Source of the DNA: Gemmatirosa kalamazoonensis | GTDB taxonomy: Bacteria > Gemmatimonadota > Gemmatimonadetes > Gemmatimonadales > Gemmatimonadaceae | Assembly: GCF_000522985.1 (NCBI RefSeq) | Contig: NZ_CP007128.1 | Coordinates: 3,580,220 to 3,644,219, forward strand | Direction of reading: 5' to 3' | DNA: 64,000 nt | Shown: positions 1-64,000 of the stretch, piece by piece | Layout of the letters: each line of letters opens with the position of its first letter | How positions within the stretch are numbered: position 1 is the first letter of the stretch | The notes under the pieces: generated by a model | Seen by the model: the letters and a program-made list of their open reading frames with translations, nothing else | Databases searched by the model: none | What the model was told of the DNA's origin: nothing | Position numbers and translations under genes: made by a program

Positions 1-1
1 C

Positions 2-562
2 GTGCGCAACGCGCTCGCCGCGATCGGCGTCGGCCTGCTGCTCGGCGCGAAGCTCGACGCGATGCGGCCGGGGCTCGAGTCGTTCGGCGGCGTGGAGCGT
101 CGCTTCCAGCGCCTCGGCGCGGGTGCGGGCGTCGAGGTCGTCGACGACTATGCGCACCATCCGACGGAGATCGAGGCGACGCTCGCCGCGGCGCGCGCCG
201 CGTTCCCCGGCCGCCGCGTCGTCGCCGCGTTCCAGCCGCACCTGTTCACGCGCACGCGCGATTTCGCCGGGGAGTTCGCGCGCGCGCTCGCCGCGGCCGA
301 CGCGGTGTTCCTCACCGAGATCTATCCCGCGCGCGAGCAGCCGATCGACGGCGTGAGCGCGGATCTCATCGTCGACGCGGCGCGCGCGTTGGGCCGCCCG
401 GTGACGTGGCGGGGCGAGCGCGCCGCCCTCGCCGACGCGCTCGCGGCGCACGCCGAGCGGGGCGACGTCGTGATCACGCTCGGCGCGGGCGACGTGACGC
501 TCACCGGTCCGGAGCTGCTCGAGCGGCTGCGCGCGCCGCGGCACGCGGAGGCTGGGGCATGA
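2..562 (+). CDS. murC: UDP-N-acetylmuramate--L-alanine ligase, C-terminal part (5' end outside window)
   Basis: This ligase adds L-alanine to UDP-MurNAc in cytoplasmic peptidoglycan precursor synthesis. Only the last ~186 residues are in the window. Visible Mur-ligase landmarks are DDYAHHPTEI (about residues 48-57 of the fragment) and FQPHLFTRT (about 77-85), both typical of MurC's C-terminal domain. The in-frame GTG at position 2 is internal, because the ATP-binding and central domains must lie upstream; full MurC proteins are about 450-480 aa. The TGA stop overlaps the ftsQ ATG (ATGA), so the two are translationally coupled. Direct murC-to-ftsQ adjacency means murB and ddl do not intervene as they do in many dcw clusters. 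Confidence 0.95.
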   Translation: MRNALAAIGVGLLLGAKLDAMRPGLESFGGVERRFQRLGAGAGVEVVDDYAHHPTEIEATLAAARAAFPGRRVVAAFQPHLFTRTRDFAGEFARALAAADAVFLTEIYPAREQPIDGVSADLIVDAARALGRPVTWRGERAALADALAAHAERGDVVITLGAGDVTLTGPELLERLRAPRHAEAGA

Positions 563-1386
563 GCGCGCCGGCGTTCGCGCACGACGCGATGCACGACGAG
601 CACGACGACGAGCGTGTCGAGCGTCCATCGCGGCGTCGCGCGCGCGACGACGACGCGCCGCGTCGCCCGCGGTGGCGCGCGATCTTCGGCCTCACGGTGC
701 TCGTGCTGTTCGTCGCCGCGCTCGCCTCGTCGCCATGGTGGGTGCCACGCGCGCTGTCGCGGCTGGCGTACTTCCGTGTGCGTCGCGTCGAGATCGACGG
801 CGCACGCTACGCGCCGCCCGCCGAGCTGCTGGCGCGGCTGAAAGTGGACACGACGTGGTCGGTGTGGACGGATCTCGACGCGCTCGGTCGGCGCGTGTCG
901 CGGCATCCGCTCGTCGCGAGCGCGCGTGTCGAGCGTCATCTTCCGGGCACGCTGCGCGTCGTGGTCAGCGAGCGCGTGCCGGTCGCGATGACGCCGTCGC
1001 GCGACGGGCTCGCCGTGCTCGGCGCCGACGGCCGCGTGCTGCCGATCGATCCGAGCCGCGTCGGCGGTGTCGACGTGCCCGTCGTCGCGTCGCCCGACGC
1101 GGCGGCGCTGCGCGTGCTCGACGCGCTGCGGCGCGAGGCGCCGGTGCTCTACGCGCGCGTGAGCGAGCTGCGGCGCGTGGGGCGCGACGAGCTGCGGCTC
1201 ACGGTGATGCCCGAGCGCGGCGACACCGTGGGACAGGCGCCGTTCCTGCTGCGCGTGTCGCCCGACGTGACGCCGGCGCGGCTCGCCGATCTGCTTCCGG
1301 TCGAGAGTGACCTGGCGCGACGCCGCGTCCGCGTCTCCGAGATCGATCTCCGCTATCGTGATCAAGTGATCGCCAGACTGCCATGA
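559..1386 (+). CDS. ftsQ: Cell division protein FtsQ
   Basis: 275 aa. A bitopic inner-membrane protein that links the cytoplasmic and periplasmic parts of the divisome. It has a basic, Asp/Arg-rich N-terminal tail (1-40), one transmembrane helix (about 41-59), a POTRA-like segment beginning with YFRVRRVEIDG (about 71-81), and a beta-rich FtsQ domain. The ATG was chosen because it overlaps the murC stop (ATGA); longer readings of the frame run back inside murC. The 3' end overlaps ftsA by four bases (ATGA). The family call rests on order (murC-X-ftsA), length and topology as much as on sequence, since FtsQ is poorly conserved. Confidence 0.9.
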   Translation: MSAPAFAHDAMHDEHDDERVERPSRRRARDDDAPRRPRWRAIFGLTVLVLFVAALASSPWWVPRALSRLAYFRVRRVEIDGARYAPPAELLARLKVDTTWSVWTDLDALGRRVSRHPLVASARVERHLPGTLRVVVSERVPVAMTPSRDGLAVLGADGRVLPIDPSRVGGVDVPVVASPDAAALRVLDALRREAPVLYARVSELRRVGRDELRLTVMPERGDTVGQAPFLLRVSPDVTPARLADLLPVESDLARRRVRVSEIDLRYRDQVIARLP

Positions 1387-2639
1387 AGACCGAACGAACC
1401 GTCGCGGGGCTCGACATCGGATCGGGAAAGACGGTCGCGGTGATCGCCGAGATCGTCGGCGAGCTGCCGAAGCGGCCGGGAATTCGCGTGCTCGGTGTCG
1501 GCGAGGCGCGCACGACCGGCATGCGCCGCGGCGTCGTCACCGACATCGAGGAGACGACGCGCTCGGTGCGCCGCGCGCTCGACGACGCCGAGCGGATGGC
1601 CGGCGTGCAGGCGGACTCCGCGTTCGTCGGCATCGCGGGCGAGCACGTGCGCGCGATGACGAGCCAGGGCATCGTCGCCGTCGCCGGCGCGGAGATCACG
1701 AAGTCCGACGTCGATCGCGTGAACCAGGTCGCGCGCGTGCAGCCGCTGCCGCAGGATCGCGAGCTGCTGCATGCGATCCCTCAGGAGTACAGCGTCGACC
1801 GTGGCGGCGGCATCCAGGACCCCGTCGGCATGACGGGGATGCGCCTCGAGACGGAGATGTACCTCGTCACGATCGGTGCGTCGCCGGCGACGAACCTGCG
1901 CAAGAGCGTGGAGCGCGCGGAGTGCAAGGTGCGCGAGCTCGTGCTCGAGCCGCTGGCGAGCGCACTCGCCGTGCTCACCGAGGACGAGAAGGAGCTCGGC
2001 GTGGCGCTCATCGAGCTCGGCGCGGGCTCCACCGACGTCGCGGTGTTCCACGAGGGGAAGATCCGTCATCTCGCGACGATCGCGTTCGGCGGCGCGCACG
2101 TGACGAACGATCTCGTGCACGGACTCGGCGTCACGCAGCACGATGCGGAGCAGCTGAAGGAGCAGTTCGCGGTCGCGTACGAGTCGCTCGTCGACCAGAA
2201 GGAGATCATCGCGCTGCCGGCGACGGCGACGCACGGCGAGCGGCAGATCCCGCGCGAGCTGATCGCGCACATCGTGCACCAGCGCCTCGACGAGATCTTC
2301 GACCTCGTGCAGCGCAGCGTGCAGGGCGCGTCGTATGGTGGTCGGCTGAGCGGCGGCGTGGTGCTGACCGGTGGCGGTGCGGCGATGCCCGGCGTCACCG
2401 AGCTGGCGAGCGACGTGTTCGGCACGACGGCGCGCGTGGGCACGCCGGGCGAGCAGGTGACGGGGCTGCGCGAGTCGGTGGAAGGACCGGGCTACGCGAC
2501 GGTGCTCGGGCTCGCGCTCTACGGCGCGTCGCGCGTGGCGATCGGCGGTGCGCCGCAGAAGAAGCGCGTCACGATCGAGACGCCGGGCGTCGACAAGTGG
2601 GCGCAGCGCGTGAAGCTGTGGCTTCAGGACTTCTTCTGA
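1383..2639 (+). CDS. ftsA: Cell division protein FtsA
   Basis: 418 aa. An actin-fold ATPase that tethers FtsZ filaments to the membrane. The N-terminal phosphate-1 motif GLDIGSGKT is at about residues 9-17, and the second phosphate motif GAGSTDVAVF is near 215. A GGGAAMPG adenosine-binding loop lies in the last third. The final residues (WAQRVKLWLQDFF) form an amphipathic helix, as expected for the FtsA membrane-targeting sequence. Its ATG overlaps the ftsQ stop. The next gene, ftsZ, is separated by 407 bases with its own promoter-like element, so the FtsA:FtsZ ratio could be set there. Confidence 0.97.
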   Translation: MKTERTVAGLDIGSGKTVAVIAEIVGELPKRPGIRVLGVGEARTTGMRRGVVTDIEETTRSVRRALDDAERMAGVQADSAFVGIAGEHVRAMTSQGIVAVAGAEITKSDVDRVNQVARVQPLPQDRELLHAIPQEYSVDRGGGIQDPVGMTGMRLETEMYLVTIGASPATNLRKSVERAECKVRELVLEPLASALAVLTEDEKELGVALIELGAGSTDVAVFHEGKIRHLATIAFGGAHVTNDLVHGLGVTQHDAEQLKEQFAVAYESLVDQKEIIALPATATHGERQIPRELIAHIVHQRLDEIFDLVQRSVQGASYGGRLSGGVVLTGGGAAMPGVTELASDVFGTTARVGTPGEQVTGLRESVEGPGYATVLGLALYGASRVAIGGAPQKKRVTIETPGVDKWAQRVKLWLQDFF

Positions 2640-3046
2640 GCCGTGCGACGCGCAGCGGCGTTCCTAACGCGCGGCGTGAAAGCGCGCGGAACTCTTGTCA
2701 AGTCCGACACGTTGGCGCGGCGGGCGTCACGCTGGCAGCCGGACCGCGCGGGTGGCGCGGCACACCGATCGCGCTGTGTCGGACGTCACACCGACGCGCG
2801 GTTGCGTCGCCCGCTGTTGTGGAAAACGCGTGACGGCGCTAGACATCATTTCGTCGCTTTCCGCGCAGCGGGTGGCGACATGGCAGCGGCGGCGAAACGT
2901 GTTATATTCGCTCCCTGCCCGAGTCACGACACCGGCCGCGCCTCCCACCTGCGTCAGCCGCGCGTGACTCGCGAAGACCCGGCAGCTCTCTCTCCCGGCT
3001 TCGTTCTTTCCCCGTCCACACGCAGCACACTCGGAGTCGTGCCCGC
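2640..3046 (+). promoter_or_regulatory. ftsA-ftsZ intergenic region with ftsZ promoter candidate
   Basis: This 407-base gap has no convincing gene. An extended -10 like element, TGTTATATT, lies at 2900-2908 (TG at 2900-2901, TATATT at 2903-2908) in otherwise GC-rich DNA. No good -35 is visible 16-18 bases upstream, so the TG extension may compensate. The implied transcript start near 2915 gives ftsZ an mRNA leader of about 130 bases. An imperfect copy of the dispersed octamer (TCCTAACG) is at 2663-2670, just after ftsA. Confidence 0.55.
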
Positions 3047-4261
3047 ATGATCTTCGAATTCGAGGAGAGCGCCACCCAGAACGCCCGCATGAAGGTCGTG
3101 GGCGTCGGCGGGGGCGGCGGAAATGCCGTCAACCGGATGATCGACGAGCACCTCGAGGGGGTCGAGTTCATCTCGGTGAACACGGACGCGCAGGCGCTGC
3201 TCAGCTCGAAGTCCGACGTCAAGATCCAGATCGGGAAGAAGCTCACGCGGGGACTCGGCGCCGGCGCGCGTCCGGAGATCGGGCGCCAGGCGATCGACGA
3301 GAGCCGCGACGAGGTGCTGCGCGTGCTGCAGAACGCCGACCTGGTGTTCATCACGTGCGGTATGGGTGGTGGAACGGGTACCGGCGCGGCGCCGGTCGTG
3401 TGCGAGCTGGCGCGCGAGGCCGGGGCGCTCACCGTCGGCATCGTCACCAAGCCGTTCCTGTTCGAGGGCCGTAAGCGCATGCGGCAGGCGGAGCAGGGCA
3501 TCGCCGAGATGCGCAAGCACGTCGACACGATGATCGTCGTGCCTAACGAGCGGCTGCTCGCCGTCGTCGGCAAGGGGATCCCGTTCCAGGATGCGCTGAA
3601 GAAGGCCGACGAGGTCCTGCTGCACGCGACGCAGGGCATCAGCTCCCTCATCAGCGTCACCGGTCTCGTGAACGTCGACTTCGCCGACGTGCGCACCGTG
3701 ATGCAGAACGGCGGCTCGGCGCTCATGGGCACCGGAATGGGCCGCGGTGAGAACCGCGCCACCGAGGCCGCGCAGCAGGCGATCTCCTCGCCGCTGCTCG
3801 ACAACGTGTCGGTGTCGGGCGCGACGGGCGTGCTGGTGAACATCACCGGCGGCAACGACCTGACGCTCGGCGAGGTGCACCAGATCAACGAGATCGTGCA
3901 CGACGCCGTCGGCGACGACGCGGAGATCATCTTCGGCGCCGTGCACGAGCCGGCGATGCAGGGGGAGATTCGCGTCACGGTCATCGCCACGGGCTTCGAC
4001 CGGCAGCTGCAGGTCGGCGGCGTGGGGATGGAGGCGTCGCGCAACTCGGGTGCGCAGAACATCATCCCGTTCACCCGCGACGGACGCGACCGCGCCCCGG
4101 CCGGCGCCCGTGTCGTGGCGCCGCGCACCGCGCCGGCGATGGAGGCGGCGCGTCCGCGCACGACCCCGCTGTCCGCGCCGCTCAACCCGGCGTCCGACCG
4201 CACGCCGCAGGACCTGAACGACATGGAGATCCCGACGTTCATCCGTCGGCAGATGGATTGA
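3047..4261 (+). CDS. ftsZ: Cell division protein FtsZ
   Basis: 404 aa. A tubulin-like GTPase that assembles the Z ring. The N-terminal [11 protein letters not shown] loop is at about residues 21-31 and the tubulin signature GMGGGTGTG near 105. Synergy-loop residues [11 protein letters not shown] are present. The C-terminal conserved peptide ([13 protein letters not shown]), which binds FtsA and other partners, is at the very end after a Pro/Ala/Arg-rich linker. Length and motifs are normal. Codons 165-166 carry one copy of the dispersed octamer GCCTAACG (Pro-Asn as CCT AAC). Confidence 0.99.
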
Positions 4262-4604
4262 CCGGATCGCTGCGGTCCCCGGTTCGCCTCTCCGCCCGCG
4301 GGCGCGCTCGTGACGAGTGCGCCCGCGGTTCGTCACATAGGGAACGAGTCGGCGGCGCGGCCCCGCCGGTCCTCGGTAAGTCGCGCCGCCGTGAGGTGTT
4401 GCGGGTGGTCGTACCGGGCATTAGGCTCTGCGGCTGACCGGAGCCTTCCACGCCCACGTACGTCGCGTCTCCCCCCGAGAGCTCCCTGGTGAACGACACC
4501 AAGTCGCACGCCGCCCCCCCGGCGCGACATCCCCTCCGCCTGCCCGCCGCGCCTCGGACCGCGCGGGGGCGCCCAACGATCGCCGCCTCCGCCGAGCCCG
4601 CGCC
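4262..4604. other. Gap between ftsZ and the M23 peptidase gene
   Basis: A 343-base gap. No ORF with a believable start and no RNA gene was recognised. The reading frame of the downstream peptidase is open back to 4425 but contains no ATG, GTG or TTG before 4605. A near-copy of the dispersed octamer (ATTAGGC) lies at 4420-4426. No convincing promoter or terminator could be picked out. Confidence 0.5.
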
Positions 4605-5876
4605 GTGACCTACGTGGTCGTGGCCGGCGCCGCCGCCGCGGCCGTCTACTTCGCGCCGCAGGCCCCCGCCGCGCGCCCCGTGACCGACCTCGCCGTGAAC
4701 GACGCGGCGACCGAGGTCGCGCTCCCCGTCACCGCGCCGGTGGCGCCCGCGTGGCGGGAGCGCGTCGACACGCTCGGCCGCGGCGAGACGCTCGTGTCGG
4801 TGCTGCAGCGCGCCGGCGTGAGCCGCGTGCTCGCCGCGCAGGCGCTGCGCGCCGCCGGTGAGGCGACGTCGCTGCGCGCGGGCATCAAGGTGACGACGGT
4901 CGCGCGCGCCGGCGACTCGCTGCCGCAGGAGATCACGTACAAGCCCGCCGTCGACCGCGTGGTGCGCCTCCGCTATCTCGCCGGCGCGTGGCAGCGCATG
5001 GAGGAGAAGCTCGCGTGGCGCACCGACACGCTCGTGGCCCGCGGCGCGATCCGCTCCAGCCTGCACGACGCGCTGCACGCCGCGCTCGGCGACCGGCTGC
5101 CGAGCGCCGAGCGCTCCGAGATCGTGTGGAAGCTCGCCGACATCTTCGAGTACCGCGTCGACATGGACCGCGACCTCCAGCCGGGCGACTCCGTGCGCCT
5201 GCTGCTGGAGCGGAAGGTCGATCCGGAAGGGAAGCCGACCGAGGCGCACATCCTCGCGGCGAGCATGACGGTGAGCGGCAAGGAAGTCGACGCCATCCGC
5301 TTCGAGCGGCGCGGCGGCAGCACGACGTTCTTCGATCAGTACGGCAAGTCGCTGCGCGCCGCGTTCCTCCGCGCGCCCGTGGAGTTCCGCCGCATCTCGA
5401 GCGTGTTCGGCATGCGCAATCATCCGATCCTCGGCGAGTGGAAGATGCACAAGGGGACGGACTACGCCGCGGCCGCCGGCACGCCGGTGCGCGCGATCGG
5501 TGAGGGGACCGTCGCGTACGCGGGGTGGAAGTCGGGCTTCGGCAACGTCATCGAGGTTAGGCACTCGAACGGCTACGTGAGCCGCTACGGCCACCTGCGC
5601 GGCTTCGCGAAGGGCGTGCGGCGCGGCTCGTTCGTCGCCATCGGCAAGACGATCGGCTACGTCGGCATGACGGGGCTCGCGACCGCGCCGCACCTGCACT
5701 TCGAGATGCTCGTCGACGGCGTGCAGCGCGACCCGCGCAAGGCGCTGCGCGACAAGATCGCCGATCCGATTCCAGCGCGTGAGCGCGGCGCGTTCGCGGC
5801 GCTCCGCTCGCGTCTGTTCGCCGCGCTCGATCTGCGCGCACCGTCGGCCACGACGCGAGTCGCCGACGCGAACTGA
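4605..5876 (+). CDS. M23-family murein DD-endopeptidase, membrane-anchored or secreted
   Basis: 423 aa. It probably cleaves peptidoglycan cross-links in the periplasm (MepM/lysostaphin-type fold). It has a hydrophobic N-terminus, then a LysM/OapA-like segment (about 50-110, beginning VDTLGRGETLVSVL). The C-terminal peptidase domain holds the zinc motifs HKGTDYA (His about 283, Asp about 287) and HLHFE (about 363). The start is uncertain: GTG 4605 is the only canonical start codon in the frame, so the signal segment may begin at a non-standard codon further upstream. The setting next to ftsZ suggests a role in septal wall remodelling (inference). Confidence 0.88.
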   Translation: MTYVVVAGAAAAAVYFAPQAPAARPVTDLAVNDAATEVALPVTAPVAPAWRERVDTLGRGETLVSVLQRAGVSRVLAAQALRAAGEATSLRAGIKVTTVARAGDSLPQEITYKPAVDRVVRLRYLAGAWQRMEEKLAWRTDTLVARGAIRSSLHDALHAALGDRLPSAERSEIVWKLADIFEYRVDMDRDLQPGDSVRLLLERKVDPEGKPTEAHILAASMTVSGKEVDAIRFERRGGSTTFFDQYGKSLRAAFLRAPVEFRRISSVFGMRNHPILGEWKMHKGTDYAAAAGTPVRAIGEGTVAYAGWKSGFGNVIEVRHSNGYVSRYGHLRGFAKGVRRGSFVAIGKTIGYVGMTGLATAPHLHFEMLVDGVQRDPRKALRDKIADPIPARERGAFAALRSRLFAALDLRAPSATTRVADAN

Positions 5877-5972
5877 CCACGCGCACGTCGACCGATGCAC
5901 GGGCGGCGCGTCGATTGCACTCGCCGCCCGTCGTGACGATGGAATCCCCGACAGGCGACGTCGGCTGAGCGC

Positions 5973-7790
5973 GTGAGCGTCTGGCTCGCCGCCGCCGCGG
6001 CCGGACTGGTGCTCGCCGCGCTGTCGTATGCGCGGCGCTCGTCGCCCGCGCTCGGGCCGCGACTCGCGCTCGCCGTGCTGCGCGCGCTCGCCGTGACGCT
6101 GCTCGCCGCGCTCGCGCTCGACGCGCCCGCGGGACGGTCACGCGCGCCGTCCGCGGTCGTGGCGCTCGACGTGTCCGCGAGCTGGACGCGCGGCGGCGAC
6201 GTCGACGCGTTCCGCCGCGCGCGCGACGTCGCGCGCGCGCTCGGCGGCGACACGCTGTGGGCGATCGGCGACTCCGCGCGCCCGCTGCGCGGCGACGACG
6301 CACCGCACGACGCGCGCTCGTCCATCGCGTCGCTCGCCGAGCGCGCGGCGGCATCGGGGCGCGTGCTGCAGCTCGTGACCGACGGCGAGATCGACGACGC
6401 CGCCGCGCTGCGCGGCGTGGCGCGCGGATCGCGCGTGCGCGTGGAGTCGCCGCGTCGCGGGCCGGATGCCGCGGTGACGTCGATCGACGCGACACGCCTC
6501 GCCGCCGCGACCGACACGATCGACGTGCGCGTGTCGCTCGCCGCGGACGCCGCCGGTGCGGCGCCGGGCACGCTGCGCGTCGACGTCGCCGGACGCTCGA
6601 GCGCGCAGACGAGCGTCGCACCGCTGCCCGCGTTCGGCGAGCGCACGGTGTCGATGCGTCTGCCGCTCGCCGGGCTCGCAGGCTCGGTGCCGCTGCGCGC
6701 CGTCATCGCGGCCGCGGGTGATCGCGAGCCGCGCAACGACACGCTCGCCACGACGCTCGACGTGAGCGCGGCGCCGGCGGCGGTGTTCGTGAGCTCCGCG
6801 CCCGACTTCGACGCGCGCGGCATGCTCGCCGTCCTGCGCGGCGCGCTGTCGCTGCCGACCCGCGCGTATCTGCGCGTCGCGCCGGGACAGTGGCGCGTGG
6901 AGGGGACGCTCGCGCCGGTGGACGAGGCGGAGGTGCGGCGCGTGGCGCTGAGCGCGGGCGTGCTGGTGCTGCACGGCGACACCGCGGTATTCGGCGCGCC
7001 GCGCGCGGCGACGCGCGGCGCGCTGTTGCTCTTTCCGACGGCGCCGGCCGCGCCGGGCGCCGCGCCGGCCGCGGAATGGTACGCGTCGGATGCGCCGGCA
7101 TCGCCGGCCGCGGCCGCGCTCTCCGGCGTCGCGTGGGACAGCCTGCCGCCGTTGGATCTCGGCGGAGGCGCGCTCGCCGGCGCGGAGTTCGACGTGCTGC
7201 GGGCGCGGCTCGCCCGCAGCGGCGCGCCGCGCGCCGTGATCGTCGGCGCCGAGCAGCCGCGGCGCGTGATCGTCGTCGGCGCGACGGGGTTCTGGCGCTG
7301 GCAGTTCCGCGGCGGCGCGGCGGCCGACGCATTCACGGGGCTGTGGGGCGGCATCCTCGACTTCCTCGCCGCGGGGCGCGGCGACGTGCGCGGCGCGGTC
7401 GTCGCCGACGCGGTCGTGCGCGCGGGAGAGCCGATCCGGTGGCGGCGCGGCGGTGCCGACTCGCTCGTCACGGCGGTGCTCAGGCGGCGCGGCGCGGCGA
7501 GCGCCGACACGGTGCGGCTGCACTTCGGCACGCGCGGCGAGCCGGTGACGAGCGCGCCCCTCGCCCCGGGCACGTACGACGTCACGGTGCCGGGCGGTGG
7601 CGCGCTGCTCGTGGTGAACGTCGCGCGCGAGCTGCTGCCGCGGCGCGCCACGGTCGCGTCGGGCCCCGTGGGCAGCGGGCGCGCGGCCGACCTCACGCCG
7701 CGGCTACGCGACTTCGGGCTGCTCTACGCGCTGGCGCTGGCGCTGCTCTGCGCGGAGTGGTTGCTGCGGCGCCGGTGGGGCCTGCGATAG
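5973..7790 (+). CDS. Membrane-anchored vWA-like protein of unknown function
   Basis: 605 aa. Two N-terminal hydrophobic helices (about 4-20 and 30-48) precede a von Willebrand A-like domain containing DVSAS (about 65-69, a partial MIDAS) and TDGE (about 136). A long Ala-rich periplasmic region and a C-terminal transmembrane helix (about 583-600) followed by RRRWGLR complete it. The architecture resembles large vWA/glutamine-amidotransferase-like membrane proteins found beside MoxR/Bat systems, but no MoxR ATPase is nearby. GTG 5973 follows a 96-base gap. A 23-bp inverted repeat begins within the stop codon. Confidence 0.65.
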   Translation: MSVWLAAAAAGLVLAALSYARRSSPALGPRLALAVLRALAVTLLAALALDAPAGRSRAPSAVVALDVSASWTRGGDVDAFRRARDVARALGGDTLWAIGDSARPLRGDDAPHDARSSIASLAERAAASGRVLQLVTDGEIDDAAALRGVARGSRVRVESPRRGPDAAVTSIDATRLAAATDTIDVRVSLAADAAGAAPGTLRVDVAGRSSAQTSVAPLPAFGERTVSMRLPLAGLAGSVPLRAVIAAAGDREPRNDTLATTLDVSAAPAAVFVSSAPDFDARGMLAVLRGALSLPTRAYLRVAPGQWRVEGTLAPVDEAEVRRVALSAGVLVLHGDTAVFGAPRAATRGALLLFPTAPAAPGAAPAAEWYASDAPASPAAAALSGVAWDSLPPLDLGGGALAGAEFDVLRARLARSGAPRAVIVGAEQPRRVIVVGATGFWRWQFRGGAAADAFTGLWGGILDFLAAGRGDVRGAVVADAVVRAGEPIRWRRGGADSLVTAVLRRRGAASADTVRLHFGTRGEPVTSAPLAPGTYDVTVPGGGALLVVNVARELLPRRATVASGPVGSGRAADLTPRLRDFGLLYALALALLCAEWLLRRRWGLR

Positions 7791-7855
7791 CGTGGAGCGG
7801 GGAGCGTGGAGGGTAGAGTAGATTTCTCCACGCTCCACGCTCCCCGCTCCACGCT
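7789..7855. repeat. Long hairpin with GTGGAGC-unit arms (copy 1 of 3)
   Basis: A perfect 23-bp inverted repeat with arms at 7789-7811 and 7833-7855 around a 21-base loop. The arms are built from GTGGAGC/GGGGAGC units. It fills the gap between the vWA-like gene and ftsY and starts inside the stop codon of the former. The same unit builds hairpins at 38978-39066 and 51143-51203. There is no run of T after the stem, so it is not a textbook intrinsic terminator. Confidence 0.85.
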
Positions 7856-7869
7856 AACCGGCTCGGTCG

Positions 7870-8802
7870 ATGGCTCTGCTGTTCAGAAAGGAAGGCGACG
7901 CGCCCAAGAAGTCGCTCTGGCAACGCATCAAGGACGTCGCGAACGCCGACGTGGGGGTGATCCTCCGCGGCGGCGTGAAGGACGGCTCGCTGGAGCAGCT
8001 CGAGGAGGTGCTCCTGGCGTCCGACTTCGGCGTCGCGACGACGCTGAAGCTCGTCGACCAGATCGGCGGCTATGCGCAGCGCGGCCTCATTCGCACCGAG
8101 CCGGAGTTCCAGGACGCGCTGCGACGCCTCGTGGAAGCGGAGCTGCGCGAGGGGAACAGCGACCCGTCGCTGAAGCTCTCGGCGTCAAAGCCGACGGTGA
8201 TCCTCGTGATCGGCGTGAACGGGGCAGGGAAGACGACGTTCATCGGCAAGCTCGCGGCGCGGCTGCGCAAGCAGGGAAAGACCGTCCTGCTCGGCGCCGG
8301 CGACACGTTCCGCGCCGGCGCGATCGACCAGCTGCGCGTGTGGGCCGAACGCGTGGGCGCGGAGTTCGTGGGCGCGAAGGCGGGCGCCGACTCGGCGGCC
8401 GTCGCATTCGACACGATCGACGCGGGCATCGCGCGCGGCGTGGACGTCGTCATCATCGACACCGCCGGCCGTCTGCACACGAGCGCGGGGCTCATGGAGG
8501 AGCTGAAGAAGGTCGCGCGCGTGATCGCGAAGCGGATCCCCGACGCGCCGCACGAGACGCTGCTCGTGCTCGACGGCACCATCGGGCAGAACGCCGTCGT
8601 GCAGGCGCGCACGTTCACCGAGGCGGTGCCCGTGACGGGGCTCGTCGTGACGAAGATCGACGGCACCGCGAAGGGCGGCATCGTGGTCGCCGTGCACGAG
8701 GAGCTCGACGTGCCGGTGAAGTTCCTCGGCACGGGGGAGAAGGCGGGCGACCTGCACGCGTTCGACCCGGCGCAGTTCGCGGAGGAGCTGGTGGAGGCGT
8801 GA
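7870..8802 (+). CDS. ftsY: Signal recognition particle receptor FtsY
   Basis: 310 aa. An SRP GTPase that docks ribosome-SRP complexes at the membrane for co-translational insertion. The N-terminal helical N domain (about 15-95) is followed by the G domain with GVNGAGKTT (about 115-123), DTFRAGA, DTAGR (about 197-201) and TKIDGTAKGG (about 261). The C-terminal LGTGEKAGDLHAFD segment is canonical. It is a short form without the acidic A domain. The usual DGTTGQNA is DGTIGQNA here, which is a minor change. The ATG 7870 start gives the expected amphipathic N-terminus. Confidence 0.97.
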   Translation: MALLFRKEGDAPKKSLWQRIKDVANADVGVILRGGVKDGSLEQLEEVLLASDFGVATTLKLVDQIGGYAQRGLIRTEPEFQDALRRLVEAELREGNSDPSLKLSASKPTVILVIGVNGAGKTTFIGKLAARLRKQGKTVLLGAGDTFRAGAIDQLRVWAERVGAEFVGAKAGADSAAVAFDTIDAGIARGVDVVIIDTAGRLHTSAGLMEELKKVARVIAKRIPDAPHETLLVLDGTIGQNAVVQARTFTEAVPVTGLVVTKIDGTAKGGIVVAVHEELDVPVKFLGTGEKAGDLHAFDPAQFAEELVEA

Positions 8803-8829
8803 CGGCGGCGTGACGCGTCGGGCCGACGT

Positions 8830-8972
8830 TCGACAGGATGAACAGCGGACACACGACATGACCGTTGCTGTTCGTCTTTGACAGGATGAACAGGACGGAC
8901 AGGATGAGAACCAACGACAGCAGCACTGCTTTTCTTGTTGGTGTTCATCCTGTCCGTCCTGTTCGTCCTGTC
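8830..8972. repeat. Imperfect long hairpin of GACAGGA-type units between ftsY and recG
   Basis: The gap 8803-9037 is largely one inverted repeat. The left arm, about 8880-8915, reads GACAGGATGAACAGG then GACAGGATGA. The right arm, about 8937-8971, is its near-perfect complement ending TCGTCCTGTCC. A further partial direct copy of the left unit (CGACAGGATGAACAG) lies at 8831-8845. The AT-richer composition differs from the surroundings. It is the same kind of structure as the other intergenic hairpins, with a different unit. Confidence 0.75.
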
Positions 8973-9037
8973 CACACGGCAAGCACCGGCGTCCTGTTAC
9001 TCGTGCCTCGGCGTTCGTCCAATCCCCCGCGTTAGTC

Positions 9038-11134
9038 ATGTCGGCCCCGCGCCGCGCGCCGTCCGCTCCCCGCGTCACGCTCGACACGCCCGTCACGTAC
9101 CTCAAGGGCGTCGGTCCGGCGCGCGCGCTCGCGCTCGCGCGACTCGGCGTGCAGACGGCGGGCGACCTGCTGTATCACGTGCCGCACCGCTACGAAGACG
9201 CGAGCACCGTGAAGCGCATCGCGGAGCTCGAGCCGGGGATGGACGGCACGGTCATCGGGCGCGTCATCTCGAAGGGCGTGCTGCCGACGCGGAAGGGGCT
9301 GCGCGTGTTCCAGGCCGTCGTGCGTGACGCGAGCGGCATGATCGAGGTGTCGTGGCCCGGGCAGCCGTTCCTCGACCGCACGATCGAGAAAGGCGACCTG
9401 CTGCTGCTCTCCGGCACCGTGCGCTTCTTCCACGGGCGGCAGCTCCAGCCGCGCGAGTTCGTGAACCTCGGCGCGGAGGAGGAGGGGACCGCCGGCGGGC
9501 GCGTGCTCGCGGTGTATCCGGCGACGGAGGGGCTGTCGTTCAAGCAGATCCGCGGGCTCGTCGACGCGCACCTCGACGCGCTGCTGCCGCAGGTCACGGA
9601 GTACCTGCCCGCGCCCACGATCGCGCGCGCCGCCGTGCCGCCGCTGCCCGACGCGCTGCGCATGGTGCACCGGCCGACGTCGATCGCCGAGGCGATGGCG
9701 GGGCGGGCGCGGCTCGCGTTCGAGGAGCTGCTGTCGGTGCAGATCCTTCACCGACGCGCGAACGCGCTCGCGCGCGAGTCGCGCCACGGCATCGCGTTCC
9801 AGAACCGGCGCGACCTCACCACGAAGCTGAAGGCGGCGCTGCCGTTCGAGCTCACCGGTGCGCAGACGCGCGCGCTGCGCGAGATCGTGTTCGACATGAC
9901 GAGCCCGCGCCGCATGCACCGGCTGCTGCAGGGCGACGTCGGCAGCGGCAAGACGGTCGTCGCGCTGTTCGCCGCGCTGCTCGCGATGGAGAACGGCTGG
10001 CAGGCCGCGGTGATGGCGCCGACCGAGCTGCTCGCCGAGCAGCACCTGCGCACGTTCACGAAGCTGCTCGCGCCGTTGGGCATCGTGCCCGTGCTCGTGA
10101 CCGGACGCCTCGGCGCGAAGGCGCGTCGCGAGGCGGCGACGCTGCTCGCGCAGCCGGCGCCGCTGCTCGTCGTCGGCACGCACGCGCTGGTGCAGGAAGC
10201 CACCGCGTTCTCGCGGCTCGGCGTGGCGATCGTGGACGAGCAGCACCGGTTCGGCGTGGAGCAGCGCAAGGCGTTGGGCGCGAAGGGGGAGAGCCCCGAC
10301 GTGCTGCTCATGAGCGCGACGCCGATCCCGCGCTCGCTCGCGCTCACGCTGTACGGGGACCTCGACGTGAGCATCCTCGACGAGAAGCCGCCGGGTCGGC
10401 AGCCGGTGACGAGCGCGCTGCGCCCCGAGAGCAGCCGCGAGCGCGTGCTGCAGTTCGTGGAGCGGGAGCTCGACAAGGGCCGCCAGGCGTACGTCGTGTA
10501 CCCGCTCATCGAGGAGTCGGAGAAGACCGACCTGAAGGCCGCGACGGTGGCGTACGAGGAGCTCTCCGAGGGTGCGTTCAAGGGGCGCCGCGTGGGACTG
10601 CTGCACGGCCGCATGCCGGGCGACGAGAAGGACGCCGTGATGCGCGCGTTCCGCGACGGCGCGCTCGACGTGCTCGTCGCGACGACGGTGATCGAGGTCG
10701 GCATCGACGTGCCCAACGCGACGGTGATGCTGATCGAGCACCCGGAGCGGTTCGGGCTCTCGCAGCTGCACCAGCTCCGGGGCCGCGTGGGCCGCGGCGG
10801 CGAGGCGTCGTACTGCATCCTGCTCGGCGACGTGGGGCAGGAGGCGGCGGAGCGGCTGCACATCTTAGTCGACACCGAGGACGGCTTCGAGATCGCGCGC
10901 GCCGACCTGCGGCTGCGCGGCATGGGCGACCTGTTCGGGGAGCGGCAGAGCGGGCAGCCGACGTTCCGCGTCGCCGACCCGCTGCGCGACGAGGAGCTGA
11001 ACGAGATCGCCCGCGCCGTCGCCGACGAGATGCTCGGCGCGGATCCGGAGCTGACGGCGCCGGAGCACGCGGGCCTCCGGAAAGCGTTAGGCAGCCGCTA
11101 TGCCCGGTCGCTGGAGCTGTTCCGCGTGGGCTGA
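9038..11134 (+). CDS. recG: ATP-dependent DNA helicase RecG
   Basis: 698 aa. A superfamily 2 helicase that remodels stalled replication forks and branched DNA. The N-terminal wedge/OB region (about 1-240) is followed by helicase motifs: Walker A GDVGSGKT (about 298-305), DEQHRFG (about 400), MSATPIPRSL, and motif VI with GRVGRGG (about 583). Length matches the family. The ATG at 9038 comes straight after the ftsY-recG hairpin region. The CGTTAGGC octamer near the 3' end (11095-11102) encodes Ala-Leu-Gly with a rare TTA codon. Confidence 0.97.
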   Translation: MSAPRRAPSAPRVTLDTPVTYLKGVGPARALALARLGVQTAGDLLYHVPHRYEDASTVKRIAELEPGMDGTVIGRVISKGVLPTRKGLRVFQAVVRDASGMIEVSWPGQPFLDRTIEKGDLLLLSGTVRFFHGRQLQPREFVNLGAEEEGTAGGRVLAVYPATEGLSFKQIRGLVDAHLDALLPQVTEYLPAPTIARAAVPPLPDALRMVHRPTSIAEAMAGRARLAFEELLSVQILHRRANALARESRHGIAFQNRRDLTTKLKAALPFELTGAQTRALREIVFDMTSPRRMHRLLQGDVGSGKTVVALFAALLAMENGWQAAVMAPTELLAEQHLRTFTKLLAPLGIVPVLVTGRLGAKARREAATLLAQPAPLLVVGTHALVQEATAFSRLGVAIVDEQHRFGVEQRKALGAKGESPDVLLMSATPIPRSLALTLYGDLDVSILDEKPPGRQPVTSALRPESSRERVLQFVERELDKGRQAYVVYPLIEESEKTDLKAATVAYEELSEGAFKGRRVGLLHGRMPGDEKDAVMRAFRDGALDVLVATTVIEVGIDVPNATVMLIEHPERFGLSQLHQLRGRVGRGGEASYCILLGDVGQEAAERLHILVDTEDGFEIARADLRLRGMGDLFGERQSGQPTFRVADPLRDEELNEIARAVADEMLGADPELTAPEHAGLRKALGSRYARSLELFRVG

Positions 11135-11152
11135 CGCCAGGAGACGGCACAC

Positions 11153-11761
11153 ATGAGCGAGCGGGACGCGGACGCGCCGGTCGTGCGGTGTGTGGAAGCG
11201 GACGAGGCGCGAGCACTGGTCGGCGCCCTCGGCGACGTGCTGATCGACTGCGTGGAGGGAGGCGCGGGAGTGAGCTTCATGGCGCCGCTCGATCGCCATC
11301 GTGCGGAGCGGTTCTGGCGCGCCGTGGCCGACGGCGTCGCCGCCGACGACCGGGCCCTGATCGTCGCGGAGGATCGCGTGACCGGAGAGCTGCTCGGCAC
11401 GGTGCAGGTGGTGTACGCGTGGCCGGAGAACCAGCCGCACCGCGCCGACATCGCGAAGATGCTCGTGCGGCGCTCGGCGCGACGGCGCGGCCTCGGCGCA
11501 CTGCTGATGCACGCAGCGGAGGCGGTGGCGCTCGACGCCGGCAGGACGCTGCTCGTGCTCGACACCGTCACGGGCGGCGACGCCGAGCGGCTGTACGCGC
11601 GATTCGGCTGGACGCGCGTGGGCGTGGTGCCGAACTATGCGCTGATGCCCGACGGCACGCCGTGCGCCACGACGATCTTCTACAAGGATCTGTCGGGGTC
11701 AGGCGAGCACGCGGAGCGTGCGGGGGAGCGCGCGAAGCGCGAAGCTGCACCCGGTGCCTAA
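11153..11761 (+). CDS. GNAT-family N-acetyltransferase
   Basis: 202 aa. Predicted acetyl-CoA-dependent acyltransferase with unknown acceptor. The acetyl-CoA loop RRSARRRGLGALL (about 105-117, R/Q-x-x-G-x-G/A pattern) is clear, followed by LDTVTGGDAERLYARFGW, typical of the GNAT C-terminal half. A Shine-Dalgarno-like AGGAGA (11139-11144) lies 8 bases before the ATG. The stop TAA lies inside a GCCTAACG octamer (11756-11763). The 3' end overlaps the convergent lipid-kinase gene by 63 bases. Resemblance to aminoglycoside-type acetyltransferases is general and gives no substrate. Confidence 0.85.
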   Translation: MSERDADAPVVRCVEADEARALVGALGDVLIDCVEGGAGVSFMAPLDRHRAERFWRAVADGVAADDRALIVAEDRVTGELLGTVQVVYAWPENQPHRADIAKMLVRRSARRRGLGALLMHAAEAVALDAGRTLLVLDTVTGGDAERLYARFGWTRVGVVPNYALMPDGTPCATTIFYKDLSGSGEHAERAGERAKREAAPGA

Positions 11762-12622
11762 CGCGTCGCCGTCGCCGAGGAACGTCTCCTCGCGCTCGCA
11801 GTGGATGCGCGCGGCGACGCCGGGGATCACGCGCAGCACCGCATCGGGGATCGGCAGCTTCAGCGTGAGCCGCGTGAACGCGTCGACGAGCCGCGCCCGC
11901 GACACGCGCTGGATGACGAGCAGCTCGAACACGCCGTCGTCGTCGGGGCCGACGCGCGGCAGCGACAGGCCGCCGCCGCACATGCGCTGGTTCGCGACGA
12001 ACAGCCCCGGTGAGTCGACCGCGAGCCGGCCCACGCTGCCGTCGGGACTCGTGACCTCGATCTCGACGCGCGTGCGGAGCGGACGCCGCGTCGCCAGCTC
12101 GCCGAGCGCGGTGGCGCGATAGATCCCGCCGCCGAGCGCGCGCGCGACGCGCGCGAGCCGGCCCGTGCCCGACTTGAGCCGCGCCGCGGCGAGCGCGCTG
12201 TCGCTCACGATCCCGAGACCGCCGACGGTGCAGAACGTCGTGCCGTTCATCGCGACGAGATCCATCGACCGCGTGCGGGCGTCCGCGAGCCGCGCCGCCG
12301 CGCGGGCCGGCGCACGACGGAGGCCGAGCACCCGCGCGAGGTCGTTCGCGGTGCCGAGCGGCAGGATGCCTAACGCCGTGGCGGTGCCGGCGAGGCCGCG
12401 CGCGACGGCGGCCGCGGTGCCGTCGCCGCCGGCGGCGATCACCGCGTCGAGTCCCTCCGCGGCGGCCGCCGCGGCGAGCCGCGTCGTCTCGGCGGCGCTC
12501 GTCGGTCGCACGACGTCGACGTGCCACCGGCGCCGGAGCGCGTCGAGCAGCGCGGGATCCTCGGCCCGCTCGGCGTGCCGCGCGGCCGGGTTGACGAGAA
12601 CGACGGCGCGCGGCGCGCTCAG
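11699..12622 (-). CDS. Diacylglycerol/lipid kinase family protein (YegS/DagK-like), probable CTG start
   Basis: Predicted cytoplasmic lipid kinase, 307 aa if started at CTG 12622. Motifs are NPAA (11-14), the glycine-rich GGDGT (about 65-69) and PLGTAND (about 88-94), all hallmarks of the DAGK catalytic domain. The first canonical start, GTG at 12511, would remove the NPAA strand needed for the nucleotide-binding fold. The frame has no ATG, GTG or TTG further upstream before a TGA, but a CTG at 12622 has GAGG five bases before it. The gene follows the lipoprotein gene by 19 bases in a kinase-lipoprotein-lipid kinase operon. Confidence 0.8.
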   Translation of the reverse strand: MSAPRAVVLVNPAARHAERAEDPALLDALRRRWHVDVVRPTSAAETTRLAAAAAAEGLDAVIAAGGDGTAAAVARGLAGTATALGILPLGTANDLARVLGLRRAPARAAARLADARTRSMDLVAMNGTTFCTVGGLGIVSDSALAAARLKSGTGRLARVARALGGGIYRATALGELATRRPLRTRVEIEVTSPDGSVGRLAVDSPGLFVANQRMCGGGLSLPRVGPDDDGVFELLVIQRVSRARLVDAFTRLTLKLPIPDAVLRVIPGVAARIHCEREETFLGDGDALGTGCSFALRALPRTLRVLA

Positions 12623-12641
12623 CGCGACCTCGACGCGGGTG

Positions 12642-13250
12642 TCACGGACGCGGCGGCGCCAGGCGGCGGCGGATGCGCTCGAGCTCCGCCTTCGCCTGGT
12701 CCAGCTCCTGGCGCAGCCGCTGGATCTCGTCGTCGCGCACCTTCAGGCTGTCGCGCGCCACCAGATTGCCGTTGACGATCGCGGGCGCGGCCGCAACCGG
12801 CACGGGGCGCGTGTCGGCGGCCATGCGGAGCGAGTCGAAGCGCGTCGCGATGCGGCGCAGCACCACCGCGTCGACGTAGTGCTCCTGCAGCGGCCCGCCG
12901 GCGATGTACGCGTCGAGCCACGTCCGCACGTCGCGGAGCACCTCGGCGCTCGGCTGCTCGTCGCTCGTCGGGTCGAGGCGGACGAGCGCGCGCCAGTACA
13001 CCGTCTCGGCAGCCGACGGCGTGCCCGGAAAGCGCGCGGCGAACGCGCGCAGCGTGCTGTCGGCGTCCGCGAAGGCGCGCGCGAGCGCGAAGTTCTGCGC
13101 GATGCGGCGCGCCTCGGGCCACTGCGCGGCGGCATCGGCCGCCGGATCGAGCGGCGCCGGCGGCCGACGGTGCAGCGAGCACGCCTCGGGGGCGAGCAGC
13201 GCGACGGCCGAGAGGGCGAACATCGTTAGGCGCCGAGCCGTCCGGGTCAC
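12642..13250 (-). CDS. Envelope protein of unknown function with C-terminal coiled coil
   Basis: 202 aa. The hydrophobic N-terminus ends in a Cys (LLAPEACSLHRR), suggesting a lipoprotein, although the -3 position (Pro) is not a standard lipobox. The middle looks like helical repeats (TPR-like, RIAQNFALARAFADADSTLRAF). The last 35 residues form a charged coiled coil (VRDDEIQRLRQELDQAKAELERI). The GTG start at 13250 overlaps the stop of the histidine kinase gene (GTGA) and is preceded by GAGGTGA, so it is translationally coupled to the sensor kinase and may act with it. No named family was recognised. Confidence 0.6.
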   Translation of the reverse strand: MTRTARRLTMFALSAVALLAPEACSLHRRPPAPLDPAADAAAQWPEARRIAQNFALARAFADADSTLRAFAARFPGTPSAAETVYWRALVRLDPTSDEQPSAEVLRDVRTWLDAYIAGGPLQEHYVDAVVLRRIATRFDSLRMAADTRPVPVAAAPAIVNGNLVARDSLKVRDDEIQRLRQELDQAKAELERIRRRLAPPRP

Positions 13251-14836
13251 GCCGTCACCTCGGCGGCATCGTCCGCCGCTTCGGAGTCGCGGCTCTCGTG
13301 CGACGCGGTGGCCTGCTGCCCATCGGCCTGCACGGCGTCCTCCGGCGCGACCTCCGCGGCGTGCACGGGACCGTCGACGTGCGAGATCGCGACGACCGGG
13401 AGGAGGATGGAGAACTTCGTGCCGCGGCCGACGGTGCTCTGCGCGGCGATGCTGCCGCCATGCGCCTCGACGATCTCCTTCGCGATGGCGAGACCCAGGC
13501 CGCTGCCCTTGGCGCCCGCCCGGTCCTGGTTGTCGGCCTGGTAGAACTTGTCGAAGATGTGCGGCAGCTGCGTGCGCGCGATGCCCACGCCGGTGTCGCG
13601 CACCTCGATGTACACCTTGTCGGGCACCGTCGTCGCCGCGAGCTCCACGCGACCGCCGGCCTGCGTGAACTTGAACGCGTTCGACAGCAGGTTGCCGAGG
13701 ACCTCGCTGATGCGGTCCTGATCCCACGTCACGACCTCCGGCAGCGTGTCCGACGCCGTGACGGTGAACGTGACCTCGCGCTGCATGGCCAGCACGTTGT
13801 ACGTCGCCTCGAGCTGCGACAGGAAGCCGCGCAGGTTCGTCGGCCGCGGCTCGAGCCGCCCGGCGCCCGCCTCGAAGCGGCTCACGTCGAGCAGGTGCTG
13901 CACGAGCCGCCCCATCGACGTCGCCTGCGTCTGCATGACGCCGATCACCTCGGCCTGCCGGGGATTCAGCTCGCCGTAGAGGTTCTCCTCGAGCAGCTTC
14001 AGGTAGCCCATGATGACGTTGATGGGCGTCTTCAGCTCGTGCGACGCGACGGACACGAACTCCGCCTTCAGCTTGTCGAGCTCCGCGAGCTGGTGGGCCA
14101 TCGACGTGAAGCTCGACGCGAGCCGCCCGAACTCGTCGCCGCGCTCGGTGCTGATGGAGAGCTGGTGCGCGAAGTCGCCGCCGGCCACGGCATGCATGCC
14201 GCGCTCGAGGTCGCGCACCGGTCGGCTGATGGAGCGCGTGATCGACACCGCGACGAGCGCCGCCGCGGCGAGCGCCGCCGCGAGCAGGAGGGCCGCGAGC
14301 CGGGTGGCCGAATGTGCCTGGGTGGACGCGTCGTCGACCTTCTTCGCGGCGATCACGCGCAGCTGGTTCTCCGCGCCGCGCAGCTCGCGGTCGACCTGCG
14401 AGATGGCCGGGATCATCTGCTGCTCGGAGACGTTCTGCGCGAGCACCAGCTCTCCGTCCGCGAGCGCGGCGATCTCGACCTCCGTGAACCGGCCGATGAT
14501 CGCGAGCGGCGGCTCGAGGGAGCGGCGCAGCGGCACGAGGCCGAGGCGGTTCAGCGAATCGGCCTGCAGGCGGAGCGTGCGCTGGGCGCGGCGCAGCTCG
14601 TCGACGTACGACGGGGTCGCGCCCTTGTCGACGTAGACGCTCGCCTCCTTCTCGCGGAGCTGCGCGTTGGTCGCCGTCATGCGCGCCACCAGCAGCGACG
14701 CGGCGAACGCCTCGTCGCGGAGCTCGTCGACCGTCTGCCGCGCGTGGTGCAGCGCGAGCACCGAGACGGCGAGCGGGACGGCGAGCAGCAGCGCGATGGT
14801 GAGGAAACCGAGCGCGAGGCGGGCGCGAAGGATCAT
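13247..14836 (-). CDS. Membrane sensor histidine kinase
   Basis: 529 aa. A two-component sensor with TM1 (about 8-29), a ~140-residue helical extracytoplasmic domain, TM2 (about 172-196), HAMP, HisKA with SHELKTPINVIMG (His about 266), and HATPase with NLLSNAFKF, DTGVGI and GSGLGLAIAKEI. A long acidic tail follows. The ATG at 14836 (MILRARLALGF) was chosen because it starts directly before TM1; readings beginning upstream would add ~60 Pro-rich residues across the promoter region. No response regulator is adjacent. It heads a minus-strand operon with a lipoprotein and a lipid kinase and is divergent from asnS. Confidence 0.88.
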   Translation of the reverse strand: MILRARLALGFLTIALLLAVPLAVSVLALHHARQTVDELRDEAFAASLLVARMTATNAQLREKEASVYVDKGATPSYVDELRRAQRTLRLQADSLNRLGLVPLRRSLEPPLAIIGRFTEVEIAALADGELVLAQNVSEQQMIPAISQVDRELRGAENQLRVIAAKKVDDASTQAHSATRLAALLLAAALAAAALVAVSITRSISRPVRDLERGMHAVAGGDFAHQLSISTERGDEFGRLASSFTSMAHQLAELDKLKAEFVSVASHELKTPINVIMGYLKLLEENLYGELNPRQAEVIGVMQTQATSMGRLVQHLLDVSRFEAGAGRLEPRPTNLRGFLSQLEATYNVLAMQREVTFTVTASDTLPEVVTWDQDRISEVLGNLLSNAFKFTQAGGRVELAATTVPDKVYIEVRDTGVGIARTQLPHIFDKFYQADNQDRAGAKGSGLGLAIAKEIVEAHGGSIAAQSTVGRGTKFSILLPVVAISHVDGPVHAAEVAPEDAVQADGQQATASHESRDSEAADDAAEVTA

Positions 14837-14902
14837 GCGGGAGAACGGGCGCAAGCGAGGGGCCGGGACGCCGAACGGTGGAGCCGGGCCCGGCGCAAAG
14901 AT

Positions 14903-14915
14903 ACACCACTGGTGT
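14903..14915. promoter_or_regulatory. Small palindrome between divergent kinase and asnS genes
   Basis: ACACCA-C-TGGTGT is a 6-bp perfect inverted repeat around one base, upstream of both the kinase start (14836) and the asnS promoter (-35 at 14953). It could be an operator for a dimeric regulator. Nothing else in the sequence identifies the regulator. Confidence 0.3.
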
Positions 14916-14952
14916 GATGCAGGTGGTGACTTGTGGCACGCGGCCCCGTCCG

Positions 14953-14982
14953 TTGACACCGTCCCGGCGCCCCGCATAGGTT
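14953..14982 (+). promoter_or_regulatory. asnS promoter (sigma-70 type)
   Basis: A perfect -35 TTGACA at 14953-14958 is followed, after 18 bases, by TAGGTT at 14977-14982 as -10. The predicted start near 14989 leaves a ~24-base leader before the asnS ATG at 15013. Confidence 0.7.
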
Positions 14983-15012
14983 CCCGGCCCACGCGTAACC
15001 GCTGATGAGACA

Positions 15013-16314
15013 ATGACATTCCCGTCCGTGCGCATCGCCGAGCTGCCGTCGCACGTCGGCCAGACCGTCACCGTGCGTGGCTGGGTGACGCACTTCCGCT
15101 CCTCGGGCAAGATCGCGTTCCCGGTCATCCGCGACGGCACCGGCGTGGCGCAGTGCGTGGTGGTGAAGAGCGCGGTGTCGCCGGAGACGTGGGACGCGCT
15201 CGGCCGGCTGTCGCTCGAGGCGTCGGTGGCGGTGACCGGGGAGGTGCGCGCGGAGCCGCGCGCGCCGGGCGGCCACGAGCTCGGCGTGAGCGCGCTCGAG
15301 GTGATCGGCACGAGCCCGGCGGACTACCCGATCCAGCCGAAGGAGCACGGCGTCGACTTCCTGCTCGACCACCGGCACCTCTGGCTCCGGTCGCCGCGGC
15401 AGGCGGCGATCATGCGGATCCGCAGCGAGGTGGAGCAGGGAATCCACGACTTCTTCTACGCGCGCGAGTTCGTGCGCTGCGACACGCCGATCCTCACCGG
15501 CGCGCAGGGCGAGAGCGGCGGCCTGTTCGAGACCGAGTACTTCGAGGAAGGGAAGGCGTACCTCGCCCAGACCGGTCAGCTGTACGGCGAGGCGCTTGCG
15601 GCGGCGTTAGGCCGCATCTACACGTTCGGGCCCACGTTCCGCGCCGAGAAGTCGAAGACGCGCCGCCATCTCACCGAGTTCTGGATGATCGAGCCGGAGA
15701 TGGCGTGGTACGACCAGGACGACAACATGAACCTCCAGGAGGACCTCGTGCGGTTCCTCGTGGAGCGCGTGCGCGAACGGCGCGTCGCCGAGCTCGCGGT
15801 GCTCGAACGCGACGTGTCGAAGCTGGACTGCGTGCGCGACCCGTTCGTCCGCCTCGACTACGGCGACGCGGTGACGCTGCTGCAGGAGAGCGGCAGCGAC
15901 ATCAAGTGGGGCGAGGACCTCGGCGCGCCCGACGAGGCGACGATCGTGGCGAAGTACGAGCGCCCGGTGTTCGTCGTGAACTACCCGAAGGAGGCGAAGG
16001 CCTTCTACATGAAGGAGAACCCCGCCGACCCGCGCACGGTGCGCTGCGCGGATCTGCTCGCGCCGGAAGGGCGGGGCGAGATCATCGGCGGATCGCAGCG
16101 CGAGGACGACTACGGCAAGCTCGTTAGGCGCATCGAGGAGGAGGGGCTGCCGCTCGCGGCGTACGACTGGTACCTCGACCTGCGCAAGTACGGGACCTTC
16201 GTGCACTCCGGCTTCGGCATCGGGCTGGAGCGCACGGTGGCGTGGATCGCGGGCGTGGAGCACATCCGCGAGGTGATCCCGTTCCCGCGGATGATGGGGC
16301 GGCTGCGGCCGTGA
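15013..16314 (+). CDS. asnS: Asparagine--tRNA ligase
   Basis: 433 aa. A class IIb aminoacyl-tRNA synthetase that charges tRNA-Asn. The N-terminal OB anticodon-binding domain (about 1-105, GQTVTVRGWVTHFR) precedes class II motif 2 (FRAEKSKTRRHLTEF, about 210-224) and motif 3 (GFGIGLERT, about 400-408). AsnRS rather than AspRS is indicated by the TGQLYGE segment, where AspRS has an SPQ motif, and by the absence of the bacterial AspRS insertion. It is monocistronic with its own promoter. A convergent minus-strand gene ends 16 bases downstream, with a GCCTAACG octamer (16320-16327) between them. Confidence 0.95.
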   Translation: MTFPSVRIAELPSHVGQTVTVRGWVTHFRSSGKIAFPVIRDGTGVAQCVVVKSAVSPETWDALGRLSLEASVAVTGEVRAEPRAPGGHELGVSALEVIGTSPADYPIQPKEHGVDFLLDHRHLWLRSPRQAAIMRIRSEVEQGIHDFFYAREFVRCDTPILTGAQGESGGLFETEYFEEGKAYLAQTGQLYGEALAAALGRIYTFGPTFRAEKSKTRRHLTEFWMIEPEMAWYDQDDNMNLQEDLVRFLVERVRERRVAELAVLERDVSKLDCVRDPFVRLDYGDAVTLLQESGSDIKWGEDLGAPDEATIVAKYERPVFVVNYPKEAKAFYMKENPADPRTVRCADLLAPEGRGEIIGGSQREDDYGKLVRRIEEEGLPLAAYDWYLDLRKYGTFVHSGFGIGLERTVAWIAGVEHIREVIPFPRMMGRLRP

Positions 16315-16329
16315 GCGCGGCCTAACGTA

Positions 16330-17742
16330 TCACGGCGTCACCGTGACGGCGACCGACGTGATCGCGATGATCCCGCCGCACGGGTCGCGCAGCGTCGCGG
16401 TCACCGTCACCGGCACGCCGGTGACGCCGAGCGCGGTGACGATGCCCCACAGCGGGTGCGCCGCGTCCGGGGCGACCGCGGCGAGGCCGCTCGCGCTCGA
16501 CGTCCACGTGACGGTGTACCTGGGCGGCAGCACCTCGGCCGGGTTCAGGTAGCACGGCGGGATGTACGGCGGCGGGATGTACCCGGGCGGGAACGTGCTC
16601 GGGTCGCCGTTCCACGGCGGCGTCCCCTGTCCGGGGCCGAACGCGGAGCAGACCATGTCGCCCGTCGCGTAGAGCGGCAGCGTGGATCCGACGGCCGCCG
16701 ACTGCTGCGCCCCGAGGTGGATGCCGAGTCGCTTGGGCGCGGGTGCCGGCACGGGTGCCGCGCGTTGCACGCCGAACAGTCGCCACGGCGTCGGCACGCG
16801 AGCCTGCTCACCGAGCCGCGTGGCGGTCGGCACGGTGCGTACGTACGCCCCGTTGCTCATGATCCACGTGACGAGGTGCCCGGTCGTCGTGCTCTGCCAG
16901 ACGATGTCGCGCTGCCCATCGCCGTCGAGGTCCGCCACGCCGCCGATACGCCACGCCGTGGGCACGACACCGAGGTCGACGGTGGAGGCGTACGCGCCGT
17001 GCCGCAGCAGCCACACGACGCGCGCGCCGTTCGCGTCGTTCACCCAGAAGAGATCGGACTCGCCATCGCCGTCGAGGTCACCGGCCGTCTCCACGCGCCA
17101 CGCGAGCGGCACGGCGCCGTTGGAGACGGAGCGCAGGACGAACGGCGCGACGTTGACGTCGGCCACCTCCCACACCACGACCTCGCCGGAGACGGGGTGC
17201 CGCCAGATCACGCTGTACCCCGGATTGTTCACGGAGCCGATGGCGACCACGCGCCAGGGGTCGGGCGCCGTCGGATGGAACTGGCCGCGGTCCACGAGCG
17301 TCGTGAACCCGGCGAATCGCCGCTCCATCACGGCCACGCTCGGCGGCACGGTCCAGAACACGGACCCACCGACGGCGGTGAGCCCCGCCCACGACGCCGG
17401 CACGCCGGGCAGCGCACCGGCCGAGCGAAGGGCCGCGCCGTGCAGGCTCCAGTATGCGAGTTCGCCGGTCTGGGGCTGCTGGAAGAGGAGCTGCAGGTCG
17501 GTCCCCGCGGCGGGGAGCTGACACTCGTACTGCACGCCGGGGTGGTCGGCCGGGCTGGCGGCGGACATCGCGGCCTGCGCATGCACCGACTCCGCCGGTC
17601 CGCGCGCCGGCGCGGTCGGAACTCGTGCGTCCCCACAGGCGGCGACCGCCGTGCCTAACGTCGTTAGGCAGACGAGCCGCGCCGGCGCGCGCTGGCGTGG
17701 ACGGAGGCCGTCGTGCGCGCGTGCAGCAGGTGCCGAACGCAT
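16330..17742 (-). CDS. Secreted lipoprotein with FG-GAP/VCBS-like repeats
   Basis: 470 aa. A lipoprotein signal (VCLTTLGTAVAAC, Cys about 36) precedes a repeat region in which two DLDGDGxxDxxW calcium-binding-like loops (about 219 and 270) recur within W/V-rich blades. This is typical of FG-GAP/VCBS beta-propeller proteins. The last ~120 residues form an Ig-like, Pro-rich domain ending VTVTP. The function is unknown; family members are surface-exposed binding or adhesion proteins. The signal-peptide codons contain an inverted pair of the dispersed octamer (17653-17669), giving Cys-Leu-Thr-Thr-Leu-Gly with the rare codons CTA and TTA. Confidence 0.72.
   Translation of the reverse strand: MRSAPAARAHDGLRPRQRAPARLVCLTTLGTAVAACGDARVPTAPARGPAESVHAQAAMSAASPADHPGVQYECQLPAAGTDLQLLFQQPQTGELAYWSLHGAALRSAGALPGVPASWAGLTAVGGSVFWTVPPSVAVMERRFAGFTTLVDRGQFHPTAPDPWRVVAIGSVNNPGYSVIWRHPVSGEVVVWEVADVNVAPFVLRSVSNGAVPLAWRVETAGDLDGDGESDLFWVNDANGARVVWLLRHGAYASTVDLGVVPTAWRIGGVADLDGDGQRDIVWQSTTTGHLVTWIMSNGAYVRTVPTATRLGEQARVPTPWRLFGVQRAAPVPAPAPKRLGIHLGAQQSAAVGSTLPLYATGDMVCSAFGPGQGTPPWNGDPSTFPPGYIPPPYIPPCYLNPAEVLPPRYTVTWTSSASGLAAVAPDAAHPLWGIVTALGVTGVPVTVTATLRDPCGGIIAITSVAVTVTP
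17653..17669. repeat. Inverted pair of the CGTTAGGC octamer inside a signal-peptide sequence
   Basis: GCCTAACG-T-CGTTAGGC is a perfect inverted repeat with a one-base centre. It lies in the codons for the hydrophobic core of the minus-strand lipoprotein's signal peptide, a region that tolerates many residues. It is one of two back-to-back pairs in the window. Confidence 0.9.
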
Positions 17743-17816
17743 GCGATGCTCCGGGGCTCGAGGACGGCGTGCCCCGAAGCATAGCACGTTGCGCCGCACG
17801 GCGGCGCCGGCGCGGC

Positions 17817-19730
17817 TTAGGGTGCCGTCCAGCGATCGTTCGTGGTGTCCGCGTCCATCCAGATGCCGCCGTCGAGCGTGACGCTGCGCAGCGCCTTCCG
17901 CGTCTGCACGCCGACGGTCGCGCGCGTCTGATCCGACGCCCAGATCGCCGGCGTCTCGTGCACGCGCTCCGTCGAGCCGTCGGCGTACTGCAGCACGAGG
18001 TTCACCGGCGCCGGCATGCCGCCGACGTTGCGCAGCGTGACCGCGTAGCCGCTCGACGACTTCCGCACGCCGTCGACGGCCAGGTCGATGTAGCCGTTCG
18101 AGAAGTACCACGCGCGCCAGAACCAGTTCAGGTCCCTGCCCGTGGCGTCGTTCATCGTCGCGAAGAAGTCCCACGGGATCGGGTGCCTGCCGTGCCACCG
18201 GTCGATGAACGCGTGCAGCCCGGTGCGAAACGCCGCGTCGCCGAGCAGGTCCTTCGCGGCGAGGTAGCCTAACGCCGCCTTGCCGTACTCGTTGTTGCCG
18301 AGCGCCGCGCCGGACAGCGCGTCGCCGGGCGTGACGATCGGCAGATCCTCGTTCGGCGACGGGTCGCGGATCCAGCCCTGCACGCGGAATCGCCGGAAGA
18401 AGTCGCCCGCCTTCGCGGCACCCATGTCGGGCACGTTGATGAGGTACTCGAACGTCGTCGCCCATCCCTCGTCCATGAAGCCGTAGCGCGTCTCGTTGAT
18501 TCCCATGTAGAACGGGAACCACGTGTGCGCGATCTCGTGCTCCGCGACGAATCGCGAGAACGTCGTGTCGGGGTTGCTGGAGTCGTTCACCATCATCGGG
18601 TACTCCATGTCGGCGAACCCCTGCACGATCGTCGTCTTCTCGTACGGGTACGGCACGCCCGGCCAGTTGCTCGACAGCCACGCGAGCGCGTGCCGCCCGA
18701 ACTGCACCATGTACCGGAAGTCGGGCGCCGTGTCGACGTAGGCCGACTGGACGCCGGCGCGCCGCCGCGCCGCGGAGTCGACGACGACGCTCGCCGCGTC
18801 CCACACGTAGTGGTCGCTCACCGCATAGGTGACGTCGGGGACGCCGCGCGCCGTGAAGTGCCAGCCGTTCGTCGGCTGCTGGGCCGTCACCGCGTGCGCC
18901 GCATGATCGGCGCGCGTCGCCACGTGGATCGTCGTGTCCGCGGCGAGCGACGCCTGCAGCCGCGCGAGCGGCGCGGATTGCAGCACCTCCTGCGCGTTCA
19001 CGAGGGTGCCCGTGCCCCACACGACGTAGTTCGCTGGAGCGCGCACCGTGACGTCGTAGTCGTTGAAGTCGCTGTAGAACTCCTGCGACTCGGTGAACGT
19101 CATCGTGTCCCACCCGTTGTAGTCGTCGTACACGGCGACGCGCGGGTAGAAGTAGGCGAGGTACGCGGTGGTGGAGTCGAGCATCCCCTCGCGGCCGCTC
19201 ACGCGCGAGAGGTCGTAGTGCCAGTCGAACGACAGGTGCACGGAGTCGTGCGGCAGGAGCGGCGTCGGCAGGCGCACGGCGCGGTTGGTGAACACGCGCG
19301 CGTCGTCGCCCCACCGGACGGCGGCCCCGTTCACCGTGAACGAGTCGACGTGCACGCCCGACGTGAGATAGTCCGTGCTCGTCGCCCCCTGCCGGGGCGC
19401 CGTCGGCTTGTGCGCGTTGAGGAACAGCTTGACGTTCAGCGCGCGCAGCGTGTCCGGGCTCTCGTTCACGTAGGTGATCCGCTCGCTGCCGTGCACCGCG
19501 CGCGACGCCGGCGTCACGTCGAGCGTGATGACGTAGCGCGCGTGGTTCTCCCAGTACGCCGGTCCGGGGCGGCCGTCGGGCGAGCGCGTGTGCTTCGCGT
19601 AGGCGTTCGCGATGGCGCGCGGGCGATAGAGCGGTTGGGCGACCGCGGGCGCGGCGGCGACGGCGAGCCCGAGACCGGCGAGCCCGAGACCGGCGAGCAG
19701 CGTCGAGCGCATTCGGGACGTCGGGCTCAT
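17817..19730 (-). CDS. Secreted M1-family metallopeptidase
   Basis: 637 aa. A zinc aminopeptidase-like enzyme exported by an N-terminal signal peptide (cleavage expected after AVAQ near residue 35). The zinc site HEIAH is at about 396-400, with the third ligand Glu in MDEGWATT at about 418. The substrate-binding motif ADMEYPMM replaces the classical GAMEN. The ATG at 19730 was chosen because it overlaps the mazG stop (ATGA), giving a mazG-peptidase operon. The C-terminal ~100 residues form a beta-rich domain. The role is probably periplasmic or extracellular peptide digestion. Confidence 0.88.
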   Translation of the reverse strand: MSPTSRMRSTLLAGLGLAGLGLAVAAAPAVAQPLYRPRAIANAYAKHTRSPDGRPGPAYWENHARYVITLDVTPASRAVHGSERITYVNESPDTLRALNVKLFLNAHKPTAPRQGATSTDYLTSGVHVDSFTVNGAAVRWGDDARVFTNRAVRLPTPLLPHDSVHLSFDWHYDLSRVSGREGMLDSTTAYLAYFYPRVAVYDDYNGWDTMTFTESQEFYSDFNDYDVTVRAPANYVVWGTGTLVNAQEVLQSAPLARLQASLAADTTIHVATRADHAAHAVTAQQPTNGWHFTARGVPDVTYAVSDHYVWDAASVVVDSAARRRAGVQSAYVDTAPDFRYMVQFGRHALAWLSSNWPGVPYPYEKTTIVQGFADMEYPMMVNDSSNPDTTFSRFVAEHEIAHTWFPFYMGINETRYGFMDEGWATTFEYLINVPDMGAAKAGDFFRRFRVQGWIRDPSPNEDLPIVTPGDALSGAALGNNEYGKAALGYLAAKDLLGDAAFRTGLHAFIDRWHGRHPIPWDFFATMNDATGRDLNWFWRAWYFSNGYIDLAVDGVRKSSSGYAVTLRNVGGMPAPVNLVLQYADGSTERVHETPAIWASDQTRATVGVQTRKALRSVTLDGGIWMDADTTNDRWTAP

Positions 19731-20497
19731 CGGTCGCTCCCTGCGGCCTTCACCTCGTCCCACAGCTGGTCCAACACCGTTAGGCCGGCCGAGTTGACGT
19801 CGATCCCGCGCTCGGCCGCGAGCTTCTCGATCGCGGAGAAGCGCGCGGCGAACTTCGCGTTCGCCTTGTCGAGCGCGAGCGACGCGTGCACGCCGGCCTT
19901 CCGCGCGAGGTTCACCACGGCAAACAGCAGGTCGCCGATCTCCGCTTCGAGTCGAGTGGCATCGCTCCCACCGTGCAGCTCGTCACGCACCTCCGCCAGC
20001 TCCTCCTCGACCTTCGCGGCTGGTCCGTCCACGTCGGGCCAGTCGAAGCCGACGCCCGCCGCGCGGTCCTGCAGCCGGTGCGCCCGGTGCAGCGACGGAA
20101 GCCCCGATGGCAGCCCCTCCTCGATGCTGCCGCGCCGCTTCCTCGCCTTCATCGACTCCCACGACTGTCGCTCGCCTGGCTCCTGCCCGTCCGGCGGATA
20201 GAGGTGCGGGTGGCGGGCCCGCATCTTCGTGATGAGCGAGTGCGCCACGTCGTGCAGATCGAACGCGCCGCGCTCCTCGGCCACCACCGAGTGGAACAGC
20301 ACCTGGAGCAGCAGGTCGCCGAGCTCCTCGCGCAGCATGGCGTCGTCGCCCGAGCGGATCGCGTCGTCGACCTCGTGCGCCTCCTCGATGAGATACGGCC
20401 GCAGCGAGTCGTGCGTCTGCGCGCGATCCCACTCGCAGCGGCGCCGGAGATCGCGCATCAGCGCGAGCGTATCTTCAAGCGTGGGCTTGTCTTGCAT
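19727..20497 (-). CDS. mazG: Nucleoside triphosphate pyrophosphohydrolase MazG
   Basis: 256 aa. Hydrolyses NTPs/dNTPs to monophosphates, a house-cleaning role and, in E. coli, ppGpp modulation. Two tandem MazG domains are visible: the first with EEAHE (38-42) and EELGD (57-61), the second with EEELAEVRDE and EAEIGDLLFAVVNLARK (EIGDL). Length matches the two-domain form. The ATG at 20497 (MQDKPTLEDTLALM) fits family N-termini. It is divergent from alr across a 51-base gap, and the M1 peptidase follows with a four-base overlap. Confidence 0.93.
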   Translation of the reverse strand: MQDKPTLEDTLALMRDLRRRCEWDRAQTHDSLRPYLIEEAHEVDDAIRSGDDAMLREELGDLLLQVLFHSVVAEERGAFDLHDVAHSLITKMRARHPHLYPPDGQEPGERQSWESMKARKRRGSIEEGLPSGLPSLHRAHRLQDRAAGVGFDWPDVDGPAAKVEEELAEVRDELHGGSDATRLEAEIGDLLFAVVNLARKAGVHASLALDKANAKFAARFSAIEKLAAERGIDVNSAGLTVLDQLWDEVKAAGSDR

Positions 20498-20548
20498 GTG
20501 CTTCGCCGAGTCCCTTAGGTTTCGCGGCTCCGCCAATTCCGCCGCCGG

Positions 20549-21679
20549 ATGACCGACCAATCTAACCCGCACCATGCAGTGGCCGAGCCGCACGACGCCG
20601 ACGATCCCGACCGCCAGCGCGCGTGGCTGGACGTCGATCTCGCGGCGCTGCGGCGCAACGCGGCCGCGCTCGCGCGCCGCGCGCGCGTGCCGCTGCTGCC
20701 GATGGTGAAGGCGGATGCATACGGACTCGGCGCGCTCGCCGTGACGCGCGCGCTCGAGTCGCTGGACCCGTGGGGCTACGGCGTGGCGACGGTGGCGGAG
20801 GGCGAGGAGCTGCGCGCGGCGGGGATCGCGCGGCGCATCCTCGTGTTCACGCCGCTGCTGCCGACCGAGCTGCCGCGCGCGCACCGCGCCGGGCTCACGC
20901 CGTCGCTCCACCGCGCCGACGACGTCGTGCGCTGGACGATGCTCGGCGGCGCCGCGTGGCATCTGTCGATCGACACCGGGATGGGCCGCGCCGGCGTGCG
21001 GTGGGACGCGATGGACGCCGTGCGCGCGGTCGCCGCGGCGCATCCGCCGGAGGGCGCGTACACGCACTTCCACTCCGCCGACACGGACCAGGCGTCGCGC
21101 GCCGAGCAGGAGCACCGCTTCCGCGCCGCGCTCGATGCGCTGCCGCTGGCCGCGCGGCCCACGCTGCTGCACGCGGAGAACAGCCCCGCCATCGAGCACC
21201 GCGCGCCGTCGCCGTGGTCGCTCGCGCGCCCGGGGGTGTTCCTGTACGGCGTGCCGAGCGGCGGCGCGCTCGAGGCCGCGCCGGTGGCGCACCTCCGGGC
21301 GCGGGTGGTCGACCTGCACACCGTGCGCGCCGGCGAGACGGTGAGCTACGCGGCCACGTGGCGCGCCGAGGGCGATCGCATCATCGCCACGGTCGCGTGC
21401 GGCTACGGCGACGGCTACCGGCGCATCCTCGGCAACCGCGCGGTGGCGCTGCTGCACGGCGTCCGCGTGCCGGTCGTCGGGCGCGTGACGATGGACATGA
21501 CGATGCTCGACGTGACGGGCACCGCGTGCGCCGTTGGCGACGTCGCGACGCTGATCGGTCGCGACGGGAGCGCGCTGCTCACCGTGTCCGACGTCGCGGC
21601 CATGGGCGATCTCTCGCCGTACGAGCTGCTGACCGGGCTGCGACAGCGCGTGCCGCGCCGCTACCTGCACGCCGCATGA
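20549..21679 (+). CDS. alr: Alanine racemase
   Basis: 376 aa. A PLP enzyme making D-alanine for peptidoglycan. The PLP lysine lies in PMVKADAYGLG (Lys about 54). The catalytic tyrosine is in TVSYAATW (about 266) and the phosphate-binding region follows in ACGYGDGYRR. An N-terminal extension of about 25 residues, rich in His and Asp, precedes the usual WLDVDLAALRRN start. The stop overlaps the deoB ATG (ATGA), so it heads an alr-deoB-cdd-lipoprotein-OMP operon mixing cell-wall and nucleoside-salvage genes. Confidence 0.95.
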   Translation: MTDQSNPHHAVAEPHDADDPDRQRAWLDVDLAALRRNAAALARRARVPLLPMVKADAYGLGALAVTRALESLDPWGYGVATVAEGEELRAAGIARRILVFTPLLPTELPRAHRAGLTPSLHRADDVVRWTMLGGAAWHLSIDTGMGRAGVRWDAMDAVRAVAAAHPPEGAYTHFHSADTDQASRAEQEHRFRAALDALPLAARPTLLHAENSPAIEHRAPSPWSLARPGVFLYGVPSGGALEAAPVAHLRARVVDLHTVRAGETVSYAATWRAEGDRIIATVACGYGDGYRRILGNRAVALLHGVRVPVVGRVTMDMTMLDVTGTACAVGDVATLIGRDGSALLTVSDVAAMGDLSPYELLTGLRQRVPRRYLHAA

Positions 21680-22860
21680 CGCCGCATCGCATGAGCCGCC
21701 GCGCCGTCATCCTCGTGCTCGACGGTGTCGGCGCCGGCGAGGCGCACGACGCCGCGACGTACGGCGACGCGGGCAGCGACACGCTCGGCCATGTGGCGGA
21801 GGCCGTCGGCGGGCTCCAGCTGCCGAACCTCGAGCGGCTCGGCCTCGGCCACGTGCGTCCGCTGCGCGGCATGGCGGCGGTCGCGCACCCGGGCGGCGCG
21901 TGGGGACGGCTGCAGCCGGCGTCGGCCGGGAAGGACAGCACGACGGGGCACTGGGAGCTGGCGGGGATCCGGCTCGCGCGGCCGTTCCCCACGTACCCGG
22001 ACGGCTTCCCGCCGGACGTGATCGACGAGTTCGCGGCCCGGACGGGCCGGGGTGTCCTCGGCAACGTCGCGGCGAGCGGCACCGCGATCATCGACGACTT
22101 CGGCGCCGAGCACCAGGCGACGGGGAAGTGGATCGTCTACACGTCCGCGGACTCCGTCTTCCAGGTCGCTTCGCACGAGGGCGTGATCCCGCTGGCCGAG
22201 CTGTACGCGGCGTGCGAGACCGCCCGCGAGATGCTCGTCGCGCCCCACGACGTGTCGCGGGTGATCGCGCGGCCGTTCGTCGGCGAGCCGGGGCGCTACC
22301 AGCGAACGAAGAACCGCCGCGACCTCTCCATCGAGCCGCCCGAGACGACGCTGCTTGACGCCCTTGCCGCGGCGGGGGTCTCTCGTGCGGGCGTGGGCAA
22401 GGTGGACGACCTGTTCGCCGGCCGGAACCTCCGGGCGCGCCACACCGGGAGCAACGCCGAGGGGATCGAGGCGATCGCGACCTGGCTGCGCGAGGAGTCC
22501 GATGGGTTGCTGTTCGCCAACCTGGTAGATTTCGACACCCTCTTCGGGCACCGGAACGACGTTGCGGGGTTCTACGGGGCGCTGCGGGAGGTCGACGCCG
22601 CGCTCCCGACGTTCGAGGCACTTCTTCGCGAGGACGACCTGCTGTTCATCACCGCCGACCACGGCAACGACCCGACGACCGCGTCGACCGACCACGCCCG
22701 CGAGCGCGCGCCGCTCCTCGTCGTCGGCCCCCAGGTCCGTCCCACCGACGTCGGCGAGCGTGACACGTTCGCCGACGTCGGCGCGACCGTGGCGGAATGG
22801 CTCGGCAGCGACTTCCGGGGCAGCGGGCGATCGTTCCTCCGGGAGCTGGTGACGCGGTGA
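21676..22860 (+). CDS. deoB: Phosphopentomutase
   Basis: 394 aa. Interconverts (deoxy)ribose-1-phosphate and -5-phosphate in nucleoside salvage. It belongs to the alkaline-phosphatase superfamily: the N-terminal metal site is in LDGVGAGE (about 15-22), the phosphorylated Thr in GKDSTTGHWE (about 87-96), and C-terminal metal ligands in DFDTLFGHRND and ITADHGNDPT (about 327). The ATG at 21676 overlaps the alr stop; an internal ATG at 21691 (MSRRAVIL) is also possible. It is followed by the cytidine deaminase gene with a four-base overlap, so both act in the same salvage route. Confidence 0.96.
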   Translation: MTPHRMSRRAVILVLDGVGAGEAHDAATYGDAGSDTLGHVAEAVGGLQLPNLERLGLGHVRPLRGMAAVAHPGGAWGRLQPASAGKDSTTGHWELAGIRLARPFPTYPDGFPPDVIDEFAARTGRGVLGNVAASGTAIIDDFGAEHQATGKWIVYTSADSVFQVASHEGVIPLAELYAACETAREMLVAPHDVSRVIARPFVGEPGRYQRTKNRRDLSIEPPETTLLDALAAAGVSRAGVGKVDDLFAGRNLRARHTGSNAEGIEAIATWLREESDGLLFANLVDFDTLFGHRNDVAGFYGALREVDAALPTFEALLREDDLLFITADHGNDPTTASTDHARERAPLLVVGPQVRPTDVGERDTFADVGATVAEWLGSDFRGSGRSFLRELVTR

Positions 22861-23333
22861 CGTTCGACGCCGCACCAGCCGCAGACGCCGCCGTGGCCGA
22901 CGATCCCCGCCTCGATCGCCTCATCCCGGCGGCGATCGACGTCATGCGTCGGGCGTACGCGCCGTACTCGCGCTTCCGCGTGGGCGCCGCGCTGCTCACG
23001 CGCTCCGGCGAGGTCTTCGTCGGGTGCAACGTGGAGAACGCGTCGTACCCGGCGTCGATCTGCGCCGAGCGCGGCGCCGTGATGACCGCGCTCGCGGCGG
23101 GCCGGCGCGACTTCGAGCTGATCGTGATCGCGACCGAGGCGGAGGATCCCACGCCGCCGTGCGGGCAGTGCCGCCAGGTGCTGGCCGAGTTCGCGCCGAC
23201 GCTGGAGGTCGTGAGCGTCGTGCACGACGGGCTCGCCCGCCGCTGGACCATGAACGAACTCCTTCCGAGCCCGTTCCTCCCGGATTCGCTCCGCGAGCAC
23301 CACGGGTCGGGCTCTCTCACGGACGACAGGTAG
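22857..23333 (+). CDS. cdd: Cytidine deaminase
   Basis: 158 aa. A zinc-dependent deaminase of (deoxy)cytidine, of the small tetrameric type. Motifs are YAPYSRFRVGAAL, CNVENASY (about 57), the zinc/catalytic ICAE (Cys and Glu near 68-70) and PCGQCRQ (about 101-107). The GTG at 22857 overlaps the deoB TGA (GTGA). About 10 extra Ala/Asp residues at the N-terminus and a Ser/Gly/Asp tail lie outside the conserved core. The stop TAG shares a base with the next gene's GTG. Confidence 0.95.
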   Translation: MTFDAAPAADAAVADDPRLDRLIPAAIDVMRRAYAPYSRFRVGAALLTRSGEVFVGCNVENASYPASICAERGAVMTALAAGRRDFELIVIATEAEDPTPPCGQCRQVLAEFAPTLEVVSVVHDGLARRWTMNELLPSPFLPDSLREHHGSGSLTDDR

Positions 23334-24625
23334 TGCGACGAATCTCGATTCTGCTCCGCCTCACCGCGCTGGCTCTGCTCGTGGTCGCGGCGGCATGCAC
23401 CGAACGCATAGAGAGCGGGGCCGCGTGCCCGGCGCTGTGCCCGACGGAGAACACCCCGGTGAGCGACACGACGCTCGACGCCGTGGTGTTCGACAGCGTG
23501 CTCACGGGCTATCCGCTCCCCGGCGAGCAGCAGTTCCTGCTCCTCGCCGCGCAGCCGCGCCCGGACACGCTCGACGTGCGCACCATCGTGCGCTTCGACA
23601 CGCTGCCGGCGCGCTACTTTCCGACCGGCGCCGCGGACTCGGTGCGGATCACGCAGGTCGACTCCGGCTTCATCACGATCCACTTCGACACGGCGACGAA
23701 GCTGCTCACGCAGCCCGCGACGATCTCCGCGTACGACGTGGACACGACGGCGGCGAACGACACGACGGCGGCGGCGCTGAACGGGTTGTTCCGCCCCGAC
23801 CGTCTCATCGGCACGGTGACGGTACGGCCCGAGAGCCTCACGACCGACAGCCTCCGCGTGCGGATCTCGAACGCGGCGATCGCGGCGAAGACGCGCGACA
23901 CGCTGCGGCTGCGGATCGGGCTCCGCATCTCGAGCACGGCGCCGGTCCGGCTGCGCATCGACGCGTCGCAGGGCGGCACCGCGACGTCGCCCGTGCGACT
24001 GAGCTTCGACCCGGTGAGCGCGGGCGACACGACGTACAGCCCGATCGTGCTCACGCCGTCGTCGTCGACGCCGACGGGCGACGCGGAGACCGCGCTCGGC
24101 TTCCGCGACTTCACGATCGTCGCGGCGGGCGCCGTGCCGGCGTTCGGCAGCGACCTGGTGATCGGCGGTCTGCCGGCGCGGCGCACGTTCATGCGCTTCG
24201 TGGTGCCGTCGCGGCTCGTCGACTCGGCCACGATCGTGCGCGCGACGCTGCTGCTCACGCAGCGCCCGACGCCGGGGGCCGAGCGCACCGACACGGTGGA
24301 GCTCACGCCGAACGTCGTCGTGGCGGAGGGCTCCATCGCCGACCTGCGGCGGTCGGTCGATCTCTCGGCGCCGGGCTCCAACTTCGGCGTCGACTCGCTG
24401 CGGCTGTCGCCGGCGGACAGCGGCGCGCGCTCGCTCAGTCTCGTGAACCTCGTCCGCGCGTGGCACGCGCTGCCCACGACGACGCAGCGGGCGCTCGTGC
24501 TCCGCGCGCGGTTCGAGGGCGCGCAGGCCGCCGCGCTCCGCTTCGTGTCGGCCGAGGGCTCGCCGACGCAGCGGCCGCGGCTCCGCATCAGCTTCATTCC
24601 CCGCACGGAGTTCGCACTCCCGTGA
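23333..24625 (+). CDS. Lipoprotein of unknown function
   Basis: 430 aa. The lipoprotein signal LLVVAAAC (Cys 22) is followed by a Thr/Asp-rich, beta-strand-rich body without cysteine pairs beyond the first 40 residues. The C-terminal ~200 residues (FMRFVVPSRLVDSATIVRATLLLTQ) look like DNRLRE-type or carbohydrate-binding jelly-roll modules, but I cannot assign a family. The GTG at 23333 overlaps cdd by one base, and the stop overlaps the next gene (GTGA). It is likely co-expressed with the outer-membrane-like protein downstream and may form an envelope complex with it. Confidence 0.6.
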   Translation: MRRISILLRLTALALLVVAAACTERIESGAACPALCPTENTPVSDTTLDAVVFDSVLTGYPLPGEQQFLLLAAQPRPDTLDVRTIVRFDTLPARYFPTGAADSVRITQVDSGFITIHFDTATKLLTQPATISAYDVDTTAANDTTAAALNGLFRPDRLIGTVTVRPESLTTDSLRVRISNAAIAAKTRDTLRLRIGLRISSTAPVRLRIDASQGGTATSPVRLSFDPVSAGDTTYSPIVLTPSSSTPTGDAETALGFRDFTIVAAGAVPAFGSDLVIGGLPARRTFMRFVVPSRLVDSATIVRATLLLTQRPTPGAERTDTVELTPNVVVAEGSIADLRRSVDLSAPGSNFGVDSLRLSPADSGARSLSLVNLVRAWHALPTTTQRALVLRARFEGAQAAALRFVSAEGSPTQRPRLRISFIPRTEFALP

Positions 24626-25812
24626 CCACTACACGTCGCCTCGCGCTCGCGTTAGGCGCGGTCGCGCTCTCCGCGGGAACGGTCGCCGCGCAGGGAAGCC
24701 TCAGCACGCAGGGGTACGGCTACCCGAGCGGTGAGCTGAGCACGCGCGCGCTCGGCACCGGCGGCTCGGTCGCCGAGTTCGATCCCGCGTCGCCGATCAA
24801 CCCCGCGGCGCTCGGCTCGTGGGGCGCCTCGCCGATCAACTCGGCCATCCGCCGGTGGTGGGGCCGCACCGCGTTCACCGCGCAGTACGATCCCGAGTTC
24901 CGCCGCGTCACGTCCGGCGGGCAGTCGCAGAACGCGACGCTCACGCGCTTTCCGCTCATCGCCATCGGCATCCCGATCCGCGAGCAGCTGCAGCTCGGCG
25001 TGTCCGCGGCGACGCTCCTCGACCGCACGTTCTCGACGTCGGTGCCGTCCACGGAGACGATCGGCGGCGAGACGGTGACGGGCACGCAGCTGATCGAGTC
25101 GCGCGGCTCCATGGAGGACGTGCGGCTCGGCGCGGCGTACAACGTCGGGCGCCGGCTGTCGTTAGGCCTCGCCGGACACCTCGTCACCGGGCAGCACCGC
25201 GTGGTGAGCGGCCGCACGTTCACCGACACGACGCAGTTCGGCACGGTGAGCGACTCGAGCGGCGTGGAGTTCACCGGTCTGGCGTTCTCCGCGGGCGCCG
25301 AGTGGCGCATCGTGCCGGGCTTCAGCGTCGCCGGGTCGTATCGCCGCGGCGGCACACTGCGCGCGGAGCGCAACGACACCACGCTGCGCCGCGCGCAGGT
25401 GCCGGACCGCGTCGGCGTCGGCGTGCGCGTCGACCGGCTGCCGGGCGCGTCGTTCACCGCCTCGTGGTCGCAGACGTCGTGGACGAAGATGAACGGCCTC
25501 GGCGCGTCGGCGCTGCGCATCACCGACGCGCCGGAGTACGCCGCCGGCGTGGAAGCGGTCGGGCCGCGGCTCGGGCCGAGCGCGCTGCTGTTCCGGCTCG
25601 GCGGGCGCCGTCGCACGCTGCCGTTCGGGCTCGGCGACTCCGATGTGCGCGAGACGGCGTTCTCCGGCGGACTCGGCGCGCCGTTCACCGGGGGCCGCGC
25701 GATCCTCGACCTCGGGCTGCAGCACGCGTCGCGGTCGCTCGTCGGCGGCACGGCGTCGAGCGCGACCGAGCGCGCGTGGACGCTCAGCGTGGGCCTGACC
25801 GTCCGGCCGTGA
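24622..25812 (+). CDS. Outer-membrane beta-barrel-like protein of unknown function
   Basis: 396 aa. A signal peptide (cleavage near AQ/GS, residue 24) precedes alternating amphipathic strands with many Arg/Gly/Thr residues, ending in a strand WTLSVGLTVRP that resembles a barrel terminus. Segments such as FDPASPINPAALG recall FadL/PorV-type proteins, whose N-termini carry an NPA motif. The GTG at 24622 overlaps the upstream lipoprotein stop, so the two are translationally coupled. It contains two CGTTAGGC octamers (24650 and 25160), both using TTA for Leu. Confidence 0.6.
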   Translation: MTTTRRLALALGAVALSAGTVAAQGSLSTQGYGYPSGELSTRALGTGGSVAEFDPASPINPAALGSWGASPINSAIRRWWGRTAFTAQYDPEFRRVTSGGQSQNATLTRFPLIAIGIPIREQLQLGVSAATLLDRTFSTSVPSTETIGGETVTGTQLIESRGSMEDVRLGAAYNVGRRLSLGLAGHLVTGQHRVVSGRTFTDTTQFGTVSDSSGVEFTGLAFSAGAEWRIVPGFSVAGSYRRGGTLRAERNDTTLRRAQVPDRVGVGVRVDRLPGASFTASWSQTSWTKMNGLGASALRITDAPEYAAGVEAVGPRLGPSALLFRLGGRRRTLPFGLGDSDVRETAFSGGLGAPFTGGRAILDLGLQHASRSLVGGTASSATERAWTLSVGLTVRP

Positions 25813-25824
25813 TCGTGATGCTCG

Positions 25825-25951
25825 GCTGCGGCGCTGATAGCTCGGCGCTGGTGACCCGGCGCTGGAACGGCGGCTCAGATAGCGCGCGGTTTCAGCGCCG
25901 TATGCGCGCCGATTCATCAGCGCCGCCGCACCAGCGCCGATTCATCAGCAG
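25825..25951. repeat. Imperfect hairpin of CGGCGCTGATG-like units
   Basis: The 142-base gap between the outer-membrane-like gene and the hybrid kinase gene contains repeats of CGGCGCTG(G/A)TG on one side and their complements CA(C/T)CAGCGCCG on the other, for example around 25829-25850 and 25929-25949. Several units carry ATTCATCAG extensions (25913-25920 and 25940-25948). It is imperfect but has the same architecture as the other intergenic hairpins. Confidence 0.6.
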
Positions 25952-25954
25952 TCC

Positions 25955-27106
25955 ATGACCGACGACGCGCCCGTCATCCTGGTCGCCGACGACGTGCCGG
26001 CGAACGTGGAGCTGCTGGCCGACCAGCTGCACGTCCTCGGCTACCGCACGGTCGCCGCGGAGGACGGCCCCTCCGCGCTGCGGCTCGCGTTCGAGCGCCG
26101 TCCCGATCTCTGCATCCTCGACGTGTCGATGCCGCCGGGCGACCTCATGGTGCCCGAGCGGCAAACCGGCTTCGAGGTGTGCCGCCGGATCAAGCGCGAC
26201 CCGCGCACCGCGCGCATCCCGGTCATCTTCGTCACCGCGCTGAACGACACCGCCGACCGCGTGCGCGCGATCGAGGCCGGCGGCGACGACTTCCTCACGA
26301 AGCCGCACAACCGGCTCGTGTTGGGCGCGCGCGTGCGCAGCCTGCTCAAGCTGAAGGCGGCGACCGACGCGCTCGAGGACAGCTACCGCAAGCTGCGCGA
26401 GCTGGAGAAGGTGCGCGACGATCTCATGAAGATGATCGTGCACGACCTCAAGTCGCCGCTCACGTCCGTGCTCGCGACGCTGGAGATGGTGACCGACGGC
26501 GACTTCGGGCCGACGACGGAGCGGCAGCGCAGCGCGATGGGCGACGCGCTGTCGAAGGCGAACGAGCTGCTCGCGCTCATCGAGGATCTGCTCGAGATCG
26601 CGCGCATCGAGGAGGGCGCGATCGCGCTGGACCCGGCGCCGATCGAGCCGACGCGCTTCCTGGCCGAGATCGTGCGCGACTGGGAGGTGCGCTTCACGCA
26701 GGCCGGCGTGCACGCGACGCTCGACGTCGCGCCCGACGTGCCCACCGTCGTCGCGGACCGCGCGCTGCTGCGCCGCGTGTTCGGCAACCTGCTGCAGAAC
26801 GCCGTGACGCATGCGGCGAACGCGAAGTCGGTGCGCCTCGGCGCGCGGCGCGATCCGGACGGCGTGCGCTTCACCGTGCAGGACGACGGCCCCGGGATCC
26901 CGCGCGAGTACCACGAGCTGATCTTCCGCAAGTTCGAGACGGGGCGCGCGCGCGCGCCGCGGGTGCGGTCGTCGGGGCTCGGCCTCGCGTTCTGCAAGCT
27001 CGTCGTCGACGCACACGGCGGGCGGATCTGGGTGCAGAGCGAGGAGGGGCAGGGCAGCCAGTTCCACTTCGTGCTGCCGCTGGAGCCGGATCCGCCGCCG
27101 CCCTGA
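25955..27106 (+). CDS. Hybrid response regulator/histidine kinase (REC-HisKA-HATPase), soluble
   Basis: 383 aa, no membrane segment. An N-terminal receiver domain has the acidic pair ADD (11-13), phospho-acceptor Asp in CILDVSMP (about 56) and Lys in FLTKPHN (about 117). A short coiled coil follows, then HisKA with IVHDLKSPLTS (His about 163) and HATPase with NLLQNAV, DDGPGIP and SSGLGLAFCK. The loop after the phospho-acceptor is longer than usual (about 8 extra residues between SMPPG and GFEV). This REC-first layout suggests a phosphorelay intermediate. The gene stands alone. Confidence 0.9.
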   Translation: MTDDAPVILVADDVPANVELLADQLHVLGYRTVAAEDGPSALRLAFERRPDLCILDVSMPPGDLMVPERQTGFEVCRRIKRDPRTARIPVIFVTALNDTADRVRAIEAGGDDFLTKPHNRLVLGARVRSLLKLKAATDALEDSYRKLRELEKVRDDLMKMIVHDLKSPLTSVLATLEMVTDGDFGPTTERQRSAMGDALSKANELLALIEDLLEIARIEEGAIALDPAPIEPTRFLAEIVRDWEVRFTQAGVHATLDVAPDVPTVVADRALLRRVFGNLLQNAVTHAANAKSVRLGARRDPDGVRFTVQDDGPGIPREYHELIFRKFETGRARAPRVRSSGLGLAFCKLVVDAHGGRIWVQSEEGQGSQFHFVLPLEPDPPPP

Positions 27107-27344
27107 TCGGCGCCTAACGGGTCGCCGCCGCCGCGCGGCCTTGCGGCGTCCTCCGGCGGCCCGCATGATAGGCGCGCCTTCCGACGTGAGACCGCCCGCT
27201 CGTGACGTCGCCGAGCACTCGCACGGGCACTTCCGGTCGGACGCCGCGCCCGCTCTCGACGCGTCGCCGGACCCGCAGCGACAGTCGATGTAGCCAGGCA
27301 GCCGCCGCCTCTGTCACGATTCCCCGTCACAGGAGGCACCGTCC
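27107..27344. other. Gap upstream of the PPC-repeat lipoprotein gene
   Basis: 238 bases without a gene. A GCCTAACG octamer (27112-27119) starts five bases after the kinase stop and is followed by a GC-rich hairpin-forming stretch, CCGCCGC...GCGGC, up to about 27145. A strong Shine-Dalgarno AGGAGG at 27331-27336 precedes the ATG at 27345 by eight bases. No confident promoter was found. Confidence 0.5.
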
Positions 27345-30300
27345 ATGTTGCGCCGCCTCGTCGTCGTCGCCTGCCTCGTGGCAGCATGCGATCGGTTCGA
27401 AGCCACGACGGCACCGAGCGGGCCCACCCCCGACGCAGCGGCGCTGCGTGTCACGGGAGCCGCGCCAGCCGAGTCGCCCGTCGTCGCGGCCGTCACGTCG
27501 ACGTTCGAGTTCCTGCCGCCGCTCGGGACTGGCGTCGAGGATCCGTCGACGTTCGACGCCACCGCGGCACCGACCGTGGAGGTCTGCGCGTGGAACGGCA
27601 CGGCGTGCACGGCGCCGCCGGTCGTCACGTTCTCCACGACCCCGTCGGGCTCCACGCTGCCGATCACGATCGATGCGGTCGCCGGCCGCTACGTGGCGTC
27701 GTGGAATCTGCTGGACGCCCGCTTCACCACGCGTCTCACGTACCGCATTCGCGTGCTGCAGGGGGCCACGGAGCTGGGGGCCGTCTCGGTCGACGTCGTG
27801 CGCGGGCGGTGGGCGCTCACGCGCAGCGACGGCACGCTCGCGCCACTGCTCGCCGCGAGCGAGCTGCCGATCGCGTTCACCATCGCCAGCGTATCGGCCG
27901 GGCCGGGGCCGCTGCGGAACGGCGCGACCGCCACGGGGCGCATCGCCCTCGCGCACCAGGTGGACACGTGGACGTTCACGGCGAACGCCGGCGACCACGT
28001 GGTGCTGAGCCTCGGCGAGACCGGCACGACGCTGAACTTCTCGCCGTGGCTGCGCGTCAACGCGCCCGGCGGAACGCTGGTCGCGAGCAACTTCGGGTTC
28101 TTCGCCGCGCAGGTGGAGTTCACCGCGACGACCACCGGCACGTACTCGGTGCTCGTCGCGAGCGCCGACGGGGGTGGCGTGGGCACGGGCGACTACCTGC
28201 TCACGCTGATCAAGGCCCCGGGCGCGCTGGTCGTGTCGCCGGGCGATCAGGGCGGCACGCTCGGGAACGGGACCACCCACACCGGCAACATCTACCTCGG
28301 CGACATCGACGGGTGGACGTTCTCGGCGAACGTCGGCGACCACGTCGTCGTGAGCGTCGGCGAGACCGCGAACTCCTCCGGCTTCTCGCCGTGGCTGCGC
28401 ATCGTCGCGCCTAACGGGACCGTCGTCGGCTCCAACTTCGGCTTCGTCGCGGCGCAGATCGAGTTCGCGGCGACCGTGGCGGGGACGTACACCGTGATCG
28501 TGGGCAGTGCCGCCGGCGGGTTCACCGGCACCGGCGACTACCTCATCACCTCGGTCCGCGCGCCCGGCATCGTGACGGCGTCGAGCGGCGACGAGGGCGG
28601 GCCGCTTGTCAACGGCGCCACCGCGACGGGCGCCATCTACAGCGGCGACATCGACGGCTGGACGCTGACGGCCAACCAGAGCGAGCACGTCGTCGTCAGC
28701 CTCGGTGAGACGACCAACTCGTCGGGCTTCTCGCCGTGGCTGCGCGTGCTGGCGCCGGACGGCTCCGTGGTGGCCAGCAACTTCGGGTTCTCTGCCGCGC
28801 AGGTCGAGTTCTCGGCGCCGATGTCCGGCACCTACACGGTCGTCGTCGCCAGCGCCGGCGGTGGGTTCACCGGCACCGGCGACTACCTGCTGACGTACAT
28901 CAAGGCGCCCGGAGCGCTCACCGTCTCCACCGGCGACGAGGGCGGCGCGCTCACGAACGGCGCGACCCACACCGGCACGATCTACCTGGGCGACGTGGAC
29001 GGCTGGACGTTCGCCGCCAACGCGGGCGACCGGGTCGTGGTCAGCCTCGGCGAGACGACGAATTCGTCCGGCTTCTCACCCTGGCTGCGCGTCGTCGGGC
29101 CGACCGGCGCGGTGATCGGCAGCAACTTCGGGTTCTCAGCGGCCCAGGTGGAGTTCGCCGCGCCGACCACCGGCACGTACACCGTGATCGTGGGCAGTGC
29201 GGGGGGCGGGTTCACCGGTACGGGCGACTATCTGCTGAGCTACATCAAGGCGCCGGGCGCGGTCACCGTCTCGACCGGCGACCAGGGCGGCGCGCTCGTG
29301 AACGGCGCCACGCACGCCGGCACCATCTATCTCGGCGACATCGACGGCTGGACGTTCTCCGCGGCCGCGAACGACCACGTCGTCGTGAGTCTCGGCGAGA
29401 CGACGAACTCCTCGGGCTTCTCGCCCTGGCTGCGCGTCGTCGCGCCTAACGGCACGGTGGTCGGCAACAACTTCGGCTTCTCCGCGGCGCAGGTGGAGTT
29501 CAGCGCGCCGGTCGCGGGCACCTACACGGTGATCGTCGCGAGCGCGGGCGGCGGCTTCACCGGCACGGGCGACTACCTGCTGACGCTCGCGAAGGCGCCG
29601 GGCGCGGTCGCCGTGTCCGCGAGCGACGAGGGCGGCCCGATGACGAACGGCGCGACGCACACGGGCACGATCTACCTCGGCGACGTCGACGTGTGGACGT
29701 TCACGGCGACGATGGGGAACCGCGTCGTCGTGAGCCTGGGCGAGACCACGAACTCGTCGGGCTTCTCACCGTGGCTGCGGATCGTCGGGCCCGACGGCGC
29801 GCCCGTCGGATCCAACTTCGGCTTCTCGGCCGCGCAGCTGGAGTTCAACGCGGCGCTCACGGGCACCTACACCGTGATCGTGGGGAGCGCGGGCGGCGGG
29901 TTCACCGGCACCGGCGACTACCTGCTCACGCTGATCCGGGCGCCCGGCACGCTCACCGTCTCCGCCGGCGACCAGGGCGGCGCGCTCGCGAGCGGCGTCA
30001 CGAGCACCGGCACCATCTACACGGGCGACGTCGATGGCTGGACGTTCGCGGCGAACGCCGGCGACCCGATCGCCCTCGACCTCGCGGAGACCGGCGTCAC
30101 GTCGGGCTTCTCGCCGTGGCTGCGCGTGATCGGGCCTAACGGTAACGTCGTCGCCAGCAACTTCGGCTTCGCGGCGGCGCACGTCGCGTTCGTCGCCGCG
30201 ACGACCGGGACGTACACCGTGATCGTCGCCAGCGCCGGCGGCGGATTCACCGGCACGGGCGACTACAACCTGCTGCTCACCGGAAGCACCGCCTCGTTCC

Positions 30301-30395
30301 GCGCCGCGGCGCCGGCGGGCGGCGGCGAGTCGGGCGGTCGACTCGGCTGCGCGCGCGGCGTGCAGGCCTGCGCGGCGGCCATCCGCTCGCCGTGA
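27345..30395 (+). CDS. Secreted lipoprotein with seven 115-residue PPC-like repeats
   Basis: 1016 aa. The lipoprotein signal LVAAC (Cys 15) is followed by an Ig-like region (about 50-180) and seven tandem copies of a 115-residue module. Each copy runs from an N-G-(A/T)-T-x-x-G turn, through D-x-D-x-W-T-F, SGFSPWLR and SNFGF, to FTGTGDY. The modules resemble bacterial pre-peptidase C-terminal (PPC) domains. The nucleotide period is 345 bases (FTGTGDY-type segments at about 28185, 28530, 28875, 29220, 29565, 29910 and 30255), and copies 2-6 are very similar, pointing to recent expansion. A C-terminal tail contains two Cys. Probably surface-displayed; ligand unknown. Confidence 0.75.
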   Translation: MLRRLVVVACLVAACDRFEATTAPSGPTPDAAALRVTGAAPAESPVVAAVTSTFEFLPPLGTGVEDPSTFDATAAPTVEVCAWNGTACTAPPVVTFSTTPSGSTLPITIDAVAGRYVASWNLLDARFTTRLTYRIRVLQGATELGAVSVDVVRGRWALTRSDGTLAPLLAASELPIAFTIASVSAGPGPLRNGATATGRIALAHQVDTWTFTANAGDHVVLSLGETGTTLNFSPWLRVNAPGGTLVASNFGFFAAQVEFTATTTGTYSVLVASADGGGVGTGDYLLTLIKAPGALVVSPGDQGGTLGNGTTHTGNIYLGDIDGWTFSANVGDHVVVSVGETANSSGFSPWLRIVAPNGTVVGSNFGFVAAQIEFAATVAGTYTVIVGSAAGGFTGTGDYLITSVRAPGIVTASSGDEGGPLVNGATATGAIYSGDIDGWTLTANQSEHVVVSLGETTNSSGFSPWLRVLAPDGSVVASNFGFSAAQVEFSAPMSGTYTVVVASAGGGFTGTGDYLLTYIKAPGALTVSTGDEGGALTNGATHTGTIYLGDVDGWTFAANAGDRVVVSLGETTNSSGFSPWLRVVGPTGAVIGSNFGFSAAQVEFAAPTTGTYTVIVGSAGGGFTGTGDYLLSYIKAPGAVTVSTGDQGGALVNGATHAGTIYLGDIDGWTFSAAANDHVVVSLGETTNSSGFSPWLRVVAPNGTVVGNNFGFSAAQVEFSAPVAGTYTVIVASAGGGFTGTGDYLLTLAKAPGAVAVSASDEGGPMTNGATHTGTIYLGDVDVWTFTATMGNRVVVSLGETTNSSGFSPWLRIVGPDGAPVGSNFGFSAAQLEFNAALTGTYTVIVGSAGGGFTGTGDYLLTLIRAPGTLTVSAGDQGGALASGVTSTGTIYTGDVDGWTFAANAGDPIALDLAETGVTSGFSPWLRVIGPNGNVVASNFGFAAAHVAFVAATTGTYTVIVASAGGGFTGTGDYNLLLTGSTASFRAAAPAGGGESGGRLGCARGVQACAAAIRSP

Positions 30396-30441
30396 CTCGC
30401 ATCGCGTGACCCGTCCACGACTCGTTCTCCCCGGAGGTCTC

Positions 30442-31188
30442 ATGCGCTCGGACCATCGCCGCACGCGGGCCGCGCGACGCGGACGCGCCGCCGTCGCGGG
30501 CATCGTCCTGCTCCTCGCGTCGGCGGCGAATCGCGCCGCCGCGCAGACCAGCCACTTCAGCGCGTGCACCACGGGAATCCTCGCGAACTGCGCCGACGTG
30601 CTGCTCACGGCCACGCCGGGCGGCGGCGTCGGCGGCACGACGCTGTTCGAGATCGCGCTGCGCAACCTCGGCTCGACGTCGACGCCGGCGCTGCCGACGA
30701 GCATCTACTTCCTCGTGTTCGGCACCGGGTTGCCGCCCGCGCCGGGCGCGGAGGTGAGCGCGCTGCCGGTGCCGGGGCCGATCGGCGGCGCGACGCTCGC
30801 CGATCCGTCGCCCTGGGACCTGTTCGAGAACGGCGATGCCGTCTTCCTCTCCGCGCTGTCGAACAACGGTGTCGGAGGCTGCGTGGTCGGCGCGCCGGTG
30901 GGCGGGTTCGGACAGGCGGGCAACACGTGCGGCGTCGGCCAGTACCTCACGTTCAGCTTCTCGACGCCGAGGCTGCTGGATCCGCGTGCGTTCTCGGTGC
31001 TCGACCTCGAGGTCGTGGGCCTGGACCCGACGCTGCCCACGGACAGCTGCGGCGCGCGGTCGCCGTGCGCGGTGTTGCCGGTGGGCGGCGTCGTGCCGGA
31101 GCCGGCCACGATGCCGCTGCTCGCGGCCGGCCTGGCCGTGATGGCCACGTTAGGCGCCCGGCGCCGCCGGCGGTCCGAGGTGGCCTAA
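30442..31188 (+). CDS. PEP-CTERM sorting-signal protein
   Basis: 248 aa. A signal peptide (ends near AAAQ, residue 35) and a Gly/Pro-rich, Cys-containing beta-type body precede a C-terminal VPEPATM motif (about 217), a hydrophobic helix and a basic RRRRR end. That is the tripartite signal processed by exosortase (Xrt/EpsH). No exosortase gene is in the window. The ATG at 30442 is preceded by GGAGG (30433-30437); a GTG 36 bases upstream is less likely. The TAA stop is embedded in a GCCTAACG octamer (31183-31190). Confidence 0.85.
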   Translation: MRSDHRRTRAARRGRAAVAGIVLLLASAANRAAAQTSHFSACTTGILANCADVLLTATPGGGVGGTTLFEIALRNLGSTSTPALPTSIYFLVFGTGLPPAPGAEVSALPVPGPIGGATLADPSPWDLFENGDAVFLSALSNNGVGGCVVGAPVGGFGQAGNTCGVGQYLTFSFSTPRLLDPRAFSVLDLEVVGLDPTLPTDSCGARSPCAVLPVGGVVPEPATMPLLAAGLAVMATLGARRRRRSEVA

Positions 31189-31498
31189 CGACCGGCGCGC
31201 GAGGCGCGCGGGGCGAGAACGTCAATCACGAACCTCGCTGTCACGGTCACGCCGCTGAACGCGGGCGGCCAGGTGGGTTGGCGCTCGCTCTGAGCCAGGC
31301 GCTGGCGGTCGCGACGCGCGTGGGGCCGACGTTCGACGAGGTCACCCACGGCGCTGCTGCCTCGGAGGCGGCGCGGGCGTGCTCGGCATCGTGTGGGCAC
31401 GGCGGCGCCGGCGGCGGGTCGCGCCGGCGGACGAAACCGTCTAAGTTGCAGGGTCGCAACGCGTTCCATTCGTCGACCCGCCCTTCGACCGGTAGCAG
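31189..31498. other. Gap upstream of miaB
   Basis: 310 bases. It begins with the tail of the GCCTAACG octamer. No gene, RNA element or confident promoter was recognised. TAAGTT at 31442-31447 could serve as a -10 for miaB, but no fitting -35 is visible. Confidence 0.4.
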
Positions 31499-32848
31499 AT
31501 GTCCCGGCCCACCGTCTACATCGAAACGTACGGCTGCCAGATGAACGTGAGCGACTCCGAGCTCATGTACGGACGGCTCGCCGCGAACGGCTACGAGCCG
31601 GTGGAGGGGCCGGAGGGCGCGGACGTCATCCTCGTCAACACGTGCGCCATCCGCGACCACGCCGAGCAGCGTGTGATCGGGCGCCTCGGCGAGCTGCGTC
31701 GGTTCATGAAGCCGGGCGCGGTGCTCGGCGTCGCGGGGTGCATGGCGCAGCGGCTCGGGCCGACGCTGCTGGAGAAGGCGCGGCACGTCAGCCTCGTCGT
31801 CGGCCCCGACGGCTACCGCGCGCTCCCGGCGCTGCTCGATGGCGCGCGGAGCGGCGAGCGCGTCACGGCGACGAGCTTCGATCTCGAGGAGCACTACGAG
31901 GACTTCGCGCCGCGCCGCTTCGACAAGGTGAAGGCGTGGATCCCCGTGCAGCGCGGCTGCGACTATCGCTGCACGTACTGCATCGTGCCGTACACGCGCG
32001 GCGCGGAGCGCAGCCGCCGGCTCGACGACGTCGTGCGCGAGACGGAGCAGGTGGTGCGCGACGGCATGACGGAGGTCGTGCTGCTCGGCCAGACGGTGAA
32101 CTCGTATCACGACGGCGCGCACGACTTCGCCGACCTGCTGCGCGCCGTCGGCGACGTGGCCGGGATCCGACGCATCCGCTTCACGAGCCCGCACCCGAAC
32201 GACTTCACCGACCGCGTGATCGACGCGATCGCGAGCGTGCCGCAGGTGTGCGAGCACGTGCACCTGCCGATGCAGAGCGGGTCCTCTCGCGTGCTGAAGC
32301 GCATGCTGCGCCGGTACACGCGCGAGGGCTACGCGGAGTGCGTGCGCCGGCTGCGCGACGCGATCCCGGGTGTGAACCTCACGACCGACATCATCGTCGG
32401 CTTCCCGGGCGAGACCGAGGCGGACTTCGAGGAGACGCTGTCGCTCGTGCAGGAGATCGGCTTCGAGGACGCGTACACGTTCAAGTTCTCGCCGCGCGAC
32501 GGTACGCCGGCCACGCGCATGCCCGCGTCCGAGACCGTGTCCGACGCGGTCGCCAGCGAGCGGCTGGAGCGGCTGATCGCGACCGTGCGCGCCGGCGCGC
32601 GCGAGCGCAACCTGCGCCTGTTAGGCACCCGCCACGAGGTGCTCGTGGAGCGCGAGGCGAAGCGCGGCGAGATGCTGATGGCGCGCACGCGCGACTTCAA
32701 GACGGTGATGATCCCCGTGGAGGGCGCCACGGTCGGCGCGTACTACACGGTGGAGCTCACCGGGACCAGCGGGTCCACGTTCACCGGCGCGATCGTGCGC
32801 GACGAGCCGGCGCGCCGCCTCTCGCTGCCGATGGCGGCGAGCTGTTAG
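31499..32848 (+). CDS. miaB: tRNA-2-methylthio-N6-dimethylallyladenosine synthase MiaB
   Basis: 449 aa. A radical-SAM methylthiotransferase that modifies A37 of tRNAs. The N-terminal UPF0004 domain has three Cys ligands (YGCQMNV Cys13, NTCAIR about 48, AGCMAQ about 81). The radical-SAM CxxxCxxC cluster is in CDYRCTYC (about 154-161). The C-terminal TRAM domain is at about 375-440. TSPHPNDF and VGFPGETEADF segments are diagnostic of MiaB. The gene stands alone. The TAG stop lies within TGTTAGGC, a variant of the dispersed octamer. Confidence 0.96.
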   Translation: MSRPTVYIETYGCQMNVSDSELMYGRLAANGYEPVEGPEGADVILVNTCAIRDHAEQRVIGRLGELRRFMKPGAVLGVAGCMAQRLGPTLLEKARHVSLVVGPDGYRALPALLDGARSGERVTATSFDLEEHYEDFAPRRFDKVKAWIPVQRGCDYRCTYCIVPYTRGAERSRRLDDVVRETEQVVRDGMTEVVLLGQTVNSYHDGAHDFADLLRAVGDVAGIRRIRFTSPHPNDFTDRVIDAIASVPQVCEHVHLPMQSGSSRVLKRMLRRYTREGYAECVRRLRDAIPGVNLTTDIIVGFPGETEADFEETLSLVQEIGFEDAYTFKFSPRDGTPATRMPASETVSDAVASERLERLIATVRAGARERNLRLLGTRHEVLVEREAKRGEMLMARTRDFKTVMIPVEGATVGAYYTVELTGTSGSTFTGAIVRDEPARRLSLPMAASC

Positions 32849-32866
32849 GCGACGCGCCGCGGCGCG

Positions 32867-34312
32867 TCACTTCCGCTTCATGGTGCTGCGGTAGATCGCG
32901 ACCGGCACCTCCACGAAGCTGACGTCCATGTTCTTCCGCGCGAGGAGCGAGTCGCGCGCGGCGGCGGCCTCCTTCTTTCGCCCGAGCTTCGTCAGCGCCT
33001 CGATCGTGGCCAGCTCGTTCTCCGGGTCGGCGCCGCCCTGCTTGAGGTGTGCGATGGCCTCCTCGTACTTCCCGTTCGCGAGCGCCGCGAGGCCGGTGGC
33101 GCTGTGCACGTACTCCGGCTTGATGCCGGAGTCCGGGTTCCGTGCTTCGTCGACGTACGCGGCGAGCTGCTCGGTGGCCGTCGTGCCCATGCCGGTGAGC
33201 GCCGCCGCATAGATCCGCCAGAAGGCCAGATCGGCGCGCGACTCGCCGAGCCGCGCGGCGTCGGCGAGCTCGCGCCCGACGGCCGCGGTATCGCCCATCG
33301 CCGCGTAGAGGAACGACGTCACGGCGTGCGCGTTCGCCGCCGCGCCGGGCAGGTTGTCGGTCTCGGCCTGCTGCGCGATGGACCTCAGCCCTGCCACCGC
33401 GTCGCCGATCGCTCCCTCCTCGACGCGCAGCAGTGCCTGCGTGACGCGCATGCCGACGCGCCGCGGCAGGCTCTGTGAAACGGTGATCGCGCTGTCGAGA
33501 TAGGCGCGCGCGAGCGTGACCTTGCGGTCGCGCGACGCGATCTCCGCCTTCGTGTAGTACACCCAGTCGATCGGCTCCGCCGCGCTCGACCGGTCGAGGT
33601 ACTGCATCGCCTCGTCGTGCCGCAGCAGCCGCTCGGCCACGTAGCCGCGCACGCCGAGGAGGCTCGCCCCCTCGGGCTGCGCGCGGAGCCCAGCGTCGGC
33701 AGCGGCGAGCGCTTCGTCGGCGACCGTCTGGTCGTAGGTCAGAATCGCCGACGGGACGAGGCTCACCGCGAGATACGCGTGCGCAGGCGCGTATTCCGGA
33801 GCGCGCCGCGCCAGCTCGCGCAGGAGGTTCAGGCGCGCCGTGTCCGTGCGCGACAGCGCACGCTTCAACGCGATGCGGCGATCGTCCGGGTACATCTGCG
33901 CGAGCGCGTCCCAGATCGCACGCGCGTTCGCTCCGCGGCCGGCGGCTCCCTCGCGCTGGGCGAGCGCCATCAGCGCCTCGCCTGCGGATCCCTTCGCGGC
34001 GTCCGCGACCGCGCGGTCGTGCTGAGCGATCGACGGCCGACCGCCGGTGATCAGCGCGAGCTCCGATCGGGCCAGACCGAACCCGCTGTCGGAGTCGAGC
34101 GCCATGCGCAGGTGGCGGGCGGCCGCCGCGAAGTTCCCGACGAGGTTCGCGTCGAGCCCCGTCTCGTAGTGCGCGACCGCCTCGGCGCGTGCCCCCGTAG
34201 GCTCGAGCGCGCGGACGTTCGCCGCCGGCTGCGCCTGGGCCTTCGCGCGCGCGGCTCCAGCGGTGAGAAGAGCTGCCACGACGACGAGTGACCGCCAGTT
34301 CGTGTTGCGCAT
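32867..34312 (-). CDS. Secreted TPR-repeat protein
   Basis: 481 aa. A signal peptide (cleavage after ARAKA, near 25) precedes helical repeats with a TPR pattern throughout, for example AVAHYETGLDANLVGNFAAA, EAMQYLDRSSAAEP and GKYEEAIAHLKQGGADPE. No enzymatic domain is visible. It probably acts as a periplasmic scaffold or interaction protein. The ATG at 34312 is preceded by a promoter candidate on the minus strand (34400-34427). It is convergent with miaB, 18 bases away. Confidence 0.7.
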   Translation of the reverse strand: MRNTNWRSLVVVAALLTAGAARAKAQAQPAANVRALEPTGARAEAVAHYETGLDANLVGNFAAAARHLRMALDSDSGFGLARSELALITGGRPSIAQHDRAVADAAKGSAGEALMALAQREGAAGRGANARAIWDALAQMYPDDRRIALKRALSRTDTARLNLLRELARRAPEYAPAHAYLAVSLVPSAILTYDQTVADEALAAADAGLRAQPEGASLLGVRGYVAERLLRHDEAMQYLDRSSAAEPIDWVYYTKAEIASRDRKVTLARAYLDSAITVSQSLPRRVGMRVTQALLRVEEGAIGDAVAGLRSIAQQAETDNLPGAAANAHAVTSFLYAAMGDTAAVGRELADAARLGESRADLAFWRIYAAALTGMGTTATEQLAAYVDEARNPDSGIKPEYVHSATGLAALANGKYEEAIAHLKQGGADPENELATIEALTKLGRKKEAAAARDSLLARKNMDVSFVEVPVAIYRSTMKRK

Positions 34313-34399
34313 GCGACCCTCCGAAGCAGGATGTGAGCTTGCTCCGAGTCGCTTCCGCCGCGGCGGCGCTGCCCGCCCGGCGGGAACGGCAGCGGGTCA

Positions 34400-34427
34400 A
34401 CGATAGGCATCCCAGGGATTGCTGCAA
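34400..34427 (-). promoter_or_regulatory. Promoter candidate for the secreted TPR gene
   Basis: On the minus strand, TTGCAG (34427-34422) and TATCGT (34405-34400) are separated by 16 bases, giving a leader of about 80 bases before the ATG at 34312. Confidence 0.5.
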
Positions 34428-34474
34428 GGCCGGCGTCGTCTGCCGGCCCCTGGCGTCCTCGGCCGCGTGCGCGC

Positions 34475-34492
34475 CGTTAGGCGCGCCTAACG
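34475..34492. repeat. 18-bp palindrome made of two CGTTAGGC octamers
   Basis: CGTTAGGCGCGCCTAACG is a perfect palindrome of two octamers around a GC centre. It lies 11 bases past the stop of the upstream minus-strand gene, where a terminator would be expected, and before the TPR promoter. There is no T-run. Paired uptake sequences acting as terminators are known in Neisseria and Haemophilus, and the placement is alike. Confidence 0.9.
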
Positions 34493-34503
34493 ACGCGCGC
34501 CGG

Positions 34504-35124
34504 TCAGTTGGTCCACGGCGCGCGCGGCGGCTCGCACGCCGCCACGCGCCGCGGCTCCTCGCGGTCGGACGCGATCCGCCAGCACTCGTCGTACAGCGAG
34601 CAGTAGCACGCCTCGATCTCGAGCCGCTCGCGCGACGTGTCCGACGGGAGCGGCCGCTGCGCCTCGCGCCAGAACGCCACGGCCTCGCTGTCGACCGGCA
34701 GCTGCACGATCGACCGCTCGGTGCCCGGGAGCAGCACGCTGCCGCGGTGGAACGTGGTGAAGTAGGCGCGCGCGTCGCGGCCGAGCAGCGCGCGCGCCAC
34801 CGCGTCCCAGTTGGGGCGCGCGACCCCGTCGACGCGCACCTCCACGGCGCGCACCACGGCCGGCCCGAGCCCGTCGTTCGCGACGTGGATCGCGTAGCCG
34901 TGGCCCGGCTGATCCCAGTTGTGCCCCACGCGCACGTACGGCCACGCGCTCGCGCGCTGCTGCTCGCGCATGATCTTCGTCTGGTAGAGCGAGACCGCGA
35001 GCGCCGAGAGCGCGACGACGCCGGCCGACGCGGAGAGCGCACGGTCGAGGAAGAGGCGCGCGCGGCGCGGCGGTGGTTGCTGCTGGGGATCCGTCACGGG
35101 TGCCGTTGCTGGGGGCGCGTGCAT
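34504..35124 (-). CDS. Single-pass membrane protein of unknown function
   Basis: 206 aa. A Pro/Gln-rich N-terminus and one transmembrane helix (about 28-47) are followed by YQTKIMREQQRASAWPYVRVGHN and a predicted beta-sandwich domain ending in Cys-containing EACYCSLYDECW. Proteins with this helix-plus-strand layout are often annotated as hypothetical; I recognise no family name. The ATG at 35124 is divergent from comEC. An 18-bp octamer palindrome lies directly after its stop. Confidence 0.6.
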   Translation of the reverse strand: MHAPPATAPVTDPQQQPPPRRARLFLDRALSASAGVVALSALAVSLYQTKIMREQQRASAWPYVRVGHNWDQPGHGYAIHVANDGLGPAVVRAVEVRVDGVARPNWDAVARALLGRDARAYFTTFHRGSVLLPGTERSIVQLPVDSEAVAFWREAQRPLPSDTSRERLEIEACYCSLYDECWRIASDREEPRRVAACEPPRAPWTN

Positions 35125-35230
35125 GCTCGCCGCGCGCTCCGCGGCGTGCAAGGGCGGCGCTGCGTTCGGCCCGCCCGGGCGGCGTTCCTCGGGGCACGCG
35201 CGTGAGGCGCCGCCGCCGCACGTTCGGCGG

Positions 35231-37510
35231 GTGCCCCTCGTCTTCCTCGCGTACCTCGCCCTCGTCGCCGGCCTCGCGCTCGGCGCCGCGCTGCCGGCGG
35301 GTGTCGTACTCGGCGCGGTCGCCTGCGCGGCGGTGTGTGCGTGCCGGCGCGATCCACGGAACGTCGGGCTCGCGCTCGCGTGCGCCGCCGGGATGCTGCA
35401 GACCGTCGCCGCGCGGCGCGTGGACGCCGCGTGCCGCGCGCGGATCCTGCGCGGCGGCCGCACCGACGCGGTGCTCGAGGCCGACGCGTCGCCCGGCGCG
35501 CGCGTGACCGCGGCGGCGCACGGGTGCGCGCTGGCGCTCTCGCTCACCGTCGCGCGGGGGCGCGCCGACGCGGGCGACGTCGTCACGGTGCGCGGCACGT
35601 TCGCGCCGACGGCCCGCGGCGCCCTCGTGCGCGACGTCTCGCTGGCGAGGACCGGCGAGCACATGACGATCGTCGCGATGCGGGCGCGCGCTGGCCGGAC
35701 CATCGACGCGATCTTCGGCGCCGATGCGCCGCTCGCCCGCGCGCTCGTCGTCGCCGACGCCGCCGCGATCCCGCGCGACGTCCGCGACCGGTTCGCCGAT
35801 GCGGGGCTCGTGCATCTCCTCTCGGTGTCGGGGCTGCACGTGTCGCTCGTCGCGGCGGCGCTCGAGCTGCTGCTCGGCGCGATGCGGCTGTCGCGTCGCA
35901 CGGCGTCGGTCGCGGCGGCCGTCGCGGTCGCGGGGTACGTGCTGCTCATCGGGGCGCCGCCGCCCGCGGTGCGCGCGGGCACCATGCTCGGCGCGCAGCT
36001 CGCGTCGCGCGTGCTGCAGCGGCCGTCGTCGCCGTGGACGTTCCTCGCGTTAGGCGGCGCGGTACCGCTGCTGCTCGATCCGCGCGCGGTATTCGACGTG
36101 GGCTATCAGCTCTCCGTGGCGGGCATGGCATCACTCGTCGGCGGCCGAGCACTGTTCCGACGATGGATCGACGGGCTCACGGATCCACCGCGTGGCGCGC
36201 GGCGGACGATCGCCCGCGAGCTCGCGGTGAGCGCGGTCGCATCCGCCGTCACGGCGCCGGTCGTCGCCTGGTCGTTCGGCCGGGTGAGCCTCGTCGCGCC
36301 GCTCTCCAACCTCGTGGCGGCGCCGATCGTCGCCGCGCTGCAGCCGACGCTGTTCCTCGCGGTGCTCCTGGCACCCGTTAGGCCGCTCGCGTTGCACGTC
36401 GCGGGCGCCGCGCGGCTGCTGCTCCGCGCGCTCGACGCGGTCGCTCGCGGTGCCGCCGACGTGCCGCACGCCGCGCTCGCCGTCGCGCCGTCCCTCGGCA
36501 CCGCCGTGTGCTCTGCGGGGGCGGGCGTGGCGCTGCTCGCCGCGTGCGCCGCGCGGTCGCGATGGGTCCGTGCGCGCGCCGCGATCGTCGCGGCGGCGTC
36601 GCTCGCGCTCGCGGCGTGGTCGCCGTTGCTCGCCGTCTCCGGAAGCGGCGAGGTCGAGCTGCACATGCTCGACGTGGGACAGGGCGATGCGATCGCGGTG
36701 CGCACGCCGCACGGGCACTGGGTGCTCGTCGACGCGGGCAGAGTGTGGCGCGGCGGCGATGCCGGACGCGCGACGGTGCTGCCGTACCTGCGCCGTCGTG
36801 GTGGGCCGCTCGACGCGTTCGTGCTCTCGCATCCGCACGCGGACCACGTCGGCGGCGCGGCGAGCGTGCTCGCGGCGATGCATCCGCGGCGGTACCTCGA
36901 CGCCGCGTTCGCGCTCGGCAGCGACGTGTACCGCGCGTCGCTCGAGGCGGCCCGCACGTCCGGCGTCGCGTGGGAGCGCGTGCGTCCGGGCGAGGAGCTG
37001 CGCGTCGACGGCGTCGCGCTGCGCGTGCTCGCCCCGGATTCCGCGTGGACCGCGTCGCTCGACGACCCGAACCTCGCGAGCGTGATCCTCTCGGTACGTT
37101 GGCGCGGGGTGCGGTTCCTGCTGGTGGGAGACGCAGAGGCGCCCGAGGAGCGCTGGCTCGTGGAGCGTGCGGCGGCCGATGCCGCGCTCGCCGACGCGCT
37201 GCGCGCCGACGTGCTGAAGGTGGCGCACCACGGCAGTCGCACGAGCTCCACGCCGGAGTTCCTCGCGCTCGTGCGGCCGCGCGTGGCGCTGGTGAGCGTG
37301 GGCGCGGGGAACAGCTACGGTCTGCCGAACGACGACGTATTGCGGCGACTCGCGCTCGGCGGCGCCGAGGTGCTGCGCACCGATCGATGGGGCACCATCG
37401 TCGTGCGGACCGATGGCCGCGCGATCACCGTGGACGCGGGAGGAGAGCGGTGGAGCGTTCCACCACGCAGCACGACGCCGGATTCGTCGCGCGGCTCGTC
37501 GGATCCCTGA
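35231..37510 (+). CDS. comEC: DNA internalisation competence protein ComEC/Rec2
   Basis: 759 aa. Forms the inner-membrane channel that brings single-stranded DNA into the cell during natural transformation. It has an N-terminal DUF4131-type region, a competence domain with LLSVSGLHVSLVAAA (about 200), many membrane helices, and a C-terminal metallo-beta-lactamase domain with LDVGQGDAI, SHPHADHVGG (about 534-543) and VAHHGSRTS (about 665). The start was set at GTG 35231 (PLVFLAYLALVAG). An in-frame ATG at 35123 would share its bases with the start codon of the divergent gene. Two CGTTAGGC octamers lie inside. The next gene overlaps by 61 bases. Confidence 0.94.
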   Translation: MPLVFLAYLALVAGLALGAALPAGVVLGAVACAAVCACRRDPRNVGLALACAAGMLQTVAARRVDAACRARILRGGRTDAVLEADASPGARVTAAAHGCALALSLTVARGRADAGDVVTVRGTFAPTARGALVRDVSLARTGEHMTIVAMRARAGRTIDAIFGADAPLARALVVADAAAIPRDVRDRFADAGLVHLLSVSGLHVSLVAAALELLLGAMRLSRRTASVAAAVAVAGYVLLIGAPPPAVRAGTMLGAQLASRVLQRPSSPWTFLALGGAVPLLLDPRAVFDVGYQLSVAGMASLVGGRALFRRWIDGLTDPPRGARRTIARELAVSAVASAVTAPVVAWSFGRVSLVAPLSNLVAAPIVAALQPTLFLAVLLAPVRPLALHVAGAARLLLRALDAVARGAADVPHAALAVAPSLGTAVCSAGAGVALLAACAARSRWVRARAAIVAAASLALAAWSPLLAVSGSGEVELHMLDVGQGDAIAVRTPHGHWVLVDAGRVWRGGDAGRATVLPYLRRRGGPLDAFVLSHPHADHVGGAASVLAAMHPRRYLDAAFALGSDVYRASLEAARTSGVAWERVRPGEELRVDGVALRVLAPDSAWTASLDDPNLASVILSVRWRGVRFLLVGDAEAPEERWLVERAAADAALADALRADVLKVAHHGSRTSSTPEFLALVRPRVALVSVGAGNSYGLPNDDVLRRLALGGAEVLRTDRWGTIVVRTDGRAITVDAGGERWSVPPRSTTPDSSRGSSDP

Positions 37511-37860
37511 TTGGCCGGCCAGTCGCGCTGCCGGTCGATCTCGTGCGCCGTTATCCGGAGCTGGGCGAGGCACGATGGCGCGTCGGCGGGCTGCCGCCCC
37601 GTGTCGGCGGGTGGTGCCTGGGACAGCGCACGGTCGCCGGCATCACGCTCGGCCGATGCATATGGCTGGCGCCCGGGGCACGTGTCGCACCGGAGCTACT
37701 CTTGCACGAGCTCTGTCACGTTCGTCAGTTTGGTCGTGGCCGGGCGTTCCCTTTCCTGTACGTCTGGGAGTCGCTCCGTCGCGGCTATCATCAGAACCGA
37801 TTCGAGGCCGAGGCGGACGCCTTCGCCCGCGGGGTGCTCGCCGAGCGCCCGCCGGCGTGA
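37450..37860 (+). CDS. Small zincin-like protein with HExxH motif
   Basis: 136 aa. HELCH (about 86-90) followed by FEAEADAFARG (Glu about 119) gives the HExxH...E zinc pattern of the DUF4157-like family, often small domains attached to secreted effectors. Here the domain stands alone. It has no signal peptide. The GTG at 37450 has GGAGGAGA just before it and lies inside the 3' end of comEC, so the two are coupled. Whether it is catalytic, and why it accompanies comEC, is unknown. Confidence 0.7.
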   Translation: MERSTTQHDAGFVARLVGSLIGRPVALPVDLVRRYPELGEARWRVGGLPPRVGGWCLGQRTVAGITLGRCIWLAPGARVAPELLLHELCHVRQFGRGRAFPFLYVWESLRRGYHQNRFEAEADAFARGVLAERPPA

Positions 37861-37905
37861 CGCGCCGCTTCCGGGTCGGTGGCACATCACTCGAGGGCCC
37901 GTCGC

Positions 37906-38976
37906 GTGGTCAGGCACACCGCTACCTCCGTCGTCACGATCGAGCGGTTCATCATCGAGCAGGAGCGCCAGTTCCCGGAAGCGACCGGCGAGCTGTCGGG
38001 CATCCTGTACGACATCGCGCTCGCGGCGAAGATGATCGCGAACAAGGTCCGCAGCGCGGGGCTGGCCGACATCCTCGGCGCGCAGGGCACCGACAACGTG
38101 CAGGGCGAGGCGCAGCAGAAGCTCGACGTGCTGTCGAACGAGATCATCGTGAAGGCGATGGATCACGGCGGCCGCCTGTGCGCGATGGCGTCGGAGGAGG
38201 AGCCCGACATCATCCCGATCCCCGAAGGGTTCCGCTGCGGCAAGTACGTGCTGCTGTTCGACCCGCTCGACGGCTCGTCGAACATCGACGTGAACGTGCC
38301 GGTGGGGACGATCTTCTCGGTCATGCGGAAGATCACGAACGGCCGCCACGGCACGCTCGAGGACATGCTGCAGCCGGGGCGGCGGCAGGTCGCCGCGGGC
38401 TACGTGATCTACGGATCCAGCACCATGCTCGTGTACACGACGGGGCAGGGCGCGCACGGCTTCACGCTCGACCCGTCGATCGGCGAGTTCCTGCTGTCGC
38501 ACCCCGACATCAAGATCCCGAACACCGGGAAGTTCCTGTCGGTGAACGACTCGTACGAGCAGCACTGGAGCGACGAGGTGAAGACGCTCATGCGGCACTA
38601 CCGCGGCCTGGAGGGCGGCAGCAAGCCGCTGAGCGTGCGCTACGTCGGCTCGCTGGTCGCGGACTTCCACCGCAACCTGCTCGCCGGCGGCGTGTTCGCG
38701 TACCCCGCGCACGCCAAGAGCCCGAAGGGCAAGCTGCGCCTGCTCTACGAGGCGAACCCGCTCGCGTTCATCGTCGAGCAGGCGGGCGGCTGCGCGTCGA
38801 CCGGCCACTGCCGCATCCTCGACGTGCAGCCCGAGGAGCTGCACGAGCGCACGCCGCTCTACATCGGCAGCAAGCACGAGGTGGAGCTGGCGAACGACAT
38901 CCTCGCCGGCAACGTGGTGGCGGCGGGGAGCGGCGGGGTGAGTCCGGGGGCGGGGGCGTACAGCGTGGCGCGCTGA
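37906..38976 (+). CDS. fbp: Class I fructose-1,6-bisphosphatase
   Basis: 356 aa. Hydrolyses fructose-1,6-bisphosphate in gluconeogenesis. The metal site is in ASEEEPD and [10 protein letters not shown] (about 118-127), with the substrate loop in [12 protein letters not shown] and the conserved [20 protein letters not shown] near the C-terminus. GTG 37906 was preferred because GAGGG lies eight bases upstream; GTG 37879 would add nine residues without a clear ribosome-binding site. Class I enzymes are found in many Gemmatimonadota and proteobacteria. A GTGGAGC hairpin follows the stop codon. Confidence 0.95.
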
Positions 38977-38977
38977 G

Positions 38978-39066
38978 CGAGCGTGAGCGTGGAGCGTGGA
39001 GCGTGGAGCGGCTAGCGTTCATTATGCGGCGCCCGCTCCACGCTCTCCGCTCCACGCTCCACGCTT
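38978..39066. repeat. Long hairpin with GTGGAGC-unit arms (copy 2 of 3)
   Basis: The left arm (about 38980-39011) is a run of AGCGTGG units and the right arm (about 39034-39065) its complement, with a few slips. The loop is the AT-richer CTAGCGTTCATTATG. It fills the gap between fbp and the mutase gene, starting one or two bases after the fbp stop. Confidence 0.85.
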
Positions 39067-39072
39067 GAGTTG

Positions 39073-40668
39073 ATGACCGACGACCGCCTCTCCCCCTCCG
39101 GCATCCCCGTCTGCCTCACGTATCGTCCCGACGACGCGCCCGTCGACTACGCGCGCGACCTCGGCGACGCCGGCAGGTTTCCGTTCACGCGCGGCGTGCA
39201 GCCCACGATGTACCGCGGGCGCCTGTGGACCATGCGGCAGTACGCCGGTTTCGGCACCGCCGCGGAGACCAACGCGCGCTTCAAGCTCCTGCTCGAGGCG
39301 GGGCAGACCGGGCTCTCCACCGCGTTCGACCTGCCGACGCAGATGGGCTTCGACTCCGACTCGCCGCGCGCGTTAGGCGAGGTGGGGCGCGTCGGCGTCG
39401 CGATCGACACGGTCGAGGACATGCACGCGCTGCTCGCCGATCTGCCGCTCGACCGCGTGTCGACGTCGATGACGATCAATGCGACGGCGGCGATCCTGCT
39501 CGCGATGTACGTCGTCGTGGCGGAGGAGCGTGGCATCCCGCGCGCGTCGCTCTCCGGCACGGTGCAGAACGACATCCTGAAGGAGTACATCGCGCGCGGC
39601 ACGTACGTCTTCCCGCCGGGGCCGAGCCTCGCGCTCACCGCCGAGATGTTCCGCTTCTGCGCGGCCGAGGTGCCGCAGTGGAACCCGATCTCCATCTCCG
39701 GCTACCACATCCGCGAGGCCGGCGCGACCGCGGTGCAGGAGCTCGCGTTCACGTTCGCGAACGGCGTGGAGTACGTGAGGCAGGCGGTGCGGGCGGGGCT
39801 CGCGGTGGACGCGTTCGCGCCGCGGCTGTCGTTCTTCTTCGCCGCGCACAACGACCTGTTCGAGGAAGTCGCGAAGTTCCGCGCCGCGCGGCGGCTGTGG
39901 GCGCGGCTGATGCGCGAGCGGTTCGGCGCGTCGGACGCGAGCGCGCGGCTCCGCTTCCACACGCAGACCGGCGGCGTCACGCTCCAGGCGCAGCAGCCGC
40001 TCAACAACGTCGTGCGCGTCACGGTCCAGGCGCTCGCCGCGGTGCTCGGCGGCACGCAGTCGCTGCACACGAACGGCTACGACGAGGCGCTCGCGCTCCC
40101 GACGGCGGAGGCGGCGACCCTGGCGCTCCGCACGCAGCAGATCGTCGCCCACGAGAGCGGTGCCGCGCAGACCGTCGACCCGCTCGCCGGCAGCTACTAT
40201 GTCGAGGCGCTCACGAACGAGATCGAGGCGCGCGCGACCGAGCTGCTCGCGCAGGTCGACGACATGGGCGGCTCGCCGGAGGCGATCGCGCGCGGCTTCT
40301 TCCAGGAGGAGATCGCGCGCAGCGCGTACGAGTACCAGCTCCGCGTCGAGCGCGGCGAGGCGGTCGTCGTCGGCGTGAACCGCTTCGGCGACGGCAGCGA
40401 GCCGCCGATCATCCCCGCGCCGGACTTCTCCTCGCTCGAGCGCGCGCAGGTCGGCGCGCTGGCCGAGGTGCGCGCGCGCCGCGACGCGAGCGCGGTGCGC
40501 GATGCGTTAGGCGCCATCTCCGACGCCGCGCGCCCCTACGTCGAACCAGACGCCGAGCGTCCGCCGCTCATGCCGCTCGTGATCGACGCGGTGCGCGCCC
40601 GCGCGTCCGTCGGCGAGATCACCGACGCGCTCGCGGCGGTCTGGGGCCACTACACGCCGACGATGTGA
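39073..40668 (+). CDS. Methylmalonyl-CoA mutase large (catalytic) subunit, without B12 domain
   Basis: 531 aa. The acyl-CoA-binding TIM-barrel subunit of an adenosylcobalamin-dependent mutase. Motifs are the N-terminal [21 protein letters not shown] region (here the Tyr of RQYAGF favours methylmalonyl-CoA over isobutyryl-CoA, which has Phe), [17 protein letters not shown], and [13 protein letters not shown]. The DXHXXG cobalamin-binding domain is absent and must be a separate small subunit, not in this window. The start is ATG 39073; the frame also has a TTG at 39070. Octamers occur at 39371 and 40505. The cobalamin importer at 61.5-64 kb provides a physiological link. Confidence 0.9.
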
Positions 40669-40687
40669 CGCCGCGCCGGCCGCCGCG

Positions 40688-41743
40688 ATGTACTCGACCT
40701 GCCTCTTCTGCAATCAACCGCTCGGGCGCAACGAGGTCGTCGAGCACTTCCCGGTCGGCAGGCGTCTGGCGTACGACGCGGCGAAGGGCCGGCTGTGGGT
40801 CGTGTGTCGCCGGTGCGAGCGGTGGAACCTCACGCCGCTCGAGGAGCGGTGGGAGGCGATCGAGGAGTGCGAGCGCCTGTTCCGCGACACGCGGCTGCGC
40901 GTCTCGACCGACAACGTCGGGCTCGCGCGGCTGCGCGAGGGGCTCGAGCTGGTGCGCATCGGCGAGCCGCTGCGTCCCGAGTTCGCCGCGTGGCGCTACG
41001 GCGACCAGTTCGGTCGTCGCCGCCGTCGGCAGCTCGGCATCGCGGGCGCGAGCGTCGCCGCGTTGGGCGCCATCGTCGTCGGCGGTGCGGTCGCGGGCGT
41101 GGGCATCGGCGGCTTCATCTGGTTGATCCAGAGCGCGGCGAAGGCCATCACGCACGGCAGCCCGTCCGCGCAGGTCGCGACGCTCGTCACGCCCGACGGC
41201 CGCCGCCTCGAGGTGCAGCGCGGCCACCTCGCGGAGACGAGCATCGAGCCGGCCGTCGAGGGGCTCGTGCTGCACGTGCGTCACCGCCGCGGCATGGAGG
41301 ACTTCTCCGGGGTCGCCGCGCAGCGCGCCGCCGCGCAGCTCATGCCGCAGGTGAACCGCTACGGCGGCAAGAAGGCCGACGTCGCGGAGGCGGTGCGCGA
41401 GATCGAAGCGCAGGGGAGCGCCGCCGCGTTCCTCGACCGGATCGCGCGCGTGAGTCGCGTCACCACGCGCCCGGCGCGCACGCGTCACCGCGACTGGGGC
41501 TGGACCTCCGAGATCCCGCGCACGGGCCTGTTCGGTCTGCACGGTCCGCAGCGGCTGGCGCTCGAGATGGCACTGCACGAGGAGCAGGAGCGCCGCGCGC
41601 TGGAGGGCGAGCTCGCCGAGCTGGAGCAGGCGTGGCGTCAGGCCGAGGAGATCGCCGGCATCGCCGACAATCTGCTGCTGCCGCCCGGCGTGGAGGACTT
41701 CGTGCGCCAGCAGCGCGCCAAGACGGACCGGCCCGACGGCTGA
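40688..41743 (+). CDS. Zinc-ribbon membrane protein of unknown function
   Basis: 351 aa. An N-terminal zinc ribbon, CLFC (5-8) and CRRC (about 39-42), is followed by a helical segment, one transmembrane region (about 115-143, glycine-rich), a beta domain (about 155-220) and a C-terminal helical half with coiled-coil character (ALHEEQERRALEGELAELEQAW, about 295-318). No named family. It starts 19 bases after the mutase gene, so it may share its transcript. The next gene has its own promoter. Confidence 0.65.
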   Translation: MYSTCLFCNQPLGRNEVVEHFPVGRRLAYDAAKGRLWVVCRRCERWNLTPLEERWEAIEECERLFRDTRLRVSTDNVGLARLREGLELVRIGEPLRPEFAAWRYGDQFGRRRRRQLGIAGASVAALGAIVVGGAVAGVGIGGFIWLIQSAAKAITHGSPSAQVATLVTPDGRRLEVQRGHLAETSIEPAVEGLVLHVRHRRGMEDFSGVAAQRAAAQLMPQVNRYGGKKADVAEAVREIEAQGSAAAFLDRIARVSRVTTRPARTRHRDWGWTSEIPRTGLFGLHGPQRLALEMALHEEQERRALEGELAELEQAWRQAEEIAGIADNLLLPPGVEDFVRQQRAKTDRPDG

Positions 41744-41750
41744 TCGTGGC

Positions 41751-41779
41751 TTGAAGCGGCATCCGGCCCCGGGTATTCT
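41751..41779 (+). promoter_or_regulatory. Promoter for the FmdB-argS operon
   Basis: TTGAAG (41751-41756) and TATTCT (41774-41779) are separated by exactly 17 bases. The predicted start near 41787 gives a leader of about 30 bases to the ATG at 41817. Confidence 0.7.
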
Positions 41780-41816
41780 ACGAGGCTCCGTCCCCTCTCA
41801 GATAAGTCACGCCGGT

Positions 41817-42206
41817 ATGCCGACTTACGAGTTCCGCTGCGCGAACGGCCACGTGTTCGACCAGTTCCACAAGATCAGCGAGGCGCCGAGCACCGCCGTG
41901 TGCCCGACGTGCGGCGCCGTGGCCGAGCGCGCGATCTCCGGCGGCGCGGGGCTCGTGTTCAAGGGGAGCGGCTTCTACCTGACCGACTACGGCAAGAACG
42001 CGCACCGCACGAGCGGGCCGCCGGCCAAGGAGTCGAAGGAGTCGTCGAGCGGTGGCGAGTCGGGCGGCGGCACGAAGTCTTCCGATGCCGGGTCGTCGAG
42101 CGCGTCGTCGAGCAGCGCGTCGAGCTCCTCGTCGAGCTCCTCGTCGAGCTCCTCCTCCTCGGCCCCGAAGTCCGGCGGCGACGGCGGCGCGAAGGGCGCC
42201 GCATGA
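41817..42206 (+). CDS. FmdB-family zinc-ribbon protein with poly-serine tail
   Basis: 129 aa. The N-terminal ~60 residues match FmdB/CxxC_CxxC_SSSS regulatory proteins (PTYEFRCANGHVFDQF and VCPTCGAVAERAI). The first knuckle has CANGH instead of CxxCGH, a variant lacking one Cys. The C-terminal third is almost pure Ser with Gly/Lys, encoded by TCG/AGC/TCC repeats (about 42085-42165) that could slip during replication. The ATG overlaps nothing upstream; the TGA overlaps argS (ATGA). The function is unknown, with a zinc-binding regulatory role proposed for the family. Confidence 0.85.
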   Translation: MPTYEFRCANGHVFDQFHKISEAPSTAVCPTCGAVAERAISGGAGLVFKGSGFYLTDYGKNAHRTSGPPAKESKESSSGGESGGGTKSSDAGSSSASSSSASSSSSSSSSSSSSSAPKSGGDGGAKGAA

Positions 42207-43954
42207 GCGCGCCCGACCGGATCCGTTCCGAGCTCGCGCGCGCGGCCCAGGCGCTCGGCGCCCCCGACGGCATCGACGTCATCCTGGAGCGGCCGCGCGA
42301 TCCGTCGTTCGGCGACTGGACGACGAATCTGGCGATGACGCTCGCCCGCACGCTGAAGCGGCCGCCGCGCGACATCGCGCAGTCGCTCGTCGCGACGATG
42401 AGCCTCGCCGACGCCGGCGTCTCGTCGGCCGACGTCGCCGGCGCGGGGTTCATCAACTTCAAGCTCGACCCCGCGTTCGTCGCGCGCGGCATCCTCCCGA
42501 TCCTCGCGCGCGACGGGCAGTACGGGCGCGACACGGAGTGGATCGGCGAGCGCGTGGTGGTGGAGTTCGTGAGCGCGAATCCCACCGGGCCGCTGCACGT
42601 CGGCCACGGACGACAGGCGGCGTTAGGCGATGCCATCTCGACGCTGCTCGAGTGGACGGGATGGCAGGTGTCGCGCGAGTTCTACTACAACGACGCCGGC
42701 ACGCAGATCGAGAACCTCGCGAAGAGCACCTGGATCCGTGTCTCGCAGCGCATCGGCGTCGACGCCGCGATTCCCGAGGGCGGCTACAACGGCGAGTACA
42801 TCAAGGACATCGCCGAGTCGTTCGTCGCGCAGTGCGGCATGCCGGACGGCGTCACGCTGACGGCCGGTGTCGCGGCGATCAACGCCGGCGACCGCCCGGT
42901 GCACGACGACCTGTTCGAGGAGATGCGCCGGCACGCGGTGCAGATGCTCCGCGGCGAGCAGAACCTCGACCTGCAGGCGTTCGGCGTCGCGTTCGACACG
43001 TACTTCCTGGAGTCGTCGCTCTACGCGCCGGGCTCCGCCCGCGAGGCGACCCCGGACATCGCGTCGGACGACATGAGCGCCGTGGACGCGACGGTGGAGG
43101 CGCTCGTGCGCGCCGGTCACACGTACGAGGAGGACGGCGCGCTGTTCCTCCGCACCACCGCGTACGGCGACGACAAGGACCGCGTGATGCGCAAGAGCGC
43201 GGCGAAGGGCGGCGACTACACGTACTTCGTGCCCGACGTCGCGTACCACGTGACGAAGTGGGAGCGCGGCTTCAAGCGCGCCATCAACGTGCAGGGGAGC
43301 GACCACCACGGCACGACGGCGCGCGTGCGCGCGGGGCTGCAGGCGTTGGGCCTCGGCATCCCGCCGGGCTATCCGGAGTACGTGCTGCACCAGATGGTGA
43401 CCGTGACACGCGGCGGCGAGGAGGTGAAGATCTCCAAGCGCGCCGGCTCCTACGTCACGGTGCGCGATCTCATCGACTGGGTGGGGCGCGACGCGGTCCG
43501 CTACTTCTACCTGCAGCGCAAGGGCGACTCGCACCTCGTGTTCGACGTCGACCTCGCGCGCTCGCAGAGCGAGGAGAACCCGATCTATCGCATCCAGATG
43601 GCGCACGCGCGGATGAGCGGGATCTTCCGCCAGGGCGAGCTGGACGCGGCCAGCATGAAGTGGGACGACGTCGACGTCGCCTTGCTCGCCGAGCCGGCCG
43701 AGCAGGAGCTGATCAACGCGCTCGCCGACTTCCCACGCGTCGTGTCGCAGGCCGCCGAGGCGCTCGAGCCGCACCGCGTGGCGCTGTACCTGCTCGACAC
43801 CGCGGGGCTGGTGCACGGCTGGTACCACAAGCACCACGTGCTGGGCCAGGAGGCGCCGCTCATGACGGCGCGTCTCGCGCTCGCTCGCGCCGCGCAGATC
43901 GTGCTCCGCAACGGCCTCACCATCCTCGGCATCTCGGCGCCGGACCGGATGTAA
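42203..43954 (+). CDS. argS: Arginine--tRNA ligase
   Basis: 583 aa. A class Ia synthetase. Motifs are the N-terminal Add1 domain, the HIGH-box variant HVGHGRQ (about 132-138), the KMSKS-box variant KISKR (about 411), and the DALR anticodon-binding domain at the C-terminus (ARMSGIFRQ onward). VVVEFVSANPTGPLHVGH is diagnostic. Length is normal. The ATG overlaps the FmdB-like gene's stop, so the zinc-ribbon gene and argS are coupled. Confidence 0.97.
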   Translation: MSAPDRIRSELARAAQALGAPDGIDVILERPRDPSFGDWTTNLAMTLARTLKRPPRDIAQSLVATMSLADAGVSSADVAGAGFINFKLDPAFVARGILPILARDGQYGRDTEWIGERVVVEFVSANPTGPLHVGHGRQAALGDAISTLLEWTGWQVSREFYYNDAGTQIENLAKSTWIRVSQRIGVDAAIPEGGYNGEYIKDIAESFVAQCGMPDGVTLTAGVAAINAGDRPVHDDLFEEMRRHAVQMLRGEQNLDLQAFGVAFDTYFLESSLYAPGSAREATPDIASDDMSAVDATVEALVRAGHTYEEDGALFLRTTAYGDDKDRVMRKSAAKGGDYTYFVPDVAYHVTKWERGFKRAINVQGSDHHGTTARVRAGLQALGLGIPPGYPEYVLHQMVTVTRGGEEVKISKRAGSYVTVRDLIDWVGRDAVRYFYLQRKGDSHLVFDVDLARSQSEENPIYRIQMAHARMSGIFRQGELDAASMKWDDVDVALLAEPAEQELINALADFPRVVSQAAEALEPHRVALYLLDTAGLVHGWYHKHHVLGQEAPLMTARLALARAAQIVLRNGLTILGISAPDRM

Positions 43955-43973
43955 ATCCCGCCTAACACAATCA

Positions 43974-44900
43974 ATGTCCGTACTGGTCGTCGGATCCATC
44001 GCGCTCGATTCCGTCGAGACGCCGTTCGGCAAGGCCGATCACGTGCTCGGCGGCTCGGGCACGTTCTTCTCCGCCTCCGCGTCGCACCTCACGCCGGTGC
44101 AGCTCGTCGGCGTCGTCGGCAACGACTACCCGCTCGATCAGCTGCAGCCGCTCGCGAAGCGCGGCGTCGACCTCGCCGGCGTGGAGCAGGCGGACGGGCC
44201 GTCGTTCCGCTGGCGCGGCCGGTATCGCCACGATCTCAACTCCGCCGAGACGCTCGAGACGCACCTCGGCGTGTTCTCGCACTTCGCGCCGAAGATCCCG
44301 GCGCAGTTCCGCGAGGCGCCGTTCGTGTTCCTCGCGAACATCGATCCGCGGCTGCAGCTGCAGGTGCTCGACCAGGTCGAGAAGCCGACGCTCGTCGCGT
44401 GCGACACGATGAACTTCTGGATCGAGAGCCGCCGTCCGGAGCTGCTGGAGCTGTTCGCGAAGGTCGACATGGTGCTGCTGAACGACGGCGAGGCGCGTCA
44501 GCTCACCGAGAAGACGAACCTCGTGCACGCGGCGAAGTGGATCCTCGAGCGCGGCCCGAAGTACGTGATCATCAAGAAGGGCGAGCACGGCGCGTTCATG
44601 TTCAGCGCCGACTCGGTGTTCTACGCGCCGGCGTATCCGCTCGAGAACATCTTCGACCCTACGGGCGCGGGCGACTCGTTCGCCGGGGGCTTCATCGGCT
44701 ATCTCGCGCGCACCGGTGACCTCGGCGAGGCGAACATGCGCCGCGCGGTGATCTACGGCTCCGCGATGGGCTCGTTCGCGGTGGAGCAGTTCTCCATCGG
44801 CCGGCTGCTCGACGTCACGCGCGACGACATCGATCGGCGCGTGCGCGAGTTCCGCCAGCTCGTGTCGTTCGAGACGGAGCTCGCGGAGCAGGGCGCGTGA
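43974..44900 (+). CDS. PfkB-family carbohydrate kinase
   Basis: 308 aa. A ribokinase-like sugar or nucleoside kinase with cytoplasmic action. The N-terminal VGSIALDSV strand and GGSGTFF substrate-side motif precede the ATP/anion-hole signature DPTGAGDSFAGGF (about 229-241, catalytic Asp about 235). The substrate cannot be told from sequence. The ATG at 43974 has no clear Shine-Dalgarno, and a GCCTAAC motif (43960-43966) sits in the short gap after argS. The stop overlaps purM (GTGA), so a link to purine or ribose metabolism is plausible. Confidence 0.9.
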   Translation: MSVLVVGSIALDSVETPFGKADHVLGGSGTFFSASASHLTPVQLVGVVGNDYPLDQLQPLAKRGVDLAGVEQADGPSFRWRGRYRHDLNSAETLETHLGVFSHFAPKIPAQFREAPFVFLANIDPRLQLQVLDQVEKPTLVACDTMNFWIESRRPELLELFAKVDMVLLNDGEARQLTEKTNLVHAAKWILERGPKYVIIKKGEHGAFMFSADSVFYAPAYPLENIFDPTGAGDSFAGGFIGYLARTGDLGEANMRRAVIYGSAMGSFAVEQFSIGRLLDVTRDDIDRRVREFRQLVSFETELAEQGA

Positions 44901-45958
44901 GCGACGCATCGCGCGGCGGCTCGGGCATGGACTATCGCGCGGCCGGCGTCGACCTCGACGCCGCTGACGCCGCGAAGCACCGCCTCAAGCGCCTCGTCGA
45001 GAGCACGCTCACCGACGGCGCGCGCGGCCGCTTCGGCGGCTTCGGCGGCATGTTCCGCGTGCCGCCGGGCGCACGCGCGCCGTTGCTCGTCGCGAGCGCC
45101 GACGGCGTCGGCACGAAGGTGAAGGTCGCCGTCGAGGCGAACCGGCTCGACACGGTGGGCCACGACCTCGTGAACCACTGCGTGAACGACGTGCTCGTGC
45201 AGGGCGCGCGCCCGCTGTTCTTCCTCGACTACGTCGCGTTCGGCAAGCTCGATCCCACCGCGGTCGAAGCGGTGGTGGCCGGCGTCGCCGCGGGATGCCG
45301 CGAGAACGGCTGCGCGCTCATCGGCGGCGAGACCGCGGAGATGCCCGGCGTCTACACGCCGCCCGACTTCGACCTCGCCGGCTTCATCGTCGGCTGGGTC
45401 GAGGAGGACGCGGTGCTCGGTCCGGATCGGGTCCGCGACGGCGACGCGATCGTCGGGCTGGAGAGCACCGGACTGCACACGAACGGCTACTCGCTCGCGC
45501 GCCGCATCGTGTTGGAGCGCATGCGCCTCGGCCCGCACGACGCGTTTCCCGATGGTGACGGCACCGTCGCCGACGCGCTGCTCGCGGTGCACCGCTCGTA
45601 TCTCCCCGCGCTCGAGCCGGTGCTCGACCGCGTCCACGCGATGGCGCACATCACCGGCGGCGGTCTGCCCGGCAACCTCGATCGCGCGCTCCCGCCGCAC
45701 TTCGACGCCGTCGTCGACGCCGACTCGTGGGAGGTCCCGCCGCTGTTCCGCGCGCTGGAGCGCGCCGGAGGCGTCGCGCGCGACGAGATGTTCCGAACGT
45801 TCAACATGGGCGTGGGTATGACCGTCATCACACCGCCGGAGCACGCGGGCGCGGTCATTGCCTCCGCCCAGGCGCGGGGCGTGCGCGCCTGGCGGCTCGG
45901 CCGCGTGCGGCCCGGCAGCGGCCGCGTGGCGATCGAGGGCGCGGCCGCCGGTGCCTAA
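44897..45958 (+). CDS. purM: Phosphoribosylformylglycinamidine cyclo-ligase
   Basis: 353 aa. The AIR synthetase of de novo purine synthesis (ATP-dependent ring closure). Motifs are DGVGTKVKVA, GHDLVNHCVNDVLVQGA, GGETAEMPGVY, STGLHTNGYSLAR and the ITGGGLPGNLDR loop. The GTG at 44897 overlaps the PfkB stop; an internal ATG at 44928 is a weaker alternative. The gene ends with GCC TAA, where the stop is part of a GCCTAACG octamer (45953-45960). Confidence 0.96.
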   Translation: MSDASRGGSGMDYRAAGVDLDAADAAKHRLKRLVESTLTDGARGRFGGFGGMFRVPPGARAPLLVASADGVGTKVKVAVEANRLDTVGHDLVNHCVNDVLVQGARPLFFLDYVAFGKLDPTAVEAVVAGVAAGCRENGCALIGGETAEMPGVYTPPDFDLAGFIVGWVEEDAVLGPDRVRDGDAIVGLESTGLHTNGYSLARRIVLERMRLGPHDAFPDGDGTVADALLAVHRSYLPALEPVLDRVHAMAHITGGGLPGNLDRALPPHFDAVVDADSWEVPPLFRALERAGGVARDEMFRTFNMGVGMTVITPPEHAGAVIASAQARGVRAWRLGRVRPGSGRVAIEGAAAGA

Positions 45959-45986
45959 CGATCACGCTCGCAGCCCGGAGAATACC

Positions 45987-47018
45987 GTGCAGAGTCGCTC
46001 GTACGCGGTCGCGGTGTACAAGGTCGCAGTGCTCACGTTCGCCGTCGCTGCTGTCGCCGTGCAGGCCGAGGCCCAGGGCACCGTCTCTTCGGCGTGCTCG
46101 TCGCAGCTCTCCGTCTCCCAGGACGCCTGCCAGAAGGCGGTCGACCTGTACAACTACATGGCGCCGCAGCTCGGCGTCTCCATCACCGGCGGCAACGCGG
46201 TCATCGGCAACGCGAGCACGCTCGGTGGGCTCGGTCACTTCACGGTGGGACTGCGCGCGAACGTCGTGCGCGGCCAGCTGCCGCAGACGGGCAACGTCAC
46301 GCTCAGCGTGAGCGGCCCGCAGTCGAGCAACTTCGCGCCGCGCAGCCAGGTCCTCGGGCTGCCGACCGCCGACGCGGCGATCGGCATCTTCAAGGGCCTG
46401 AGCGTCGGCCTCACGAACGTCGGCGGCATCGACGCGCTCGTCAGCGCGTTCTACGTGCCCGACATCGACAAGGACCCGGTGAGCGTGCACGCCACCGGCG
46501 GCCGCCTGCAGCTCGGCTACGGCGCGCGCCTCGGCATCCTGCAGGAGACGTCGTTCGTGCCGGGCATCTCGGTGTCCGTGCTGCAGCGCGACCTGCCGAC
46601 GGTGGATCTGCGCGCGCGCATCGGCACGAGCGACTCGGTCCGCGTCACGGGGCTCAAGGCGAAGACGACCGCGTGGCGGCTCGCGGGCAGCAAGAGCTTC
46701 CTGCTCGTCGGCCTCACCGCGGGCGTGGGGCAGGACCGCTACGATTCGCGCGCCGACGCGAGCGCGTTCATCGCGCCGCGGCAGATCACGCAGGGGATCA
46801 CGGCGAGCTTCAACGGCACCGTCGCGAGCCCGTCGCAGAAGATGACGCGCACGAACGTGTTCGCCGGCGCCTCCGTGCACCTCGCGCTGCTGCGCATCGC
46901 CGCGGAGGTGGGGCGTGTGAGCGGCGGCTCGGTCACGACGCCGTACAACAAGTTCGGCGACCGCAGGGCCGACGACCCGTACACGTACGCGTCGCTGGGG
47001 CTGCGCGTCGGGTTCTGA
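45987..47018 (+). CDS. Outer-membrane porin-like protein of unknown function
   Basis: 343 aa. A signal peptide (AVAVYKVAVLTFAVAAVAVQAEA, cleavage near 27) precedes a short Cys pair (SACSSQ, QDACQ) and a predicted beta-barrel of alternating Gly/Thr/Val strands, ending LGLRVGF with a terminal Phe as in outer-membrane proteins. The GTG at 45987 has GGAG seven bases upstream and lies in the 28-base gap after purM. The stop codon overlaps the ribD ATG by one base. I recognise no family. Its position inside a purine/riboflavin gene block is notable. Confidence 0.65.
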   Translation: MQSRSYAVAVYKVAVLTFAVAAVAVQAEAQGTVSSACSSQLSVSQDACQKAVDLYNYMAPQLGVSITGGNAVIGNASTLGGLGHFTVGLRANVVRGQLPQTGNVTLSVSGPQSSNFAPRSQVLGLPTADAAIGIFKGLSVGLTNVGGIDALVSAFYVPDIDKDPVSVHATGGRLQLGYGARLGILQETSFVPGISVSVLQRDLPTVDLRARIGTSDSVRVTGLKAKTTAWRLAGSKSFLLVGLTAGVGQDRYDSRADASAFIAPRQITQGITASFNGTVASPSQKMTRTNVFAGASVHLALLRIAAEVGRVSGGSVTTPYNKFGDRRADDPYTYASLGLRVGF

Positions 47019-48106
47019 TGGACGACGCCGCCTTCATGCGGCGCGCGCTGCGGCTCGCCCGCCGCGGCTGGGGATCGACGGCGCCGAACCCGATGGTCGG
47101 CGCCGTCGTCGTTCGTGACGGCGAGATCGTGACCGAGGGCTGGCACGCGCGCTACGGCGGCCCGCACGCCGAAGCCGCAGCGCTCGCGGCGGCCGGCGAC
47201 CGCGCCCGCGGCGCCACCGTCTACGTCACGCTCGAGCCGTGCAACCATCACGGCAAGACGCCGCCGTGCAGCGACGCGCTGATCGCCGCCGGCGTTAGGC
47301 GCGTCGTCGTCGCCGCCGAGGATCCGCATCCGGTCGCCGCGGGTGGAGCGAAGAAGCTGCGCGCGCACGGCATCGAGGTCGTGACGGGCGTCGAGCGCGA
47401 GGCCGCGCGCGAGCTGAACGCGCCGTTCTTCCACGCGCTCGCGTCGGACCGCCCGTGGGTCGTCCTGAAGCTCGCGCTCTCGCTCGATGGCGCGGTCGCG
47501 GACGACACGCGGCGTCCGGGTTGGCTCACCGGGCGCGCCGCGCGCCGCGAGGTGCACCGACTGCGCGCGGGGAGCGACGCCGTGGCCGTCGGCATCGGCA
47601 CCGCGCTCGCCGACGACCCCGAGCTGACCGTGCGCGATGCGTCCGCGCCGCGCGTGCCGCCGCTGCGCGTGGTGTTCGATCGGAGCGCGCGGCTCCCCGA
47701 CGTGTCGCGCCTCGTGCGCACCGCGCGCGACGTGCCCACGGCGGTCGTGGTGAGCCCGCACACGCCCGCCGCGCGCCTGAACGATCTCGAGGGCGCCGGC
47801 GTTCGCGTCGTGCGCGCGGCGACGCTGCACGACGCGCTGCGCGCGCTGCGGGCCGACCACGACGTGCGCTCGCTGCTCGTGGAAGGGGGCGCCGGGCTCG
47901 CCTCGGCCCTCTGGACGGCCGGGCTGGTCGACCGGCTGATTACCTTTCAGGCACCCGTCGTACTCGGCCGTGGCGCGCTGCCCGCGTTCGGTGACGTGCC
48001 GGCGGCCCGCGCCGAGGCGGCGCGGCGGCTGCCCATCGTCGCGCGGCGCGCGTTCGGCGACGACCTCATGACCATCTACGCCGTGCACACCCTGGAGTCC
48101 CGCTAG
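47018..48106 (+). CDS. ribD: Bifunctional riboflavin biosynthesis deaminase/reductase RibD
   Basis: 362 aa. Deaminates and then reduces the pyrimidine intermediate of riboflavin synthesis. The N-terminal zinc deaminase domain has HAE (His50, Glu52) and PCNHHGKTPPC (Cys75, Cys84). The C-terminal reductase domain has VVLKLALSLDGAVA, WLTGRAARREVHRLRAGSDAVAVGIGTALADDPELTVR and LLVEGGAGL. The order deaminase-then-reductase is standard. The ATG touches the previous stop (TGATG) and the TAG shares a base with the ribE GTG. An octamer lies at 47293. Confidence 0.97.
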   Translation: MDDAAFMRRALRLARRGWGSTAPNPMVGAVVVRDGEIVTEGWHARYGGPHAEAAALAAAGDRARGATVYVTLEPCNHHGKTPPCSDALIAAGVRRVVVAAEDPHPVAAGGAKKLRAHGIEVVTGVEREAARELNAPFFHALASDRPWVVLKLALSLDGAVADDTRRPGWLTGRAARREVHRLRAGSDAVAVGIGTALADDPELTVRDASAPRVPPLRVVFDRSARLPDVSRLVRTARDVPTAVVVSPHTPAARLNDLEGAGVRVVRAATLHDALRALRADHDVRSLLVEGGAGLASALWTAGLVDRLITFQAPVVLGRGALPAFGDVPAARAEAARRLPIVARRAFGDDLMTIYAVHTLESR

Positions 48107-48708
48107 TGTTCACCGGCCTCGTCGACGACGTCGGCCTCGTCGAGCGCGTCGACGTCACGGACGCCGGGCGCGAGTTCCGCGTGCGCTGTCGCTACGACGA
48201 CCTCGTCGATGGCGAGAGCGTCGCCTGCGACGGCGTGTGTCTCACGGTGCGCGAGAAGGGCGCCGGCTGGTTCACGGTCGCGGCGGCGTTCATGACGCTC
48301 GAGCGCACCACCCTCGGCGACTGGGCCGCGGGCCGGCGCGTGAACCTCGAGCGTGCGCTGCGCCTCGGCGACCGCCTCGGCGGCCACATGGTCCAGGGAC
48401 ACGTCGACGCCGTCGGCACCGTGCGCTCGGCCGTGGTGCACGAGGACGCGCTGCTGATCGACGTCGCGGTTCCCGACGAGATCGACGCGCTGCTCGTGCC
48501 GCACGGCTCCATCACGCTGGACGGCGTGAGCCTCACCGTGAACGCATTGCCCGCGCCCGGCATTCTGCAGGTGTCGATCATCGAGTACACGCGCCGCCAC
48601 ACGACGTTAGGCGACCGCGCCGCCGGCGACGGCATCAACGTGGAGGCCGACGTGATCGCGAAGCATGTCCAGCGTCTGATCGCGCCACATCTGACAACAC
48701 GCACGTGA
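48106..48708 (+). CDS. ribE: Riboflavin synthase (alpha chain)
   Basis: 200 aa. Dismutates two 6,7-dimethyl-8-ribityllumazine molecules to riboflavin. The internal duplication is visible: MFTGLVDDVG with VACDGVCLTV in the N-terminal barrel, and GGHMVQGHVD with ITLDGVSLTVN in the second. The C-terminal helix drives trimerisation. The start GTG 48106 shares one base with the ribD TAG. An 18-bp perfect hairpin (48711-48760) follows the stop before ribBA. Gene naming varies (ribE/ribC). Confidence 0.96.
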   Translation: MFTGLVDDVGLVERVDVTDAGREFRVRCRYDDLVDGESVACDGVCLTVREKGAGWFTVAAAFMTLERTTLGDWAAGRRVNLERALRLGDRLGGHMVQGHVDAVGTVRSAVVHEDALLIDVAVPDEIDALLVPHGSITLDGVSLTVNALPAPGILQVSIIEYTRRHTTLGDRAAGDGINVEADVIAKHVQRLIAPHLTTRT

Positions 48709-48710
48709 AC

Positions 48711-48760
48711 GCTGCGTGGCTGCGTGACTCCGTGACGGCGACGTCACGCAGCCACGCAGC
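48711..48760. repeat. Perfect 18-bp hairpin of GCTGCGTG units between ribE and ribBA
   Basis: Arms 48711-48728 (GCTGCGTGGCTGCGTGAC) and 48743-48760 are perfect complements around a 14-base loop; a further GCAGCC unit extends to 48769. It lies two bases after the ribE stop and ends 26 bases before the ribBA ATG. Confidence 0.85.
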
Positions 48761-48786
48761 CACGCAGCCGATTCGAGGTTTCAGTC

Positions 48787-49992
48787 ATGCCTTTCGGCAC
48801 CGTCGAGCAAGCCATCGAGGACATCAGGGCGGGGAAGTTCGTGCTCGTCGCCGACGACGAGGACCGCGAGAACGAGGGTGACCTCATCTGCGCGGCCGAG
48901 CTGATCACGCCCGAGAAGGTCAACTTCATGCTCGAGGCGAAGGGGTGGATCTGTCTCGCGCTCACCCCCGAGCGATGCGAGGAGCTGGAGCTCGGCCCCA
49001 TGAGCCGCGGCAACACCGAGGCGATGAAGACGGCGTTCACCGTCACCATCGACGCCTCCGGCCGCTTCGGCGTGACCACCGGCATCAGCGCGCAGGACCG
49101 CGCGACCACCATTCGGGTCGCCGTCGATCCGGCCACGTCGCCCGGCGACCTGCGCCGCCCCGGGCACGTGAACCCGCTGCGCGCGCGCCCCGGCGGCGTG
49201 CTGCAGCGCGTGGGACACACCGAGGCCGCCGTCGACCTCGCGCGCCTCGCCGGGCTCACGCCCGCTGGCGTGATCTGCGAGCTCCTCCTCGCCGACGGCT
49301 CGCCGGCGCGCCGGCCGCAGCTCGAGGAGTTCGCCGAGAAGCACGGCATCACGTTCATCACCGTCGCGCAGCTCGTCTCGTACCGGCTCGCGCACGAGCG
49401 GCTCGTGCACCGCGTCGCCGACGCGCGGCTCCCCACCGAGTTCGGCGAGTGGCGCATCATCGGCTACCGCAACGACGTCGACGATCACGAGCACGTCGCG
49501 CTCGTGCACGGCGAGATCGGTGACGGCGAGAACGTGCTCGTGCGCATGCACTCGAAGTGTCTCACCGGCGACGTGTTCCACTCGTCGCGCTGCGACTGCG
49601 GCTGGCAGCTCCACACGGCGATGGAGATGATCGCCGCCGAGGGGCGTGGCGTGATCGTGTATCTCGACCAGGAAGGCCGCGGCATCGGTCTGCTGAACAA
49701 GCTGAAGGCCTACGAGCTCCAGGACAGCGGCGCCGACACGGTCGAGGCGAACGAGCGGCTCGGCTTCAAGCCGGACCTGCGCAACTACGGCATCGGCGCA
49801 CAGATCCTGCTCGACCTCGGGCTCAAGTCCATCCGCGTCATGACGAACAACCCGCGCAAGCTCGTCGGCCTCGAGGGCTACGGGCTGCGCGTCGCCGAGG
49901 GCGGCGTGCGCATCCAGGCACCGGCGAACAGCGAGAACGCGGGCTACCTCGCCACCAAGCGCGCGAAGCTCGGACACCTTCTCGCGTCGTGA
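48787..49992 (+). CDS. ribBA: Bifunctional 3,4-DHBP synthase/GTP cyclohydrolase II
   Basis: 401 aa. Provides both entry substrates of riboflavin synthesis. The N-terminal DHBP synthase domain (1-200) has DDEDRENEGD, TGISAQDRATTI and HVNPLRARPGGVLQRVGHTEA. The C-terminal cyclohydrolase II domain (205-401) has zinc ligands in CLTGDVFHSSRCDCG and the catalytic YLDQEGRGIGL. Residues of both active sites appear intact, so both activities are expected. It is flanked by intergenic hairpins on both sides. Confidence 0.97.
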   Translation: MPFGTVEQAIEDIRAGKFVLVADDEDRENEGDLICAAELITPEKVNFMLEAKGWICLALTPERCEELELGPMSRGNTEAMKTAFTVTIDASGRFGVTTGISAQDRATTIRVAVDPATSPGDLRRPGHVNPLRARPGGVLQRVGHTEAAVDLARLAGLTPAGVICELLLADGSPARRPQLEEFAEKHGITFITVAQLVSYRLAHERLVHRVADARLPTEFGEWRIIGYRNDVDDHEHVALVHGEIGDGENVLVRMHSKCLTGDVFHSSRCDCGWQLHTAMEMIAAEGRGVIVYLDQEGRGIGLLNKLKAYELQDSGADTVEANERLGFKPDLRNYGIGAQILLDLGLKSIRVMTNNPRKLVGLEGYGLRVAEGGVRIQAPANSENAGYLATKRAKLGHLLAS

Positions 49993-49997
49993 CCGTC

Positions 49998-50148
49998 AAT
50001 CGGGACTCGGGACTCGGGACTCGGGACTCGGGACTCGGGACTCGGGGCGGTGTGCTCGCTGCGCTCGCTTTCATGAAGGCACGAGCGGAGCGAGTGCCAT
50101 CCGACCCGAGTCCCGAGTCCCGAGTCCCGAGTCCCCGAGTCCCGACTC
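49998..50148. repeat. Long nested hairpin with GGGACTC-unit arms between ribBA and ribH
   Basis: The left arm holds six exact tandem GGGACTC units (50002-50043). The right arm (about 50105-50148) holds six GAGTCCC-type complements, one carrying an extra C. The ~55-base loop region folds again: GTGCTCGCTGCGCTCG opposes CGAGCGGAGCGAGTGC around TTCATGAA. It occupies most of the 195-base gap between ribBA and ribH. Confidence 0.88.
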
Positions 50149-50187
50149 ATGCGCCGCACGCTTCCTGTAATCCAAGAAGAGCAAGAC

Positions 50188-50715
50188 ATGCCCGAGTTCG
50201 TCGGCACGCCTAACGCCAGCGGACGCCGCTTCGTCGTCGTCGCCAGCCGGTTCAACGAGTCCGTCACGCGTCCGCTCGCCGAGGGCGCCGTCGATGCGTT
50301 CACGCGCCACGGCGCGGCGTTCGACGACGTCGACGTCGTGTGGGTGCCCGGTGCGTGGGAGCTGCCCGCCGCGGTGCGCAAGGTGCTCGCGAGCGACCGC
50401 TACGCAGCCGTCGTCGCCGTCGGTGCGGTCGTCCGCGGCGAGACGCCACACTTCGATTACGTCGCCGGCGAGGCCGCGCGCGGGCTCGCCGACGCGAGCG
50501 CGGAGTTCGACGTCCCCGTCGCGCTCGGCCTGCTCACCACCGACACGATGGAGCAGGCCGAGGCGCGCGCCGGCGGCGCGCACGGCAACAAGGGGTGGGA
50601 CGCCGCGATGGCCGCGATGGAGATGGCCGATCTGTTCGACCTGCTCGATTCGGCCGCCGATGCGGAGTCGGATCTCGAGGGCGGGGACGGGGAGGACGAC
50701 GATGCCGAAAGGTGA
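50188..50715 (+). CDS. ribH: 6,7-dimethyl-8-ribityllumazine synthase
   Basis: 175 aa. Condenses the ribityl pyrimidine with DHBP, the step before riboflavin synthase. Motifs are VVASRFNESVT, WVPGAWELPAA, VGAVVRGETPHFDYVA (catalytic His) and GLLTTDTMEQAEARAGG. ATG 50188 was chosen because it gives the family N-terminus and follows AAGAAGAG; an ATG at 50149 would add 13 residues encoded in the hairpin flank. An acidic C-terminal tail of ~20 residues is unusual. The stop lies 14 bases inside nusB. Confidence 0.96.
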   Translation: MPEFVGTPNASGRRFVVVASRFNESVTRPLAEGAVDAFTRHGAAFDDVDVVWVPGAWELPAAVRKVLASDRYAAVVAVGAVVRGETPHFDYVAGEAARGLADASAEFDVPVALGLLTTDTMEQAEARAGGAHGNKGWDAAMAAMEMADLFDLLDSAADAESDLEGGDGEDDDAER

Positions 50716-51124
50716 GCGCCTCGAGAGCCGCGCTCGCGCGCGTGCGCTGCAGGCGCTGTATGCGTGGGACGTGCGCGGCGCCGAGGGGCTCGAGCTGGTC
50801 GCGACGCGCGTGTGGGACGACCTCGCCGTCGGTCCCGAGGAACGGCGGCTCGCCGGGTTCATCGTGCGCGAGATGATCCAGCACGGCGAGGAGATCGACC
50901 GCGAGCTCGGCGACGTCACCACGAACTGGCGGCTCGAGCGACTCGGTGCGATCGAGCGCACTGTGCTGCGTCTCGCCGCCGCGGAGCTGCGTCGCGGCGA
51001 GACGCCGCCGAAGGTCGTCATCCAGGAAGCCGTGCGGCTCGCCGAGCGATACGGCAGCGAGCAGAGCGCGCGCTTCGTGAACGGTGTCGTCGACGCGCTG
51101 GCCCGACGCCTGGGACGCCTGTGA
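50702..51124 (+). CDS. nusB: Transcription antitermination factor NusB
   Basis: 140 aa. An all-helical RNA-binding factor that, with NusE, promotes rRNA antitermination. It has ESRARARALQALYAWD at the N-terminus and the typical C-terminal block IERTVLRLAAAELRRGETPPKVVIQEAVRLAERYGSEQSARFVNGVVDA (given as landmarks IERTVLRLA, NGVVDA). The ATG at 50702 lies inside the ribH 3' end. ribH-nusB is a conserved pair in many bacteria, which supports both calls. A 29-bp hairpin follows the stop. Confidence 0.96.
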   Translation: MPKGERLESRARARALQALYAWDVRGAEGLELVATRVWDDLAVGPEERRLAGFIVREMIQHGEEIDRELGDVTTNWRLERLGAIERTVLRLAAAELRRGETPPKVVIQEAVRLAERYGSEQSARFVNGVVDALARRLGRL

Positions 51125-51142
51125 GAGGCAGCACACGCTCGA

Positions 51143-51203
51143 CGCTCCACGCTCCACGCTCCACGCTCGGGCGGCCCGAGCGTGGAGCGTGGAGCGTGGA
51201 GCG
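51143..51203. repeat. Perfect 29-bp hairpin with GTGGAGC-unit arms (copy 3 of 3)
   Basis: Arms 51143-51171 and 51175-51203 are perfect complements of each other around a CGG loop. The arms are runs of the GTGGAGC unit closed by CGGG/CCCG. It lies between nusB and the glycosyltransferase gene; the next unit in the right arm (GTGGAGGG, to 51210) supplies the Shine-Dalgarno of that gene. Confidence 0.92.
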
Positions 51204-51215
51204 TGGAGGGCGGTC

Positions 51216-52316
51216 GTGAAGATCCTGCTGGTCAATTGGCAGGACCGCGAGAACCCGCAGGCCGGCGGCGCCGAGATCCACCTGCACGAGATCTTCGGCC
51301 GGCTCGCGCGCGGCGGCCACGACGTGACGCTGCTCTGCGGCGGATGGCCCGGCTGCGCGCCACGCGCCGAGATCGACGGCATCGACGTGCACCGCGTCGG
51401 CACGCGCCACACGTTCCCGTTCCTCGCGCGCGGCTACTGGCGTCGCGCGTTCGCGCGCGCGCCGTTCGACGTCCTCGTCGAGGACATCAACAAGGTGCCG
51501 CTGCTCACGCCGCGGTGGGGCGCGCGTCGCGTCGTCGCGCTCGTGCCGCATCTGTTCGGTGGCACCGTGTTCCAGGAGGCGCCGCTGCCGCTCGCCGCCG
51601 CGGTGTGGCTCGCCGAGCGTCCGCTGCCGCTCGTGTATCGCAACACCGCGTTCCACGCCATCAGCGAGAGCACGGCCGACGATCTCGTGCGGCGCGGCAT
51701 CCGGCGAGAGCTCATCCGCGTCATCTACCCGGGGATCGACGCCGGGCACTACACGCCCGACCCCGCCGTGCGCTCGCCCGCGCCATTGTTCGCGTACCTC
51801 GGTCGCCTGAAGAAGTACAAGGGTGTCGACCTCGTCATCCGCGCGTTTGCCCAGGTCCGGCACCCCGACGCCCGGCTCGCGATCGCCGGGACGGGCGACT
51901 TCCGGGCGGAGCTGGAGCGGCTCGCCGCGTCGCTTGCGCTCTCCGATCGCGTGCAGTTTCTTGGGTTCATCAGCGAGGCCGAGAAGGTGGACCTGTTGCG
52001 TCGCGCGTGGTCGCTCGCGTTCGCATCCCCCAAGGAGGGCTGGGGCATCACCAACCTCGAAGCCGCGGCGTGCGGGACACCCGTCGTCGCGTCGGATTCA
52101 CCCGGTCTCCGGGAAAGTGTCCGCGATGGGGAGACCGGGTTTCTCGTGCCCCACGGCGATGTCGCCGCCATGGGCGCACGCCTGCAGCGGCTGGCCGATT
52201 CCCCCGACCTCGTGCGCGCGTTGGGCGCGAGTGGTCGGCGCTTCGCGGAGACGTTCACGTGGGAGCGCGCGGCCGCGGAGACGGCCGCGCATCTCGCCGC
52301 AGTCGCGGGCGACTGA
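51216..52316 (+). CDS. GT4-family glycosyltransferase
   Basis: 366 aa. A retaining GT-B glycosyltransferase, probably cytoplasmic and using a nucleotide sugar for envelope glycan synthesis. The N-terminal half has KILLVNWQDRENPQAGGAE (acceptor side). The C-terminal domain has the RLKKYKGVD strand and the GT4 signature EGWGITNLEAAACGTPVVAS (with E-x7-E-type spacing) near 273-292. The GTG at 51216 has GGAGGG five bases upstream, contributed by the end of a hairpin repeat, so ribosome access might depend on the fold. The acceptor is unknown. Confidence 0.88.
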   Translation: MKILLVNWQDRENPQAGGAEIHLHEIFGRLARGGHDVTLLCGGWPGCAPRAEIDGIDVHRVGTRHTFPFLARGYWRRAFARAPFDVLVEDINKVPLLTPRWGARRVVALVPHLFGGTVFQEAPLPLAAAVWLAERPLPLVYRNTAFHAISESTADDLVRRGIRRELIRVIYPGIDAGHYTPDPAVRSPAPLFAYLGRLKKYKGVDLVIRAFAQVRHPDARLAIAGTGDFRAELERLAASLALSDRVQFLGFISEAEKVDLLRRAWSLAFASPKEGWGITNLEAAACGTPVVASDSPGLRESVRDGETGFLVPHGDVAAMGARLQRLADSPDLVRALGASGRRFAETFTWERAAAETAAHLAAVAGD

Positions 52317-52337
52317 GGCCCGCAGGAGGCACTCTTG

Positions 52338-52748
52338 GTGCACATCGTCTTCCACGCCCACCATGCCGACGTCACGGAGGCGCTGCAGCAGCGCGCGGAG
52401 CAGGCGGTCCGCAAGCTCGCCACGCGCCTTCGCGGCACCACCGACGCGTCGATCCGCTTCGTCACCGAGCGGTCGGTGCACAAGGTCGAGATCATGCTGC
52501 GTGTCGCGCGGCGCAAGCCGCTCGTCGCCGAGGGGGTCGCGCCGAAGTACGAGGGCGCGCTCGCCGCGGCGCTCGAGCGGCTGAACGCGCACGTCGCGCA
52601 TGTGCGCGCCGAGCGCGCGCGCAAGCGACAGGTGGGCGCGGCGCCCGCCGCGCCGGCGATCGCGTCGGAGGCGAGCGAGCCGGAAGACGAGTTCACCGAC
52701 GTGCTGCTCGATCGGGCCGCGTCGGCACGGCGCGCCGCCGCCTCGTGA
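52338..52748 (+). CDS. hpf: Ribosome hibernation promoting factor (short form)
   Basis: 136 aa. HPF/RaiA-fold protein that silences ribosomes in stationary phase. The core HIVFHAHHADVTEALQQRAEQAVRKL and the following basic strand region match the family; the C-terminal long-form dimerisation domain is absent, replaced by an Ala/Glu tail. AGGAGG (52324-52329) serves either TTG 52335 or GTG 52338; GTG gives the family-like N-terminus. The GTGA overlap with hprK, and the following PTS genes, recall the proteobacterial rpoN-hpf-ptsN clusters. Confidence 0.9.
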   Translation: MHIVFHAHHADVTEALQQRAEQAVRKLATRLRGTTDASIRFVTERSVHKVEIMLRVARRKPLVAEGVAPKYEGALAAALERLNAHVAHVRAERARKRQVGAAPAAPAIASEASEPEDEFTDVLLDRAASARRAAAS

Positions 52749-53782
52749 ACGCACGACTGACCGTCGGGCAGCTGCTCGAGCGCATGCGCGACACGCTGCT
52801 GCTCGAGCCGATCGGGGCCGCCATCGGCTTCGATCGCCCGGTGACGAGCCACGAGGCCTCGAGCCCGGGGCTCGTCCTCTCGGGGTACTTCAATCGCTTC
52901 CCGCACGAGCGCATCCAAGTCTTCGGCGAGACCGAGATCACGTATCTGCGCACGCTCGATCCGCACCTGCGCCGTCGCACGCTGAAGGCGTACTTCGGCT
53001 ACGACATCCCGTGCGCGTTCGTGACGAAGTCGCTCGATCCGCCGGAGCCGTTCCTGGAGTTCGCGGCCGAGGCGGGGATCCCGGTGATCCGCTCGCGCCT
53101 CAAGACCGCGGAGTTCTACCGTCTCATCAAGCCGTTCCTCGCCGAAGCGTTCGCGCCGACCGTGACGCTGCACGGATCGCTGTCGGACGTCTTCGGCGTG
53201 GGGCTGTTCTTCACGGGGCAGAGCGGCATCGGCAAGAGCGAGTGCGTGCTCGATCTCGTGGAGCGCGGCCATCGCCTCGTCGCCGACGATCTGGTGATCG
53301 TGAACCGGCGCGGCAACGACGTGCTGATCGGCCGCGGCCACGAGCTGCAGCGGCACTACATGGAGATCCGCGGCATCGGTCTCATCGACATCCCCGCGAT
53401 CTTCGGCATCCGCGCCGTTAGGCAGCAGAAGCGCCTCGAGGTCGTCGTCCATCTCGAGGAGTGGAACCAGGACGCGCTCGTCGAGCGCACGGGGCTCGAG
53501 GGCGAGACGCACACCATCCTCGGCGTCGAGCTGCCGAAGATCCGCGTGCCGCTGAACCCCGGGAAGAACATCACGGTGATCGCGGAAGTCATCGCGATGA
53601 ACCACCTCCTCCGTTACAGCGGCCACAATCCCGCCGAGGCCTTCAACCGCCGCCTGATCGATCGCATGCGGCAGGCGTCGGCGAACGGCGGGCTGCTCGC
53701 GCCGGAGGGGCCGAGCCCTTCCGGCGCCGCCGGCGCCGCGCCGGCGGACGTGCGACGCTATCTCCAGGAAGATGACGAGTGA
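52745..53782 (+). CDS. hprK: HPr kinase/phosphorylase
   Basis: 345 aa. Phosphorylates and dephosphorylates Ser46 of HPr according to metabolic state. The N-terminal domain (about 1-135) is followed by the P-loop GQSGIGKSEC (about 157-166), DDLVIV, the HPrK signature EIRGIGLIDIPAIFG, and KNITVIAEVIAMNHLLRY in the C-terminal helices. A ~30-residue Pro/Ala tail is extra. The GTG overlaps the hpf stop, and the 3' end overlaps the PTS IIA gene by 11 bases. Its substrate HPr is encoded 2.4 kb downstream in the same operon. Confidence 0.96.
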   Translation: MNARLTVGQLLERMRDTLLLEPIGAAIGFDRPVTSHEASSPGLVLSGYFNRFPHERIQVFGETEITYLRTLDPHLRRRTLKAYFGYDIPCAFVTKSLDPPEPFLEFAAEAGIPVIRSRLKTAEFYRLIKPFLAEAFAPTVTLHGSLSDVFGVGLFFTGQSGIGKSECVLDLVERGHRLVADDLVIVNRRGNDVLIGRGHELQRHYMEIRGIGLIDIPAIFGIRAVRQQKRLEVVVHLEEWNQDALVERTGLEGETHTILGVELPKIRVPLNPGKNITVIAEVIAMNHLLRYSGHNPAEAFNRRLIDRMRQASANGGLLAPEGPSPSGAAGAAPADVRRYLQEDDE

Positions 53783-54224
53783 CACCCCCCCCGCGCCGAC
53801 GACGGCGCGCGCGGTGCTCGCCGGCCACGCCGACTTCGCGGCCGGCATGGCCTCCGCGGTGACCCAGATCAGCGGCCGCGACGACGTGTTCGTGCTCATG
53901 ACGAACCGAGGGCTGAGCGGCGAGGACATCGAGCGCGATCTGCGTCGCGCGCTCGACGGTGGGCTGCGCGTGATCTTCACCGACCTGCCCGCGGGGAGCT
54001 GCACGCTCGCCGCACGCCGGCTGCAGCGCGAGCGTCCCGACCTCGTGCTCGTCACGGGCGCGAACCTCGCCACGCTGCTCGACTTCGTGTTCGCCGCCGA
54101 CGAGGACGCGGATCCCGCGGCCGCCGCGGCGCACGCGGCGTCGCACGCGGCCGAGAAGGGACGTGCCGCACTCGCCGTGGTTCCCACGCGACCCCCGGCG
54201 GAGGGCGCGCGCGGTGCCGCTTGA
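53772..54224 (+). CDS. PTS mannose-family EIIA-like domain protein
   Basis: 150 aa. Predicted phosphocarrier taking phosphate from HPr to IIB. It has the EIIA-Man fold pattern: AVLAGHADFAAGMASAV with the candidate active His near residue 19, VFVLMTNRGLSGEDIERDLRRAL, and DLPAGSCTLAARRL where EIIA-Man has DTWGGSP. The C-terminal ~40 residues are an Ala/His-rich tail. The ATG lies within hprK, and the stop lies inside the IIB gene. The sequence is divergent, so an EIIA function is inferred largely from context. Confidence 0.82.
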   Translation: MTSDTPPAPTTARAVLAGHADFAAGMASAVTQISGRDDVFVLMTNRGLSGEDIERDLRRALDGGLRVIFTDLPAGSCTLAARRLQRERPDLVLVTGANLATLLDFVFAADEDADPAAAAAHAASHAAEKGRAALAVVPTRPPAEGARGAA

Positions 54225-54723
54225 GCTCTACCGGATCGACGATCGGCTCATCCACGGCCAGGTCGTGGTGGGCTGGGGACGACCACTCGACATCGGCTTC
54301 ATCGTGCTCGTCGACGACGAGGTCGCGGCGAGCGAGTGGGAGCAGGAGCTCTATCGCATGGGCGTCCCGCCCGAGATGGACGTCTTCTTCCACGGTGTCG
54401 ACGACGCGATCTCCGCGCATGCGCGCTACGCCGGCGACCGCCGGCACGGCATCCTGCTCACCGGCGACATCGACACGATGGCGCGGCTCATCGAGGGCGT
54501 GCGCCGCAACGGCGGCCCGCCGGGGATCGCCGCCGTGAACCTCGGCGGGGTGCATCACCGCGTCGGGCGCGCGCAGCGCATGCGCTACGTCTTCCTCACG
54601 CCCGAGGAGGAGGCCGCGCTGCGCGCGATGGCGTCGCGCGGCGTCGCCGTCACCGCGCAGGACGTCCCCTCGACCCGCCCCGTGCCGCTCGACGAAGTCC
54701 TCTCCGGCAAGGCGTCCTCATGA
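54214..54723 (+). CDS. PTS mannose/sorbose-family IIB component
   Basis: 169 aa. Cytoplasmic sugar-phosphorylating component. The N-terminal RIDDRLIHGQVVVGWG carries the phosphorylated His (about 15), as in all IIB-Man/Sor proteins. LLTGDIDTMARLIEGV and AVNLGGVHHRVGR match the family's central region. The GTG at 54214 overlaps the IIA gene by 11 bases and is preceded by GGAGGG. The stop overlaps the IIC gene (ATGA). Confidence 0.93.
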   Translation: MPLELYRIDDRLIHGQVVVGWGRPLDIGFIVLVDDEVAASEWEQELYRMGVPPEMDVFFHGVDDAISAHARYAGDRRHGILLTGDIDTMARLIEGVRRNGGPPGIAAVNLGGVHHRVGRAQRMRYVFLTPEEEAALRAMASRGVAVTAQDVPSTRPVPLDEVLSGKASS

Positions 54724-55421
54724 TCGAGCCGCCGGTCGGGCTCGTGCCCACGTCGCTGCTCGGCGCGCTGCTCGGGCTCGACGTCGTGAGCTTTCCGCAG
54801 GCGATGCTCTCGCGGCCGCTCGTCGCCGCGACGCTCGCCGGTGCGCTCGCCGGCAGCGCAGAGACGGGGCTCATCATCGGGGCGACGCTCGAGCTGTTCG
54901 CGCTCGAGACGCTGCCGATCGGCGCGTCGCGCTACCCCGAGTGGGGCTCGGCCGCCGTCGTCGGCGGGACGCTGTACGCGATGGCCGAGCGCAGCGAGAC
55001 GGCGATGACCGCCGGCGCGATGTGCATGGCCGTGCTGTTCGCGATCGCCACGTCGTGGGTCGGCGGCCGCTCCATGGTGCTGCTGCGCACGATCAACGGC
55101 CGATTCGCGCGCCGGTCGATGGACTCGCTCGCGGCGGGGTCGGCGCGCACGGTCGTTGGCCTGCAGCTCGCCGGCCTGTTCGGCGATCTGCTGCGCGGCT
55201 TCCTGCTCACGCTCGCCGCGCTGCTCGTGACCATTCCGGCGCAGGAGGCGGCGCTCGCGCGCTGGCACACCGACGGGCGCATCGCGCGCGCGGTGGTCGT
55301 CGGACTCGCCGCGATGGTCGCCGGCGGCGCGGTGTGGAAGCTGGTGCATGCGGTGCCGCGCGCGCGGTGGCTCTTTCTCGGCGGGCTGCTGTGCGGGCTC
55401 GCGCTGCTGGCGTTCGCATGA
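54720..55421 (+). CDS. PTS mannose/sorbose-family IIC component
   Basis: 233 aa. An integral membrane subunit of a mannose-type permease. It is hydrophobic throughout, with about seven predicted helices. The family region is GLDVVSFPQAMLSRPLVAATLAGALAG followed by an ETLPIGASRYPEWG loop. It is somewhat shorter than typical IIC (about 260 aa). The ATG overlaps the IIB stop and the TGA overlaps the IID ATG, so all four permease genes are stoichiometrically coupled. The sugar cannot be deduced. Confidence 0.9.
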   Translation: MIEPPVGLVPTSLLGALLGLDVVSFPQAMLSRPLVAATLAGALAGSAETGLIIGATLELFALETLPIGASRYPEWGSAAVVGGTLYAMAERSETAMTAGAMCMAVLFAIATSWVGGRSMVLLRTINGRFARRSMDSLAAGSARTVVGLQLAGLFGDLLRGFLLTLAALLVTIPAQEAALARWHTDGRIARAVVVGLAAMVAGGAVWKLVHAVPRARWLFLGGLLCGLALLAFA

Positions 55422-56218
55422 GCGAGCCCGCGCGCTCCATGACGCCCTCGTCACCATCGGTCGGGAGCCCGCCTGCTCTCCCGCTCTCGATCCGTCTCTC
55501 TATCTTCCTGCGACTGCTCGCGATCCAGGCCTCGTGGAACTACGAGATCCTGCTCGGCAACGGGATCGGCTTCTGCACCGAGCCGGCGCTGCGCCTCCTG
55601 CCCGGTGGCAAGGGCGGGGAGGCGTATCGCGCGGCGCTCGCTCGGCACAGTCAGTACTTCAACGCGCATCCGTACTTCGCCGGCGTCGCGGTCGGTGCGC
55701 TGATCCGCGCGGAGCTCGCCGGCGAGCCGCCGACCCGCATCGAGCGTTTCCGCACGGCGCTGTGCGGTCCGCTCGGCAGCGTGGGCGACCGGCTCGTGTG
55801 GGCGGCGTGGCTTCCGTTCTGCTCGCTGCTCGCGCTGCTCGCGTTCGGGGCCGGCGCCGGCCCGCTCGCCGTGGTGGGCGGGTTCCTCGCGCTCTACAAC
55901 GCCGGCCATCTCGCGCTGCGCGCGTGGGCGCTGCGCGTCGGGCTCGCGCGCGGGCTGCAGGTCGCGCAGGCGTTAGGCGGCCCCGTGCTGCGGCAGGGAC
56001 CGCAGTGGCTCGATCAGGGCGCCGCATTCATCGGGGGCGCGGCGCTCCCCCTCACCCTCGCGCGCGTGATCGGGCCCGGGCGCGCGCTCCTCGGCGCCGT
56101 GGTGGTCGCCGTGATGGCCGGTGCACTGGTCATCGCGCGGCTGCATGGGCGCATCGAGGGCTGGCGTCTTGCCGTTCTCTGTCTGGCAGCCTTCGTCCTC
56201 TACTCGATCGCCCGATGA
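55418..56218 (+). CDS. PTS mannose-family IID component
   Basis: 266 aa. The second membrane subunit of mannose-type permeases, forming the channel with IIC. Family landmarks are LLAIQASWNYEILLGNGIGFC, HSQYFNAHPYFAGVAVG and GPLGSVGDRLVWAAWLP (the last strongly diagnostic for IID). Several C-terminal hydrophobic helices follow. The stop overlaps the HPr ATG. The presence of both IIC and IID argues for a transporting rather than purely regulatory PTS. An octamer lies at 55971. Confidence 0.93.
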   Translation: MSEPARSMTPSSPSVGSPPALPLSIRLSIFLRLLAIQASWNYEILLGNGIGFCTEPALRLLPGGKGGEAYRAALARHSQYFNAHPYFAGVAVGALIRAELAGEPPTRIERFRTALCGPLGSVGDRLVWAAWLPFCSLLALLAFGAGAGPLAVVGGFLALYNAGHLALRAWALRVGLARGLQVAQALGGPVLRQGPQWLDQGAAFIGGAALPLTLARVIGPGRALLGAVVVAVMAGALVIARLHGRIEGWRLAVLCLAAFVLYSIAR

Positions 56219-56484
56219 TGGCCGAACAGTCCGTCCGGATCCTGAACAAGAACGGGCTCCACGCGCGACCCGCCGCGGAGATCGTGAAGGCCGCTTCGAA
56301 GTTCAAGAGCGACATCACGATCTCGCGCGAGGACATCGAGGTGAACGGGAAGAGCATCATGGGGGTGATGATGCTCGCCGCCGAGTGCGGCGCGACCATC
56401 ACGCTCCGCGCGCAGGGCCCCGACGCCGACGACGCGATCGCCGCGATCGCGTCGCTCGTCGCCCACAAGTTCGGCGAGAGCTAG
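56215..56484 (+). CDS. ptsH: Phosphocarrier protein HPr
   Basis: 89 aa. Carries phosphate from enzyme I to EIIA. The active-site His is in NGLHARPAA (about 16), and the regulatory Ser is in NGKSIMGVMML (about 47), the site modified by HprK. Both are intact, so this HPr can take part in both transport and carbon-catabolite signalling. The ATG overlaps the IID stop; a second ATG three bases on is equally possible. The gene for enzyme I follows ten bases after the stop. Confidence 0.97.
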   Translation: MMAEQSVRILNKNGLHARPAAEIVKAASKFKSDITISREDIEVNGKSIMGVMMLAAECGATITLRAQGPDADDAIAAIASLVAHKFGES

Positions 56485-56494
56485 CGGGGCGCCC

Positions 56495-58240
56495 GTGAGC
56501 TTCGTCCTCCGCGGCATTCCGGCCTCTCCCGGCATCGTCACCGGCCCGGTGCACCTCCTGCGCTGGGAGGTGCCCGACGTCCCACATCGCATCGTCCCCG
56601 ACGAGGCGATCCCGCGCGAGCTCGCGCGCCTGCACGACGCGATCGCGCGCGCTCGCGATCGCCTGGAGAGCGTGCGCGCGCGCGCCGAGCGCCACGCCGG
56701 CGCGGAGGAGGCGGCGATCTTCGACGTGCAGCTCACGATCCTGCAGGACGCCGAGATCCTCACCGAGATCGAGGGGCTCGTGCGGCAGAACCTCGGCGCG
56801 GAGAAGGCCGTCGACCTCGCGATGCTCGAGTGGCGCCGCCGCTTCGAGCGCAGCCCGCACGCCATGCTGCGCGAGCGCGTCGGCGACCTCGTCGACGTGC
56901 AGATCCGCGTGCTCACCGCGCTGCTCGGCCTTCCCGACCACGACCCGGTCGACGTGCCGAAGGGCACGTGCGCGGTGCTCGTCACGCACGACCTCACGCC
57001 GAGCCTCACCGTGCAGCTCGACCGCGAGGCCATCTCGGCCATCGCGACCGACGCCGGCACGAACACGTCGCACATCGCGATCCTCGCCCGGTCGTTAGGC
57101 CTCCCCGCCGTCGTCGGCCTGCGCGACGCGACGTCGCGCCTCACGGGCACCGAGACGATCGTCCTCGACGGCGGCGCGGGCACGCTCACGGTCGATCCGA
57201 CCGACGCCGAGGTCGCGGCGTTCCAGGTGCGTGCGCAGCTCGAGGCGCAGGAGGTCGAGGAGCTGCGCCTGCTCGCGTCCGCCGAGCCGGTGACGCTCGA
57301 CGGTGAGCCGCTCGTGCTGCGCGCGAACGTCGATCTGCCGGAAGAGGCGGAGCAGGCGGCGAACAGCGGCGCGGACGGCGTGGGCCTCATGCGCACCGAG
57401 TTCCTCGTCGTCGGCCGCGCCACGATGCCCGACGAGGACGAGCAGTACCGCGCCTATGCGCGCGTCGTCGACGCGTTCGGCGGCCACCCCGTGGTCATCC
57501 GCACGTTCGACGTCGGCGGCGACAAGCTGCCCGTCGGCGGGTTCCCGGTCGAGCCGAACCCGTTCCTGGGCTGGCGCGCGATCCGCATGTGCCTCGACGA
57601 GCCGGAGCTGTTCAAGACGCAGCTCCGCGCGCTGCTGCGCGCCGCCACGCACGGCGACGTGCGCATCATGCTGCCGCTGGTCGTCACCGTGGAGGAGGTG
57701 CGCGAGGCGCGCGCGCTCATGGAGGAGTCGGCGGCCGAGCTGCGCGCCCGCGGCGTGCCGCACCGCGACGACGTCGCGTTAGGCGTCATGATCGAGACGC
57801 CGGCCGCCGCGGTCTCCGTCGACACGTTCGCCGGCGAGGTCGCGTTCTTCTCCATCGGCACGAACGACCTCGTGCAGTACACGCTCGCCGTCGACCGCGG
57901 CAACGCGCTGCTCGCGCCGCGCTTCACGCCGCTCCATCCCGCCGTGCTGCGGCTCATCGCGCGCACGGTGGAGGTCGCGCACGACAACAACATCGAGGTC
58001 GCCGTGTGCGGCGAGATGGCGTCGCAGCCGCTCATGGCGTTCGCGCTCATCGGCCTCGGCCTGCGGCAGCTCAGCGTCGCGGCGCGCAACGTCCCGGCGG
58101 TGAAGCGCATCGTGCGCGGCATCCACGCCAGCCGGGCCGCGGACGCCGCGCGCCGTGCCCTCCGCGCCGGCACCGCCGCCGAGGCCGAGCGCATCCTGCT
58201 CGAGGCGCTGGAGCGGGAGCTCGGCCGCGTCACGGCGTAG
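56495..58240 (+). CDS. ptsI: PTS enzyme I (phosphoenolpyruvate-protein phosphotransferase)
   Basis: 581 aa. Transfers phosphate from PEP to HPr. The N-terminal domain has GIPASPGIVTGP and the phosphorylated His in GTNTSHIAILAR (about 188). The PEP-binding barrel has LMRTEFLV, TFDVGGDK, SIGTNDLVQYTLAVDR and the catalytic Cys in EVAVCGEMAS (about 505). Length is normal. Octamers lie at 57093 and 57777, both with TTA leucines. The GTG start at 56495 ends the hpf-to-ptsI operon. Confidence 0.97.
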   Translation: MSFVLRGIPASPGIVTGPVHLLRWEVPDVPHRIVPDEAIPRELARLHDAIARARDRLESVRARAERHAGAEEAAIFDVQLTILQDAEILTEIEGLVRQNLGAEKAVDLAMLEWRRRFERSPHAMLRERVGDLVDVQIRVLTALLGLPDHDPVDVPKGTCAVLVTHDLTPSLTVQLDREAISAIATDAGTNTSHIAILARSLGLPAVVGLRDATSRLTGTETIVLDGGAGTLTVDPTDAEVAAFQVRAQLEAQEVEELRLLASAEPVTLDGEPLVLRANVDLPEEAEQAANSGADGVGLMRTEFLVVGRATMPDEDEQYRAYARVVDAFGGHPVVIRTFDVGGDKLPVGGFPVEPNPFLGWRAIRMCLDEPELFKTQLRALLRAATHGDVRIMLPLVVTVEEVREARALMEESAAELRARGVPHRDDVALGVMIETPAAAVSVDTFAGEVAFFSIGTNDLVQYTLAVDRGNALLAPRFTPLHPAVLRLIARTVEVAHDNNIEVAVCGEMASQPLMAFALIGLGLRQLSVAARNVPAVKRIVRGIHASRAADAARRALRAGTAAEAERILLEALERELGRVTA

Positions 58241-58269
58241 CGTTACGGCGTAGGGGAGATCTGCGCGGG

Positions 58270-58298
58270 TTGCCGGGCCCTGAGGCCCGTCTTAGAGT
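58270..58298 (+). promoter_or_regulatory. metK promoter candidate
   Basis: TTGCCG (58270-58275) and TAGAGT (58293-58298) are separated by 17 bases. The spacer contains the inverted repeat GGGCC-CTGA-GGCCC, which could also act as a weak terminator for ptsI. No SAM riboswitch was recognised between this and metK. Confidence 0.5.
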
Positions 58299-58356
58299 AC
58301 GACCACCCGCCACCGCCGGCCCAGAACGCCGGTTCCCCCGTTCGTCGTGAGCCGCC

Positions 58357-59529
58357 GTGCCTGCGCGCCATCTCTTCACGTCCGAGTCCGTCACCGAAGG
58401 CCACCCGGACAAGATCGCCGATCAGATCTCCGACGCGGTCCTCGACGCGATCCTCGAGAAGGATCCCGCCGCCCGCGTGGCCTGCGAGACGCTCGTCACG
58501 ACCGGCCTCGCCGTCGTCGCCGGAGAGATCACCACCGACTGCTACGTCGACATCCCGGACATCGTGCGCGGCACGATCCACCGCATCGGCTACACCGATG
58601 CGTCGTACGGCTTCGACAGCAAGACGTGCGCGGTGATGAGCACGATCGACAAGCAGTCGCCCGACATCGCGCAGGGCGTCGACACCGGCGGCGCCGGCGA
58701 CCAGGGGATGATGTTCGGCTACGCGACCGACGAGACCGAGGAGCTGATGCCGCTCCCCATCGTCCTCGCGCATCGCATCACGCGCCGCCTCGCCGATCTG
58801 CGCAAGCAGGGACGCCTCTCGTGGCTCCGCCCGGACGGCAAGGCGCAGGTGACCGTGCTGTACGAGGACGGCCGCCCGAAGGAGGTCGAGACCGTCGTCG
58901 TCTCCACGCAGCACTCCGAGACCATCGGCAACAAGGAGCTGCGCGAGGCGATCGTGGAGGAGGTCGTGAAGCCGTCGGTGCCCGAGGGGCTGCGCGCGCC
59001 CGACCTGAAGTACCACATCAACCCCACCGGCCGCTTCGTCATCGGCGGGCCGCAGGGCGATGCCGGCCTCACCGGCCGCAAGATCATCGTCGACACCTAT
59101 GGCGGCATGGGCCGCCACGGCGGCGGCGCGTTCAGCGGCAAGGATCCGTCGAAGGTCGACCGCTCCGCCGCGTACGCCGCGCGCTGGGTCGCGAAGCACG
59201 TCGTCGCCGCGGGGCTCGCGCGCCGCTGCGAGGTGCAGCTCGCGTACGCGATCGGCGTCGCCGAGCCGGTCTCGGTGATGGTCGAGACGTTCGGCACCGG
59301 CACCGTGCCCGACGACCGCATCTGCGAGGTGGTCAGCGCGACGTTCCAGCTCACCCCGCGCGCCATCTCCGAGGCGCTCGCCCTCCGCAAGCCGATCTTC
59401 GGCGCCACGGCCGCCTACGGCCACTTCGGCCGCACGCCCGAGACGATCAGCAACGGCGCCGGCGAGAAGACGCTGTTCACGTGGGAACGCACGGACCGTC
59501 AGGACGCCCTCCGCGGCGCGCTGCGCTGA
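58357..59529 (+). CDS. metK: S-adenosylmethionine synthetase
   Basis: 390 aa. Makes SAM from methionine and ATP. Motifs are [21 protein letters not shown] (N-terminal ATP/metal site), [16 protein letters not shown] (hexapeptide and loop) and [19 protein letters not shown] (P-loop-like, C-terminal third). The sequence is complete and of normal length. The start is GTG 58357, the codon that gives the family N-terminus; no clear Shine-Dalgarno is visible. It is monocistronic, after its own promoter candidate. Confidence 0.98.
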
Positions 59530-59609
59530 GGCGGGCGCCCCGACCGGCTGACCCCGGCACCGGCCGCGCGCCGCGGGGTACCTTTCTCTGACGTTCTCCG
59601 GAGATGCCG

Positions 59610-60146
59610 ATGGTCGAAGTCCTCGTGTCCCGGCTGGGGCTCGACAGCTCGACGAACACGTACGTGGTGATCCTGCAGGAGAAGGACGGCTCCCGCCTGC
59701 TGCCGATCTGGATCGGTCAGCCCGAGGCGGAGGCCATCGTGATGCAGATGAACAACGTCAAGCGCGAGCGGCCGCTCACCCACGACCTCTGCAAGAGCCT
59801 CATCCTGGGGCTCGGCGCGTCGCTCCGCCGCGTGCACATCACGAAGGTCCAGCATCGCACGTACTTCGCCGAGCTGCACCTCCACGGCCCGAGCGGCGAG
59901 GCGCAGATCGACGCGCGCCCGTCGGACTCCATCGCCGTCGCGCTGCGGCTGCAGGCGCCGATCTTCGTCGAGGAGTCGCTGCTCGCCGCGGCCTCCGAGG
60001 AGCTCGACTCCGGTGAGGAGTCCGGCTACACGTCGCCGCCCGCCTCGCCGAAGTCGGGTGAGCGCACCGAGTCGCTCAGCGCCGAGCAGCTCAAGCAGTA
60101 CCTGGAGAACCTGCGTCCCGAGGACTTCGGGAAGTTCAACATCTAG
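59610..60146 (+). CDS. Bifunctional nuclease (BFN/DUF151) family protein
   Basis: 178 aa. The BFN domain (about 1-125) has the core pattern VILQEKDGSRLLPIWIGQPEAEAI, RPLTHDLCKSL and DARPSDSIAVALRLQAPIFV, found in UvrB/UvrC-motif-associated bacterial proteins and plant BFN nucleases. ATG 59610 was preferred over ATG 59604 because GGAG (59600-59603) lies six bases before it but immediately abuts the other. The C-terminal ~50 residues are a Ser/Glu-rich linker and short helix (LSAEQLKQYLENL). The exact role is unknown. Confidence 0.88.
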   Translation: MVEVLVSRLGLDSSTNTYVVILQEKDGSRLLPIWIGQPEAEAIVMQMNNVKRERPLTHDLCKSLILGLGASLRRVHITKVQHRTYFAELHLHGPSGEAQIDARPSDSIAVALRLQAPIFVEESLLAAASEELDSGEESGYTSPPASPKSGERTESLSAEQLKQYLENLRPEDFGKFNI

Positions 60147-60147
60147 C

Positions 60148-61353
60148 GTGTCGCGCCTGCGACTCGCCGCGCTCGTCCTGCTCGCCGCGCTCGTTCCGGC
60201 GCTCGGCGGCGCCCAGCCTAACGCCGGCAGCGCCGGCAGCGCCGGCAGCGGCGGCACGCGGTCCGTCGAGGGACGCGTCCTCGTGCAGCGAGAGAAGGGG
60301 CCCGACCCCGTCGCGAATGCCTGGGTGACGCTGCACCGCGTCGCGTCCGACAGCGCGGGCCCGCTCGATTCCACGCGCACCGATGCGACGGGCGCGTTCG
60401 CGTTCCGGTACCGGCCGTTCGGCGGCGACGACGCGATCTACTTCGTGTCGGTTCGCTTCGGCGGTGTGGCGTACTTCACGAACCCGCTGCGCGAGCCCGA
60501 CGTGCGCGGCGAGAGCGCGGAGATCTCCGTCTACGACACGACGTCGAAGCCGGTGCCGATGACGGTGCGCGGGCGGCACCTCATCGTCTCCGGCGCGGAC
60601 GCGACGGGATCGCGCGACGTCATCGAGGTCTACGAGATCTCGAACGACTCGTCCGCCACGATGCTCGACCGCGAGGGCGACGCGCGCGGCACCTGGTCCG
60701 CGCCGGTGCCGCCGCAGGGACGCTCGTTCCGCGTGCGCGAGGGCGAGGTGCCCGCCGACGCGCTGACGCTCGCGAACGCGCGTGCCGTCCTGCACATGCC
60801 GTTCGCCCCGGGACTGAAGCAGATCGCGTTCAGCTACTCGCTGCCCGCCGCGGATTTCCCGCTGCACATCACGGTCGAGCGGCCGGCGTCGGTGTTCGAG
60901 ATCCTCGTCGAGGACCCGCGCGCCGACGTGCGCGGCCCGCAGCTCACGCCGGTCGATCCGGTGCTCGTCGAGGGACGCTCGTTCCGCCGCTTCCTCGGTC
61001 AGGACGTTCCCGCGGGCGCGCGCATCTCGATCGACGCGCCACCGCCGGCGCCCCTGTGGACGCGGTGGATCGTCCCCGCGCTGCTCGCGACGCTCGGCCT
61101 CGCGATGGTCGGCGCGCTCGCGCGGCCGCGCCGCCGCCGCGCGCTCGCGACCGGGGGACCCGCAGCCGCCGTCGCCGAGCCGCCGGTCGACGCGGACGCC
61201 GCGGCCCTCGCGCAGCGCATCGCGTCGCTCGACGATGCGTTCGAGCGCGAGCCCGCGCCGAACGCCGACGCGCGCGAGCGCTACCTCCGCACGCGCGAGG
61301 ATCTCAAGGCGGCGCTCGCCGCCGCGCTTGCTCGCCCCGGTACGCCTCGCTAG
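60148..61353 (+). CDS. Secreted, C-terminally anchored protein with carboxypeptidase-regulatory-like domain
   Basis: 401 aa. A signal peptide (ends near GGAQ, residue 23) and a short Gly/Ala/Ser repeat (AGSAGSAGSGG) precede a carboxypeptidase-regulatory-like beta domain (VEGRVLVQREKGPDPVANAWVTLHR, about 41-110). A second beta domain follows, then a transmembrane helix (about 310-327) and a cytoplasmic helical tail with Ala/Arg/Asp content. The GTG start overlaps nothing and follows the BFN stop by one base. The function is unknown. A promoter for the downstream cobalamin operon overlaps its 3' end. Confidence 0.62.
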   Translation: MSRLRLAALVLLAALVPALGGAQPNAGSAGSAGSGGTRSVEGRVLVQREKGPDPVANAWVTLHRVASDSAGPLDSTRTDATGAFAFRYRPFGGDDAIYFVSVRFGGVAYFTNPLREPDVRGESAEISVYDTTSKPVPMTVRGRHLIVSGADATGSRDVIEVYEISNDSSATMLDREGDARGTWSAPVPPQGRSFRVREGEVPADALTLANARAVLHMPFAPGLKQIAFSYSLPAADFPLHITVERPASVFEILVEDPRADVRGPQLTPVDPVLVEGRSFRRFLGQDVPAGARISIDAPPPAPLWTRWIVPALLATLGLAMVGALARPRRRRALATGGPAAAVAEPPVDADAAALAQRIASLDDAFEREPAPNADARERYLRTREDLKAALAAALARPGTPR

Positions 61354-61356
61354 CAT
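61328..61356 (+). promoter_or_regulatory. Promoter for the cobalamin riboswitch operon
   Basis: TTGCTC (61328-61333) and TAGCAT (61351-61356) are 17 bases apart; the -10 overlaps the TAG stop of the upstream gene. The predicted start near 61364 lies just before the riboswitch. Confidence 0.55.
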
Positions 61357-61384
61357 ACGCGCACGCCGTTCGCGGCGCCGTATT

Positions 61385-61535
61385 CACAACTCGACGCGCA
61401 CGCGGGACACGGAAGCCGGTTCGATGCCGGCGCGGCCCCGCCACTGTATCGGGCACGACACGCACGCTCTGTACGCCACTGGCCTAACGGCTGGGAAGGC
61501 GAGCGACGCGGCCCGGAGCCAGGAGACGACTCGCC
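61385..61535 (+). ncRNA. Cobalamin (AdoCbl) riboswitch
   Basis: The leader shows the conserved cobalamin-riboswitch core: GGAAGCCGGTTCGATGCCGG, then CGGCCCCGCCACTGTA (B12-box-like, about 61430-61447), CCACTGG...CTGGGAAGGC (about 61476-61500, with a GCCTAACG octamer in the closing loop, 61482-61489), and the 3' box GAGCCAGGAGACGACTCGCC (about 61515-61534). The 43 bases to the ATG at 61578 contain the ribosome-binding site GGAGGG, so control is probably at translation initiation. The genes it precedes make a cobalamin importer. Boundaries are approximate. Confidence 0.92.
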
Positions 61536-61577
61536 TGCGCGCCACCACACGAAACCCTCGGGGGAGGGTCGGTGGCC

Positions 61578-62522
61578 ATGATTCGCACGCGTCTCACGCT
61601 CGCGTCGTTCGCGACGCTCGCTCTCGTTGCGCAAGGCTGCGGTGCCGCCGCGCGCGACGTCCCCGACTCCACGACGGCGACACCTCGAGCAGCGGCCGCG
61701 CCGAGCGGCGTCGACGACTTCGGAGCACCCGTCCCACGCGGACACCGGCCCGAGCGCATCGTCTCGCTCAACCCGACGACGACGGAGCTCCTGTTCGCGC
61801 TCGGCGCCGGCGGCCGGCTCGTCGGGCGCACGCACTGGGATCAGTATCCCTCCGAGGCGCGCGCCGTTCCCGACCTCGGCCCCGGCATCCGGCCTAACGT
61901 CGAGGCGGTGCTCGGCGCGCGGCCCGACCTCGTGCTCCTCTACGCGAGCGCGGACAACCGCTCGGCCGCCGACGCCCTGCGCGCCGCGGGCATCGCCGTC
62001 GTCGCGCTGAAGGTCGACCGCATCGCCGACTTCTTCCGCTGCGTGCGCCTCGTCGGCGACGCGATCGGCGAGCGGCCGCGTGCGGATTCCGTCGTCGACA
62101 GCGTGTCGCGCTCGCTCGACCGCGTGCGCGCCGTCACCGCGAACGTGGCGCGGTTGCGCGTGGTCTGGCCGCTGCTCGCCGATCCGCTGTACGTCATCGG
62201 CGGCGGGAGCTTCATGAGCGAGCTGCTCGACGCCGCGGGCGGCCGCAACGTATTCGCCGACATGCCGCAGCCGTCGCCGCAGGTCGGCCGCGAGGAGGTC
62301 CTGCGGCGTGACGCGGACGTCGTCGTCGCGGCCCCCAGCTCCGTTAGGCGCATCCTCGCCGATCCCGCGTGGCGCGGCCTCACGGCCGTGCGCGAGGGCC
62401 GCGTGTACGCCGACGACACGACGCTCGTCGAGCGGCCGTCGGTGCGCCTGGGTGAGGCGGCGCGCTCCATCGCGCTCCAACTGCACCCCGAGCTGCGCGA
62501 CCGCCTGTCGTCGCCGCGCTGA
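61578..62522 (+). CDS. btuF: Cobalamin ABC transporter substrate-binding lipoprotein (BtuF-like)
   Basis: 314 aa. Lipoprotein (LALVAQGC, Cys about 21) of the helical-backbone TroA/BtuF superfamily. The PERIVSLNPTTTELLFALGAGGRLVGRTHWDQYP region and the RPNVEAVLGARPDLVL segment are typical of vitamin B12 or heme/siderophore-binding proteins. The riboswitch upstream makes cobalamin the likely ligand. ATG 61578 has GGAGGG nine bases upstream; GTG 61572 is too close to it. It carries octamers at 61892 and 62342. Confidence 0.9.
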   Translation: MIRTRLTLASFATLALVAQGCGAAARDVPDSTTATPRAAAAPSGVDDFGAPVPRGHRPERIVSLNPTTTELLFALGAGGRLVGRTHWDQYPSEARAVPDLGPGIRPNVEAVLGARPDLVLLYASADNRSAADALRAAGIAVVALKVDRIADFFRCVRLVGDAIGERPRADSVVDSVSRSLDRVRAVTANVARLRVVWPLLADPLYVIGGGSFMSELLDAAGGRNVFADMPQPSPQVGREEVLRRDADVVVAAPSSVRRILADPAWRGLTAVREGRVYADDTTLVERPSVRLGEAARSIALQLHPELRDRLSSPR

Positions 62523-62532
62523 GCGCCGCGCC

Positions 62533-63507
62533 GTGCGTCTCCGCTACTGGATCGCCGGCGCCGTCGCGCTGGCGCTGCTCGCCATCGCTGGCGTCGCGTT
62601 AGGCGCCGTCACGCTTCCCGTCGGTGCGGTGTGGGCGGCGCTTCGCGGTGCCGGCGACCCGACCACGCTCGTCATCGTCCGCGACCTGCGCCTGCCGCGC
62701 GTCGCGCTCGCGGCGCTCGTCGGCGCGGGGCTCGGCACGAGCGGCGCCGCGCTGCAGGGAGCGCTCCGCAACCCGCTCGCCGAGCCGTATCTGCTCGGCG
62801 TGTCGGGGGGCGCCGCGGTCGGCGCGGTGATCGCCACCGGAGCGGGGCTCTCCATCGCCGCCGCGTTGCCGATCGGTGCGTTCGGCGGAGCCGTCGCGGC
62901 GGCTGCCGCGGTGCTCGGCGTCGCGCGCGCGGCGGGCGGCATCGGCGACGCGAGGCTCCTCGTGATGGCGGGCGTCGTCGTCGGCGCGTTCGCGAACGCC
63001 GCCGTGATGATCCTGCTCGCGGCCGCGCCGGCCGACACCGTGCGCAACGCGCTCTGGTGGATGATGGGCTCCGCGTCCGACGCGCGGTGGCCCGCCGTCC
63101 GGTGGCTCGCGCTCTACGCGCTGGTGTCGGGCACCGTGCTCGTCGCCGGCGCGCGTGACCTCGACGCACTCGCCCTCGGTGCCGACCCGGCCGCTGCGCT
63201 CGGCGTCGACGTCGACCGCGCGTCGCGGCGCGTGTTCGTCACCGCCACGCTGCTCGCCGCGGCGACCGTGTCGGCGGCGGGGCTCGTCGGGTTCGTCGGG
63301 CTCGTCGTGCCGCATCTCGCGCGGGCGTGCGGCGCGCGCGCGCATCGGCCGCTGCTCCTCGCCGCGGGGCTGTTCGGCGCCGCGCTGCTCGTCGGCGCGG
63401 ACGTCGTCGCGCGCGTCGCACACCCGCCGGTGGAGCTGCCGCTCGGTGCCGTGACCGCGATGATCGGCGTGCCGTTCTTCCTCTGGCGACTACGGGCGAC
63501 TCGATGA
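62533..63507 (+). CDS. btuC: Cobalamin ABC transporter permease (BtuC/FecCD family)
   Basis: 324 aa. A multi-span inner-membrane permease with about nine to ten helices. FecCD hallmarks are RLPRVALAALVGAGLGTSGAALQGALRNPLAEPYLLGVSGGAAVGAV near the N-terminus (e.g. ALQGALRNPLAEP), WWMMGS, and AGLVGFVGLVVPHLAR near the C-terminus (the last loops contact the ATPase). The GTG at 62533 follows btuF by ten bases; the stop overlaps the ATPase gene (ATGA). An octamer lies at 62597. Confidence 0.94.
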   Translation: MRLRYWIAGAVALALLAIAGVALGAVTLPVGAVWAALRGAGDPTTLVIVRDLRLPRVALAALVGAGLGTSGAALQGALRNPLAEPYLLGVSGGAAVGAVIATGAGLSIAAALPIGAFGGAVAAAAAVLGVARAAGGIGDARLLVMAGVVVGAFANAAVMILLAAAPADTVRNALWWMMGSASDARWPAVRWLALYALVSGTVLVAGARDLDALALGADPAAALGVDVDRASRRVFVTATLLAAATVSAAGLVGFVGLVVPHLARACGARAHRPLLLAAGLFGAALLVGADVVARVAHPPVELPLGAVTAMIGVPFFLWRLRATR

Positions 63508-64000
63508 GCGACGCGCCGCTGCTCGCGTTCTACGGGGTGAGCGTGCGCTACCCGCGCGCCCGCGCCCGCGCGCTCGACGGCGTGAGCCTCGGCGTGCCGC
63601 GCGGTCGCGTGACCGCGGTCGTCGGGCCTAACGGAAGCGGCAAGAGCTCGCTCGTCCGCGCGCTGCTCGGCCGGGTGCCGCTCGAGGCGGGCGACATCCG
63701 CCTCGAGGGCGCGAGCGTGCGCACCATGGATCCGCGCGCGCTCGCGCGTCGCGTTGCCGTCGTCACGCAGCGTGAGGAGCTCGCGTTCCCGCTCCGCGTG
63801 CGCGAGTACGTCGCGCTCGGCCGGCTGCCGCACGGCACGCGCTGGTCGGTGTCCGGCGCCGCCGACGCGGAGGCGGCGGCGCGCGCGATGGAAATCGCCG
63901 GCGTCGGCGACTTCGCCGACCGCCCGACCGACGAGCTGTCCGGCGGCGAGTGGCAGCGCGTCCGCGTCGCCCGCGCGCTCGCGCAGGGCGGCGAGGCTCT
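63504..64000 (+). CDS. btuD: Cobalamin ABC transporter ATP-binding protein, N-terminal part (3' end outside window)
   Basis: About 165 residues are visible, continuing past the window end. Walker A GPNGSGKSSL is at about 42-51, the Q-loop in AVVTQREEL, and the ABC signature LSGGEWQRVRVARAL near 150; Walker B is just beyond the cut. It is the FecE/BtuD type. The ATG overlaps the btuC stop. An octamer (63626-63633) encodes Pro-Asn-Gly of Walker A as CCT AAC GGA. Confidence 0.93.
   Translation, partial: MSDAPLLAFYGVSVRYPRARARALDGVSLGVPRGRVTAVVGPNGSGKSSLVRALLGRVPLEAGDIRLEGASVRTMDPRALARRVAVVTQREELAFPLRVREYVALGRLPHGTRWSVSGAADAEAAARAMEIAGVGDFADRPTDELSGGEWQRVRVARALAQGGEA

Follow-up and report, generated by a model that had tools for sequence, protein, structure and literature searches.

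An exact octamer resembling a DNA uptake sequence, iterated throughout the genome of Gemmatirosa kalamazoonensis and patchily among its relatives

The octamer CGTTAGGC occurs 4,469 times in the 7.48-Mb genome of Gemmatirosa kalamazoonensis, as compared to 133 occurrences of a reversed control (the same letters backwards). We propose, from sequence comparisons, that it is a genome-wide iterated word that probably works like a DNA uptake sequence and is maintained by biased transformation, a reading to which we assign a probability of roughly 0.6. In the window, i.e., the whole stretch of 64,000 nucleotides that was analysed, there are 41 exact copies where 0.8 are expected, a count reached by none of 100 shuffles. 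This excess is far from chance and needs a cause, whatever the nature of the word. The overall pattern is that of an uptake-like word and is well supported, the octamer being abundant, exact and symmetric, preferring gene ends, turning over in position and being distributed by genus; from this pattern we infer that it serves uptake, that a receptor is involved and that biased transformation is the cause. The first-pass annotation had already spoken of uptake sequences, and abundance, symmetry, the sharp 8-bp boundary, turnover and the genus-wise distribution all bear out that description, while the function itself is what we infer.

On this reading, the octamer on free DNA would be bound at the cell surface by a receptor, most probably a type IV pilin; DNA bearing the octamer would be preferentially drawn in via the pilus and the ComEC machinery and then recombined. 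Alleles carrying the octamer would be over-represented in the incoming DNA, so that the word could spread and persist, presumably where it is least harmful: inside genes in the reading xCG TTA GGC, at gene ends where it supplies the stop codon, or immediately after the stop. Uptake biased in this way, with recombination after it, would explain why the word is symmetric and exact, why decayed copies are lacking and why positions turn over, and equally why the word is found on all resident replicons, favours permissive places and is scarce where DNA is of odd composition.

Abundance, exactness and placement of the octamer

Uptake words are characterised by extreme over-representation of one exact short word, and that is what the octamer displays. 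In 1.364 Mb, 872 intact copies were counted where a third-order model gives 36.8, and genome-wide the two orientations are equal (2,275 plus, 2,194 minus). The conserved unit is exactly 8 bp, the flanking bases being without conservation. Copies with a single change at positions 2, 6, 7 and 8 number 1, 10, 10 and 9, mostly below expectation, and three variants are enriched in the same 1.364 Mb, namely C1T (84 vs 14 expected), T4C (132 vs 66) and A5G (172 vs 32). Density is similar across the large replicons (5,311,527, 1,106,233 and 1,040,503 bp), with 0.655 octamers per kb on the chromosome and 0.633 and 0.662 on the two megaplasmids in a 464-kb sample; the value of 0.85 on the fourth replicon, of 20,952 bp, is affected by a duplication there. 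This small element (L019, G000:C1:1-20000) matches itself when shifted by 14,997 bases, with 5,003 of 5,003 positions agreeing over the part compared, and from its sequence resembles a ~15-kb circle whose ends are duplicated; a PLSDB search with it gave no match, although that search may omit the window's own genome. Further over-represented words in the window, of the CTCCACGCTCCACG and ACTCGGGACTCGGG types, resemble short tandem repeats. In the literature, the matches listed for the bare octamer were all unrelated by title.

Extreme abundance with disfavoured substitutions is also described for the cyanobacterial octamer HIP1 in the portion of PMC4390886 available, and it is conceivable that the word is modification-linked in the same manner, kept by a methyltransferase or a linked repair bias. 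However, HIP1 is palindromic, as a site of a resident methyltransferase would be, and the octamer is not; nor does it appear in the methylome of strain KBS708, which has m6A at RGATCY, ATGCAC and CCAGN7TCA only (PMC3974934, a paper that does not exclude 5mC and 4mC). We regard a modification-linked origin as quite unlikely.

Within the window, plus-strand copies lie at 11085–11092, 13224–13231, 15605–15612, 16122–16129, 17662–17669, 19778–19785, 24650–24657, 25160–25167, 31148–31155, 34475–34482, 36048–36055, 36376–36383, 39371–39378, 40505–40512, 42621–42628, 47293–47300, 48605–48612, 53416–53423, 55971–55978, 57093–57100, 57777–57784, 62342–62349 and 62597–62604, and minus-strand copies at 3541–3548, 11756–11763, 12368–12375, 16320–16327, 17653–17660, 18267–18274, 27112–27119, 28409–28416, 29444–29451, 30134–30141, 31183–31190, 34485–34492, 45953–45960, 50208–50215, 60216–60223, 61482–61489, 61892–61899 and 63626–63633. 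The copies beginning at 17653 and 17662 stand tail-to-tail, and those at 31148 and 31183 head-to-head with a gap of 27, the copy at 31183 overlapping a gene end. Three copies (28409, 29444 and 30134) have near-identical surroundings within the large ORF at 27345–30395, a repeated segment.

Placement was studied in 48 regions of 20 kb (960 kb; two arbitrary, six around prepilin genes and 40 evenly spread so as to avoid places used earlier) with our own gene calls. The sample holds 602 octamers, of which 492 are coding, 52 lie over a gene 3′ end and 54 in gaps between called genes, the rest being two outside called genes at region ends and two where genes overlap or touch. The coding copies favour one frame, with 291 reading xCG TTA GGC and 142 reading xxG CCT AAC on the other strand, as compared to 31 as xxC GTT AGG and 28 as xGC CTA ACG. 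Of the 344 TTA codons in the sample, 291 lie inside octamers, as do 20 of 48 TAA and 38 of 153 TAG stops, and the signal therefore operates at the level of DNA and not of protein. Of the 602 octamers, 89 lie at most 25 bp from a stop, where 24.4 are expected (~3.7-fold, p 1e-25), an enrichment that is due in part to the octamer itself containing TAG and TAA; the 50 bp upstream of starts hold 16 (19.6 expected). Spacing is less clustered than in simulations once close copies are merged, with 13.6% of gaps below 400 bp vs 20.3% simulated and none of 1,000 simulations as low, and the coefficient of variation of the gaps is not significantly low (p 0.096). Octamer density rises with GC in 2.5-kb windows (rho 0.27, p 1e-7), opposite to the expectation from composition for a word with 5 G+C of 8 in a 73% G+C genome. 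Fewer octamers in lower-GC windows are as expected if newer DNA lacks the word, a depletion seen through GC content only; the genome gave a single transposase-type (rve) match, too few for a check of depletion in mobile DNA.

These data also bear on the idea that the octamer is an intracellular DNA–protein site selected copy by copy, e.g., a Chi-like signal for a nuclease of the RecBCD, AddAB or AdnAB type or a chromosome-organisation site. Such a site could well be non-palindromic, exact and present genome-wide on all resident replicons, with mutated copies nearly absent at four positions, as is the case here. Chi and FtsK-orienting sites, however, are strongly strand-skewed, and across 46 chromosome samples the strand difference of the octamer tracks the coding strand (rho 0.59) and shows no relation to GC skew (rho -0.007; GC skew is weak in this genome, and the origin and terminus were not located). 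A patchy presence across related genera (see below) would also be odd for a housekeeping signal, and we consider an intracellular site unlikely. The uptake-word reading, by comparison, calls for no orientation bias along the replicon and for permissive placement, both of which are seen.

The palindrome at 34475–34492 and the question of terminators

The 18-bp palindrome CGTTAGGCGCGCCTAACG at 34475–34492 is perfect and consists, as the first-pass annotation reported, of two inverted CGTTAGGC octamers, the left on the plus strand (34475–34482) and the right on the minus strand (34485–34492), with GC between them. It is the sole copy in the window, even allowing three mismatches, and the single exact copy in the whole genome. 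Its reported distance from the preceding stop is also correct: eleven bases (34493–34503) separate it from the TGA at 34506–34504 that ends a minus-strand ORF (34504–35097; start uncertain, no Pfam family). The next minus-strand gene (32867–34312, start at 34312) has a weak TPR match under the Pfam cut-off, and no sigma70-type promoter was found in 34250–34750. Adjoining the palindrome is comEC (35123–37510, plus strand; Pfam E 1.1e-48; start possibly 35231), the gene for the DNA uptake channel, which itself contains two octamers, one read as GCG TTA GGC (36048–36055) and one as CCC GTT AGG C (36376–36383). Gene positions come from a codon-usage gene caller written for this analysis; the small gene next to the palindrome escaped it. 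An Rfam scan of 33800–35300 gave one match, at chance level.

The palindrome had been proposed to act as a terminator, on the model of paired uptake words that double as terminators in Neisseria and Haemophilus, and several features would suit that role: it lies close beyond a stop codon, it and its flanks form, as RNA, a stem of 13 bp with a folding energy of -31.2 kcal/mol (z = -2.83), and gene ends hold half of all inverted pairs in the genome. Such stems, however, arise easily in a GC-rich genome, and the T-run that an intrinsic terminator would have in addition to the hairpin is absent, as the first reading had noted (a terminator scan of 34250–34750 returned 0 sites).

Genome-wide, inverted octamer pairs with a gap of 0–30 number 20 (9 head-to-head, 11 tail-to-tail), whereas 41.4 would be expected if the copies (2,275 plus, 2,194 minus) were scattered uniformly at random (Poisson P = 0.0002 for 20 or fewer), and ~26 from the raised density of octamers at gene ends taken by itself. 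For the arrangement in the palindrome, head-to-head with precisely two bases between the copies, the octamer counts lead one to expect 0.67 instances in the genome, and two are seen. Direct pairs are in excess (84 vs 41.4), many of them within short tandem arrays. The 20 inverted pairs comprise nine at gene ends, seven inside coding sequence and four elsewhere; the palindrome at 34475 was filed among the last because of the missed small gene, and counting it brings the gene-end total to 10 of 20. None of the 20 has a T-run. A value of zero inverted pairs in the 960-kb sample is an artefact of regions that avoided the places around pairs, and was left unused. Paired octamers are thus rarer than chance and show no excess after genes, an outcome that the first-pass annotation had itself named as telling against its proposal; in seven cases they stand within coding sequence. 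Its suggestion of a preference for gene ends holds for single octamers and fails for pairs. A functional terminator built from a pair of uptake words is therefore very unlikely at 34475, and the pairing there is a chance adjacency of two copies. On the uptake-word reading, these would be two words that settled side by side in a permissive gene-end gap, the hairpin being a by-product of their adjoining.

Distribution among relatives and the competence genes

Among 395 genomes of Gemmatimonadota, 22 contain at least 500 octamers, four contain 100–499 and 369 fewer than 100. The 22 octamer-rich genomes fall into ten genera in a patchy manner: 17 belong to the window's family (genera g1, g10, g13, g15, g17, g19, g23, g27 and g28) and five to genus g41 of another family. 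In g23, three of the four genomes counted are octamer-rich; G228, filed in that genus, has three octamers in 3.8 Mb vs thousands in its relatives, and represents either a natural loss of the octamer or a misfiled genome. In eight of nine octamer-rich genomes sampled, the octamer or else its 7-mer core ranks first or nearly first among words, the exception being G139, where a sample of 22 kb holds two octamers and the word is not near the top. Twenty samples of octamer-poor genomes, of ~20 kb each but some far shorter and one (1,937 bases) without readable bases, gave nothing comparable that might be a dialect word, although weak or rare words could be missed in samples of this size. Octamers within 25 bp of a stop exceed expectation in each of eight octamer-rich groups, with small numbers throughout (e.g., 7 vs 2.4 and 7 vs 1.1, and in g27 only 2 vs 1.7).

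How old is the octamer-rich state? On the best ComEC tree of 40 rows, which represents one gene only and has long branches, the label has to change five times; well-supported branches force no fewer than three of these changes, and a single origin is unsupported. The label is clustered but patchy, which fits either an old presence followed by losses or repeated gain. At a finer scale, in an alignment of ComEC from 21 genomes, made up of the window's genome, 15 from octamer-rich genera and five octamer-poor ones, octamers occur at nine columns, eight of which are occupied in one genus each and one in both G089 and G155, and none occurs in the five octamer-poor genomes. The residues near the octamers are often conserved and the codons differ; for instance, a Pro-Leu pair encoded as CCG CTC elsewhere is CCG TTA (followed by GGC) in three of the four g23 genomes. 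Octamer positions thus appear, from this alignment, to turn over between genera.

In some octamer-poor genomes, the few copies lie on a single contig (G255:C14, G137:C5, G002:C43 and G113:C2), on the same strand and ~0.4–2 kb apart, and by analogy these runs look like integron cassette arrays. The core of an attC site, which we take to be GTTRRRY, is matched by the GTTAGGC part of the octamer, and one may ask whether the octamers at large are attC-type recombination cores, for which the regular, cassette-like spacing of those runs would speak. An attC site, however, comprises two cores around a folded spacer, one site per cassette and all in the same orientation, whereas in Gemmatirosa the orientations are equal, most copies lie inside coding frames, and 960 kb hold only 6 tail-to-tail pairs 50–200 bp apart, so that this explanation has a negligible probability.

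The uptake-word reading calls for competence machinery in the same genome, and ComEC, DprA and 13 prepilin-type matches are indeed present; these genes are not specific to octamer-rich genomes. ComEC is found in 155 of 179 genomes of the family and DprA in 29 of 30 genomes, and neither separates octamer-rich from octamer-poor. The FimT profile matches 179 of 179 family genomes; its strongest matches are in octamer-rich g1, g10, g13 and g17, but matches are weak in octamer-rich g27 and g15 and strong in octamer-poor g12. A PilA-like pilin gene adjoins a DNA polymerase I-like gene in all four genomes examined, octamer-rich or not (G000, G101, G139 and G019; L087:8407-8790, L092:9455-9838, L095:9821-10204 and L101:9488-9877). 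This polA-adjacent pilin has a sub-threshold ComP_DUS match (20.3 bits vs a cut-off of 27.3), and its presence in octamer-poor G019 shows that it does not track the octamer. As candidate markers, then, ComEC, DprA, FimT and this pilin all fail to follow the octamer among relatives, and no receptor was identified among the pilin candidates compared. Two further observations concern the pilin repertoire. Four minor-pilin-like genes stand in a run (L090:6100-9153) on megaplasmid C4 and not on the chromosome, and presumably include FimT-like, PilV-like and PilW-like members, named by resemblance, together with a PilX-like member whose PilX_N match is sub-threshold. The chromosome and megaplasmid C3 each carry one of two near-identical PilA-type pilin genes (L086:9516-9932 and L091:9149-9568).

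A possible third uptake-sequence system and its known counterparts

According to the part of PMC12616744 (2025) available, self-recognising uptake words are on record from just two families, Neisseriaceae and Pasteurellaceae, both Proteobacteria. In the open literature searched, natural competence is not reported for Gemmatimonadota, and no paper joins the phylum with uptake sequences. In our estimation the balance tips slightly towards an uptake-sequence system of independent origin, the third of its kind and the first beyond Proteobacteria, which would be old in Gemmatimonadaceae and a neighbouring family, repeatedly lost, and carried on chromosome and megaplasmids alike. It would have reshaped codon use, most TTA codons and at least a quarter of TAG/TAA stops in Gemmatirosa being there to spell the word. 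If true, this third case, in an abundant and poorly cultured soil phylum, would permit comparative tests of why uptake words arise (molecular drive vs preferred mates), could open a route to transforming Gemmatimonadota, and would supply marked sites by the thousand at which homologous exchange in soil could be studied.

The closest likeness is to the DUS of Neisseriaceae, equally a short non-palindromic word present in thousands of exact copies, in both orientations, genic and intergenic, with permissive places preferred and one word within a genus. The sequence and the phylum are unrelated to the octamer's; for the octamer, uptake and a ComP are putative, and no dialects were found in the sampled genera. 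DUS are also often arranged as inverted pairs at terminators (PMC2397512 and PMC3630211, as far as the excerpts of both go), unlike the octamer, whose inverted pairs are depleted. The same excerpt of PMC2397512 describes a preference of uptake words for permissive core positions and their absence from recently acquired genes, which the octamer matches in part. The USS of Pasteurellaceae has a similar density, and the section of PMC2346458 consulted describes for uptake words a bias towards gene termini and one favoured orientation in reading frames, both of which the octamer shares; the USS sequence is unrelated, the octamer is without flanking conservation, and uptake here is putative. HIP1 of cyanobacteria is comparable as an extremely abundant octamer that is patchy among relatives, and differs in being palindromic and methyltransferase-linked (PMC4390886, in the same portion as above), which the octamer is not, as far as m6A shows. 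Finally, Chi is likewise a non-palindromic octamer dispersed over the genome, but the octamer described here is without a link to GC skew, and its excess is far above that of Chi in E. coli, for which the accessible part of PMC1939737 gives 1,008 copies vs 151.
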